A stretch of DNA of 52,796 nt, taken from NCBI GenBank assembly GCA_019677205.1, contig JAAMXY010004256.1:1-52796 (forward strand), read 5' to 3'. Under the pieces are notes generated by a model. That model made no database searches. It had not been told where the DNA came from and saw only the letters and a list, made by a program, of their open reading frames with translations. Shown here piece after piece: positions 1 through 52,796 of this stretch (positions within the stretch are counted from its first letter, which is position 1; each line of letters starts with the position of its first letter). A program made the position numbers and the translations under genes. Source of the DNA: Pinguiococcus pyrenoidosus (taxonomy: Eukaryota > Sar > Pinguiophyceae > Pinguiochrysidales > Pinguiochrysidaceae).

Positions 1-3000
1 TTGCGAAGACAGCCACATCGCCACGATGGTATCGATGCGCAAGTCCGGCCGAAGCGCCACCTCCGCGTCCGCTGGCGTCGCGGATGGCAACACCTCGTCA
101 GAGAGGAAAGCACCCGAGATTTGCTGGAACATCATCCGACACCAGGAGATGGACAGCGCCCGGACGGTCCCCTTCAGCGCGAGCATTAACGAAGGACGTG
201 CATCGGTCGCAACGTTCACTCCGCAAACCTCGGTCACGTGAAGCGCATGCTTGCTTGAGAGGAAGACTGGCAGGACGAGGCCGTTCGAGGTGTCCAGCAT
301 CTCCAGCAAAACTCTCCGACACCCGTTGTCCTCCTCGGAGGGAGGCTTGATCACCAGGGACGACGAGCTTCTCGCGAGAGCGACATTCCCGTCATCCAAG
401 TCCCGGACTGAAAACGACGGCGTTCTCGGGCTGGACACCGGTGCACTGCTCCCGTTCGTGGAAGCATCCTTCGTGTTCAAGACAGACACCACGCCCGCCA
501 TCCAAAGGCGCTGCCAATCCTCGTCGGAGGTATCCACGCTCCCCTGCGCAGCTACGCCACGGCGCTTGCCTCTCTGCTCCGAGGGATCGTCTGGGGGCTG
601 GACGGAAGGCTGCAGCAAGACGCCAGCTGGGCCGGGAAGCCCCTGCGAAAGGCCCGCTTCCGCTGAGGTGCAGCAGATCAGCCGTGGCGAGAAGCCTCCT
701 TTTGCACCATCACCACCACCACTGCGTTTGGATGCCTGCCTCTTGAAGGCGTGCATCGGAACTGCTGCTGCCGTCTGAGACAGATACTTCGCCTCGGAGA
801 AGCTCAGCGATATTGGCACCGCGCACAGCTGTCCGCCGGCATTGTCGCATCCGTCGACGTGCTCCAGAAGAGGCTCGTAGTCCTTCTTTTCAAAGCATTT
901 CCCGCTTCCAGCAAGGCAGAAGCGTGGGCCCGAGGACTGACTCAGGTCCACTGCCAAACTTGGCGAAAGGCCTCCAATCCCGGGAAAGGCGGCCGCTCCG
1001 CAGTGACTGCAAATCAAAAGATGCGTGCGCACCGTGTCCTCCGCGCTGCCGCGAGCAAAGGAAGGGAAGGCCTTCAGCGCAAACTCGGTCTCGGGGAGGG
1101 TCATGTTGAGGAAGATGATCGACGTCGGCCCCTTGCAGAGACGACATCCGGTGCTCCACGGGGCGCTCGTGCTCGTCGCCGTTGAGCAGACGCTGCACTT
1201 CGCGTGGCCATTGTCCTTGCGGACACCGAGTATCTGCTTGTGCGCGCTGCACCCGGGAAACTCAATGTAGTTGCACGTGAGGCACCTGATCGCCGCGAAG
1301 GTGCGGTGCCCCGACGACTCTTTCCGGGGAGCAATGGAGCGGAGGATCGTGGAGCGAGGGCCTTGGACACTTCGCCTCGGGTTCAGAGGCGCAACCACCT
1401 CCCTGTCATCCAAGCTGGCTCTCGCCTTTCCCTTGTCCTCTGCGGATGACCCGATCCGAAGATCGCGCGACGCCCACTCCACCGCTTCCGCCGCAGTGTG
1501 CGCAGAGGAGTAAGGGTAACCCCCCGTCCGATGGAGATCTGGGATCATCATGCTCTCGAGGGTTTGCTTCGAAGTCGCCGCATTCGCCGATGCCTGCCCC
1601 TGCTCAGGTTGGCCCTCCTGCTGTACAGGCGGGCTCTTGTCTTCGCAATCCAGCCACATGGAGTTTAGGGCATCAGACTCGCCGTCAGATCGCGGCTGCC
1701 CCTCGTCCGGGGCTTCCGCACGGGCGAGCAGCGGCCGCCTCGCAGACCGGAACCCAAGACAGGAGTACGTCGAGGAATATATGGTGGTGTCCGGGCAAAG
1801 GGTCTCGGCATGCCTGTGGAGCCACTGCTCGGCTTCAGCGAGGTCTCCGTGCGCAAACTCGATCGCCGACCGGCAGGCGTTCAAAGAGAAGATGGTCTTC
1901 GACGCCAGGCAAGCGGACTGCATGTGCCGGACGCTTTCCTTCGCCGGGGGCACGTGACCGAGGGCCTCGTCGTCGCAGCAATCCACGGCCCTCGTCATGC
2001 ACCGCGGAGTCGCCCCGGACGCCTTCTCCTCAAAAGCGAGGTCGGAGACCCTGTGCCGCCCCCCTTCGTCGAGAATCTTCGAGACTTCAATCGGCCGCCG
2101 TGTGGACCCGGGAGGGGGTGAAAAGTCATCCTCGCTGTCAGACACGCGGTTCCGTCCTTCTTCTGCGTGGCCGGAAGCTCCAATCTGCGTCGACGTTTGC
2201 GCCACGGGTGACGAGTCCGAAGCGCTGGTCGGCCGCTCCGGAGGCGCCAGGGGCTCCGCTCCCACCAGACCGGTGAAGCCAACAGACGACCGGGGCGAGC
2301 CCAAGACCATCGCCCCGTCCACGGGTGACCTGCTCCGCCCATCGACGGAAGACGGCCTCCTTTCCAGGATCGGGAAAGCGGGAGGTGGCGGCTCGTCCCT
2401 TCCATCAGTGCCGTCATAGTCATCATACCCGTCGAACTCGGGGTAGGGGAAATCCTCTTCGTTGAGCACGTCACTGCCAGAGTTGTTGCTGACCGCGCTC
2501 TGGCGGCTAGCCACCGTCGCCCCGTCGTCTTCATCGCCAGCGGCCTCGCTCCCTTCAGCAACCTCGTCCGCATCGCTCGGTGCCTCCGAATTTACATCGG
2601 ACGTGTCGTTCGCGTCACTTTCATCCGCGCCTGCCGCGACTTCGCTACGGCGCATGAAGTCGTCCGCGTTCATGCCCGCGGAGGTGATCTCGGGACCTTG
2701 CCGCAGCAGTGGCGCAGGCGGTGGCGGTGAGGAGTACGCACCCGAGTCCCGCCGCCGGCTCTCCGACATGGAGCTCCGCTCCACCTCGTCCACCTCTGGA
2801 ACCAAGACGGGTATCGGAGCCGTGAGGCGGTCTTCCGACTGCTCTCGCTGGAAGCGCGCGTGCGCCGGATTGCCAGCGGAACTGAGGTCACGGCCTCGCG
2901 CAGTGGATGGGCGAGGCCCGATCTGCGCTGTGCCTCTCTGATCCTCGAGCGGCATGCCTCCGTCAATCGCAAACGCCACTCCCTCGTCTGCCCCAGCGGC

Positions 3001-6000
3001 GATATCAAGCGTGGTGGCGGCCGTTGGCGAGGGCACCTCGGAAGCGTTCGCTGCCATCCCGGCAGCCGCAGAAGGAACAGCCGAGGAGGAGGCGGCGTCT
3101 TGGGACCGTGGCTGGCCCATCGGCCGATTCGCAATGTCCGTGGAGCTTCTGAACGCGGTTGGGCTCGGTGAGCTCCTCCTCGCCAACGCGCTACCCGCCG
3201 TCCGCGACCCGGGCGGGGTGATGTAGGCGCTGTCCTCAGGCGACGAATTGCCATCTCTTGGTGAGGCAGCGACGGACGAGGCCGCCAACGCTCGACGGCC
3301 CAGCCTGGTGCGCTCTGTCAACGAGGACGCCTCGTCCCTCACGGCCCGCACGGCAGCCGAGTCGTCGCGCAGACTGGTGAGGAAGTCCTCCAGGCGGGGG
3401 TCGTCCAGCGCTCCGACGTCAATCATCGGCATCTCGGCATAGGCTGGTCTGCTCGTTTCGTCCTCCGTCGCCGCCGTCGGCGCGGGCAGTCGTTCGGCAG
3501 ACATCTGCGACATGATCGAGGGGGGAATGCCGCTGGTCAGGAACTCCACCGCCTGCTCGACCAGAGCCTCCAGGCTGCTCAAGCCGCTGCGGTTCATCGC
3601 AATCACGGCTGCAGTCACGGTCGGTCGAAGATTGTCGTTGAATCCCATGATGTGGAGCTGCTCGATGCACTGCGACACCAGTCCTCGAATGCGATCATCT
3701 CCATCCACTCGCGGGGGCGCCGCAGCGTCAGGTGCGCTTCTCGCTTCCCGCGCTGCTGTCGGCGTCGTGTCTTTCGCGGACCTATCGTCTTCGACGCTCT
3801 TCTCCCACATCGCCCGCGCTTCGAGCGCCACGTCGGCGGCAGAGGTTGCGCTCTTCACGATCCTAGCGACTCCAGGCTCGGCGCGGTCGATCTCCGCGCA
3901 GCGCAATTCATAGGCCTCTGCCTGGGCAAGTGCATTTGCGAAGCAGGACGAGTCCGTTCGAAAACAGTTATGGCACAGGATGTAGGGCGCCTTCTTGAGC
4001 GAGGTGGAGCAATATCCTCGCGCACAAGCAGCATACCGAGCGCCACACTCGCTGCAATTCCAGTCCAGGAGATCTGGGTAGCGATCGCAGACGCGGAAAA
4101 GCCTGAGCGGATGACTCGACAGCTGGTGAAGTAACCCCTGCCGGCTGAAGTTGGACGTCGTCAGCTGGATCCGCATCCCTCCTGCCTCGGATGAAGACCC
4201 CGCGTTGTCTTCGGCCTGCTTCGAGGGTGTCTGTGTCGACGACGGAGCCAGGTCCTTCCAGTGAAAGGACATGGGGGGAATGTCCGTGTAGGTGAAGGCA
4301 TATCGGTGCACCCAGGGCAGCTCCTGACCTCCCTCGAGCTCCTTCGCTCCCGCCTCGGGTGCTTGAACATCCCGCAACGACTGCGCAAGTCGGTCCGAAG
4401 CGGCCATGGACACAGGTTCGACGCAGGTGGATAGAGTGGGTCCGTCCAATGCGACGTCAATCCCGACGAATCCGCCATCGACTACCTTGAGGTGCACGCG
4501 ATGCTCCCCCGGAGAATCGCCAGCAAGGACACAAGCCCCCTCGATCAGGATGTGACTTCCGCGGCGGAACTTTCCGATCTGCCTTGCCGCCGTTCCCGAT
4601 GCATCCAGGCGTGGCACTTCGTTCTCGCACACTTCGTCTGCAAGAACGGCATAGAGTAGCGGATACTCGCTGGAGACGTACATATCGTCTTGCGATGGCT
4701 CCCCAGCTTCTGCCGAAAGGCAAACCCGCCGAACCGCGGCTTCAAACTCGCAGCGGTCGCCATCGCAGCCACCTGACTGCTCTTCAGCCGTCCCGAGGTC
4801 GCTGCTCTTCGCTTCGGCTTCCTCGTCAGGAGCGGTGGATGGAGGCGCCTCGGAACCGGCCATTGCGTGGAAGTCCAGGAATCGTGCCCATGTCTCCTGG
4901 AGGGAGTGCGTGCTCCGCAGCAGGGAGAAGTCCACGGGGTCGAACTCCAGCTCCGGCGCCTTCTCGGACGCGACAGACACTAGCGAGGCGAGCAGCTCGT
5001 GTGCGTTGAGACCCATCTCCTGCAGCGACTGCAGCTTAACCCCGGCGCAGAAGAGCCGGCAGAAGCCGCTGAGGGCGAACAATCGACAAAGTTCATCCCG
5101 CAGCAGCGTCGACCCCCCCGGGGGTGTCCTTGGTTTCAGGAAGCTGCCAAACGCTTTGACGAGCCTTCGCAGCAGGTCACCGTGCTGCGAGCTGCCTTGA
5201 AAGCCCTGCGTGAAGGACTTCTGTACGATCACCTGATAGGAAGCTTCCAGCGTCTTCTCGACCGCGCAAAGATCGTCCGTGCTGATACGAAGCCTGGTTG
5301 GTCCCCGCGCTGTCTCATTCTCGACGGAGACAAACGCCTCTCCCTGCCCGCACGGCAGTCTGTAGAGCTTCCCCGTGGACGGCGCCGCACCTCTCACAAC
5401 ACGACAAGACCCGCCTTCGAAAAGCAAATCCACTCCGCTCAGAGTCCAAAGAACCGCCAGAACACGGGCGAAGCCGGAATTGTCCATGCCATCGGCCTCC
5501 TCGGCCGCCTCAAGCACCCTGATAAGCTGAACAACGCTCCCGATCTTTGTCACTTGGTTGGGTCTTGGCGACGCAAGCTGCTGGTGCGCGATTGCCTGCA
5601 CCAGCCTGCGAAGATGTGATGCGACCGTGATCGCAACGTCTCCGGAACCGAAGCCGCTCTTGAAGTCCTGGAGGACCGGCGCTTGCTTGCCATCCGACGC
5701 AATCGCCTGCGCAAGATGACCGGAGCTTGGATCACTGCCAACCAGCAAGGGCGCAAACAACCGGTCGGCAATCACGCTCACTGCGTAGCTAACCAGGGGT
5801 CCATGCCACGAGTCCTGAGCGTCCGGAAGCAGCGGAAGCCGTGAAGCTCCTGGCTTGAGCATGTCCACGAGCCAGGCTTGCAAACCACCACGAATTGAAG
5901 CCGAGGCCATGCGAGGCGGAAGCATCCGGAGTAGCTCCGGCAACACATCAGCCGCAGTGTTCCGCACGTGTGGAAAGCGTGATTGGAGGAGGACGCAGAC

Positions 6001-9000
6001 ATGCCCGAGCATTCTCGACGCATAGTCGTGACACCTGGCCTCCGTTGCGACGCCATCCTTGCTGCCGGCGTCTTCGAGGCCCCCTGCAATTCCCACGGGG
6101 AAGACACTGAGAAAGAGCCACGGCAGAAGGCTCAGGGTCTGCGTAGCACAGGCTGCCCCGTACAGGAAATCCACAGAGCTTGCGCGTGACGGGCAGGACA
6201 GATTTTCGGAGCTTTGCGTGGCTTTTTCCAGTCGGAGCAGGCAGAACTCCATCAGTCGTTCGTTCAACCGACGCACCGCCCCTGCGTCGCCTTTGAAGAG
6301 GCGAAGAGACAGAATCAGACCGCACATCATGCGCCAGGCAATCTGCTGCAGGGACCGATTCTCCGCGAAGGTGATTCGGACTGGTGGATCCGGCTGGTAC
6401 ATCGGTTTGACGTTGCTCGCAGCTTGGTCTGCGAGGGGAGTCCTGTCAGGCAGAAGAGCGTGCTTCTGATCCCGGAGGGTGAGATAACGCTGCAACGCTT
6501 GCGTGCCTCTCTCGTCAAGAACGGCTTCCGGCATCTCGGCGAATCGATAGATGGGTCCCGCAGAGAGCGTGGCGATGGTGCACCATCCGCGAAGTCGAAT
6601 GTAAGGCTTCAGCAGCGCTCCCGACCGCAGTCGGCGGAGGTGCTTCTCCTCTATGATGGATCGACCGGCAGCAGTCGAGATCCGTTCCCCGTTCAGCGTG
6701 AAATACACTTCTAGCTGCGGGTCGGACTTCGTTGACTCCAGGCGCACGCCACATCCAAGAGTGTCATCCTGCTTGACCAGTGACGGCCACTCTGCCAGAG
6801 GCGGAGCACCGTCGGTGCTTGCCGAATGCATCCGGCGCGCCATCTGCCTCAGCACGTCAGCCATTGTGTCGCTATGCGGCATCGAGATGACGCTGCCGGT
6901 GCCTTCCGCAGGGGTTCGATTTTCTACTTCTGAGGCGTCCGTCTCGTCGCTGGCGCGGACAACGCTTCCCGCGGTCTGCTGATCGCGGCTTGAATTGGTT
7001 GAGGGCAAGCGATCGCCACTCCCCGCTATTGGCGACTGCCCAGTGGCATCCGACTCCTTCGCCTCGTTCCCTCCATGGACCGCAGTTTCATGTTCTGCGG
7101 CGCGCTCCGTGGCGCGCTCCGTGGCGCGCTCCGTGACGCTCTCCGTGACGCTTGCAATGATCTGCGTCTCATCCTCGCTGCCTGGATGCTGCGAGCGCGG
7201 GGTAGCGCCCTGGCCAGCGCTGCCTCCCGCTTGGTTTCGAGCCGATTCATCCACGCTCCACGTGTCCTCAGACTTGATGACCGCGTCCCTACTCCGGCTC
7301 AGCAAGCTCAATCCGCATGACGAATACAAGCTGGCGACCTGCTCGACGTCCGCAAATCCCCGATGAGCAAGGCGAGCCCCGTCTGCATCCTCGTCATTCT
7401 TGGTCTCCTCGTCTTCTTCGTTCCGGCTGCAGAGGACGAAGCCGACGTCGATCACAGGGTACACCAGCGCCGAGGGGACGCCGTCCGCATTTGCATCTCC
7501 TTGCCTCCGATCACTGAAGACCCCAACACAATTGCAGGTAACTTCGTAGTAGCTGACACCTACGATGCCATCCTCTTCCAGGCGCACATCGTTGGAAGCG
7601 AGGAGGTCAATGAAGCCGTCTTCGCCCCAAGCCGACCCGCGTCCGGACTGGGCCTTTCGAGCCTTGACCAGAACGCAGTTGGCCTGCTGGTCTAGAATCG
7701 ACACGTCTCCCGCAGCAGACTCGCTCAGCGTCTCATAGCTGGATATCGACGCGGTCGCGCTCTTGGCATCCCTCTCGTCTCCGTCCTCAGCTCGGATGCA
7801 CTTCATGATGGCCTTGTCCTTGTAGTTGCCGCGGACACCTCTTGTGAAGAGCCAGCCCTGCCCGCACGCCATCCTCAGAAAGGTTTGCCCTCCAGGGCAG
7901 AGGAAAGCGTCGGAGATCTCGACGATGTCCTTGTGCTGCAAGCTCACCCCCACACGGTCACTGTCTGGGCTAGGAAGGACGCGCACTCCGATTCCGTTCT
8001 TCGCCGTCACGATGTAGGTGTACCTCACGCCTCGTTCCCTGCGTCTCCGCCTGGCCGAAGTGGCGGCCCTGGCTCGGATCTGCTTCACCTCGCTCTTGAT
8101 TCGGTGGACAGCCCGCCGGGCAACGATCCGGAAGGCGTCCTCGTACCTCAGGAGCTGAGAACTCACGCTGGAGAAGGGCGAGCCTTCTCTTCCATTGCAG
8201 CCTTCGCCGGTGTCTCGAACGGACGGCGACGCTGGGCGAGGGGAGACGAGACCCTCTGCACCGTCCACGAGGTCCTTCAAGGACCTCAGATCAAGTCGAC
8301 ACTGCAGAAGATTGCGCCGCAGGGAGGCCGGATCAAAGAGGTATGCTCGCGCATACTCCCACGGCGCAGCGGCGTTGGCGAAGGGAACGGCGGCATCTCG
8401 CAGGCAGACAAGCACCTTGAGGCTTTCCCAGAAGGCCTGCAGCCTCTCCGGATCTCCGAAGGCGAGCTTCGAGAGATGACCTCGATCGCCGGCGAAGGCG
8501 CTCAGAGCCATGATCGTCACGTGAAGGAGAAGCGTCAGGGCCGCCGGCGAGGCCTTGCACCCTCTGCCATCCTTCGACATGTCCCGCGCGTAGCTTTGCA
8601 TCAGGCTCCCGAACTGGTCCATCAGGGCTTCACTGATCTTCTCCCGTTCGCTCACAGCGCGATGCAAGAGCTGTCGCTCAGCTCCGAGCAGCTCGAGGCC
8701 GCTGTTCGACGTGGAGGCCGCATCCAGAGCCACGCGAAGACTGATCATCACGTCGTAGAGCGATGACCAGTGCGCGGACTGCCTCAGCTCCTGCCGTCCA
8801 AAGAAGGTGAGGAAGCCGTGCAAGATCTTGAGACCCCTGATGCGGCTTCGAGCGTCCGTGTCGCTCTCGTGCAGCACGCGTGCCAGCTCGACGGGACTGG
8901 GGACCGGGCCGCTCGCCTTTGCCGGGGCTCCAAACTCGATCGATGCAAGCATGCTCTCCTCGCCGTCGCAGGCCTCCCAGCTCCGCAGGCCAGATCCGCT

Positions 9001-12000
9001 GCGCAGGCCCCCGCGGATGAAGCGCAGCACGACAGAGATCGGCTTTGCTGACTCTTCGCTGTCTCCCACTTCCTTCGTGTGGGAGCAAGACGCGAAGGAG
9101 AGAAGGATCTTACTGAGTCCAACCGCTGACAGCACTTCGTCCTTGAAGCATGTCTCCCACAGCGGCACCGCCGTGAGCCGTCGGAGCTCTTCCGAATGCT
9201 GAACGGTGCTGGAGTCATCCGAAGCCTGCGTGCGGACGCTCGATGTGTCCTGCGAAGAGATCCTCGACGCATTGCTGCTCGCCTCTCTCCGCCTCGCGTG
9301 ACCAGCCCTGACGCCGTGCTGACGAAAGCCAAGGATCCTTTCAACGGGAAGCGACCGCAATTCCGGCTCCTTCAGATCGTGAATCCCGGCCGCGGCGCTC
9401 TCAGCCTTGCTCTCCGACACCTCCATTTCGTTCTTGACCTCCTCCGTTTCATCGAATTCCGACGTCTCCGGGTCCGAGTCGGTCTCTGGAACTGATGCAC
9501 CACCTCGGAGGGCAGACAAGCGCTCGTGCTCCGGAACTGCCGGCCCCTGCGGCTCCCCAAGAACACTTGACGTGGTGGACACCGCTTCCACCGCTTCCCC
9601 GGCTTCCGCTTCTTCCGCTCCCACGCTTGCAATGGAGGGGCTGGGCCCCTGTTGCGCACGTGCGATGCGTCCCTCTGACAGAAAGAGCGCGTCCTCCGGG
9701 ACGGTGGTCGCCGACTCGATGATCTCAAAGCCAAGGTTCTCGTGCGAGAAGTGACTCTCGGCCTCCGAGGCAGCGTCCTCGTTCACCGCATCTTCGAAAC
9801 TCTCGGCACTTGAGCTGTCCCTCCTCACGGACGTCGATCGACTTCCAAGTTCGCGGCGCCGCCCGAGTTCGTGAATCGAGCCGCTGAACGGGCGGACAGT
9901 GCCAACGAGACCTGAAAACATGCCTTCCTCGGCGTCGTGGGCAGCGTCCTCCATAGTGCTGTGGATGCGAGCCTGCGCAAGGCCATCCGTTGTCTCAAGC
10001 TGCGCCCTCAGCGACTGGCGCCGGAACCGAAGGTCCGTGCGCAAGTCGGCCAACCTCCTCCAGATCCTCCAGATGGGCTCCGGCACGGAGGGGCCTTCTC
10101 TGTACACATGGTCAGGCAGGTCGGCCGTATGACCGAGAGCCGCGATGTCATACGTCTCGATGCCGTCCATCTGATGCAATGCGGCCAGCTGAGCAACGAG
10201 ACTGCACAAGTCGGAGAAGGCTCGCGTGTGGTGCGCGGCGGCGACCATCAGCATCAGCTCCGGCACCAAGAAATACTGAAGGACCGATCGCCTGCTGCCA
10301 TGGGAGACGCGGACACTGCTGCCGTGAAGGTACGAGAACAAGAGGTGGCAGTTCGCCCGGGTGAAGTCGCTCGGCAAGCCAAGCTCTTCCCAGCTGACGG
10401 CGCACTTCCTCAGGGAATCTCGAAATTCGTCCGGCCTGACGGGCTGCCGCCTGCCATGCTGGAAGAGTTCGCGGAAGGAGAGAAGCTTGCGAGCGCTGCG
10501 CTTCAGCTCCTCCCTCCCGCGAATCAGAGAGATTGCTCCGCGGCAGGCCCAATGGCCATAGCTGCGCAGAATGTCAACTCCCCAGGGCAACACGAAGGTT
10601 GACCTTGCCACACCGCCGCCGCTGATAGACACGCTGTCCTTGCCGCTACCAATCGCCACGTACGGGCGGACTTCAGCATGTCTCGCGAGGAAGGACGCAC
10701 CTGGACCGCTCTCCGCTATCAGGGGTGCCAGTAGCTTCCCGTTCAGGTGCAGAACCAGGATACCGCGGGTGGAGTCGAACTCCAAGAGGAACACGTCCCC
10801 GGAGGAGACCGTTCTGCCTGGACGGAGTGACGAAGACGCAGCCGGGCCGAGATCCACTTTCTCCCCATCGATCCAAAGGGTGCCGTCGCTGCGCCAGCCC
10901 AAGCTCCCGGGCACGGAACCGGGAGGCAGATGAGCGCACGCCTTCGTGACTGCTGCCGTCTCGATGAGCCCGAATCCGAGAGAGCCGCTCGTTGTTGCGT
11001 CCACGCGAACTCGCAAGACGTGCTTCCCGATGGACCTGGTCCAGCAGTTCGCCAGGATCACTCCAAACCAGGTCGGGCCCGAACGCCCAGAGGGCGAGTC
11101 TCCGGCATGACACGAGGACGACTCGTCCCGGTTTGCTTCGATCTGAAACCGAGGCCGCAGCGATATGCCGCAGTCGGTATGCTCATACACCAGCTCGGTG
11201 GGAACCTCAAGCAGGTCCACCAGACACGGAGAGCGGTGCAACTGCTTCCTCAGCTCGATTCCGAAAGCACTCGGTGGGATGGACACCCCCGACGACTGTG
11301 GACAGCGGGCCGAACGCTGTATGCTGCGGCAGGGCAGAGTGAAGAGCGAGGCCTCGGTCCGACACTCGAGATCCACGTCGCTGGCTTGATCTTGAACCTC
11401 CACGGAGGCTATCCGGACCTTGATCCCGGCACGGTACGTGACGACGCACGGATAAATCGGACCGGTGACATCCGAGAACCCATGCGGTTGCCGTTCACCG
11501 TTGACGAAAAATACAATACTCCCCGTGTGCAAGTTCACTTCCACCCGTACCCGATCGCCGGGGTGCACCTTCGAGTTCATGCCCAGCCCGGAGGTGCCGT
11601 TGTGGTAGAGCTGGCCATTGAAGGCCCGGAACAGCCACATGCGATTGCTCGTCTCGTAGTTGGCATTCTGAAGCGGCAGCAGCGCTGCACCAAACAAGCT
11701 GCACTCGTCTTCCAACGTATCCACCTCCAGGCAGAACTCCCACGACCCGCAGCACGGTCCGTTGGGGAGGCCAAAACCCAGCGTCCCGCAGCAGTACTGG
11801 TTTCCATTGCTTGAGCTGCTGAGCAGCGCGTCTCCCTGATTCAACTCTATTGCGTCACTGTGCTGCTTGGGATCAAAGCGGGCGTCCTCCATGACATGCA
11901 CGTCCGGAGACGCTTCGCTCCGTGGAGTCGTGAGGTCCGAGAAGCGGTAGTGCGACAGGCAAGCCAGCATCTCTTCGGATTGCTCCAGGCCGGGGAGGCG

Positions 12001-15000
12001 GACCACGAGACTGTGGCATGACCTCATGAGCTTGGAGATCGGATCGAACAGATCCTCGAAGACGTCCAGGCCGATATCCGCCGAGGTGATAATCGGGAGC
12101 ACGCTATTCACGATGCTCCCTTGCAGGTAGGCCTCCGCCTCAGCTGGCGAAAGGCGACTGGCGTCAACCGATGTGAGCATCGTCTCAAAAATGCCGCTCA
12201 GCTGCTCAAAGAGATGGCCTAGGCATGTTCGCAGGAACGAGTTTCCGCCTCGGCCAGCCGGTCCTCGGAGCTCCGCCGCGGCCCCTCCAGGCGCGGAGTC
12301 CTTCGCCCCGCCGCCTTCCTCGTCCTTGTAGGAGAACAGCGTGTGCCTCACAATCCCCTCGAGCACTCGCTGAGCAGAGCTCAGGATTCCCGTATGGAGG
12401 GAGGGAGGAGGGTTGATGGGCGACCTTTCACCCACCAGCTCGTCCAAACGGAGCTGATCCAGTGCCAAGAGACTAGCGAGCAGCTTCTCCAGGGCTTGCG
12501 AGAAGGATCCGCCGGGCAAGCAGCCATGCTGCAAGCGTCGCTGCTCCAGAAGGCCTTTCAAGCCTGTGTCTGTGCCGTAGTGCCACAGCAGTCTGTGAAG
12601 AAGGACGCAGCGGCCTTTCCCGGCGTCCCCTGTCGCCGTCCCACACTCGAGTTTGTGCTGGATGAGCTGGCAGAGCAGCTCACACTGCTCCTCGAAGTGC
12701 GGGTAGAGAAAGTGGACGCCGACTGCCATTGCCTCCGCCGATGCGTTCCTGAGCCGTGCCGAGGACGCCTCCGCCGTCATGAGATATCCGATGCACTGGC
12801 GAAGGTCAACCATCAGCTCCGGCTCGTGCGCCGCAGGCGCGGATCCGAAATCCAGTGGTGCCGCCGTGCGGGATGGCCGCATCAGCCCAACGTCCAGCGG
12901 CTGCAGCCGCGAGCGCATGAGGCACTGGAAGTTCGCCCGGGCTAGATTCAAAATCGACAGCTGGAGGTCCTCCCGCATGGCGGCGTCGACCTTGATCTGA
13001 TCCACATCGCCGCAGCAACGGAGCAGACTCGTCAGTTGTGTGAAGGTCCTCGCATTGGGCTGCAGCGCAAAAGGAGTGTAGACCTCCTCCGGGTCGACGT
13101 CCGCGGGCGTGTGGCCCTCTTCCTCCCGACTGGGGGAACCTGACGGACTGGCGAAGACCTCGCCACAAAACCTCGCCGTGTGCTGCTGCTTCACCGCCTG
13201 AAGGCTCGGAACAGGCTGCTGTATGGACGCAAGCGACGAGCATCTCCTCAGAAGGGCGCTTGCGATCTCGATCTGGCTATCAATCTCCTCGTGGTCTTGA
13301 TCTACGGGGCTGTCCGCTTCGTTCTCGCAGGGCTGCCCACAGCAGAAGCAGGCCTTACAGTTCTTGGTACTTACAAAGCCACACTTGCGGCATCTCCAGC
13401 CTTCCGACAGCTTTAGCTGCGTCTTGATGTCATCCTCCGTCGCCTTCCGGATGTTCTTGTCGTTCTCGAAAAAGAAGAGGGTCGTCCGGACCGCATCGCC
13501 TGCGCCCTTGAAGTCGCCATCCCCAGCGTCCTCGTCGTAGGCCGGGGACGTTCGCACGAAGGCCTGGAGTCCCTGTTGCACGTCTTGGTGCCAGAAGCCA
13601 ACCCAGTGGTTCCCGTGCGCGCGGTACCACAGGCGACCGAGTCCATGACGCCGCCTGTTGCGCAGGAATCCTTCCCATTTCTTCCGGCCGAACTCGTCGT
13701 CCGCTCCGAAGTATCGCACGCCTGGCCCCCCTTCCGCCTTCACGCTCGTGAGCCCGAGGAACCTCACACTGCGGTTCGCGCCATAGAAGCTGACCGCCGG
13801 GAAGACGTCACCCTTCACATTGGTGAAACAGACCCCTTGGTCGAACTCGTCGTTGATGCAGTAGCTGAGCGTGTGCTTCTCGCAGTCCAAAGTCACCGTG
13901 ACCTTGTCGCCGGGGTGGATCCGTTCTTTCGGGCTAGCGATGTGGTTTCCACGGGCGTAGAGATTGCCGTTGTAGCATCGATACATCCACAAGCACGTGC
14001 TGGACGTGTAGCTGCTGCTGGTCACGGGCTTGACGGCCGCGCCGAGGCAGATCGTCTCGTCGTTCTTCACGTCCTGCTCAATCTTGAAGTCCCAAGCCCA
14101 GACACCCGTGTTGAACGACCGGCTGAGCAGAGCGTGGCTGTGCGAGCTCGTGTTGCACTTGGCCAGCGTGTTTCCGTCCTGAAGCGCCACACCAGAAGTG
14201 GACGTCGCTTCGGGGTCGAACGAAACGCTTCCGATCTGCATGAGGACGGAGTCGCTGTTTTGCGCCAGCTTGCCGCGAAGGTCGCGTTGTTCCCGCTGCA
14301 TCACCTCGAGGCAGTACCAGGCGGCAAGCTTCATCTGATAGAAGCCCTGAGAGGTGTCCGGACGGTCTCGCCGAGGCCCCGTGGCTGCCTGGTGCAAGAG
14401 CGACTCGACGATCCGCAAGGCGCAGGTGAGAGTCGCCGCCGCGCTGGTGAGCCGGAGCATTCCCGTCATGGCCCGTTCCACGAGGCTCTTCTCGGCGGCA
14501 ATCCTGCTGTACCAGTCGTAGAGCTGCTCCACAAGGTGCGAAACGTCGATCGCCGAGGCCTGCTTGTCCTCCGTGCGGACCTCCACGGAGCAGATGGACG
14601 CCTTTCCCTTGTTCGGCACGCCAGCCGATTCCTCCATCGTGAGCTTCACTGCCCACACCGTCCGCGACGCACCCTTGGCCCCGGCGGCAGCCGGAGATCT
14701 GTGTCGCTCTCGGAGCTCCAGCAGCTGGGAGCACCTGATCGTGGTGCCGCTGCGAAGCTCCGCGGCGGGAACCTGGTCGAGATCAATGGAAGCGAAGTGC
14801 TCGTACCCCTCGTTGGAGAGGAGGTCCTGCTCGCCGCCGCGCGCCACCAGCTCGTGGTCGGTGTACTTCAGATGCGCCACCACGCGCTTGGGCGCCAGGA
14901 CGAGGGTGTCGTTCTCGTGCCATCGCACAAAGATCGAGCTAACTTCCCGGACCTTGGAGTGCAGCTCATTCAGGCGGCAGGCCCAGGATCGCGAGGAGCC

Positions 15001-15879
15001 CTTGCGAGGTGTCGCAGTGCTTTGCCAGTATGTGGTGGCGTCGGCCGTTGCGGCATTCCTCGCAGGGAATCCCGGGTCGGTAGCCGTGGCCACGGCCGTC
15101 TCCGGCACGAGGGGAATGGCTTTCTCGAGCGCTTCCTTCGGCACGGTGCAGTCCTTGAACAGGCAGAGAGGCGGAAAGGAAGCGATCTGCTGTTCCAGCA
15201 TCGTCAAGGGAGCTTGCAGAAGGTCCGGGCCGATCTGGGGTACGGCATCGGCGAGAATCCCCAGCGAAGAGATGCACACGGTGTTGAGGCTGAAGGACAG
15301 CCGGGTCTCCGAGTCCGCCTCCACCGGTCGAGGAGGCGGTGCGAGGCGCAGCTTCCGATAGGCCTGGCGAGAGAGCTGCCGCTGCGCCTGCTCGTGATCC
15401 CGAAGGATCTCCACGAGCCGCTGGCGCTTGCCGAGCACCGCGTGATGGTCCACCAGCGGCACGAGCGCGGCGTGCGGGAGGGACAATACTTCCCGCGCCG
15501 CACTGTCCACGAGGTTCGTCATCGCCGCCTCGTCCGCTTCCTCCTCCTCCTCTTCCTCCTCCTCCTCCTCGTTGGCTTCGCCCGATTTCCGGAAGCGCTG
15601 CAGACACACCTCCATGGCACCCTCGTCGTCACGAGCAGGAAAGGCCCAGGAGGTGGAGGGCGCGCGATCCTCCTCCGCGATGGCGTCGATCTGGCTCAGC
15701 AGCTCGGGAGAACATAGACTCCTTTGCAGCATGTGAGCGAAAAGCTCGTGCTTCTTCGCCTCCTCCCAGGAAAGCCCTTGGATCCACGCCGGGGGCTGCA
15801 GCTTGGGCACTTCTCGGCCGCCGGACTCGGCCGAACTCGCCCCCTGGAGGCGGGATTTCCGCCGCGCGCGGGTCCTCAT
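1..15879 (-). CDS. Giant SPRY / zinc-finger / UBA protein, probable E3 ubiquitin ligase N-terminal part (partial)
   Basis: One frame is open from the ATG at 15879 to base 1: 5,293 codons, no stop, no visible intron, C-terminus outside the window. I checked every triplet in this frame. An in-frame TGA lies at 15894-15892, five codons upstream, so the start is firm. Seen in order: an acidic Glu run (about residue 110); a SPRY-like domain (about 585-710); a MORN-like stretch EFGRKKWEGF (about 730); a four-Cys RanBP2-type finger WRCRKCGFVSTKNCKACF (about 827-850); a second SPRY (about 1364-1487); a third ConA-like domain (about 1610-1775); a fourth SPRY-like domain (about 3050-3135); a Cys cluster WNCSECGARYAACARGYC (about 3940); a UBA-like segment with IEQLHIMGFNDN (about 4064-4115); and more CxxC clusters near 4870-4940. 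SPRY, RanBP2 fingers and UBA occur together in giant HECT-type ligases, so a HECT or other catalytic domain is expected beyond the left edge. It is not visible, so the enzyme class is inference. A 12-bp in-frame repeat lies near 7100-7150. Confidence 0.85.
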   Translation of the reverse strand, partial: MRTRARRKSRLQGASSAESGGREVPKLQPPAWIQGLSWEEAKKHELFAHMLQRSLCSPELLSQIDAIAEEDRAPSTSWAFPARDDEGAMEVCLQRFRKSGEANEEEEEEEEEEEADEAAMTNLVDSAAREVLSLPHAALVPLVDHHAVLGKRQRLVEILRDHEQAQRQLSRQAYRKLRLAPPPRPVEADSETRLSFSLNTVCISSLGILADAVPQIGPDLLQAPLTMLEQQIASFPPLCLFKDCTVPKEALEKAIPLVPETAVATATDPGFPARNAATADATTYWQSTATPRKGSSRSWACRLNELHSKVREVSSIFVRWHENDTLVLAPKRVVAHLKYTDHELVARGGEQDLLSNEGYEHFASIDLDQVPAAELRSGTTIRCSQLLELRERHRSPAAAGAKGASRTVWAVKLTMEESAGVPNKGKASICSVEVRTEDKQASAIDVSHLVEQLYDWYSRIAAEKSLVERAMTGMLRLTSAAATLTCALRIVESLLHQAATGPRRDRPDTSQGFYQMKLAAWYCLEVMQREQRDLRGKLAQNSDSVLMQIGSVSFDPEATSTSGVALQDGNTLAKCNTSSHSHALLSRSFNTGVWAWDFKIEQDVKNDETICLGAAVKPVTSSSYTSSTCLWMYRCYNGNLYARGNHIASPKERIHPGDKVTVTLDCEKHTLSYCINDEFDQGVCFTNVKGDVFPAVSFYGANRSVRFLGLTSVKAEGGPGVRYFGADDEFGRKKWEGFLRNRRRHGLGRLWYRAHGNHWVGFWHQDVQQGLQAFVRTSPAYDEDAGDGDFKGAGDAVRTTLFFFENDKNIRKATEDDIKTQLKLSEGWRCRKCGFVSTKNCKACFCCGQPCENEADSPVDQDHEEIDSQIEIASALLRRCSSLASIQQPVPSLQAVKQQHTARFCGEVFASPSGSPSREEEGHTPADVDPEEVYTPFALQPNARTFTQLTSLLRCCGDVDQIKVDAAMREDLQLSILNLARANFQCLMRSRLQPLDVGLMRPSRTAAPLDFGSAPAAHEPELMVDLRQCIGYLMTAEASSARLRNASAEAMAVGVHFLYPHFEEQCELLCQLIQHKLECGTATGDAGKGRCVLLHRLLWHYGTDTGLKGLLEQRRLQHGCLPGGSFSQALEKLLASLLALDQLRLDELVGERSPINPPPSLHTGILSSAQRVLEGIVRHTLFSYKDEEGGGAKDSAPGGAAAELRGPAGRGGNSFLRTCLGHLFEQLSGIFETMLTSVDASRLSPAEAEAYLQGSIVNSVLPIITSADIGLDVFEDLFDPISKLMRSCHSLVVRLPGLEQSEEMLACLSHYRFSDLTTPRSEASPDVHVMEDARFDPKQHSDAIELNQGDALLSSSSNGNQYCCGTLGFGLPNGPCCGSWEFCLEVDTLEDECSLFGAALLPLQNANYETSNRMWLFRAFNGQLYHNGTSGLGMNSKVHPGDRVRVEVNLHTGSIVFFVNGERQPHGFSDVTGPIYPCVVTYRAGIKVRIASVEVQDQASDVDLECRTEASLFTLPCRSIQRSARCPQSSGVSIPPSAFGIELRKQLHRSPCLVDLLEVPTELVYEHTDCGISLRPRFQIEANRDESSSCHAGDSPSGRSGPTWFGVILANCWTRSIGKHVLRVRVDATTSGSLGFGLIETAAVTKACAHLPPGSVPGSLGWRSDGTLWIDGEKVDLGPAASSSLRPGRTVSSGDVFLLEFDSTRGILVLHLNGKLLAPLIAESGPGASFLARHAEVRPYVAIGSGKDSVSISGGGVARSTFVLPWGVDILRSYGHWACRGAISLIRGREELKRSARKLLSFRELFQHGRRQPVRPDEFRDSLRKCAVSWEELGLPSDFTRANCHLLFSYLHGSSVRVSHGSRRSVLQYFLVPELMLMVAAAHHTRAFSDLCSLVAQLAALHQMDGIETYDIAALGHTADLPDHVYREGPSVPEPIWRIWRRLADLRTDLRFRRQSLRAQLETTDGLAQARIHSTMEDAAHDAEEGMFSGLVGTVRPFSGSIHELGRRRELGSRSTSVRRDSSSAESFEDAVNEDAASEAESHFSHENLGFEIIESATTVPEDALFLSEGRIARAQQGPSPSIASVGAEEAEAGEAVEAVSTTSSVLGEPQGPAVPEHERLSALRGGASVPETDSDPETSEFDETEEVKNEMEVSESKAESAAAGIHDLKEPELRSLPVERILGFRQHGVRAGHARRREASSNASRISSQDTSSVRTQASDDSSTVQHSEELRRLTAVPLWETCFKDEVLSAVGLSKILLSFASCSHTKEVGDSEESAKPISVVLRFIRGGLRSGSGLRSWEACDGEESMLASIEFGAPAKASGPVPSPVELARVLHESDTDARSRIRGLKILHGFLTFFGRQELRQSAHWSSLYDVMISLRVALDAASTSNSGLELLGAERQLLHRAVSEREKISEALMDQFGSLMQSYARDMSKDGRGCKASPAALTLLLHVTIMALSAFAGDRGHLSKLAFGDPERLQAFWESLKVLVCLRDAAVPFANAAAPWEYARAYLFDPASLRRNLLQCRLDLRSLKDLVDGAEGLVSPRPASPSVRDTGEGCNGREGSPFSSVSSQLLRYEDAFRIVARRAVHRIKSEVKQIRARAATSARRRRRERGVRYTYIVTAKNGIGVRVLPSPDSDRVGVSLQHKDIVEISDAFLCPGGQTFLRMACGQGWLFTRGVRGNYKDKAIMKCIRAEDGDERDAKSATASISSYETLSESAAGDVSILDQQANCVLVKARKAQSGRGSAWGEDGFIDLLASNDVRLEEDGIVGVSYYEVTCNCVGVFSDRRQGDANADGVPSALVYPVIDVGFVLCSRNEEDEETKNDEDADGARLAHRGFADVEQVASLYSSCGLSLLSRSRDAVIKSEDTWSVDESARNQAGGSAGQGATPRSQHPGSEDETQIIASVTESVTERATERATERAAEHETAVHGGNEAKESDATGQSPIAGSGDRLPSTNSSRDQQTAGSVVRASDETDASEVENRTPAEGTGSVISMPHSDTMADVLRQMARRMHSASTDGAPPLAEWPSLVKQDDTLGCGVRLESTKSDPQLEVYFTLNGERISTAAGRSIIEEKHLRRLRSGALLKPYIRLRGWCTIATLSAGPIYRFAEMPEAVLDERGTQALQRYLTLRDQKHALLPDRTPLADQAASNVKPMYQPDPPVRITFAENRSLQQIAWRMMCGLILSLRLFKGDAGAVRRLNERLMEFCLLRLEKATQSSENLSCPSRASSVDFLYGAACATQTLSLLPWLFLSVFPVGIAGGLEDAGSKDGVATEARCHDYASRMLGHVCVLLQSRFPHVRNTAADVLPELLRMLPPRMASASIRGGLQAWLVDMLKPGASRLPLLPDAQDSWHGPLVSYAVSVIADRLFAPLLVGSDPSSGHLAQAIASDGKQAPVLQDFKSGFGSGDVAITVASHLRRLVQAIAHQQLASPRPNQVTKIGSVVQLIRVLEAAEEADGMDNSGFARVLAVLWTLSGVDLLFEGGSCRVVRGAAPSTGKLYRLPCGQGEAFVSVENETARGPTRLRISTDDLCAVEKTLEASYQVIVQKSFTQGFQGSSQHGDLLRRLVKAFGSFLKPRTPPGGSTLLRDELCRLFALSGFCRLFCAGVKLQSLQEMGLNAHELLASLVSVASEKAPELEFDPVDFSLLRSTHSLQETWARFLDFHAMAGSEAPPSTAPDEEAEAKSSDLGTAEEQSGGCDGDRCEFEAAVRRVCLSAEAGEPSQDDMYVSSEYPLLYAVLADEVCENEVPRLDASGTAARQIGKFRRGSHILIEGACVLAGDSPGEHRVHLKVVDGGFVGIDVALDGPTLSTCVEPVSMAASDRLAQSLRDVQAPEAGAKELEGGQELPWVHRYAFTYTDIPPMSFHWKDLAPSSTQTPSKQAEDNAGSSSEAGGMRIQLTTSNFSRQGLLHQLSSHPLRLFRVCDRYPDLLDWNCSECGARYAACARGYCSTSLKKAPYILCHNCFRTDSSCFANALAQAEAYELRCAEIDRAEPGVARIVKSATSAADVALEARAMWEKSVEDDRSAKDTTPTAAREARSAPDAAAPPRVDGDDRIRGLVSQCIEQLHIMGFNDNLRPTVTAAVIAMNRSGLSSLEALVEQAVEFLTSGIPPSIMSQMSAERLPAPTAATEDETSRPAYAEMPMIDVGALDDPRLEDFLTSLRDDSAAVRAVRDEASSLTERTRLGRRALAASSVAASPRDGNSSPEDSAYITPPGSRTAGSALARRSSPSPTAFRSSTDIANRPMGQPRSQDAASSSAVPSAAAGMAANASEVPSPTAATTLDIAAGADEGVAFAIDGGMPLEDQRGTAQIGPRPSTARGRDLSSAGNPAHARFQREQSEDRLTAPIPVLVPEVDEVERSSMSESRRRDSGAYSSPPPPAPLLRQGPEITSAGMNADDFMRRSEVAAGADESDANDTSDVNSEAPSDADEVAEGSEAAGDEDDGATVASRQSAVSNNSGSDVLNEEDFPYPEFDGYDDYDGTDGRDEPPPPAFPILERRPSSVDGRSRSPVDGAMVLGSPRSSVGFTGLVGAEPLAPPERPTSASDSSPVAQTSTQIGASGHAEEGRNRVSDSEDDFSPPPGSTRRPIEVSKILDEGGRHRVSDLAFEEKASGATPRCMTRAVDCCDDEALGHVPPAKESVRHMQSACLASKTIFSLNACRSAIEFAHGDLAEAEQWLHRHAETLCPDTTIYSSTYSCLGFRSARRPLLARAEAPDEGQPRSDGESDALNSMWLDCEDKSPPVQQEGQPEQGQASANAATSKQTLESMMIPDLHRTGGYPYSSAHTAAEAVEWASRDLRIGSSAEDKGKARASLDDREVVAPLNPRRSVQGPRSTILRSIAPRKESSGHRTFAAIRCLTCNYIEFPGCSAHKQILGVRKDNGHAKCSVCSTATSTSAPWSTGCRLCKGPTSIIFLNMTLPETEFALKAFPSFARGSAEDTVRTHLLICSHCGAAAFPGIGGLSPSLAVDLSQSSGPRFCLAGSGKCFEKKDYEPLLEHVDGCDNAGGQLCAVPISLSFSEAKYLSQTAAAVPMHAFKRQASKRSGGGDGAKGGFSPRLICCTSAEAGLSQGLPGPAGVLLQPSVQPPDDPSEQRGKRRGVAAQGSVDTSDEDWQRLWMAGVVSVLNTKDASTNGSSAPVSSPRTPSFSVRDLDDGNVALARSSSSLVIKPPSEEDNGCRRVLLEMLDTSNGLVLPVFLSSKHALHVTEVCGVNVATDARPSLMLALKGTVRALSISWCRMMFQQISGAFLSDEVLPSATPADAEVALRPDLRIDTIVAMWLSSQ

Positions 15880-16567
15880 GCTAAGCTTGTCTCAGCTGAC
15901 GCCTTCTGGTGGCACGCTCAAGCTCTCTGCAGACGCCGAGGGCTTTCGAGCCTCGCGCTGCGGCGATCACTCTGGCGTTCTCGAGCCTTTTCCGCCCGAG
16001 ACGGTTCTGCTCGGCAAACGCCGGGGCTTGCTTTCGATACGACAGCGCCTGTCTTGGCCGCTGCGGACGCCACAGGCTCGACGTGGAAAGTCCTTACGAG
16101 GGCGTGGCAGCGTTCTTGCGCACTGCGGCTGAGAGACGAGCGCAACTATTCGAAAGACGCGCGCCGCACTTTTGGCGCCATGGCCAACCGTCTCGGGTAC
16201 CCGGCGCGAGTACCAGGCGAATTCAAGCTCCCTGAGCTGGAGGGACAGACGGACTGATACGAGAAGCGGAGGCTCCGAAGAAACGGCACGCACAGCGGGT
16301 CCGATCAGCGTCGTGGGTCCGCCCGGCCGGTCTGATTCCGGAGTAGATCGCGTGTATGCGTTTCATATTGCCGATCTTTGGAATTCTTTGGATATCTTCT
16401 TTCCATCGCTACAACGATGGAATGGAGAGAGCGGACCAGCGCCAGAGCCCTTCTGGGTCCGGAATCCCGAGGCAGAAGCGGAAGCTTCTGCACCAAAAAT
16501 GCTTCGTCCCGGATCTCGAGCAGCCGCAGTACTCTATATCGTACCGCATTTCCTGTGGGGCTGAAGA
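15880..16567. promoter_or_regulatory. Divergent spacer between giant gene and seven-pass gene
   Basis: This 688-bp spacer separates two start codons that point away from each other, so it should hold both promoters. The stretch at about 16345-16425 is AT-richer than its surroundings, with TTTCATATTG and GGATATCTTC. Short open frames on both strands here have no coding character. No further feature is seen. Confidence 0.4.
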
Positions 16568-17945
16568 ATGCTTCGATGCGCTAAGGTATACGATGGCTTC
16601 GAAGGCCTCCGAAGGCCGGGATGCGCCGTGTCCGTGGACAGGCTCGCAGAAACCGGAGAGGCGTTCGATCGCCCGGAGACTGCAGGACACTTATCGGCGG
16701 CTCCCTGTGTCCCACGGTCGCGTCATCGGGAGCATATCGCTGCCATGCTCTGTCGCAACAACGAGGAGTATCTCACGGAGGTGCCGTGCGACTGGCCCTG
16801 GCTACCGAGGGACGAGAACTGGGTCACGGAGCCGGCGTGCGAGCTCCTTGCCGCCGCCGAGGCCGCGAAGGAGCAGCCTAGCCTGCGCTTTCGCAAGATC
16901 GCCTTGCTCGTGTACTATGCCATCTTCTCCCTCGTGCTGTCCGTTCATCTCAGTCGCATCACAGTCCACCACGTGCGACGGGAGAACGTGCGGGACATGT
17001 TCAAGAGGAGATCGCTGCAGAAGCTTGTCCTGGCGACTCTGCAGGCTTGGACGATGACCATCTACCTGATCGATCCGGAAGGGGAACGGGGCCTCATCAA
17101 CTTCCACTTCAGCTTCTTCATCGTGTATGCGTCCGTTCTGTTCTACGCCGGCTTCTTCTTTCTCGCCGCCTCGGACTTGAAGACCATGGCTGCCACCATG
17201 CAGGCGACAGACTTGGTCCCATTGTCCATGACCGAGAGGGCCTACCTGGTGACGGGCCACCTCCTCAACGCGATTGTAGTCGGGTGCGCATCCGTGCGAC
17301 CGGCAGATGCGAGGCGGGGCGTCTTCCTCCGACTCCCCATCGGTGTGAGCTTTGTGCTCCTGGCCCTCTGGTGGTTCCTCGTCGGCGCTAGGTTCATCTA
17401 TTTCGCCAATCTGGTCATCAAGACCCTCGAAGCGAGTCATCGCGGAATGCACAGAACGTGCGGAACGGCAGCCGGCAGAGGAGGTGCGATGGCGAGATGA
17501 GGCCGCCTTTCGTAGTCGCTATTCGGGTCTGACGCTTCTGCGCGTAGGGAAGACTTACACACAAGACAGAAGCTCCGTGAACGAGAGCGGAGCAAAGGCA
17601 CGAGGGCATCGCGATCGGACGGCGAGTCGACTGAAGTGCGTCCGAATGGCGGCCTTCGTCATGTCTATAGCTTTTCTGCTCATGCTTCTGGAGCCGGGGA
17701 TCACGTTCCTCATCAACACCGACTGCTGGGACTGGAGGAGTCCGTCCGAGCCGTCCTACTGGAAGATCTTCTTCGACATCGCCCTTGTCGCTGGCATCTG
17801 GCTACCGTACAGAATGTTTGTGTGGCCCTACTTGTCACCAGTCCTGGCAGTGCTCTCCCGCTGCTTCAGGATACGAAGGCCCGGCGACGCTTCCGTCGCA
17901 GCTGCCGGCGCAAACAGCGTGGAAAGACAGCCTCCAGCAAACTAG
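16568..17945 (+). CDS. Seven-pass membrane protein, family not recognised
   Basis: Two exons, 16568-17483 and 17548-17945, give 437 residues. The frame changes between the two open frames, and a 64-nt intron (17484-17547) joins them exactly. It has donor AG|GTGCGA, branch-like TCTGAC and acceptor GTAG, with matching phase. The start ATG is two codons after an in-frame TGA. The next in-frame Met (16745, MLCRNNEEYL) is an alternative start. By eye there are about five hydrophobic segments in exon 1 (for example FRKIALLVYYAIFSLVL and INFHFSFFIVYASVLFYA). Two more are in exon 2 (MAAFVMSIAFLLMLLE and IFFDIALVAGIWLPYRMFVW). An Arg/Lys-rich loop separates segments 5 and 6. Seven passes suggest a GPCR-like or GOST-like receptor fold, but I see no diagnostic motif. 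Function is unknown. Confidence 0.65.
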
Positions 17946-18853
17946 CGCCTTTCTTGAAACACTGCACCTCTCGTTCGTGTGAGGATCCGACCTACACGTC
18001 GGTTTGCGAGCGATCAACTAAGATGCGCAGCCGGACTTCGTTCCGGCCGGATGCTGTCGACAGGAGCAACGAGCCTTGCTGAGTTTCGCTGACAAGCAAT
18101 GGATGAATTGAGAAAGGAACATCGAACAGCTTCATGTGCTTCGCAAAGGAAGAAGCAGCTCAAGGTCCCTCTTTGTTGCGTCTCTTCTTCCGTCAGCCGC
18201 AGGGATCCAAGTATGCAGCTGGGAGGCGGGAAATGTGTGGGTAGTCGAACGTCTCAAGGAATTGATGTCGGAGAAACATCGACGACTAGCTTCGAAGAGC
18301 AGAAGCGTTTCACACGTGCGCATGGTGTTGATTGACAACGGTTACAATGGTTTTGCGTCAACGGAAAGCGCGCGTTGGAAGGCGTCCTTGCTCTTTTTGT
18401 GCTTTTTTTTTTCGTCGAATGAGACGTTCAAGCATGACGAAGGGTCTGCGAAGGTTCCACTTTCTGACGAGACATGATTGTAGCCTGAAATGCAGGCAAT
18501 GCAAGCAATGCAAGCGATGCAAGCGATGCAAGCGATGCAAGCGATGTAAGCGATGCAAGCGATGTAAGCGATGCAAGCGATGTAAGCGATGTAAGCGATG
18601 CAAGCGATGTAAGCGATGCAAGCGATGTAAGCGATGCAAGCGATGTAAGCGATGTAAGCGATGCAAGCGATGCAAGCGATGCAAGCGATGCCAATGAAGG
18701 TCATGACCCAGCTCAGTGTTATAAAGTGTTTGGAGCGGAAATGGGAACGACAGAGTGGAAGGGGTCTCAGGGTGATCGAGACTGAAAGTGAGAGAAGAGC
18801 ATCAGCAACGGAAGGCCTCCGAGGTTCTCGATTTCTCCAACTTGTCGACTTCT
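17946..18853. other. Convergent intergenic spacer with tandem array
   Basis: This 908-bp spacer lies between the 3' ends of the seven-pass gene and the Vms1 gene. Apart from the 9-bp array listed separately and a T-run near 18405, I see no gene in it. Open frames here are short or are created by the array. Confidence 0.6.
18490..18687. repeat. 9-bp minisatellite ATG(C/T)AAGCG, 22 units
   Basis: Twenty-two head-to-tail 9-mers run from 18490 to 18687. The first two units are variants (ATGCAGGCA, ATGCAAGCA). All others are ATGCAAGCG (C) or ATGTAAGCG (T). From 544 on the order is T C T C T T C, T C T C T T C, C, C. So a seven-unit (63-bp) block is duplicated exactly at 18544-18606 and 18607-18669. 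The T units contain the splice-donor-like GTAAGC. Because the unit is a multiple of three, every frame stays open, and the apparent KRC or ACI repeat proteins are artefacts. Confidence 0.95.
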
Positions 18854-20904
18854 CTATCTGCCTAGTCTCCTTGCCGCCGCTTCGGCCACCAACACCCTCT
18901 TGTGGTCCGAAATGCATTTCGTGCTGCAGTACTGATAGTCCATGCGGAAGAAAGGGATGTCGTCTGGCCGGAATGGGGTGCCACACGCGTCGCACTTCGG
19001 CGCTCCAGCGGCGCGGAGCTGCTCGTCTTCCTCCTCCTTCCGCTTCCGCTCTACTTCTTCTAGCATCGCCGCATCCTGTGCCGTCTTCTCCAGCTGTGTC
19101 TGCTCCTTCTTCCGCTGCCTCTGCCGCCTCTTCTTTTCCTTCGCCTTCGCTTTTCGTCGCTCGGCCGCTGCCATCTGCTTTTCCTCCGTGGTTCCCTCAG
19201 CGACCCCGCAGCCGTCCCAGTCCCACTGAGACTCGTTCTGCCCTCGATACCGCCGAAAAGCATCGCGCACGGTTTTGCAGAATGCCACCTGGTACGCGGT
19301 CCGCGACCGCCAGTCTCGCGTCCCAGGGTTTGCGCCGGCGCCGAGGAGAGCCGCGACAGCCTCTGCACAAAACTGCTCTGCCAGCGAAGGGGCCTCCTCC
19401 ACCTCGCCATTGCCGTTCGAGCTCGACTCGGAATCCATGTGCGGATTCGCCGCGAGATGCAAGGGCGTCCTCCCGTCTCCATCCCTCTCCAGCAGGGCCT
19501 CCTGGAGCGTCACGGAGAGACCTTCATCGCCGTCCGTCTCTGGATCCGCGGGCTCCTCCCTTGCACCAGTTGCATCTTGACAGCGGAGCAGCGCTCCTCT
19601 TGGGTTTGCCAGCAGCTCAAGAAGAGAAGGCAGGTCGCCAAGCATGATGGCGCTTCTTAGCGCAATCCCAAGCGGACTGATCGGATCCAAAGATGGTTGA
19701 GGTGGCGTCGCCTCCTGCGTCGGCGCCGGCACCGGCGCCGACCCATGTTCCAAGCTCTCGAAGTTGTCTTTGCTCTCCGCATTCTCCTTCTCCTCCATGT
19801 CGTCCTCGATCACATCATCCCGCGGATCTTCTCGCACGAGCAGCTCAATCTCCATGCACTTGCCCCGCGTTTTCTTCACTTCTTCCAAGGTCGGCCTCTG
19901 TGTGGGAAATGGGACGAACCGCACCCTTTCGTCGCTGATGGGCACCCCGAGCGCTCCTTTGGAGCCTGAGGGTCCGAAAAGATGGTCTCTCATCGTCTTT
20001 GGACACACAAGCAGCAGCAAGGTGCAGGTCTGAAGCAGCTCCTGCCACCTCAGAAGCGTCGCGGCCACCTTCTCGCGCAGCGCCACCTCTCCCGCTCGGC
20101 GGAGGCTGGAGCCGACGCTCTTCGGCTTCCTCCCGCTAGAGTCCTGCGCGGACTGCGCCCCTCCCTGGCCCCGTCGCACCGTGTATTCCGTCACGGTCTT
20201 GTGCTCCAGCAGCCTGCCTCCGCGGAAGATGCCCGCGGCGAAGCGGCCGCTCCTCAGCATGAGCACCAGATGCGGCCCTGCCGTCTCCCGAAGAGCCCTC
20301 TCGACGCTCTGCAAAGCCTGGGCAGTCTCCGACTGGATCAAGGTGCCCTTGGGGAAGAGGCAGGTGCTAAGCCTCACCGCGTCGATGCCCAGCAGGAGAT
20401 GGCCGCTGGGTTTCTGCGCAGGCAGAAGCACAACCACGCTTTGTCCCTAGGGAGAGTCGCAAAGGCCCTTCAGTTTTCCCTGCCCTCTCTTTGCCCTTTG
20501 AAGAGAGCCACCCGTCCCTTGTGTCCCTTATGTTCTGGTGCACTCACCTTGACGAGCTCGCCTTCCTCTTCATCTTCGTAGTAGTTCGGTGTCGGCAGGT
20601 GCTTCGCTCTCGCCTCGGGACTCGCCAAAACGCGCAGGCCGTGGGGTTCTGTGGAAAGCAAAGACAGCCTGAACTTGAGCGAGAGTACACGGAGGCCCTC
20701 TCGCAGCTTTGACGGACCTGAATCCAGCTCTGGCGCCGCGTCGGCGTCGTCCTCGTCGTCCTCTCCGTCCACTTCTTCCGGCGCCGAGGCTGCGTCAGCT
20801 GACTCCACGGGCGAAACTGCGACCGAGGCAGGGCTCTCGTCTTCGAGCAACTGCGCGCCCAAGACGTCGGCTGCCGCCGAGCTGGCCACGAAGAAGTCCT
20901 CCAT
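18854..20904 (-). CDS. VMS1: Vms1/ANKZF1-type peptidyl-tRNA hydrolase
   Basis: Exons 20548-20904 and 18854-20446, with a 101-nt intron (donor AAG|GTGAGT, acceptor CCCTAG, phase 0), give 649 residues. Vms1 cleaves the peptidyl-tRNA ester on stalled 60S subunits in ribosome-associated quality control. The eRF1-like VLRF1 domain is seen in exon 2, with RRGQGGAQSAQD carrying the GGxQ catalytic loop. Further on there are ankyrin repeats (GDGRTPLHLAA, LLGAGANPGTRDW), a Lys/Arg/Glu-rich coiled coil and a C-terminal Cys motif (CDACGTPF and YCSTKC). The N-terminal C2H2 finger usual in this family is not seen. Exon 1 is acidic and low complexity. The gene is divergent from the TOP6B-like gene. Confidence 0.88.
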
Positions 20905-21372
20905 GCGGCGCTCTGGGTGCTGTGGCGCTATCGTCTCTCGCCAGCGCCGTTCGCGGGCGTTGTGGCTTTTGAAAGTAGAAGAATCGGGAGGAAAGTTTCA
21001 TATTATCGCAAGGCATATACGATTAAGAACTTAGGAAATGTACTATTATTAGGATATTTATTCTGTATTTGTTATAAATACTTCAAATATATGTTCTTTT
21101 GTGTGCCGACCAATCACGCCTCGCTCAATCCCCAACGAGCTTCCCGCCATTTCCCCCCGAACCCCGATTTGACCGCCAGCCAAACGACAAACTCCGCTCG
21201 ATAACAAAACCAACCCATGCGACCTCAACTCCGCTGAGCGTTGGCCTCGCAGGTCAAGCGCTTCCGCGGAGCGTCATCCAACTTCATCTTCCCCCCTTCC
21301 AGTACTTCTCGCGATTCGCTTGCTGACTTGTGGGGAGGCTTTGAGAGACACGAGAAGTGTGCCACGCACAGA
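20905..21372. promoter_or_regulatory. Bidirectional promoter region with AT-rich island
   Basis: This 468-bp spacer lies between the divergent VMS1 and TOP6B-like starts. Bases 20995-21105 are strongly AT-rich against GC-rich flanks and contain GTTATAAATACTTC, a TATA-like motif. The open frame that continues upstream of 21373 has no ATG and is probably untranslated leader. Confidence 0.55.
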
Positions 21373-23382
21373 ATGGCGACTTCGGAAAAGTGCGCACGAC
21401 TCTTTCTGCGCAATCCGTCGCTGGTGGGCTTCGAGAGCCCGGAAAGAGCGCTGGCTCAGACCCTCAAGGAGCTCGTGGACAACTCCATGGACGCACATCG
21501 TCGCAAGCTATCCGAAGCGCAAGTCTACACGGAGAGTCCCATCGTGATGGTGAACATTGACGAAGACCCTACGGACCAAGGCGTCATGACGATCGCAGTG
21601 AGCGACAATGGCGTCGGGTGCGACCCAGGTCGCGCAGTGGAGTTCCTGGAGAGCGGCACCATGACGCAGCTGAAGAATCGCATCGGGGCTTACGGCGCCG
21701 GCCTCTCGTTGTCCCTGCTGTTTTGCGGACGATACTTTCATGCCGTCGGGAGGCTGATCTCTTCGTTGAAATATGAGACGCAGATGCGCGAGCTGCACAT
21801 CGCCTACGACGCGGAGAAGGAACGGATCGACACGGTAGAGCGCCGCAGTGACAAAGCCAGCTCCCTGGAGAGCGGCACCGTGGCGGAGTTGCGCTTGCGG
21901 ATCTCGAGAGAAACACAGCAGAGAGCGCTGCCCATCTTGCAAGAGCTCTTCGCTCTTCTGCGCTGCAGTCCGTCCATTCCCGCAGCGGTCGTTGTGCAGG
22001 CGACGGGCATCTTCGGCAGCCTCAGCACGGAGATCGGCGCGGCGGACGTGGCCTGCAACCCCGAAGACATCCCGACTTTCGAGACCCGACTACAGCAGTT
22101 CTGCGAGGAGGAGCTGTCCAGCTCCGCACTGCAGATGCATGCGAGTACTGTGTGCCGAACGAGCGTTGAGCGCGTGTCGTTGACTCGGGGAGAGGCGGAG
22201 GAGGACCAGGAGACCATCAGCGCAACCGTCGTCTTGCTGGTGAGGCCCGAGCACCAGCAAGGACGCGACCATACGATGGAGCGCATACCTGTGCACGTGA
22301 TGCGCTTTGTGAACGGAGCGCCCATGCTGTCCAGCCCCGAGGAAGCAAGGGCGTGCCAGCTCACTGCGCAGGCTGTGCGGGCGTCGTGGATCTCGTACGG
22401 CTGCACGTCTCGGTCGTTCGGGTCGGACGACGAGCCACCGGCGGTGTTCCAGTTTCCCTCCGCTCATACCTTTGCGCTCGAGGTCGAGAGCGCGTTCGTT
22501 GGGAACAGCAACGGAGAAGGTCTGCCCTGCATCAACGAGAAGCTACAAGGGATTGTGATCTCCGTGAACTTGACGACGTCGTCCTACGACTTCTCAAGCA
22601 TGCGAAAGTCGACGCTCCCGGCGGCGAACAAGCGGAGGTCCCGCTCGATCCAGCGCGCCATCGACAGGAGCCTCTCATGCCTGGCGACCGATCCAGACGT
22701 CATGGTAGACCTGCATTCCTACGAAGATCTGCTGCAGTATTGGATCTATGACGTGGGGATGTCCCAGCTCCCAAGCTACTGGGCATCCATCATCCTCCAA
22801 ACACCTTGCCTGGAGTCGTCGAAAGAGATGCTCCGGCTCGCACGTCACCTGAGGGACGACGCAACAGACTCGGACAGCATGGCGGAGGACTCGGATATCC
22901 TTCCGCCGGAGTTGCTGCAGCCCTACCTTGCGCAGCGCTTGTACGCGAATGTTGAACGAGACGCACGACGCCAGGAGGCGATGGCCGCGGAGAAGGCGGC
23001 GCAGAAGAACGCGAGAAAATCGAAGGCATCGCAGGGAGAAGAGAAAAGCGGCAGAGACCCAAGGACGGGTGCGGCAGTTTCGTCTGCCGCAAAGCCTCTA
23101 CCAATGATGGCAGGAGCACCCATGTCAGCTGCGACCGAGCATCCACCGACTACAGAAGCAGCAACTTCGCCTACGGCAGAGCGTCTGCCACCGACCGACG
23201 CGGCAACTTCATCTTCGACAGAGTTGTTGTCAACTACAGAAGCAGCAACTTTGTCTGCGGCAGAGCATCTGTCAAAGACAGAAGCGGCAACGTCCTTCCC
23301 GGCCGAGGGCCTGTCACCGACCGGAGCAGCAGCTTTGATCGCGCGAGAGATGACGGCCGCGGAACTGGCGATGCTGTTCTGA
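21373..23382 (+). CDS. TOP6B: Topoisomerase VI subunit B-like GHKL ATPase
   Basis: Single exon, 669 residues from the first in-frame ATG (21373). Topo VI B binds ATP and works with the Spo11-like A subunit to pass DNA through double-strand breaks. Plant MTOPVIB and animal TOPOVIBL are meiotic variants. Seen: FLRNPSLVGFESPERAL, then the N box KELVDNSMDAH, the DNGVG motif in AVSDNGVGCDPG, and a Gly-rich lid RIGAYGAGLSLSLLF. A transducer-like region follows, with HVMRFVNGAPMLSS and a conserved-type WISYG. The C-terminus is Lys-rich and then a 14-residue repeat. The lid differs from the usual SRGQQGIG form, so a meiotic TOP6B-like role is as likely as a canonical topo VI. No A subunit is in the window. 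Confidence 0.75.
   Translation: MATSEKCARLFLRNPSLVGFESPERALAQTLKELVDNSMDAHRRKLSEAQVYTESPIVMVNIDEDPTDQGVMTIAVSDNGVGCDPGRAVEFLESGTMTQLKNRIGAYGAGLSLSLLFCGRYFHAVGRLISSLKYETQMRELHIAYDAEKERIDTVERRSDKASSLESGTVAELRLRISRETQQRALPILQELFALLRCSPSIPAAVVVQATGIFGSLSTEIGAADVACNPEDIPTFETRLQQFCEEELSSSALQMHASTVCRTSVERVSLTRGEAEEDQETISATVVLLVRPEHQQGRDHTMERIPVHVMRFVNGAPMLSSPEEARACQLTAQAVRASWISYGCTSRSFGSDDEPPAVFQFPSAHTFALEVESAFVGNSNGEGLPCINEKLQGIVISVNLTTSSYDFSSMRKSTLPAANKRRSRSIQRAIDRSLSCLATDPDVMVDLHSYEDLLQYWIYDVGMSQLPSYWASIILQTPCLESSKEMLRLARHLRDDATDSDSMAEDSDILPPELLQPYLAQRLYANVERDARRQEAMAAEKAAQKNARKSKASQGEEKSGRDPRTGAAVSSAAKPLPMMAGAPMSAATEHPPTTEAATSPTAERLPPTDAATSSSTELLSTTEAATLSAAEHLSKTEAATSFPAEGLSPTGAAALIAREMTAAELAMLF
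23152..23319 (+). repeat. In-frame 42-bp repeat in the TOP6B-like tail
   Basis: Four copies of a 14-residue unit of the form T(E/D)AATxxxxExLxx are encoded back to back near the C-terminus. The copies have diverged from each other, so the expansion is not very recent. The tail is rich in Thr, Ala, Ser and Pro and is probably disordered. Confidence 0.8.
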
Positions 23383-23982
23383 CAGCAGAGGTGAAGGAAG
23401 GCGCCGCACGGACACACAGAGAGCCATTCCTTGGAGACATGAGAGACGAGACTTTTTGGGAGATGACGGGCGAGGTGCGGAGAGCACTGCACCTGCCGGA
23501 GAACCTTTTATCATTGTGTCCGCCACCTCGGTCTCTTGCGTTGCTCACTTGCGACTACCTCGCGTTTCTTTGAGCATCGATCGTTGCCTTGCTTCCGATC
23601 GCAGCGCTTGCCGCTCTTGACGCCTTCGCAGCTTTTGAAGTTTTCCTTGCTGCCAGCTACTGTACATGGTTTTCCCCGGCGCTGATGGATGAAAAGAAGA
23701 GCCAGTCCGGAGAGTCTCCGTTCTCTTCCATTCTTCCGTTCCATGCCGCTCGCTGTTCTGGCCTCTCTCGTCCCAAGCGTCGAATGGCCAGTGCACAAGC
23801 GACGCTTTCTTGCACATTGCGCACACAACGCGCAAGGCTAGCAGAGTCGGAAAGTGGCGAAGTCAGCAAAGGAGCCGCTGATGCTCGTTGGCGCAGCGAC
23901 ATACACGGAAGCCATCGATATCTTTGGAACGCCATCTTCTCTTCGCGTTGACGCACTGTCTATCTGACTAGACGGCTTAAGG
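23383..23982. other. Intergenic spacer, nothing supported
   Basis: This 600-bp spacer lies between the TOP6B-like stop and the next ATG on the same strand. Short frames exist on both strands, but none shows a domain, splice structure or consistent composition. It should contain the terminator of one gene and the promoter of the next. Confidence 0.5.
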
Positions 23983-26900
23983 ATGCAAGTGTACCCGACG
24001 CAGAGCAACGAAGAACAGCTGCTGGCGCAGCCAGAGACGTGGCGCGGCCTGTCTCCGCGCTTGTCGCCCTGGGGGATCTTCCTCATCACTTGCGGCGCAA
24101 AGATGCTCGCGGTGCGAGACACCCATCTGGGAGTTCTGCCCGGTGCGTCGAACGCCAGTCTCCACATTCCGCGTAGTGGCCTACTAACGAGTGCTTAAAA
24201 TTGGTGTCCATCTCAGGTATCTTTGTGCTGCAGTCGGGCGCGGAGCTACTTCTGCGAGACACCAGCCTCAAGTTCGAAGATCTGCGATTGAGCGGGGGAC
24301 TCATCCGACTCGACGGAGGCCGACCCGCGAAGATCGCTGGCAAAGTTACGCTCGTGCAGGATACCATCACGAGGATATTCATTGACATGTACCGCGGACT
24401 GTCCTTGAGCCGCGTGAGCGGCGTCGGCACGCTGGAAGTGACGGTGGATGTCGGCACCAAGTACAAGAAAGCCGCTCTCCAAGTTGAGGCGGCTGAGGAC
24501 TTCCGCGGAGACATTGTCATTGCGACAGCCGCTTTGGCTAAGAAACAGCACAAGGTGGCGCGTGTGTCGGTGTCTGGCTTGCGCGGAGGAAGCCTCCGGC
24601 TGCCTAGCGAAGGCGTCTTGGTCGAGGTGAACGTCGAAGACGCCGCTCAAGGCTCGGAATACTCGCTGCAGATATCAGAAAGCCTGGAGGACGATACGCA
24701 TGCTCTCCGGTGGCAGCAGGGCGGATTTCAGCTTTCCGAAGGTCGTGTGGAGCTGGGAAACCTGTACGTGGGATCTGAGCATAAGGTGCGGCCGGGCCAG
24801 TATGCCGTCGAGGAGCTCGTCGCGGCCCCCGTACTGAACCTTCAGAACGGCAGTGAAAGGACCATGGATATCTCCGCAGCCTTTCGAGCCTGCGAGAATA
24901 CGACGATCCGTATCAGTGGGGCACCGGAACGCCACGCAGAGGCCGATGGCCCGCGCGAAGATGGATTGCGGCAACGGACAGTTGCAGTCCCGCCATCGGA
25001 AGACCCCTTTTCCCTCAGTGCCGAGATGATGAACGTCTCGCGTGAGGCCCTTGACGTCGTGTCCTTGGTAGCAGAAGGTCATCGGAAAGGAAAGGCACGG
25101 CCGCATCCTCGGCGTGTTCAAGTCCAGAGGGACCTGGGAAGCGTCATGCTATCAGTGGAAGGAGGGGACACGTCAGCCAGCGGGCACAGCCTCGTTCTCG
25201 AGGGTTCCGATGTCTTCGCCATGTCCGGTCATGTGAGGCTCGGCTTTGGGAGTAAACTAGACCTCAACGGCACCGTCAACACCTTCCAAGGGGGAATGAG
25301 CTTCAAGACTGGTTACGATACCTGGGCCGTGCCTATGAAAGGCGTGTGGATGGAGGCCAACACGAATGGCTTCGCTGAGGTGCCTGCGATCCTTTTTGAC
25401 GGACAGACTCCTGGGTTCGGCAAAGCGGATATCCAGAGCTTCCTCCTGAACTCGGAGAACGCCGTCATGGCTGTCTCCTTTGGCAAAGAGAGCGAAGACA
25501 GCGAAGACGCCGAGGCGGCGCCTTCGGTGGAGGATGTCACCCTAGCTTCTGTAGATGCGTCGACTTGTCAGGCGACTGGCGGAGATCTCCGTGATGAGAT
25601 TGCGTCCATCGTGTCCGAGCTGAGCAGCCTGAATGTTTCAGAAGCCGCTCGCGAGCGGCTTCTGCGGACTCCCCAGCCGACGGCAATGGCTGAGATGTCT
25701 GTCTTGCAAGTGGTGGCGCAGAGGCTGCAGAAAAAGTTTGAAGTCTTCGAGAGCGAGCTGCGGTCCAACGGTGGCCTCGGCAACGCTCCTTTCGGCCCGG
25801 ATCATCGAAAGTACACCTACGGCAAGTTCCATCAGCACGTGAAGAGCCTTTGGTACATGCACCGGGTGACGGACAACATGGCTTCGTATCTCTTGCCGCT
25901 GCCGGAAGCGATCCGGGCGGTGAGGCATCGCGTGCTGGAGGCCTTGCTGCGTGCCATGCAGAAGGCGGCGGAGTCGATCGTTGCTGCCTTGGAGAGCGAT
26001 CCGGCTGCTCTGTCTGGGAAGTACGCAAGACGAGCGCCCGCAGAGACGGCGCAGTTCTCCAACTTCTTCGCCCCCGCTTTGGCAGCCAAGTGCCTCTTCA
26101 AGGATCTTGCGGACCGCAGATGGGAAGCCGACCTTCCGATGGAGGAGCAACAGGAGGCTGAGCGCAGGTGGGAGGAGAGATTCGCGGAAGCAGAGTCTTA
26201 CCTGCGCTTCGCCGTCAACTGGCTAGCACCGCTGCTGGAGCTGAACATCGATCAGCCCGGTCCTGGCGGGCCTTCTGCCGCTCCTCCGCCAGACCTGAGC
26301 GCAGAAGAAGAGGCAGCGATCTGCGCGGTGGATGACGACTCGTACGAGGTGCTAGCGGGTGATGACGGCACTTGCGACCCTACCGAGGGGGAGGTGGAGA
26401 GCGACGGTAGTGTGTCCAGTAGTAGCGAGAACTCCGACAACGTCTTCACGAACCTGCGTTTGGCCAGCCCTTTCAATCAGCAAAGCTTCGTCTGGATCGT
26501 GGTTGTTACGCTCTGCGAAGGAATTCAATGGCGGCAAGAGGCCCTTCGTTCGAAGATACGCGCGAACCGGGGCGAGAGCTGCAAAGGAAAGGCCGACGAT
26601 GAATCGCAAATGATTTGTCCCACCGCGGCGTCCGCTGAGCATCGCGAGGACATGGAGAGCGAGTTTGCGGCCCATCTCAGCACGCTCCAGGCATTCATGG
26701 TCGAAGCCATGCGTCAATTCTTCCTGCGCGCCGAGGTCGATTCGCTCGGCCATACCGAGAGCAGTCCGCAGCTCTGGGAGAGGATTGCCGACGGGGGCGA
26801 CCACAACATCTGCGCGTTCTGGAGCTACACGCCCAAGGATAAAGGCGTCCAGCCAAAGGTGCTCAGGCGACGCGGACTGTGGAACGAATGCCAAAAGTTC

Positions 26901-27592
26901 GAGGAGCCTCTGGTGCCCGGCCAAAGGGCGTCAAGAATTCTCTACCGCGGCAAGAAGATGTTCAAGAACCCCGAGGACCTGGCCCATGGCAAGGCCACCA
27001 TCTTCGGAATTCACTACGTTCATGCGGCGTCGCTCGAGTGGCAGCGACGGAACCGAATACAATCCGAATGGCCCTACGGATTGACAAGCAGCGAGACGCT
27101 CACGGTGGCGAACTCCTTGTATTTCTGGTAAGCCATGGAAGTCGTACGGGGGACGGAAGTGCATGTAGGCATCCGTGCCGGCCGGCCTGGTCGTCGCGTT
27201 CGAGTCTCTGAGACGTGAACTAACTAAACAAAAATGCCTCTAGCCACTACTTGAAGGGTGGGGGTGGATTCGCGAGCCCTTGGAAGGCGGAGAAGAAAAA
27301 GGAGAGCAAGCGTAAGCGAAAGGGTAAGGGCGACCACGACGACGAGGACGAACCCCGAAGCGATCCAGACAAAGCGGACAAGGCGCTCGCCAGCCACCAG
27401 GTCAGCCACTACGACAGGAAGAGGAACGACATTGGCCCCGTGGCCGCGCTGTTCTCCCCCTTCCACCCGGACCTTCTCCGCCTGCCAGGTCTTTGGGGAG
27501 AGCCGAGCACCGCTTCCGAGATGCTGTATGGCCGTTCACTTCTTCTTTTGGAAGGGGCGCAGCCCAGTTCCTTTCGTTCGGAAGAGGGGTAG
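23983..27592 (+). CDS. Large beta-rich protein of unknown function
   Basis: Exons 23983-24172, 24217-27127 and 27244-27592 give 1,149 residues. Intron 1 is 44 nt with donor GTAGTG, a yeast-like CTACTAAC and acceptor CTCAG. Intron 2 is 116 nt, with donor TG|GTAAGC at what looks like the stop of the long frame, then GAACTAACTAAAC and acceptor CTCTAG. Phases match at both. An in-frame TGA 18 nt upstream fixes the start. Roughly the first 450 residues are alternating hydrophobic/polar strands (for example GAELLLRDTSLKFEDLRLSG), resembling a beta-helix or adhesin-like sheet. A helical middle follows, then an acidic Ser run, then a C-terminal part with FWSYTPKDKG and HYLKGGGGFASPWK. No family is recognised. 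The last 40 residues of exon 3 look weaker and could hide another intron. Confidence 0.7.
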
Positions 27593-27837
27593 CCAAGAGA
27601 TAGAGGAACGCGGTGGCGGCTCTTCCGCTCAGTGGTGGGGCATGGGGCGGTGGGCAGCAAGGCACCGAGCAAGACACCGAGCAAGACACCGAGGACATCC
27701 TGGGCACCGTGGGCGCGGCCTTCATCGACAGAGGCCTTCATCGACAGAGGCCTTAATTGACAGAGGAAATCCATGTTTTTGTTTTTATCTGATCCATACG
27801 ATCTCGCTTCCGGCTGAGAACCATGGCAGAGGCATCC
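27593..27837. repeat. Convergent spacer with two small tandem repeats
   Basis: This 245-bp spacer sits between two 3' ends. About 27660-27697 holds a 12-bp unit (CACCGAGCAAGA) in three partial copies. About 27720-27766 holds a 16-bp unit (TTCATCGACAGAGGCC), two exact copies plus a diverged third. No gene is seen. Confidence 0.75.
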
Positions 27838-28719
27838 CTAGTACTCGGTCTCTGACGGAAGTTCCGCACTGATGGAAGGCACTTGTCCGAAGAGGGAACG
27901 CACATAAGTGGCCCCCAGAGAGATGCAACCCCACCCAAGTCCCACGACGGCGCCGGCGTCTACGATGGCGTTCCACGGGTAGGCCAGGCGCTTCGCCACC
28001 TGGATGATCCCGAAGACGCCGATGAGCAGGCTCCAGCTCAGGATCTTCCTCTTCTTAGACGCATGGAACAGTCCCATGCAGAAGAAAGGGGCGAAGATGC
28101 AGTGCAGGGGATTCGTGCTACCCTTGAGCAGCTGCGCTCGTCGGACGACGAAGGGGCAAAACTTCTTCTGGAAGCCCTTGACGCCCTCCGCATAGGCCAT
28201 GAACACTGCGAAGCCGGCGTACGCCGCCCACAGTCCCAGCCCAAAATCTCCGCGCTGGAAAGGCTCCACAGCGATCGGCACGAGGCGCCGCAGGCCGTTC
28301 AGCAGCACATAAAACACCCCGAGCACTCCCCACGTGGCCGCCACGCCACCATAGCCCACTGCGCTCGCCTCCGAGGACGCCCCGCCAGCAGCCACGGTGG
28401 CCTTGGCCGGCCCGGTGCCTCCGAGCGGCGCTTTGGACGAGATTCTGCAGAGCGGCGCCAAAGTTCTGCCGTTCCGAAATCTTCTGGACAGGGGATGCGC
28501 CAGGCAAGTGGCCTAGAACGGGTTGGCATGACGGTGAGGCCCTTCTCCAGAGGTGTTCCAAGCTTTTGCGCCTCAGAATTGGCGGTTTCCCCACGAAGGC
28601 TCGGGTGAACACCACAAGAGATGCGCCGTTTTGGACCGATGAAGATCCCAGCAGCCGAGCCTCACCTGCTCACACAGGACCACGAGGGCCACCGAGGCCA
28701 GCACGCGTCGCATCCTCAT
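27838..28719 (-). CDS. Small multi-pass membrane protein with signal-peptide first exon
   Basis: Exons 28666-28719 and 27838-28512, with a 153-nt intron (donor CAG|GTGAGG, acceptor TTCTAG, phase 0), give 242 residues. Exon 2 alone has no ATG before an in-frame stop, so the upstream exon is required. Exon 1 encodes MRMRRVLASVALVVLCEQ, a compact signal peptide. Exon 2 opens with an Arg/Ser-rich, acid-poor stretch (PLSRRFRNGRTL), then Ala/Gly-rich sequence. About four hydrophobic segments follow (AATWGVLGVFYVLLNGL, GLWAAYAGFAVFMAYA, PLHCIFAPFFCMGLFH, ILSWSLLIGVFGII) and then AYPWNAIVDAGAVVGLGWG. The leader looks bipartite (signal plus transit), which would target a secondary plastid. That is inference. 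The family is not recognised. Confidence 0.65.
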
Positions 28720-29336
28720 CTCGCTCGAAATGCGGGCGCTCCCCGAGGACTCGAGACGCGCGCGCAGACGGTTTGAACGGTTTTGGCGCCAAAGAGCGAC
28801 TGAAGACGTCTCCACCACGAACGCCAGATCTTCGTTCTTCTTCGGCCGTACATGGCACTTTGTCGTGGAATCCAGGTGGATCCACTTGCGTGGCCATTGC
28901 AGAGCGGAATAGAAGGTGAAGAAGACATTTCGAATTGATCCACATGCGTACGAGGCTCTTGTTTTCAGCGTTTGAGCAGATGATCGCATGGCGGCGACAG
29001 AGACGGTGGTCCGCAGCCTCCGTCTGCCGAGGTTCTTTTGCCAACAGCGACGTTTCTCTCTTTCTCCTCTCCCAGTTTCTTTTTTGCTTGAGCATTGCGC
29101 CAGAACAGCGCCAGAACAGCGCCAGACACAGCGCCAGACACAGCGCCAGACACAGCGCCAGAACAGCGCCAGAACAGCGCCAAAACAGCGCCACCCACAG
29201 TGGGAATGATGCTGACCTTTGGCCGGGCGACGGGAGCTTTGCTCTCTTCGAGTGCATTGAATGAAACTGAGTTGAAGCGAATTGAACGACTTGCCGTTCA
29301 GTTTTCACTTCAGCGGTGCAAACCGTGCCCCTCCCC
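28720..29336. other. Intergenic spacer upstream of the small membrane gene
   Basis: This 617-bp spacer lies between the membrane protein start and the 3' end of the sugar kinase, both on the minus strand. Apart from the array at 29098-29194, no coding exon or RNA gene is recognised. Confidence 0.5.
29098..29194. repeat. 11/12-bp minisatellite CGCCAGA(C)ACAG
   Basis: About eight units alternate between CGCCAGAACAG (11 bp) and CGCCAGACACAG (12 bp) in the order 11, 11, 12, 12, 12, 11, 11, 11. The last full unit is a variant, CGCCAAAACAG. The array lies just past the 3' end of the sugar kinase gene. The length change between units rules out a coding repeat. Confidence 0.9.
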
Positions 29337-30786
29337 TCAAGGTCGGGAAGCCTCGCTAACTAGCGTCTCCACCTCGTGCAGATGCGGAACGGACCATGCT
29401 CCGTACTTGGTCGTCACCAGTGCTCCGACGGCGGACGCAAACTCTAGGCCTTCCTTCAGATCAAAGTCTTCCAACGAGTCGAGCTGCAGGAGGTAGTGCA
29501 GGATGCCAGCCGAGAAGGCGTCGCCCGCTCCGGTCGTCTCAACTGCGTCGACCTCGAACGCCTCCTGCCGGTGCGTCCTACCTTCCCTGGTCGCTCCCCC
29601 GCATCCTTTCTCCCCAGCGGTCACCAGCACGAGATCCGCCTGAGGAAAGAAGCCGTCTCCAAGAAGGATCTGCGGCGTCTCGAGCACTTCCTGCGCGCGG
29701 ATCTTCCCCGGAAACATCCACTCCGCCTCTTCGTCCGTGATCTTGACGAAGGACGCGTACCGCCTCGCGTAGTCCAGGATCATCTGCCTCGCGTGGGTCT
29801 CCTCTTGCGACCAAAACACGGGACGCCAGTTGATGTCCACCATGATCGTCTGGGAGGTAGAAGCAGCATTCTGTGAGGCCAACGGACGCTCAGCCACCAT
29901 GAGGAGAAGAAACGGCCCACACAACCTTGCCCGTCCTCCTCGCCCGATCCGCCGCGGCGTGCATGAAGCGGTGCATCTGGTCGAAGGCCAGGCCCAAGGT
30001 GCTCGTCACCATCATCTCCGACCCAACGATGACGCTGTCCTGCTCGGAAGTCAAAGTCGGCTCCGGGATCTCATCTGCAAAGGGCTTTGGGGACAAGCAT
30101 CAGCTGGGTCGGCCCACGCGGTCGCATCGGAAAACGCGCTCGATACCAAGGACTGTCGGCGCTTTCCAAAGCCTGCGAAGTAGCGCTCGCCGCCCTCGTC
30201 TATGTTCACCATCACTTTCCTAGTGCAGCTGCCATCAGAGCAGACAGACGACCAAAGCTCCCAGTTACCAAGGAGTCAGCGAGAGCCCTCCTGCGTGGCG
30301 CCCGCCGCACTGCTACCTTTGCGTGCGCTCTACCGCGGCCACGTGCACGTTTCGGTCCTGAAAAAGACTCAACAGCTCTTCGCCGTCTTTATCATCTCCT
30401 ACGGCGCCTAGAAACGCCGCCTCCGTGCCCAGGCGGCTCAGCGCGACTGCGCACTCCCCATGTTAACATCGCAAGCTGTCCAGCTCGCCAGCCGCGCCGC
30501 GCAGCGCTCACGCGGAACCTACCCGCGACGTTCGCCGGAGCGCCGCCAGGCAGCTTCAGAAACTGTCCAGACGTCTCCAGAACCTCTGCGCAGCCGCAGT
30601 ACAGTTAACAACGGGTCTACAAGGCGGAAGGATCGCGGGCCTACCCGGACATCGATCGGGTTCCGAGGCCTCCGTGGCGATGCAGTCGAAAAGCGCCTCT
30701 CCAAGACAGACCACCTGAGGTCGGTTGGCGCTGCACAGCGCTTCTGCTGCGTATACAAAGCTGAAGAACGCCACAGGTCGCCGCAT
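29337..30786 (-). CDS. PfkB-family sugar kinase, fructokinase-like, six exons
   Basis: Exons 30645-30786, 30523-30585, 30317-30446, 30147-30219, 29926-30084 and 29337-29870 give 366 residues. The introns are 59, 76, 97, 62 and 55 nt. Every splice phase fits. Joined, the protein shows the fructokinase signature order: VVCLGEALFDCIA, then KLPGGAPANVA, VALSRLGTEAAFLGAVGDD, ERYFAGFGKRR, MVTSTLGLAFDQM, MVDINWRPVFW, and the anion-hole/catalytic loop VETTGAGDAFSAG containing the base Asp. It should phosphorylate a hexose or related sugar with ATP. Length is close to the usual 320-350 residues plus a short hydrophobic N-terminal extension (MRRPVAFFSFVYAAEALC) that may be a targeting signal. The frame is open upstream of 30786, so an earlier start is not excluded. 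Divergent from the FAM185A-like gene. Confidence 0.9.
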
Positions 30787-31006
30787 TGTGGGCGAAAGGC
30801 CGAAAGATCCGGCGCTGCGAAGTGGCCCAAGATATTCCTCTGAAGCATAGTCATATAAGCGGAAATCTATCACGAGATATCTAGCGAGATTGGCCGGTGT
30901 TGTACCCGTGTTGCACAGGTGAATAACGCGAGAACATGATACTTCTGTGGCGTTTGGCGTCGTCAGTTCCTTAAACGCCGCAGTTTGGCGCTTCACCCCA
31001 AAAGTC
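30787..31006. promoter_or_regulatory. Bidirectional promoter, 220 bp
   Basis: Compact spacer between the divergent PfkB and FAM185A-like starts. Bases 30840-30890 are AT-rich for this window (ATAGTCATATAAGC, AAATCTATC, AGATATCTAG) and hold CATATAAG as a TATA-like candidate. Confidence 0.45.
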
Positions 31007-32665
31007 ATGCTCGCCAGTCGGACCTTTCGCAACTGCGCGGCGCTCAGAAGGAACCTAGCCTTCATGGTGTGCCCCGACGGCGCCGCGCAAGGCTCTCTCT
31101 TCGTGCAAGTGAAGGCCACAGCGCCGGTGCACGTGACGCTGAAGCCGGAGTGGGGCGATGCGCTGGCCATCGACTTCGCAGACTCGCTGAGCAGCGGCAC
31201 GCACCTCACTGGCGTTGCGGTGGGCGAGCAGAGGTACCATCAGCCACGTGGGGGCTCCGACGAAGCGCCGCTCTACGAGATCAAAGGCGTCTTAGGCCGT
31301 TCTGGTGCGACGTTCCCTCGCGTTGCTGGGGGTTTGGGCTCTGTGCTGACGGCGCTGACCCATCTAGATGACGCGGATGACAAGCTGAGCGCCAAGGTCA
31401 AGGTGCTGAGCGCTGCCCAAGCGGCGGAGGCTGCGGAGGAGCCGTTGCACCTGGAAGTCACCTGTCCGAGGGAACAGAACGTGGACATCGTGTTCGAGGA
31501 TCAGGCCTCCGGTCACGTGCGGATCGAGAGCAACTTGGTGGGAGACGTCCGGGTGCGAGTGGTGCAGGGAGACATCATGTGGAAAGGCGGCGGGAAAGGA
31601 GACGTCATCGACCTGCAGGCGCCGCAAGGCCGGCTAGATACCATGGGCATGTTGGAAGGCGGGCAGGTGTGCTTGTCGGCGAAGAAGGGGCTTGGGCTGA
31701 AGAAGGTCGGCGCCATTCATCTGGAAGCTGATAGCGCCGGGGAGTTGCGTGGCCAGGTGCGTCATGGGCAAGGACGGCAGGATTCCCTCTCCTTCTCTCT
31801 CTCGCTCTCTCTCTCCTTTTCTCTCTCTCGCGCGCGCTCTCTCTCTCCTCCTATCTCTCCTTCTCTCTTTCCATCGTCGCGTGCTTCACGGTGTTTGGGG
31901 ATTTTTTCCATGTTCCAATTGCTGACGATAGCATGTCCAAGGCGATCTACGCAACGCGTGCAGACCTGGAGAGTAAAGGGGTCTTGGATGTGGACACCAT
32001 TCATGGCACGGTCTACTGCAAGAGCGAGGCGGGCGTCCGCATCGGAGGCATTACCGGTGGGAATACCCCAAGGGCAGCAGTTGCCATGCACCTTGCCTGA
32101 TACAAGCTGCTCCACAGGATCGGCTCCCCTGATCACCGCCAAGGGAGATGCATATGTGCATTTCGACGTGATCCAGAACGCGACAGCAAATGAAATCGAG
32201 TCAGGCGGGGTCGCGACGGTCAGCTTCGAGGAGAGCCTTCTGGACGAGGACGCCCTGGTCGTCACAGCAACGCAGAGATCGGATGCCGCGGCCATCGAGA
32301 ACCTGGAGCCGCTTTCAGATGTAGAAGATGAGAAACCCGCTGCCCCATCGATGACGCACTCCGAGGGCAGTGCGCCACGCCGTCAGGGCAGTAGCTCTGG
32401 CAAGGAAGGGTATGCCACCTACGTCGGGAAACCAGTGCGCTCGAGTGGCGATAGCAGCCGTTCGTGGGCAGCGGATGGCGTCGGGAAGATTCGAATTGGG
32501 GAGGCATCAGCGCAGAAACTGGACGCCTTCTTCACCGACAAGAAGCAGACTGCTGCGGAAGGTGATTCGACGCAGCGCGTGTCCGTCACCGGCGAATCCG
32601 TGCAGATTGAGGTGGCCTCCTGGGTCGAGCGAATTCTCGCGAAGAAGAAAAGCGAAGAGACGTAG
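31007..32665 (+). CDS. FAM185A-like beta-strand (DUF4097-type) protein, probable mitochondrial
   Basis: Exons 31007-31756, 31942-32056 and 32118-32665 give 470 residues. Intron 1 (185 nt) has donor CAG|GTGCGT, a long (CT)n tract, TTGCTGAC and acceptor CCAAG. Intron 2 (61 nt) has donor GTGGGA and acceptor CCACAG. The single long frame read across intron 1 gives nonsense (SLSFSLSLS), so splicing is needed. The N-terminus MLASRTFRNCAALRRNLAF is Arg-rich, acid-free and mitochondrial-like. The middle is short repeated strands (VDIVFEDQASGHVRIESNL, RVVQGDIMWKG, VLDVDTIHGTVYCKSEAG), as in FAM185A and bacterial DUF4097 sheets, whose function is unknown. The C-terminus is acidic and Ser-rich. An alternative intron 1 pairing (donor 31744, acceptor 31931) also keeps the frame but has a poorer donor. 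Confidence 0.65.
   Translation: MLASRTFRNCAALRRNLAFMVCPDGAAQGSLFVQVKATAPVHVTLKPEWGDALAIDFADSLSSGTHLTGVAVGEQRYHQPRGGSDEAPLYEIKGVLGRSGATFPRVAGGLGSVLTALTHLDDADDKLSAKVKVLSAAQAAEAAEEPLHLEVTCPREQNVDIVFEDQASGHVRIESNLVGDVRVRVVQGDIMWKGGGKGDVIDLQAPQGRLDTMGMLEGGQVCLSAKKGLGLKKVGAIHLEADSAGELRGQVRHGQGRQDSLSFSLSLSLSFSLSRARSLSPPISPSLFPSSRASRCLGIFSMFQLLTIACPRRSTQRVQTWRVKGSWMWTPFMARSTARARRASASEALPVGIPQGQQLPCTLPDTSCSTGSAPLITAKGDAYVHFDVIQNATANEIESGGVATVSFEESLLDEDALVVTATQRSDAAAIENLEPLSDVEDEKPAAPSMTHSEGSAPRRQGSSSGKEGYATYVGKPVRSSGDSSRSWAADGVGKIRIGEASAQKLDAFFTDKKQTAAEGDSTQRVSVTGESVQIEVASWVERILAKKKSEET
31757..31941 (+). other. Intron with (CT)n microsatellite
   Basis: Inferred 185-nt intron of the FAM185A-like gene. 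It holds an almost pure CT stretch at about 31784-31870, interrupted by CG steps, which probably serves as an extended polypyrimidine tract. Confidence 0.6.
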
Positions 32666-32750
32666 CGGAACAAGTTTCTCCTCAGTTGTCTCTTGTGTGT
32701 ACCGAAATCACCCCGTGCATCAAACGCTTGCCAACCATGGGGGCAGATCT

Positions 32751-35700
32751 CTATTTCTCAGAAGCTGCTGCCGCAGACTTGCACATCGCCTCGAGGCGGT
32801 TGAGGACGTCGTCGGACCTTCGCCCTCGGGCCCTGCCACTTCTCTGATTCCTGTGCTCCTGCACAAGCTTCTCAACCTGCCCTCGGAGCTCGCGAAGCCG
32901 CTGCAACTCTTCCGCATCGGCGCTCGCCTGGCCCTCGTCTTGCGCAATGCCTTTGGCAGAGGTCCCCTCCCGTTCCTGGGAGCCCGCGACCATCTCCCAT
33001 AGCCAGTCGCGCAAACTCGGCGTCACAAATCTCTCAGAAGCCGTGGCAGCGGAGAATCGCAGATGGTACTTGCGCCACACTTGCAGACCTGCCGGGTCGC
33101 AGACCGGAACCAGCCCGCACGCGCCTTCTCCCTCGAAGGCTTCGTCGCGCGAGAAGGCTGGGTTCAAGAACAGGAGGCCCGGGAACTGCGTCGCCACCGA
33201 CTCGGCATATCGAAGGCCCTCAAGCACCGTACAGAACGACGTCTTCGACGACGACGCGGGATCTCGCGGCGGCACCTCCGCGGAGGCGAGACCCAGTTCC
33301 ATGAGAAGGGCGCGAGCGATCCACTGGTCGCGGTTCCCCGCGCCTGCGGCGGCGTCTTCGTCCGTCACGCCGCTCGTCATCCGTTTCACAATCTCGCGCC
33401 GCTCGACCTCAGAGTCGCCCATGAACTCGACGAACGCTGCGCAGTAGGCCATGTTCGCGATGAAGTGCAGGTACCTCTCGGTGAACTCAAAGCGGAAAGG
33501 CAGCTGCTGGATGAGATGCGTGCAGGCCTCCAAGAACTGCAGGAAGATGGGGCTCCGCTGCTTGGGCTCCCGCCCTCCCGGCCCTCCCCGCAGGCGGATT
33601 TCGTAGCGATGCCCGAAGGCGGACCACGTCGACCGGAGAAGCTCGTTGAAGCCGCGGATCGTGCGGTAGAACGGATCCAGGAGGATTTTGATCAGTGCGA
33701 CGATCTGCGACGTGCGATCCCAGCCGTCCGAGCAGTGCACCAGCAAGGCTTGGCCATTCTCCAGCGTGTCCGCTCCCCAGCTGGCAGCTTGCAGAAGGAG
33801 CGCAATGTGGCTCACCCACTCCGTGGCGGCGGCGGCCAGGTCTTTGCCGCGGTCGCGGCCATCGGGATTGAAGTGTTCGGTGAACTCCGTGGCTGCTCCG
33901 GCGGTCCCCGCGTCATCCCTACCGCCATCCAAGCTCCAGTCCCTCTCTGTCGCCTCGGACTCCGACGGAGAAGCGAAGGACATCGACAAGCCGAAGGCTG
34001 CCGGGAAGCTCCAGGCGCTCTTCGAAGCCTCGCCTTGCGAGCTCCAAAGCATGTCCGACACGGTCGCTGCCCCGGCCTCCTCCTGAGTGCTTTGGCTCTG
34101 CGACACGAGGCGCGTGTTCCTCACGCCGAGCCTCCTCTCGGTTCCAAGAAGCCCTCCGCCCCCGGAGATCTCGCCCGCCGCTTTCGCCAAGGCCTGCAGA
34201 CAGTGCTGCATGACGTGGATGTTCGCGATGTCCGCAAAGGCGAGCTCGACATGCCCACCGATCTCGTCCACCCGCTCCATCCCTTTGCCGCGCATGAAGG
34301 CGTTGGCCATGGCGTGAAGCATGGGTCGAGCGTCGAGGATCCGAAGCTGCTTCGTGTACTCCGCAGCGTCCGCCTCTTCGAGAGACTTGTCTGCCATTGA
34401 GGTCCGCGGACCCGCCGAGTGCTTCATGCTGATGCTCTCCCGATTCTTGGTCAGTAGCGGGGTGACGCGAGCCCGGCGTCGGCGGAAGCTGGTTCCCCCG
34501 GAGGTCCCTGGTGGCGCCGCTCCTTCCCCGTCCTTCACGGCCGGGCTGAATGCCTCCGCTGAGCCGATCGAGTTTCGCCGATCGAGCAAAGCTCTCTGGC
34601 TCTTCCAGCAAGCGGCCCGCTCTCGGTAGAGATCGAAGAACTCGTCAATCACCGTCCTCATCGTGACGTCGAGCGCCTCGGCAGAGTCCTTGCGGAGAGA
34701 AACGACAAACTCTAGGAATCGCCCAAGCCGCTCGCTCCGCTCCTCCAGGGCCTTCGTACCGATCCGGGGGGTGAAGAGGGTCTTCCGCGGGAAGCTTGGC
34801 ATCCTGCTTCTTGCTTCGTCGGGGATGCGCTCGGCTGCCAAGCCTTCGGACAAAAGAGAGAGATCCGAGAACCGTCGATGGATGGTGAAGGTCTCATCGA
34901 AGGCACACTGCGTGTCCACTTCCAGCGCGAAAACCGCCACATCGATCGGGTACGTCACGTGGTGGTCTTCGTCGCTTTCGTACGGCGCGCCGAGCCGCGC
35001 ATCTGTCAGGTACAAGCTCAGGAATTCGTCGTCAGCGGCGTCTTTTGCGTCCGTGTCCAGGAACGGATCGCCCTCCTCGCCGCCCTCCTCGCGTTCGCGC
35101 GACGGCGGTATCTCACAGCAGTCGCGCACGGCCCGCAGCAGCAGCGTGTCGAAGTTGACGGATCTGGCCTGTCCGTTCTGTAGCTGAGCGGAACGCACCA
35201 GCGGAGCACCCGTGGATGGGTGGATCCAACTCAGCACAGGCAGCCGCTGTCCACTTCTCTGCTCCCGGGCTTGAAGCAGCTGCTCGTCGCTGATGTGGGC
35301 CGGCACAGCAAGGCAGCTGGGATACGTGCCGCACAGCTCGTAGGAGGCATTCGCCGAGCTCAATCGCCAGCTTCTTCGCTCTGCGGCAGCCTCCTGCCCA
35401 CGCGCTTCGCCGTCGCAGACGCCAATCCGCTTGTATTCCCGCTCCATCGCGTCGAAAACCTTCATTCCCCCAACGTCAGAACCAGCAGCACCTGCTCCTG
35501 CTCCGCCAGGGTTCGTGGCAGCAGCGAGGACAGGGTCCTCAACGGAGATGTCTCGCAGCTTCAGCTGCTCTAGAATGCGCGCACACACGCCGCCCTGCCC
35601 ACTTCTCATCTCCGGTTCGCGGCACCGCAAAAGCGCGCCGAACAGGCTCCCGAACTGGCCCGCTGCGCATCTCCACTCAATCTCATGCAGAAAGCGCACG

Positions 35701-37916
35701 CACCATTCTTGCGGATCCACCACCGCCCCGCGCAGCCCACTCGCCCAAGCGCACCGGAAGAAAGGAGTGGCGCGCATGGCCTCACCGATGCGATCCGCAT
35801 CGGCCCCGTTCGCGCTGGCGCTCTTGGCCCTCTCTCCAGCGCTCCCCGCTGGACCGGTGTCTGGCCGCGAGGTCGCTTGCGCGGCTCTGCCCAGCTTCTC
35901 ATGGAGGACGGCGAATGGAGGAATGAGCTGCGTCACGGACTGGAACATGAAGATCCCAATAGCAGCTTTCCTCACGGCGTGGGCCAGGGCCTCGAGATCG
36001 TCCGCAACATCGGCCCCTTGCCCGCCGCCTTCTCGGCCGTTGCCCAAATGGGACTGCTCGGGAGGGACGAGTGACAGGTATCTCTCCGCCACGGCACTCA
36101 CATCTGCCACATCAGACAAAGGAGAATTCCTGAGACTCGAAAGGTGAACGGCGGCTCCCTACTTCTCAAACCGCGCAACGAACGAACCTGGAGTGATGCC
36201 CTCTGCAAACCAGCGCTGCAGGGAGACCGGAACCGCTGCCTGATCCAAAAGGCGTCAGTCCGTGCTCTGACCTTGACCAGAAACAAAAGCCGAAAGCACA
36301 GTGGACAGTACGCTACCTCATACGTTCCTTGTCGCCGCGATGTGGCCCAGTCTCCTCCAATGAGGAAGGCGACACGCCTTTCGTCCTGTAGACATATGTC
36401 GATCCTCCGGGATCCTCTCGGATGCGCCTGAAAGAGGTTTAGGAGGTGTAAGCGAATTTCTTCCGGCGTTTGTGCAGAGCCTGGGTTGGGATCGTACCTC
36501 ATGGGTGATGTCCTTGACATTGCCCAGAGGGATCTCCATGACATCCATCCGCCGATGGAGAAAGCCTCTGCTCGGTGTCGTTCTCACTCCTTCCTCCTGG
36601 TGCTGCCGTTATTAATGTTGTGTTGTCGTTGTCGTTGTCGTTGTTGTTTGTTGTTTGTTGTTTGTTGATTGTTGATTGTGGCTCTTGTGAGTTCTTCAAC
36701 GGAAAGCAACAAGCGATGACCCGACGTTGCGCCTCTATAGCCCTTACCATGGAGTTCCCGTCGGGAATATCCGGGAAAAAGAGGATGCGGAGGGGCGTGA
36801 GGACAAGCCACCCGACGGCAGCTGGTCTCACCGCGGCGCTTCCCGGAATCGGAATTACGTGGGCTCTCTGTGGAACGTTTGACATCATCAACGCGTGCAA
36901 AGGCAATCCGAGTTCCGCAGCGTCGCGTACCGCATCCAATATCGGTTCTGCCGCAAGCCTCCCAAAGACCGGCACAGGCGCCGTCCCCTCCGTGGTGTTT
37001 CCGGGACCCATGCGCCGGCGAAAGCCGAAAGGCGGCGATCCGGAGGACGAGACTTCCCCAAAGAGCAGGCCCACCCCAAAGACCGGCGTGCGGCGAATGT
37101 CCTCGAGACAGCGCATCATGAGCCGCCCGGACCAGGCAGCCTCCACGTCGACGCTTCCTCTTGCCGTCCTCGGCAGAACGAAAGGAAGGTGCTTCAAGCT
37201 GCTAACGCCTGCAGCGTAACAAGCAGTTAAGCGACTAGATCTCCACCACCTTCCCGACGCTCTGTCTCATCTTGCGCACCGTCGAGGGCCACACTTCCAA
37301 TGCAAAAGCGGGCTACGCCAAGCAGCGTCGGCTGCGAGAAGTTGTCCAGTTGCCACATCTCGATGTAGACGGACTCCATGTCGACGGTCCGATGATTCTG
37401 CTCCATGCAGTCCAGAATCTACGCTCCATCCCGTCGCGCGCGATCCATGGGATCCGTAAGTTGCTCGGACCAAAAGCCGCCGGGTTTCTCGTTTCCTTGC
37501 CTCTACATACCACATCCTCTCTCCTTGCCCCCCCCAAATAAGAAAAAGAGAAAAAGGTACGAAACTTCCCCCCTCACCTCGCTGAATGGAATGCGCATCT
37601 CGACGTCGAACGGGATCTCCAGTTGCTGCGGATGTGCGCGACGTTGAGCCCATGCGCAAGCGCACATGTTCGGTCCTGCGCAACCTCTTTCTCATTGCTC
37701 TCATCTCACCTGTCGTACAGACAGACTGCGGCCGATCTCGTGGCCCTGGAAGCGCACGAGCGCGAAGATTCCGGTCGATTTGCCGTCGCTTTCCTCATAT
37801 CTCGCGTTGCGCGGCCGCACCTAGGGCCGCTCTTTGTCAGCTGGGGTCCCAATTCTGCACCCAGAAGCGGAGAGCTTGCTGACACTCACCAGCAGGCCGT
37901 CGAAACCGTCGTCCAT
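32751..37916 (-). CDS. C2-GRAM-myotubularin phosphatase with inserted PX domain
   Basis: Eight exons: 37890-37916, 37710-37820, 37578-37625, 37250-37418, 36748-37208, 36498-36602, 36324-36427 and 32751-36129, giving 1,467 residues. The last junction and the acceptor at 36603 are provisional. The others fit phase and splice signals, including a 41-nt intron with CTTAAC. Myotubularins remove the 3-phosphate of PI3P and PI(3,5)P2 on endosomes. Seen: a C2 domain (GIFALVRFQGHEIGRSLSV, MWQLDNFSQPTLLG), a GRAM domain (GWLVLTPLRILFFP, MDVMEIPLGNVKDI), the start of the myotubularin fold (YELCGTYPSCLAVP), a PX domain (34625-34975, with RRFSDL), then ILDARPMLHAMAN, NIHVMQ, the active site HCSDGWDRTSQ with the full CX5R, and RSPIFLQF. 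The lipid-binding modules imply a membrane-targeted, active enzyme. The ATG at 37916 follows an in-frame TGA. Confidence 0.85.
36618..36685. repeat. (AAC)n / (AACA)n tract inside an intron
   Basis: On the minus strand this is CAACAAACAACAAAC followed by ACGACAACGACAACG. It lies in the intron after the first GRAM exon (36603-36747). The intron ends ATTAATAACGGCAG, a TAAC-type branch candidate very close to the acceptor. Confidence 0.75.
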
Positions 37917-38241
37917 CGTGCGCCGCAAAAAGGCGCCGACGAAACATCCAGAACTTCTTCATCGTTCGTGCTTCCAAGTGTCCATCTGTCGCAAGCAGGC
38001 ACCGCAGTGCACAGTGTCCCTAGCCAAACAGTGTCGCTACTGATAGTAAACCCCACTTGCGTTTCGCAATCGGTTCATGCAAAATATATAAATTTTCATA
38101 TTTGTTGCTAAGCATACTATAAAGGACTGGTCAGAGAGGAATTAGTCAAATTATTTCAATTATACTTCCGGTGGACGAGCACGATTGGCTTCCTCAGGGT
38201 CATGCTGCTGTTCCCACCAATCACTCCACAAGATTCTGGCA
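37917..38241. promoter_or_regulatory. Bidirectional promoter with AT-rich island
   Basis: Spacer between the divergent myotubularin and peroxiredoxin starts. Bases about 38078-38165 are strongly AT-rich (AAAATATATAAATTTTCA) and include CTATAAAGG about 110 bp before the peroxiredoxin ATG, a good TATA candidate. Confidence 0.55.
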
Positions 38242-39121
38242 ATGTGCAAAGTGGGCTCCACTATTCACGCATCCTACGCCACAATGTCCGCACAGAATGT
38301 GCTCCGCCAAGATTCTCCCGCCTGGACCGCAGCGCCACAGCCGCGGGCCGCGCCAGCTTTCGACCTCCTCTCAGCATCCTCAGGCATGGGCAGTATCCTC
38401 AGTAGCAACGCTCAAGGCGTGGTCCGCATTGGAGACACCATGGTACGTGTGCAGTGAATCCTCGGAGTAAGAACAAATCGCTAAATCGCTGCCGCAGCCG
38501 GATCTCGCCGCAGCGTCGCAGCTTGGCAGCATCCGTCTCCACGAGTACTTTGGAGACGGCTGGGGCATCCTGTTCTCGCACCCCGCGGACTTCACGCCCA
38601 TCTGCACCACCGAGCTGGGCAGGGCCGCCGCGCTCGCGCCCGAGTTCCTCAAGCTGGATTGCAAGCTCGTGGCCCTGAGCTGCAACGACGTCGCGAGCCA
38701 CCGGGCCTGGCTGGCGGACATCACGGCCGCCACGGGGGCCTCGGTCGAGTTTCCCATCCTGGCAGACCCCGATCGCCGCCTCGCCGCCCAGCTTGGCATG
38801 CTGGACCAGGACAACCTCAATGCGGCGGGGCTGCCCATGACGGTCCGCAGCGTGTTCATCGTGGACCCCAGCAAGAAGGTCAAGCTCATCCTCACGTACC
38901 CGGCCTCCACCGGCCGCTCCTTCGCAGAGATCCAGCGCGCGCTCATCAGCCTCCAGCGCGCGGCCGTGGGCGTCGCCACGCCCGCCGACTGGCAGCCCGG
39001 CGACGAGACCGTGATCCTTCCCAGCAAGAAGACGGAGGACTTCCCGGGGTGTCGCGTGGCAGACCTGCCCTCCGGCAAGCAGTATCTGCGCTTCGTTCCC
39101 GACCCCGTGCAGAACAAATAG
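38242..39121 (+). CDS. 1-Cys peroxiredoxin (PRDX6 type)
   Basis: Exons 38242-38442 and 38498-39121, with a 55-nt intron (donor ATG|GTACGT, acceptor CCGCAG, phase 0), give 274 residues. It reduces hydrogen peroxide and organic or phospholipid hydroperoxides. The peroxidatic Cys sits in HPADFTPICTTELGRAA, followed by LVALSCND, the Prx-type LGMLDQDN, RSVFIVDP and the PRDX6-type tail VATPADWQPGDETVILP and LPSGKQYLRFVP. Splicing restores the first strand RIGDTMPDLAA. An N-terminal extension of about 65 residues, rich in Ser and Ala, may be a mitochondrial or plastid targeting peptide. The in-frame Met at MSAQNVL and the one at MGSILSS are alternative starts. Confidence 0.93.
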
Positions 39122-39574
39122 GGGAAGACGAGAGTAGCATGCTAGAATGGCGAGAGCGACATGTTTTAGACGGGGCGCTAGTTTTCACACCAGGGGAAAG
39201 GCCAAAGGTCAAAGGCCAAAAGCCAAAGGCCAAAGGCCAACGGCCAAACGCCAAACGCCAAAGGCCAAAGACCAAAGGCCAAACGCCAAACGCCAACGGC
39301 CAAACGCCAACGGCCAAAAGCCAAACGCCAAAGGCCAAAAGCCAAGGGCCAAACGCCAAAGGCCAAAAGCCAACGGCCAAAAGCCAAAGGCCGAACGCCG
39401 AAAGCCAAAAGCCAAGGGCGAAAGACTTGCACTGCGGAGTGAAGACCAAAACCATGGTGCTTCGGCAGGGAGGAAGAAGAACAACAACGAAGGGCGATTT
39501 GATGCTCCGTTTGATGCTTCATTGAATGTTTGGCTTTTTGGTTTGTGTCTCCGTTTGTAGTGTCTTCCTTTTGA
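39122..39574. other. Convergent spacer between peroxiredoxin and RNA repair gene
   Basis: This 453-bp spacer between two 3' ends is filled mostly by the heptamer array listed separately. The remainder, 39430-39574, contains short direct repeats (TTTGATGCTCCG, TTTGATGCTTC) but no gene. Confidence 0.6.
39191..39422. repeat. 7-bp minisatellite GCCAAAN, about 33 units
   Basis: A nearly continuous array of heptamers of form (G/C)CCAAA(A/G/C), with AACG variants. Because 7 is not a multiple of 3, a 21-bp period appears in every frame as a Lys/Pro/Gln-rich peptide (AKGQRPK-like) on the plus strand and a Phe/Leu/Trp-rich one on the minus strand. These are artefacts of the array. Confidence 0.95.
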
Positions 39575-42500
39575 TCAACGTCTTGGGTACGGCACGGTCA
39601 AACCCTCACTCGGGGGATCGACACCAAAGGAGCGCAGCAGCTTCTCGGCGTCTTCGGCGTCTCGGACTGTGAACACCCTTCCAAAGCCCTCGACGCGCTG
39701 TGGCGGCTCGAGCTTCTCGGCAAAGCTTCGCACGATCTTGCCCGCGCGCTTGGAGTGCTGGCGAATGCTCGGGTGATTGGGCCTCGCACTGACCCGCTGG
39801 ACACAGACATCGACTGGCACGTCAAAGAAGATCGCCGCACAGTGCGCAGGGTTCGGACGGTGCATCAGGGCAAGCCACTCCTTTCGCTCGGCAGCGGTGA
39901 CGTTGCAGCGATCGAGCACGCAGCGCTCTTGGGCGTTGCGGCATCGGCCGGCCATTTCCTCCGCGACTTGACGGCCAGAATCATCCTGGGAAATCCGCGT
40001 CCATCCACTCCTGTCCAAGAACGATGCAAACGTGGACTTGCCGGAGCCCGGAATTCCCACAAGAACGATGGCCGACGGCGCTCTCTTTCGCAGCTTTTTC
40101 CTGGCTTGCGCGGTGGAGCGCTCCTGTCGGCCCAGCCTTCTGTTGCTCGATGCGTGCTCATGCTGCAGCGACGTGCGCTGACTCTTGAAGGACTCGAGCA
40201 TCTGCAGCGCAGCGGATGCCCGCGTCGCCTCGGTGCCCGCAGTCGAGAGCAAGATCGTCTTCACGACGCCCTTCTCCTCCTGCGAGATCAAGCCCGTCCG
40301 GCAATCCTGGCTGACCTGCTTCAAGAGCGACGGAAGCTCCGGAGGGGGACGATCGTCTGCACTGCCCTCGTCATCGTCTATCACAATGGGGTCCCGGCGG
40401 CTGCCGTCTTCCGGCAGCCGCCGTGAAGCAGGGGGCTTCTCCTCGCCGGAATCGAACGACGCAGTGCGCCAGAGGTGCTCGGCATAGGTCCTGAGGAACT
40501 CTTCCTGGCACCGACTCTCCATGCTGTGCGGCCGCTTGCTCCGAAGCAGGCGGATGGCCTCGTTCGACGCCATGGCGGTCCCGATCGTCGCTAGTGTGGA
40601 CTCGTTGATGCCGTCGACGCCGAAGCGTAGGAGAAGGCAGGCGGCCACGGTGCCAGCACGCCCCACTCCTGCCATGCAGTGCAGCAGCACCTTGCCTCGC
40701 CTCCGCACTGCATCGGTGACTCGGCGCAGGATGAGATCCACCTGCTCCACCGTCGGAGGATGAAAGTCCAGCACTGGCACATACAGGTTCTCTATGACCT
40801 TCTCGTCGCGCGGGCCGAACCACTCCGGCGGCAGGCGCCGCTCCTCCGTCAGGCTGACCACCAGCGTGAAGCCGATCTCCCGCAGCGCTCGGATGTGCCC
40901 CTCGTGCTTCGGGATGGCGCTGACGGCTACCTGATCCGCAAAGAGGAAGGAGAAGTTCCTCTGCATGTTGATCTTCCGGTCAAAGTGCACCGTGCGACCG
41001 GGACCCGGATGCACGGTTTCCTTCACTGTCACGTGGTAGCTCAGACTTGGATCCTCCCCGAAGCCCTCCTGCACCATGGGCGGACGCGGGCGCATGTCGC
41101 TGATCGGCTCCTCGCTGATGGCGCCACTCTCCTCGTCTGGAGCACTGGGCAAAGCCTCCTTGGTGTCTGGAGCCTCGGAATACGCGTCGTACCCAAGCTT
41201 GAACTGATGATCGACCGCGTTCTTCTTCTGCATGGTCGCGGTCCAGTGGAACATGAGGCCTTGGACAAAGTCGCGCCTGACCACCTTGCACCGCCGGACT
41301 CCCGCCTCCGTTTCCGTTCGCAGATACACCCCCTCCTTGCAGCCGTCCCTGAAGAGCGAAGGCGTATCGAGGATCTCCAGCAGCTCCTGCTTGCTGAGGC
41401 AGGCCTTCTTGGCGAGGATGGGGACGACCGGTATCCGAGTGGGCCGCAACGTCGCATGGAGCTCTTGTCGGGTGAAGAACCTCTCCGCGTATCGGTCGTA
41501 GAGATCAAAGGCCACGAAGTAGCCAGGTAGCCGCGTATACTGGAGCGAGTGCGTGATCGCGCACCACTCGCCGAAGAGGATGTGGCGCTCGGGCTCAAGG
41601 ATGTCTCGAAGCGCAGCGCCGAACTCCTCCGCCCACAGAGGCAGCTTCGCGAACTGGGCTTGGCTCTTGCTCGTGACGTAGTGGGATCTGTTCTGGAAGA
41701 GGAAGTCCCCATTCGAGGCAATCGATATGCCCAGGTTGGCGCCGTCGATCTTCTCTTCGACGAACACGACCACGCCGGAGTCGAGAAAGTGCCTGGCATC
41801 ATCTTGGCTCAGCAGCAGATCATCCCGCGTCACCGCGTCCCCCCCGGTATCCATGAGGTGCGCCGTCCTCGGGAACTTGAAGAAGGCTCCCAAGTGCGGG
41901 GCGAGGCCGAGCTGCTCACGGCAGTGCCTGGACGTGCGCAGCAGATGGATCCGCTTCTCAAGGTCCTCCCGCGGCAAGATCGACAGCGCTCGCTGGATAT
42001 CCTCCATCGCCTCCGCAAACTGCAGCAGCTTCACGCGGACCAACGCCCGCGTCGCAAGGCACTCTGCGTTCTCCCCCGCCGTCAGGCGGATCATCTCGTC
42101 CGCACAGGGGAGGGCTTCCTCGTAGCTGTTCTGAGCCGCGAGCAGCTTGCAGCGCAACCGCAGCAGCTTCACTTGCCACGGACGCCGCTGCGCTTCGTCT
42201 GCCACCACCTGCAGCATTCCAAGCAGCCGCAACAGCTCCTCACTCCGATCTGCCTCATTGACGTGCACAACCAGGGCGCCAAGGAGCCCCCGAAACGCCA
42301 GCGCCTCGGGGATCCTCACGCCGCCGCCGATCAAGGACGCGACGCCCTTGGGCTGGGAGTGCACATCGGCGCCGGCGAAACCCAGCGTGCAGTGCAGGTC
42401 TTTCCAGGGAAGTCCAATGTCTCTCCGCCAAAGCGCCGCAGCGGGCCAGCAAAGCACCAGAAAGGCGCATTTTTGCTTGCTCTGCTTCTCCTCGGCGGTT

Positions 42501-42787
42501 CCGATGCCCAGATCCGCCCACGAACTGTCCACCAAAGCTTGTGCGGACGCCACAGCACCTTGAAGGCCTCCGGAAAGGCCTCGCAGCTCCTGCGCGTGGA
42601 CCAAAGTCACGTGAACGTCTTCACCGTCGCGATAGCGGCGGTTCTGTGCCCAATTCTCGGACCAGTCCGCGAGAGCGCCGCCCTCCAGCTGAGCCGTCGC
42701 TGCATCTGCGGCGCTCTTCAGCGCCGCAGACGAGTAGAAGACACAGCCCTTACAGGCATACACGCGAGCGCTGGCCGACATGGCCAT
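39575..42787 (-). CDS. Five-module RNA repair protein: 2H phosphodiesterase, TPR-like, RNA ligase, DSP phosphatase, polynucleotide kinase
   Basis: Single exon, 1,070 residues, starting MAMSASARVY. In order: a 2H phosphoesterase-like domain with two HxT motifs (HVT at 59-61, HCT at 132-134), the type that opens 2',3'-cyclic phosphates; a TPR-like helical region (about 175-290); an RNA ligase with motif I EEKIDGANLG (nucleotidyl Lys346), LFGEWCA (about 404-410), EGVYLRTE and CKVVRRDF; a dual-specificity phosphatase with acid loop PVLDFHPPT and HCMAGVGRAGT (Cys704, Arg710); and a P-loop kinase with GIPGSGKST (911-919), SQDD and LDRCNVTAAER. The kinase resembles the PNK-like domain of plant aprataxin-type proteins. 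Yeast and plant tRNA ligases have ligase, kinase and phosphodiesterase in another order and no DSP. Inferred role: heal and seal broken RNA ends, the DSP perhaps removing end phosphates. All catalytic motifs look intact. tRNA splicing or stress-cleavage repair are both possible. Confidence 0.87.
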   Translation of the reverse strand: MAMSASARVYACKGCVFYSSAALKSAADAATAQLEGGALADWSENWAQNRRYRDGEDVHVTLVHAQELRGLSGGLQGAVASAQALVDSSWADLGIGTAEEKQSKQKCAFLVLCWPAAALWRRDIGLPWKDLHCTLGFAGADVHSQPKGVASLIGGGVRIPEALAFRGLLGALVVHVNEADRSEELLRLLGMLQVVADEAQRRPWQVKLLRLRCKLLAAQNSYEEALPCADEMIRLTAGENAECLATRALVRVKLLQFAEAMEDIQRALSILPREDLEKRIHLLRTSRHCREQLGLAPHLGAFFKFPRTAHLMDTGGDAVTRDDLLLSQDDARHFLDSGVVVFVEEKIDGANLGISIASNGDFLFQNRSHYVTSKSQAQFAKLPLWAEEFGAALRDILEPERHILFGEWCAITHSLQYTRLPGYFVAFDLYDRYAERFFTRQELHATLRPTRIPVVPILAKKACLSKQELLEILDTPSLFRDGCKEGVYLRTETEAGVRRCKVVRRDFVQGLMFHWTATMQKKNAVDHQFKLGYDAYSEAPDTKEALPSAPDEESGAISEEPISDMRPRPPMVQEGFGEDPSLSYHVTVKETVHPGPGRTVHFDRKINMQRNFSFLFADQVAVSAIPKHEGHIRALREIGFTLVVSLTEERRLPPEWFGPRDEKVIENLYVPVLDFHPPTVEQVDLILRRVTDAVRRRGKVLLHCMAGVGRAGTVAACLLLRFGVDGINESTLATIGTAMASNEAIRLLRSKRPHSMESRCQEEFLRTYAEHLWRTASFDSGEEKPPASRRLPEDGSRRDPIVIDDDEGSADDRPPPELPSLLKQVSQDCRTGLISQEEKGVVKTILLSTAGTEATRASAALQMLESFKSQRTSLQHEHASSNRRLGRQERSTAQARKKLRKRAPSAIVLVGIPGSGKSTFASFLDRSGWTRISQDDSGRQVAEEMAGRCRNAQERCVLDRCNVTAAERKEWLALMHRPNPAHCAAIFFDVPVDVCVQRVSARPNHPSIRQHSKRAGKIVRSFAEKLEPPQRVEGFGRVFTVRDAEDAEKLLRSFGVDPPSEGLTVPYPRR

Positions 42788-43175
42788 CGCCCGGAGGACC
42801 TCACGTCTGAGTGCACCGGCGCTGAGAGAGAGAGAGAGAGAGATGGGAGCGGAAAAGCCGCAGAAACAGTAGTCAGCGAACTCGATGGAACGGCGCTGGA
42901 GAGCAGTCAGAAAATTTTAGAGAATTCTGTGGAAAGGTGAAACCAGAAAGGCTCTCGGAAAGTTCCTGTGTTGTCGTAATTTCAGAATGTGGCGTGCACC
43001 ATATCATATGATAATATTTTATAAAAATATTATTTTTATGTAGCGTATATTAGCTCTTTTACTTTTTAATTCACTGATTTGATTCGGATTTGGTTTCTGG
43101 TTTCTGGTTTCTGTTCTCACTTGTTGTGCCTTTCGCGCCCTTTTGGGAGCGCTGTGGGGCCCTCGTTTCGGGGCC
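42788..43175. promoter_or_regulatory. Bidirectional promoter with AT-rich island and (GA)n tract
   Basis: Spacer between the divergent RNA repair and hydroxylase starts. A GA dinucleotide run sits at about 42824-42843, and a strong AT-rich island at about 43000-43075 includes ATATTTTATAAAAATATT, a near-palindromic TATA-like block. A TTTCTGGTTTCTGGTTTC direct repeat follows at about 43092. Confidence 0.55.
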
Positions 43176-45703
43176 ATGCGCCGGCCTTTTCCGCGTCTGT
43201 GCCTCATGGCTCTCTTTCTGAGCGCCGTGCAGGCTCCTCCGGCGGCGCTGCAGGTGCTGGTGGACCGCCGCGAGGACTTCTTGTCTTCAAGCGGGCGCGT
43301 GAATTCGTGTGAAGAGAGCGCCGCGCAGTGCCTACTGCTGCTCACGCACCATGCGGTGATGTCCTACTGCCCGATGAGTGACGAGATCGAGGTGCTGGCG
43401 TCCTCAGAGAACGCTCGCTTCCGAGGCGCCTTCGACGCCGAGGAAGACGGCTGCTTCTGGGTGCTGGCCTCGCCTCTAAAAGACGTCAAAGCGCCGACGT
43501 TGGGTTCTGTGTTGAGCACGGACGTTCCCGATGAGCTCTGGCTGCTCGACAGTGCCAAGGGTGGGGATGGGACGGACGCGGTGCGCTGGAGGACGCGCGC
43601 GGAAGTGGCTGGCGACCTGCACGAAGCGCTGCGGAGGGACGACGAGCTGTTCCTCGTGAACACGCGGGAGGGGTCGGTGCTCCAGGCGCCGATGCCACAC
43701 GACGGACAAGCGAGACTGGAGATCACCAAGCGGCATCGCAAGTGGTCTCGGCGGGACCACATCAACCAGATTGCCCTGCTGGGCCAGACGGCTCTCGTGA
43801 ACGTCCACAACCGCGGCGCGCCCAGCAGGGTCCAGCTCCTGGACCTGGGCACGGGCAGCAACACCAACTTGCTCAGCAACGTGGGTAGGGCGGCTCACGG
43901 CCTGGCGCTGTGGCACGACTGCCGAAGTAGCACGACCTATCTGGTGAATCTGGACAGCCGCAATGCCGGCCTGGGCGTCTGTCCCCTCGCCAACGACGAG
44001 CAGTACCGGACGGTCTGGATGGGCCCCGCGGGCCGCTTCACCAAGGGCCTTGCAGTCGTCGGCCACGTCGCCTACTTTGGCCTGTCGGCGGCCTCGGCCA
44101 GCCTTGCGTCCCGCCTCAAGGCCACGGTGGAGCTCGTCGCGATCGACTTGGAGAAGGCGCTGGACGGCAGAGACGACGCCGTCCTGTGGCAACGTGAGCT
44201 GCCGTATCCTGGCCTCCTCAACCAGATTGTCTCGCCGCAGATCCTGGAATTGACGAACCTGCCTGGGAAGGCCCGGCCACGCAGAGAGCTCGTGAGGAAT
44301 CTAGACTTCTCCGACACGGTCAACATCGAGAAGGCAAACCAGCCTCCCGCGGCGCGCGCCGTTCCCGCTTCTGCTCACTCGGAAGCGGGCATGAAGCTGG
44401 GGCGCTTTGCGTCGGTGAAGCCTCAGGCGGACGCCCCGGAAAGGCACCCAAGCGGCAAGGAGTACTTCAGCCCCGGATGGCGAGTGCCAGAGGTAAGGCA
44501 TCGCTTCCTGCCTTCTTCATGGATGTCCGCAACTCCCGTCTCGTTCTCCTTCTCTTGTCGGTGGATTTTCCTGTGCTCTTCTCACGGCTGTGCGGGTCAC
44601 AGGGCGGTCTCAAATCTGCGGTGACGTCGAAGGCGAGAGGAGCTCCGCAGTCGGGCTCTTATCACCGACCAAGCCCGTCCGCGCCGGAAGCAGCTTCCCC
44701 TTCCCCCGACAAGCCGAGCATCTTTGATCGGCAAGAAGATCCCCGGGCTCAGTTCACCAACTCGCTCTTCTCTGTTGAGGAGCGCCGCGGCTGGTCCGAG
44801 TTCGGTATGCTGCATCCTTCATGCTGGATGGGTCACGTTTCATGCGCTGCGTCCTTCGCAGAAGCTCTAACGCTGCTCCCAACCCGTGCAGGAATCCACC
44901 TTGACGCCTTCCGCAGGATCATGATCGACGCCGGGACGCTGGCGAGCGACGACGAGCTTGTTGCATGCGCTTTCGCACCCGGGGAGGCGACGTCGGATCC
45001 CATCGACCTCAACCACAAGAGGCGGCCGCTTCTGAGCGCACAGTCGCTCAACGACATTTATCGCCACCGTGGTGCGGTCGAGTCTGCCGCCGCATTCACT
45101 CGGCTCGTGGACAACCTCGCAACCAGTGAGTGGTGGGAGAGAGCCTACGCGCAGGAGCACAACGCCGTCTTCGTCGGCCGAGACGCCTTCATGCAAAAGT
45201 TTAAGAAGGACGTGCACGCGATCATCCTTCGCTTCAGTGATCGGAGCGGGAGGAACGTCTGGAACTTCCCCTGGATGGCCCACTTCCACGATGCGCTGGA
45301 GGCAATTTGGAGGGATCTGGGACTCGATCCGAAGCTGGTCATTCGCGCGCAGCTCGCGCTGATGCCGCCCGGATCGACCATCAAGATGCACGTGGACAAC
45401 GGCGGATGGGTGCTGGGTGCTCATCGCATCCACGTCCCGCTCAAGACCAATGATAGAACAGTCTTCCTGAGCCGTTGCAACGGACGCATGATGCGGATGC
45501 CGACGGTCGAGAACGTGGCCTTCGAGATCAACAACAAGTCGCCGCACGCAGTCTTCAATAGGGGATCTACGGGAAGGATCCATCTGCTCATGGACATTGC
45601 CGAGGAGCCACCCGACCATGTATACCAGCTAGCGAAGGGCGCCCAGTGTGACTACAACTCGCTTCCCGACGACTGCGGAGAGGAAGTGATCGCAGCGCAG
45701 TAG
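43176..45703 (+). CDS. Secreted or luminal propeller-like domain fused to Asp/Asn beta-hydroxylase-type oxygenase
   Basis: Exons 43176-44492, 44603-44804 and 44892-45703 give 776 residues. Intron 1 is 110 nt (donor GAG|GTAAGG, acceptor GTCACAG). Intron 2 is 87 nt, a multiple of three and therefore hidden in an open frame, with CTCTAACG and acceptor GTGCAG. The first ATG encodes a clear signal peptide (MRRPFPRLCLMALFLSAVQA). The N-terminal half has repeated strands (HINQIALLGQTALVNVHNRG, GLALWHDCRSSTTYLVNL) that suggest a beta-propeller. The C-terminal half has HVDNGGWVLGAHRIHVPL, FEINNKSPHAVFNRG and RIHLLMD, the iron- and 2-oxoglutarate-binding layout of aspartyl/asparaginyl beta-hydroxylases (HxD, distal His, Arg). 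The substrate is unknown. A secretory-pathway location is inferred from the leader. Confidence 0.8.
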
Positions 45704-46256
45704 TCGTGTGGACCGTTCACCGTCCACCGTTCACCGTTCACCGTTTACCGAGGATCGTTCACCGAGCTTGTCCTTCACAGAAGGTATCAAAAGACATCAG
45801 AAATAGGCAGTCCCGTCCTGAGAGTCATTGAGAGGAGGGATATCATAGTCAAGAGGTAGACCGAAGCATCAGAGCACTTCAGTTCCGTCCAGGGCGCTTC
45901 ACTTCAGGCCACACACAGCACAGGAGCTTTCAAGTCCTGAGCGCTGACACGCGCCGCACCGGGGCGCCAAGCCAAATTTCACACGGAATTCTGCAAAGGC
46001 CTTTCCTTCCACCTCTTCGCCACGGTATCATCATCCTACCACCCTCCCGTCCCTCCAACAACCCAGCAAATTGCTTCCCCGCGGATCAGCTGAGCCCGGT
46101 CGACGCCGGAGCGCGATCAGCTGATGCTCCGTCCAACGCACCCAGTTTAAATCGCGCGCATCAATTGCGACCTTCCAGCGCGCCACACGGTCTATGGCTG
46201 TCGCCGCTCCGGCCATGTCGCGGGTCCGAAAGCCTTAAGAATTCGGTTTCCGCACC
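45704..46256. other. Intergenic spacer with 7/8-bp repeat
   Basis: This 553-bp spacer separates two genes on the same strand. About 45713-45765 carries a short array of CCGTTCA (variants CCGTCCA, CCGTTTA, CGTTCAC) just after the hydroxylase stop. No exon or RNA gene is recognised in the rest. Confidence 0.6.
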
Positions 46257-49200
46257 ATGGGCGACGACTGCGCGGCGCAGCTGCGCGGCATTCAGGCGCA
46301 GCTCGCCGGCCTCCGAGAGCAGCTGTCCTCGCCCGCCTTGGACCGCGCGTCCAAGTCACCTGCTTCTCAGCACGAAGTGCGCCTGCAGCTGGAGATGGTC
46401 TGTGGTGTTCTGCAAGGGCTGCAAAGTCGTCTGGACGCGCCGCTCCAGCGGCCGCGCGCGCCGCCGCCGACGCCCAGCTCTCCGTTGGGGGATTTGGATC
46501 TTTCCCCGGACCTGCGCGCTCAGTGGCAGTCTCTCGAGGCCGCCAAGGCGCAGATGGATCGGCAGGAATCGCAGGCCAAGGAGGTGGTGCTGGACGACGA
46601 AGAAATAGAGGGCGAGAGGCAGGGAGAGGCCGAGGAGGAAGAGGCCCGGAGAGCGGCGCTGCACGAGGTGTTTTTGGAGTCTCGCACGTTGTGCGATGAC
46701 CAGGTGCTTCGTGCTCTGGTGGTGGAGCAGACCATGGCGCTGCAGGCCATGCGCGAAGAGCTGCAGCTCTTGCGGGGGAGGGTAGAAGACGGAGAGCAAG
46801 AACGGCGGCGAGAGAACACGAAGGCCCTCGCGGAGCATATGAGAAACCTTGCGGGAGCGGGAGCGGGAGCGGGAGCGGGAGCGGGAGCGGAATCAGGATC
46901 AGGATCAGGATCAGGATCAGGAGCGGGGTCGGGAGCGGGGTCGGGGTCAGGGTCGGGGTCGGATTATGATGATGACGACCATGGCGATGGCGATGATGGT
47001 GCTCATGGTGCCCATGGTGCTCATCGTGCTCATGGTGCTCATGATAATCATGACGACGACCGAGAGGAAACGGACGCCACTGAGGAAGCAACCTTCACTC
47101 CACCGCCTCCACCACCACCGCCGCCGCCCCCGGTTGTTGAGACGGTGGCGGACCGATCTTCGCTTGCGCCACAAGCAGGTGGGGCTCGGCCGGCGATGAG
47201 AGGGAAGCAAATCCGACTGCCCGTGGCGTTGCCGGCGTCATCTGGTCGTCAGCGCCAGGAAGCTGACGAACCTGCCGGATTGCGAAGTCCGAGCCCAGAG
47301 ATGGATGCGCCGCGACCCTTGGACTCTCTTACGGGCACCCGTACGCCGCCCCCTTCCTTCCACGGCGCAGGATATGCACACAGGTCTGCGTTAGGATCCC
47401 TCCCTCTCCCTTCCACTCTCGACGATCTGGATGAAAAGCTGGAGACAATCAGTCTGCGGAGCTCACCGAGTGACACCAACGCATGCATTGACATCGCCCT
47501 GAGGCCGGCCGGTGAAGATGGGGCTGGGTACGTCACGGAGGAGTCGTCTTCCGACGAAGGTGATGAGGTGGCCGACATGGCGCGGGACTGGCGGAACGCT
47601 CTTGCCGTTGGAGCAACGCCCGTCACGAGCACCCAGTTCATGGAAGCCCTGCTCCGCGATGGGGACCCAGGGAAGCTGCCGGCAAGAGCCAGACCAAGGA
47701 GGCGGCCTGGGAAGAAGGTCCGGCGCAAAGCAAAATCGAAGAAGAAGCTGCGAAGCCGCGTCGAAGATCGCACGGATGCGTGCAGGGAAGGGGAAGGCGA
47801 CGGCGAGCGCATAGCGCCCCGCAGCGCCTCAAAGGGAGACGTGCAGCTCGAAGACGATGTGGAGCGCTTTGACCGCGAAGCGGCGGTCGCAGCGGCCCTG
47901 GCGGTGGACATTCAGACGAGCTCTCTGCCACCACCAACCCCCAGTCTGGACTTGCTCAAGGCCGCGAAGAGTCCGGCGGCCCTCCGCGGATCAGAGGAGA
48001 GGGTCAGCGCGCTTGGGGAGATCAACAGCACAACGCACTCGCTGAATCACCGGATCATCCGCGGGGTGCGAAAGAAGCTGCGAAGCGCGCAGCGGGCGTC
48101 CGTCCCCGCGCTCGATGAGGAGACGATCTGCGATACCTGGCTGTGGATTGCCAAGGTGGTCCAGGATGCTGCTGACGGAGAGTTCGAAGAGGACGATGAG
48201 CCGGAGGATATGGCAGCGCAGTCGTCAGTCCCCAACTCTCCGCGTGCGGTGCTGCGGAGAGGCCTAGCGGAGCGCCTAGCGGGCGGCGAGCTGCTCGGCG
48301 CTTTCTGGGCAATCTGCACGCGATACACAGGGGCTCCGCCGAGCGAGGAAACCATTCGCCAGATGCTTGGCGACCTGAGCGAGCTCCTGTACGACGAGAT
48401 GTGCTTCAGCAGCTTGCATGCGATGTCATACTCCAGCTCACGACCCGCAAGCTCGACTGGGTTGGACAAAGCAGAAGGCCAGGGCATGCCGAAGAGCGCT
48501 GCGGATAGTGATGTACCAGAGACGAGGATGCGCGCGCGCGACAAAGCCGGCATGGAAGCGGCCGGAGCTGATGAGGAGCAGAGTGAGAGCGATCAAGCTT
48601 TGGCGGACGCGTTCATCCAAAGGGAACCGCCGGACGACAGGCAGTGCTGCGACATCGGCTTCGCGGCTACCTCCCCTGGGAATGGAGCGGACTTCTTTGA
48701 AGCACACGACTACAACGCCGCAGCGTTGCCCTTGATCGGATCGCTCGAGAGTAGCAGTGACGAGGATCTCGGAAGCGGGCTTCGCCTCGGTGAAGACCTC
48801 ACTTCGGGAGTGGACGTGGACACGCCGGACGACGATGACGACAACGACGAGGAGGGGGAGTTTGATGAGCTTCCTCCCTTCGATCATGAAGACGACGTGA
48901 GCGGCCGCAGCGGCCGCGTTGTCGGACAGCCGCTCCCGCCCTCTCAAGAGGTCCACGAGCAAGGCAGAAGTGGACACGCCGCGGCGAGTGATCCGGCACC
49001 TGATGATCCGCTTGTGACTGAGCAGGCCGATGAAGAATCCCACGGCAGTGACCAAGAAGATGAGTTCCAGTATGACGCATTCTTTGCTGCCGAGGAGGAA
49101 TCCGCAGCGGACGCGAAGCGATTTAGCAATCCAACCCCGGTGGTAGCCTTCAAACCCTCGGCGATGCGCGCTCTGAGCCTTGCCGATCTCGACGATGGGC

Positions 49201-50237
49201 ATGCCTGGAATTCCCTGGAGGCTGCGCGAAGCGATGTTGATCAGCTGCTGAACGATCACTCCCATGCGAGGGAGCTTGGAGAAAGCGTGGCGTTCCGCGA
49301 CAGTCCAGATTCGCCCTCCAGTGAGCAAGATGAGCCGACTGATCCGTTGGAGGCTTCCGGTGCCAGTGCTAGAATTCAGGACGGAGCCGACGCCGTCGAC
49401 ATCGATGCTCGTCTTGATGATGCGATTCGCGGTCTAGAGGCTTCGCTCTATCGCGAGAGTCGCCTTAGCGACGAGGCGAACGATAGCTGCCAGATAGAGG
49501 TGCCGTCGTTCCTTCAAATAGACTCCGAGAAGCTCCAGAAGATGCAGAAGCAGTACTGGAGAGAGCAGTCCGACTCGGCCATCGCGGAGCCAGCTAGCGC
49601 CGCCCCGGACGGAACGAGCCAGATTGGGAAGCCCGCTTCCTCATCTGCAACGGCTCCGGAGATCGCTGCGGACCCAGCGACCTACGCTTCGAAGGGATCC
49701 ACACCGCAGGCACCGGCTCAGTTGTCGAAGGAGGCGGGGAAGAACGCTGCGGCAAATGACAAGGCAGCGAAGCGGTCCCTGGCACAGCAAGGGCAGGAGC
49801 GGATAGGCGCACCCTTACGACAGCCTTCCACAAAGGGAAGAGTGTTCTCCATCGAGGTGGACCTGGAGGTCTTCGAAGAAGAAGCGGGCAAGGGGGATCC
49901 GCTTCCGTCGAAGGTGAAGAAGAAAAGCGGAAGGGGAAAGCCGAAGCAGAAGACACCGAGCAGCAGCAAATCAAGCAAGGGCGGCAACTCTGCCAAGTTT
50001 CACGTTCGCTGGGCTGACCGCGACAAGCATCACATCTTCGACCCCGGAGTGGCCGTGGCCTCTCCACCGCACGAAGAAAAGCTGAGGAAAGTCGTGGAGA
50101 AAGACGGTGGCCCCACGAGCAGAAAGACTCTCGGTAGCGTTCCTTTGTACCTGCAGGACAGCGACGACATCCGCGCCTTGGAGCTAGGTTTGCAGGCGTA
50201 TGAGATGGGCGACGGTCCCGAGTGGGAAAGCGACTGA
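46257..50237 (+). CDS. Large acidic, mostly disordered protein, function unknown
   Basis: Single exon, 1,326 residues from ATG 46257. Residues 1-200 have heptad-like helices (RGIQAQLAGLREQL, LRALVVEQTMALQAMREEL). Next come Gly-Ala and Gly-Ser dipeptide repeats, a run of Asp, GAHGAHRAHGAH and a nine-Pro block (about residue 285). The middle is Ser/Glu/Asp-rich with one compact helical segment (TICDTWLWIAKVVQDAA to LLYDEMCFSSL, about 620-720) that looks like a real domain. Near the end a Lys-rich basic patch (KVKKKSGRGKPKQK) precedes a conserved-looking tail (AKFHVRWADRDKHHIFDPG, VPLYLQDSDDIRALELGLQ). No family is recognised. Coiled coil, polyproline and basic patch suggest a scaffold. That is inference only. 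Confidence 0.75.
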   Translation: MGDDCAAQLRGIQAQLAGLREQLSSPALDRASKSPASQHEVRLQLEMVCGVLQGLQSRLDAPLQRPRAPPPTPSSPLGDLDLSPDLRAQWQSLEAAKAQMDRQESQAKEVVLDDEEIEGERQGEAEEEEARRAALHEVFLESRTLCDDQVLRALVVEQTMALQAMREELQLLRGRVEDGEQERRRENTKALAEHMRNLAGAGAGAGAGAGAESGSGSGSGSGAGSGAGSGSGSGSDYDDDDHGDGDDGAHGAHGAHRAHGAHDNHDDDREETDATEEATFTPPPPPPPPPPPVVETVADRSSLAPQAGGARPAMRGKQIRLPVALPASSGRQRQEADEPAGLRSPSPEMDAPRPLDSLTGTRTPPPSFHGAGYAHRSALGSLPLPSTLDDLDEKLETISLRSSPSDTNACIDIALRPAGEDGAGYVTEESSSDEGDEVADMARDWRNALAVGATPVTSTQFMEALLRDGDPGKLPARARPRRRPGKKVRRKAKSKKKLRSRVEDRTDACREGEGDGERIAPRSASKGDVQLEDDVERFDREAAVAAALAVDIQTSSLPPPTPSLDLLKAAKSPAALRGSEERVSALGEINSTTHSLNHRIIRGVRKKLRSAQRASVPALDEETICDTWLWIAKVVQDAADGEFEEDDEPEDMAAQSSVPNSPRAVLRRGLAERLAGGELLGAFWAICTRYTGAPPSEETIRQMLGDLSELLYDEMCFSSLHAMSYSSSRPASSTGLDKAEGQGMPKSAADSDVPETRMRARDKAGMEAAGADEEQSESDQALADAFIQREPPDDRQCCDIGFAATSPGNGADFFEAHDYNAAALPLIGSLESSSDEDLGSGLRLGEDLTSGVDVDTPDDDDDNDEEGEFDELPPFDHEDDVSGRSGRVVGQPLPPSQEVHEQGRSGHAAASDPAPDDPLVTEQADEESHGSDQEDEFQYDAFFAAEEESAADAKRFSNPTPVVAFKPSAMRALSLADLDDGHAWNSLEAARSDVDQLLNDHSHARELGESVAFRDSPDSPSSEQDEPTDPLEASGASARIQDGADAVDIDARLDDAIRGLEASLYRESRLSDEANDSCQIEVPSFLQIDSEKLQKMQKQYWREQSDSAIAEPASAAPDGTSQIGKPASSSATAPEIAADPATYASKGSTPQAPAQLSKEAGKNAAANDKAAKRSLAQQGQERIGAPLRQPSTKGRVFSIEVDLEVFEEEAGKGDPLPSKVKKKSGRGKPKQKTPSSSKSSKGGNSAKFHVRWADRDKHHIFDPGVAVASPPHEEKLRKVVEKDGGPTSRKTLGSVPLYLQDSDDIRALELGLQAYEMGDGPEWESD
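46853..46963 (+). repeat. In-frame hexanucleotide repeats in the acidic protein gene
   Basis: GGGAGC units are followed by GGATCA units and then GGGTCG/GGGTCA units, encoding Gly-Ala then Gly-Ser dipeptides. About 46996-47045 continues with CATGGTGCC/CATGGTGCT units encoding His-Gly-Ala. All are multiples of three bases, so expansion here is tolerated in frame. Confidence 0.9.
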
Positions 50238-50389
50238 CGTACCTGGCGTATTTTTGACATGCCTTGACTCCGTCTCGCTTTCGTGGCAAAGTCAGACCAG
50301 CTGCCGTTTTGGATGCGGATGACAAGAGTTTTTTCGCCTCGAGCCGTCTCCCGCAAAGCCTTCGCAGTTCCCACGGACAATCATTCTCT
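50238..50389. other. Short convergent spacer
   Basis: 152 bp between the acidic-protein stop and the methyltransferase stop. It contains TTTTTTCG at about 50330 but no tandem array, unlike the other long convergent spacers. Confidence 0.5.
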
Positions 50390-52796
50390 CTATCCGCCTC
50401 GCGTCACGGTCGAGCTCTTGCGCCTCATCTCAAGCAGACGGACTGCGGACACGAAAGCTCCTTCCTGACAGTCGATGCGACACAGCGGCTCCGGGCAAGG
50501 GATCCCGACCACGTCGAAGAACTCTCTTGCTTCCTGCAGAAAGTTGTCCACGGCCGACCTTGAACGATACAGCGCAACAAAGGTCAGCCGCGCCTGTCGT
50601 CCAATACTGCGTCCCCCTTGTACCCCTCCAGGCTTTCTTGCGGGAGGGCGGAGCGGGGAGAGTGCCGAGGGGAGACCGAGGGGAAGCCGCTCTCCTTCCT
50701 ACCTTTCGTAGTTCGCGATAATCACCCGTGCACGCGAGGAGGTGCCACGTTTCGGCGGCGGAATCAGACTGAGCAGCGTCAGTAGCAACGGTCTGATCCC
50801 TGAGAGCAAGGGAGGAAGCCGTGAGCAACTCGCAAGCCACCGGCTCCACAACGCAGCAGCGCGTCTCACCGCGGCGCTCATAGATGCAATCCGCACAGAC
50901 GACCATGTCCCAATCGCCTATCTCAGCTTCTTCGAGGGGGGCAACTTCGACCTCTGGCGCGTCGCTCCAGTCAAGAGCCTTCACTTGCACCACGTCCGAT
51001 CCCAAGCTTCCATCTTCCTCCGACGCATCAACGTCCGCCGTGCGGATCGCGTTGTTGTGGAGGTTCTCCCGGAGAAGGTCCAACGTGGACGGCTTATCCG
51101 TCGCCGTCACTCTCGCCTCGATGGGCGTGCGGGACAGCACCGCCGCCAGGATTCCAATCCCGGAGCCGAGTTCGAGGATCCGCGTCTTGCTCGTGATGAC
51201 GCCGCTTGACGCCAGCTCGAGCGCGTATCGGCTGAGGACAATTGATCCAATCCACGCCGTCGCCCCGATGCCTATGGACTGTCGTTGCATGTCAGCGGAA
51301 GAGGGACACAAGAAAGCAGGGGGAAGGGGGAAGCGAGGGAGTCTGCGGACCGAAGCGCACTATCCAACCTGCTGAAACTCCAGCCGCCCCGGGGCCCCGT
51401 CAACCACGACTGGCCCGCCATACGTAGGTGATGCTGCTCCGGTGCCACTGATGCACAGGGACGAAGATACGGTGTCAGTCACTTTCAAGTTCACGACTTC
51501 TCATTTGGCAGACGAGGACGGAAGAAAAGAATCCTACCTTGAACGCCCCTTCTCGTCCCCCCATTGCAGGACGCGCAAGTCATAGCAGGTGCCTTGCTTC
51601 GCGGCGAGCGAGTCTGCGCCTCCACCCGCGGCATCTGTCTCTCGTCTGCCAACCCAGATCTCGATATCCTCGGCGCGGTATGCAGCGGCGTGGAAGCGAA
51701 ATGGCACCGTCTCGACTGCAACGCCCTTCGCGGCGCACAGCTCGGCGAATCGCTTCTTCGGGTCGAAGTGCTGAAAGTATCGACGTTCGTACGACAGGAA
51801 TACGAGACCTGCGCAGCAGAGCCGTCAGCGCCGTTCCCAGGAAATACCCGACAGAAGGAGGCTACCGTCTTCCCCCAGCAAGCCATCGATGGCCTCGACA
51901 AGGGGCTCAATGGGATACAGCTTGGGCAGCACGCAGTCGCTCACGAAGATGATCTCCCTAAGACGCGCATGGGCATCATTCAGTCGGCCCCCGGTGCAGG
52001 CAGGACACCATCTACGTACACCGGTGGATCCAGCGCCGCCTCATTCACGCCCCAGTCGTGCTGCTGCACGCGTACGCTCCCTCCGCGGCTTGCCACCGCC
52101 GCCGAGTTCCGCTCAACGTTTTGGGCCAGAAACTCCAGCAGCTGCCCTTGATCGCAGACCACGGCGTTTGCGCCTGTCGCAGAGCCAGAGCACCAGCGTG
52201 AGCAGCGATTCTTTGCACATGTGGGGGAGGTATGGCTTCCCACCTAGACAGGCGGCAGCGATCCCAAGGATGCCCGTCCCCGCTCCCACGTCCACGACGC
52301 GCTTGCCAGCGAGCTTGGGAACGGCAAAACGCCGCTCCTCTCCATCAAGCAGCTCAGAGATCGCGTCTGGTAGCTCGTCTCCTTGGAACTGCTCCATGTA
52401 GGCCATCAGCACCTTTGGGTCGCCGAGCAAAACAGCTGAGAAGAGCAAGGGGCTCCTGGTTGAGAGCCAGTCGGAGACGCAGACTGATACCTGCGCTGCC
52501 GGCCACACGTTGGCGCCGGTGCCCAGGCCACTGGTCTCTCCATCGGCCACCTGAGCAACCGATATCTGGCTTGCAGCGTCGCATTGACATGAGAAAAAAT
52601 GGCGAAAAGTCCACGGGCAGAAGGAGCAGCACCTCCGTGTCCACGCTCCTGAGGCAGAAGTCGAAGTGGTCGCGACCCGTAAAAGCCTGTCTCCACTGCA
52701 ACTGGCGAAGTCTGCGAGTGTCAAGATCGGATGCGCATCAGAGAAACTCCCAAACTCGGCCAAGGATGCCGCCAAACGGCCCGATTCCACGGCGGC
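50390..52796 (-). CDS. Tandem METTL21-type (family 16) methyltransferase fusion, partial at right edge
   Basis: Exons I can place: right edge to 52244 (its upstream part unresolved), 52020-52173, 51848-51957, 51538-51808, 51369-51447, 50870-51278, 50703-50799 and 50390-50606. Introns are 70, 62, 39, 90, 90, 70 and 96 nt and all phases fit. The first domain shows VVDVGAGTGILGIAAACLG, VVCDQGQLLEFLAQNVERN, IIFVSDCVLP and LVFLSYERRYFQHF. The second shows GIGATAWIGSIVLSRYAL, RILELGSGIGILAAVLSR, VTATDKPSTLDLLRENLHNN, DMVVCADCIYE and VIIANYE. Each has the SAM-binding GxGxG and the acidic post-strand motif of METTL21/VCP-KMT enzymes, which methylate protein lysines. The 90-nt intron 51448-51537 splices across the only in-frame stops between them, making one polypeptide. 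If it is not spliced, there are two adjacent genes. The N-terminus may lie beyond the window. Confidence 0.78.

Follow-up and report, generated by a model that had tools for sequence, protein, structure and literature searches.

A probable all-in-one RNA end-healing and sealing enzyme of the Swiss Army Knife family in Pinguiococcus pyrenoidosus

The fungal Trl1 and plant RNL enzymes have the domain order ligase, kinase, 2H, and the Pfam family PF09511 covers the ligase domain of Trl1. The passages on these enzymes in PMC3400036 describe a single chain in which a ligase is combined with a P-loop kinase and a 2H-type cyclic phosphodiesterase; the three domains come without a separate phosphatase, and the 2'-phosphate junction is resolved by Tpt1. 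T4 Pnkp and Rnl1, together with the RNA repair genes of large phage-like contigs, also bring a kinase, an end phosphatase and a ligase together, in this case on separate genes.

The name Swiss Army Knife (SAK) reportedly comes from work by Burroughs and Aravind in 2016 and 2023. It stands in the Pfam names 2H-SAK and PTP-SAK, where SAK means Swiss Army Knife protein, and as these models are named for the architecture, the architecture had been recognised by the time they were made. "Swiss-army-knife-like" is applied to a phage HAD phosphatase in PMC9503650, which cites Burroughs and Aravind 2016, and in passages of PMC11090510 and PMC12419801 the family appears in reference-list entries only. 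Searches of the open-licence literature returned no experimental work on it.

The window analysed here, the whole stretch of 52,796 nucleotides of contig JAAMXY010004256.1 from Pinguiococcus pyrenoidosus, carries a gene whose product, judged by its sequence, is a new member of this known family and not a new kind of machine. Like Trl1 and RNL, the protein combines a ligase, a P-loop kinase and a 2H domain in one chain, and its kinase bears a weak likeness to theirs (tRNA_lig_kinase, 14.2 bits, under the cut-off of 22.7); unlike them, it has a built-in end phosphatase of the PTP-SAK type. Its ligase matches PF09414, and PF09511 is not listed for the protein at E values up to 10, with the proviso that the HMMER filters drop most weak matches. 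The T4-like systems differ from it in their separate genes and, on the viral contig L007, in a HAD phosphatase where the protein has a 2H domain and a Cys-based phosphatase; Pfam lists neither a HAD nor a PNK3P match in it. A sequence-only reading of this DNA had also set the protein against systems that rely on a separate Tpt1, a contrast which is weakened by the finding that the same assembly encodes a Tpt1 frame (E 1.4e-50).

The frame and its catalytic domains

In the ORF check of the window the gene is an uninterrupted minus-strand frame of 1070 codons from an ATG start (1113 codons from stop to stop), laid out as follows.

39575..42787, minus strand: whole frame, 1070 aa, in the order 2H, (TPR), RNA ligase, DSP-type phosphatase, polynucleotide kinase
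42314..42694, minus strand: 2H phosphoesterase domain, aa 32-158, Pfam 2H-SAK match
41966..42169, minus strand: weak TPR-like helices, aa about 207-274, sub-threshold TPR_2
41231..41875, minus strand: RNA ligase (nucleotidyltransferase) domain, aa 305-519, Pfam RNA_ligase match
41750-41752, minus strand: presumed adenylation Lys346, within the RNA ligase domain
40463..40999, minus strand: DSP/PTP-type phosphatase domain, aa 597-775, Pfam PTP-SAK match
40766-40768, minus strand: presumed general acid Asp674, lined up with solved PTPs
40676-40678, minus strand: phosphatase Cys704, in the CX5R loop
40091..40462, minus strand: phosphatase-kinase linker, aa 776-899, blank in Pfam over aa 776-889 and poorly aligned to relatives
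39608..40090, minus strand: P-loop polynucleotide kinase domain, aa 900-1060, AAA_33 match
40034-40057, minus strand: kinase P-loop, aa 911-918

Four Pfam models match above their cut-off of 27 bits: 2H-SAK (PF22547) at aa 45-143 (2.4e-16, 60.6 bits), RNA_ligase (PF09414) at aa 341-503 (3.1e-26, 93 bits), PTP-SAK (PF22784) at aa 610-764 (1.6e-31, 109.8 bits) and AAA_33 (PF13671) at aa 907-1009 (2.2e-12, 47.9 bits). They bear out the single frame with 2H, ligase, phosphatase and kinase in that order which the sequence-only reading had described, and the residues that it had assigned to a ligase (320-515) and to a phosphatase (600-770) do have the corresponding similarity. Its TPR-like helices survive in part: a TPR unit is found in the claimed place, at aa 241-273 (TPR_2, E 2.4e-4), only below threshold with 21.4 bits against a cut-off of 27, and the remaining TPR models are weaker still. 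The motifs are intact, as had been claimed, with HVT at 59-61 and HCT at 132-134 in the 2H domain, EKIDGAN and GEW (406-408) in the ligase, and HCMAGVGR, which holds Cys704 and Arg710, in the phosphatase; Cys704 had been placed correctly, as had Lys346 within EKIDGAN.

It is scarcely credible that such a frame arose by chance fusion of separate genes or through misassembly. The relatives P0003 and P0012 cover 94% and 97% of the query, which excludes a chance frame, and the same four-domain order recurs in P0001, P0003, P0010 and P0012, each a single frame from metagenome or transcript collections. Seven relatives from the mmetsp and eukprot collections (P0005-P0008, P0010, P0012 and P0014) likewise carry their domains in one frame, with all four present in six of them and the kinase absent from P0014. 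About 35 bases ahead of the ATG, at 42822-42849 on the minus strand, a CT-rich run with a terminal CAG resembles a splice acceptor by eye and could be a leader intron or a trans-splicing site.

Place in the SAK family and origin of the ligase

Searching with the query retrieved 27 proteins, and an alignment of ten relatives, used as a second probe, retrieved 54, 49 of them not in the first set, making 76 proteins plus the query; both searches scored only the approximately 8,000 candidates sharing most words, and these counts are thus lower bounds. When the 77 sequences were scored with profiles made from the query and its first 27 relatives, all four catalytic domains were found in 61, which implies that their combination in one chain has been kept. 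A wholly new architecture was rejected on these numbers and on the existing Pfam names, and with it goes the "distinct eukaryotic RNA repair machine" of the sequence-only reading. The commonest order is 2H-PTP-PNK-LIG (51/77), followed by 2H-LIG-PTP-PNK, to which the query belongs, and 2H-LIG-LIG-PTP-PNK (5/77 each), LIG-PTP-PNK and PTP-PNK-LIG (three sequences each), and 2H-LIG-PTP, LIG-PNK-LIG, 2H-LIG, LIG-PTP-LIG-PNK and 2H-PTP-PNK (one each); five sequences have single-domain matches only (four PNK, one PTP). Some of the partial members may be fragments.

The query therefore meets the SAK proteins in having PF22547, PF22784, a PF09414 ligase and an AAA_33 kinase, all over cut-off, and departs from most of them in that its ligase lies between the 2H domain and the phosphatase, as it does in only 10 of the 61 four-domain sequences, five of which have a second ligase. 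By sequence this layout is a minority form and not unique; the query's type of order is also found in both proteins from Rhodomonas, one of them without the kinase. Among the carriers of the family that the source collections name are fungi (Tulasnella, Rhizoctonia, Pleurotus and a dothideomycete), a haptophyte (Diacronema lutheri), cryptophytes (two Rhodomonas species) and Chilomastix. In one relative, P0004, an RWD domain sits between phosphatase and kinase (residues 469-570). A label as a defence system was rejected, since PADLOC matched none of the three proteins submitted to it (the query, P0022 and P0005).

Conservation within the family alignment follows the expected active sites. Of 64 rows, 63 have the first His of the 2H domain, the remaining row being gapped there, and all have the second; the counts are for Lys346 of the ligase 70/71 (one gap), for the Cys and Arg of the phosphatase loop 71/71 and for the P-loop Lys of the kinase 74/74; the later ligase motifs are found in 60-62 of 71 rows, nine rows being gapped in that region. 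Among solved structures the kinase matches the Rhizopus kinase 9d8a (7.7e-17) and, at about 5.5e-5, Pnkp kinases; a literature search on the PDB codes 9d8a and 9drz gave nothing relevant by title. The top profile matches of the ligase are 3qwu, deposited as "DNA ligase" (7.8e-7), and 8uce, "ATP dependent DNA ligase" (1.9e-5), and the Naegleria gruberi RNA ligase 5cot (2.9e-4) and the ATP-dependent RNA ligase 5d1o (1.2e-3) are weak matches. As DNA-ligase-labelled entries come out on top, the ligase match by itself is no proof of an RNA substrate.

Of 72 rows, a short viral one was dropped and the other 71 made up the ligase tree, which included 27 of 80 genome loci, picked by number and all bacterial. 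SAK-type ligases from the query and 27 relatives form one group with a single viral ligase (29 rows, support 93/81, below the tool's starred level), a grouping that points to shared descent of the query with the other members. This group joins free-standing bacterial PF09414 ligases, the closest outside relatives of the domain (38-43% identity in the seven bacterial rows aligned and 37% in the one archaeal row), which differ in being separate genes; two ligases from phage-like contigs adjoin on a long branch (94/80). Beside such free-standing ligases no 2H, PTP or PNK match was found at the 80 genome loci, many of them short, that were kept from the 185 encoding a relative. The simplest reading of these sequences would be a single fusion event, after which the domain order was reshuffled; on a tree of 26 proteins at least two changes of order are needed.

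Viral contigs hold related arrangements. On L005 a 2H+PTP+PNK gene (6001-7698, plus strand) and a separate SAK-type ligase gene (7676-8449, minus strand) overlap at their ends, and to judge by sequence the pair amounts to this enzyme divided over two genes. L007 (2679-11775) and L008 (780-10703), which are about 267 and 268 kb long, each encode two kinases and a pair of PF09414-like ligases of two types. In P0005-P0009 the second ligase, and in P0015 one of the ligases, belongs to a different type and groups with the ligase of these two contigs that lies apart from the SAK group (8 rows, 100/98). On L007 both kinases carry a HAD phosphatase, and nearby genes include a ligase of the T4 Rnl1 type and a metallophosphatase.

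Proposed healing route and the two forms of the phosphatase

Domain calls, domain order and motifs together support RNA end healing and sealing, as the sequence-only reading had supposed, and we consider it probable that the query is an all-in-one enzyme of this kind within the SAK family. Each reaction, the order of the steps and the RNA substrate are taken by analogy from the known chemistry of the families. The starting break would be an RNA with a 2',3'-cyclic phosphate and a 5'-OH end; the 2H domain would open the ring, most likely to a 2'-phosphate, which the Cys704 phosphatase would remove to give a 2',3'-diol, while the P-loop kinase would phosphorylate the 5'-OH and the ligase would join the ends by way of Lys346-AMP. 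A protein that carries out every step of RNA repair would make a compact tool.

Removal of the end phosphate by the phosphatase domain is plausible. In the part of PMC3400036 that deals with these ends, the 2H domains of yeast and plant tRNA ligases are described as leaving a 2'-phosphate, which those ligases typically require, and T4 ends as being healed to a 2',3'-diol ahead of sealing. The presence of a phosphatase in the query's own chain agrees with the T4-like way, in which a diol is made before sealing. A point against is that, with the phosphatase acting before ligation, Tpt1, which the genome also encodes, would not be needed for the products of the query.

The phosphatase domain is of two active-site types, as far as sequence can tell, one with Asp and one with Asn. 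Asp674 aligns with the D of the IPDF stretch in solved PTPs such as 5z5b, a position which we take to be that of the general acid of PTPs. In the 71 aligned phosphatases it is Asp in 48, the query included, and Asn in 23. All 22 rows with the loop CGGGKGR have Asn, and 48 of the 49 rows with other loops have Asp, the exception being P0019, in which Asn goes with a Gly replacing the loop His. The query's own loop, CMAGVGR, occurs in no other row, and its pairing with Asp674 sets the query apart from every other phosphatase of the alignment. Among the proteins in which the ligase precedes the phosphatase, the query alone has Asp; its nearest relatives, P0001, P0002 and P0004, each have Asn. A sequencing error is unlikely since the query's phosphatase has several differences. 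This tells against the proposed route: with Asn in the place of the presumed general acid in 23 of 71 domains, some of the family may not hydrolyse phosphate at the phosphatase step.

A tree of the ligase, kinase and 2H domains, built from 26 of 28 sequences (P0015 and P0027, which have no phosphatase, were left out), places the query in a set of four rows, three Asn and one Asp, at 100/100, and thus favours a switch back from Asn to Asp674 in the query. Alternatively, Asp may have been kept in the query's lineage and lost repeatedly elsewhere: the phosphatase tree leaves the branching around the query unsettled and has, in P0057, a further Asp form with an Asn sister. Replacement of the phosphatase domain is not favoured, the query clustering with 13 Asn-type members that have the ligase before the phosphatase (14 rows, 86/94) in a tree made without the motif columns.

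What the phosphatase acts on, and what the whole enzyme is for, each allow more than one answer. Its nearest solved relatives by sequence are 5z5b, deposited as a protein-tyrosine phosphatase (4e-15), and DUSP23 (2img, 1.2e-12), as would suit a domain whose substrate is a protein or small nucleotide and not an RNA end, for instance in regulating the repair enzyme; we think this improbable, given that 61 of 77 sequences have the domain in one chain with the 2H domain, the ligase and the kinase, and that a Pfam family of its own, PTP-SAK, is named after the architecture. A more far-reaching idea, which we put forward as speculation and hold to be unlikely, is that the SAK phosphatase removes 2'-phosphates from RNA without metal or NAD, in place of Tpt1, and does so in two catalytic forms, one with the usual Asp general acid and one with an Asn tied to CGGGKGR, the lineage in the window having reverted to Asp with a loop of its own. 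If true, this return to Asp with its own loop would mark a changed end chemistry. The Asp/Asn split itself offers natural variants with which the way 2'-phosphates are removed without Tpt1 becomes directly testable.

Another reading holds that the query is the routine tRNA-splicing ligase of the organism and not a damage-repair enzyme, joining tRNA halves while Tpt1 clears a 2'-phosphate that escaped the phosphatase. The assembly (23.7 Mb in 768 contigs, searched exon by exon) has a partial match to a tRNA-splicing endonuclease model (positions 1-49 of 85) alongside its Tpt1 frame, RtcB was not found in it by the exon-wise search, whose control was positive in 9 of 14 genomes, and the query is its sole PF09414 match. 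These blanks are weak, as matching was exon by exon and no completeness figure is available; a ligase of the plant or fungal type may be present, the blank PF09511 search of the assembly having had an equally silent control, and the in-chain phosphatase would itself clear the 2'-phosphate that makes Tpt1 necessary. Routine splicing thus seems to us a minority view, if one that deserves some weight, and end healing and sealing by a SAK enzyme remains the preferred account.

Genomic surroundings

Elsewhere in the assembly the PTP-SAK model has five weaker matches, four of them over cut-off, and there is a separate AAA_33 kinase frame. In the window the neighbours of the gene are a Vms1-like release factor, a myotubularin-like phosphatase, a piece of a peroxiredoxin and a giant SPRY-containing frame. 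Among the best 120 of 229 matches of the Vms1-like neighbour, the top one besides itself is an MMETSP transcript at 52%, and the nearest named organisms are stramenopiles (Odontella aurita at 32%, and Phytophthora species). From their sequences the neighbouring frames look unrelated, do not form a repair cluster and fit a eukaryotic host. The giant frame is open for 5293 codons at 1-15879 on the minus strand, running off the window, and has SPRY matches in its scanned part (8880-15879). Just downstream of the gene, at about 39200-39455, short imperfect repeats of the GGCCTTTGGC kind can be made out by eye.
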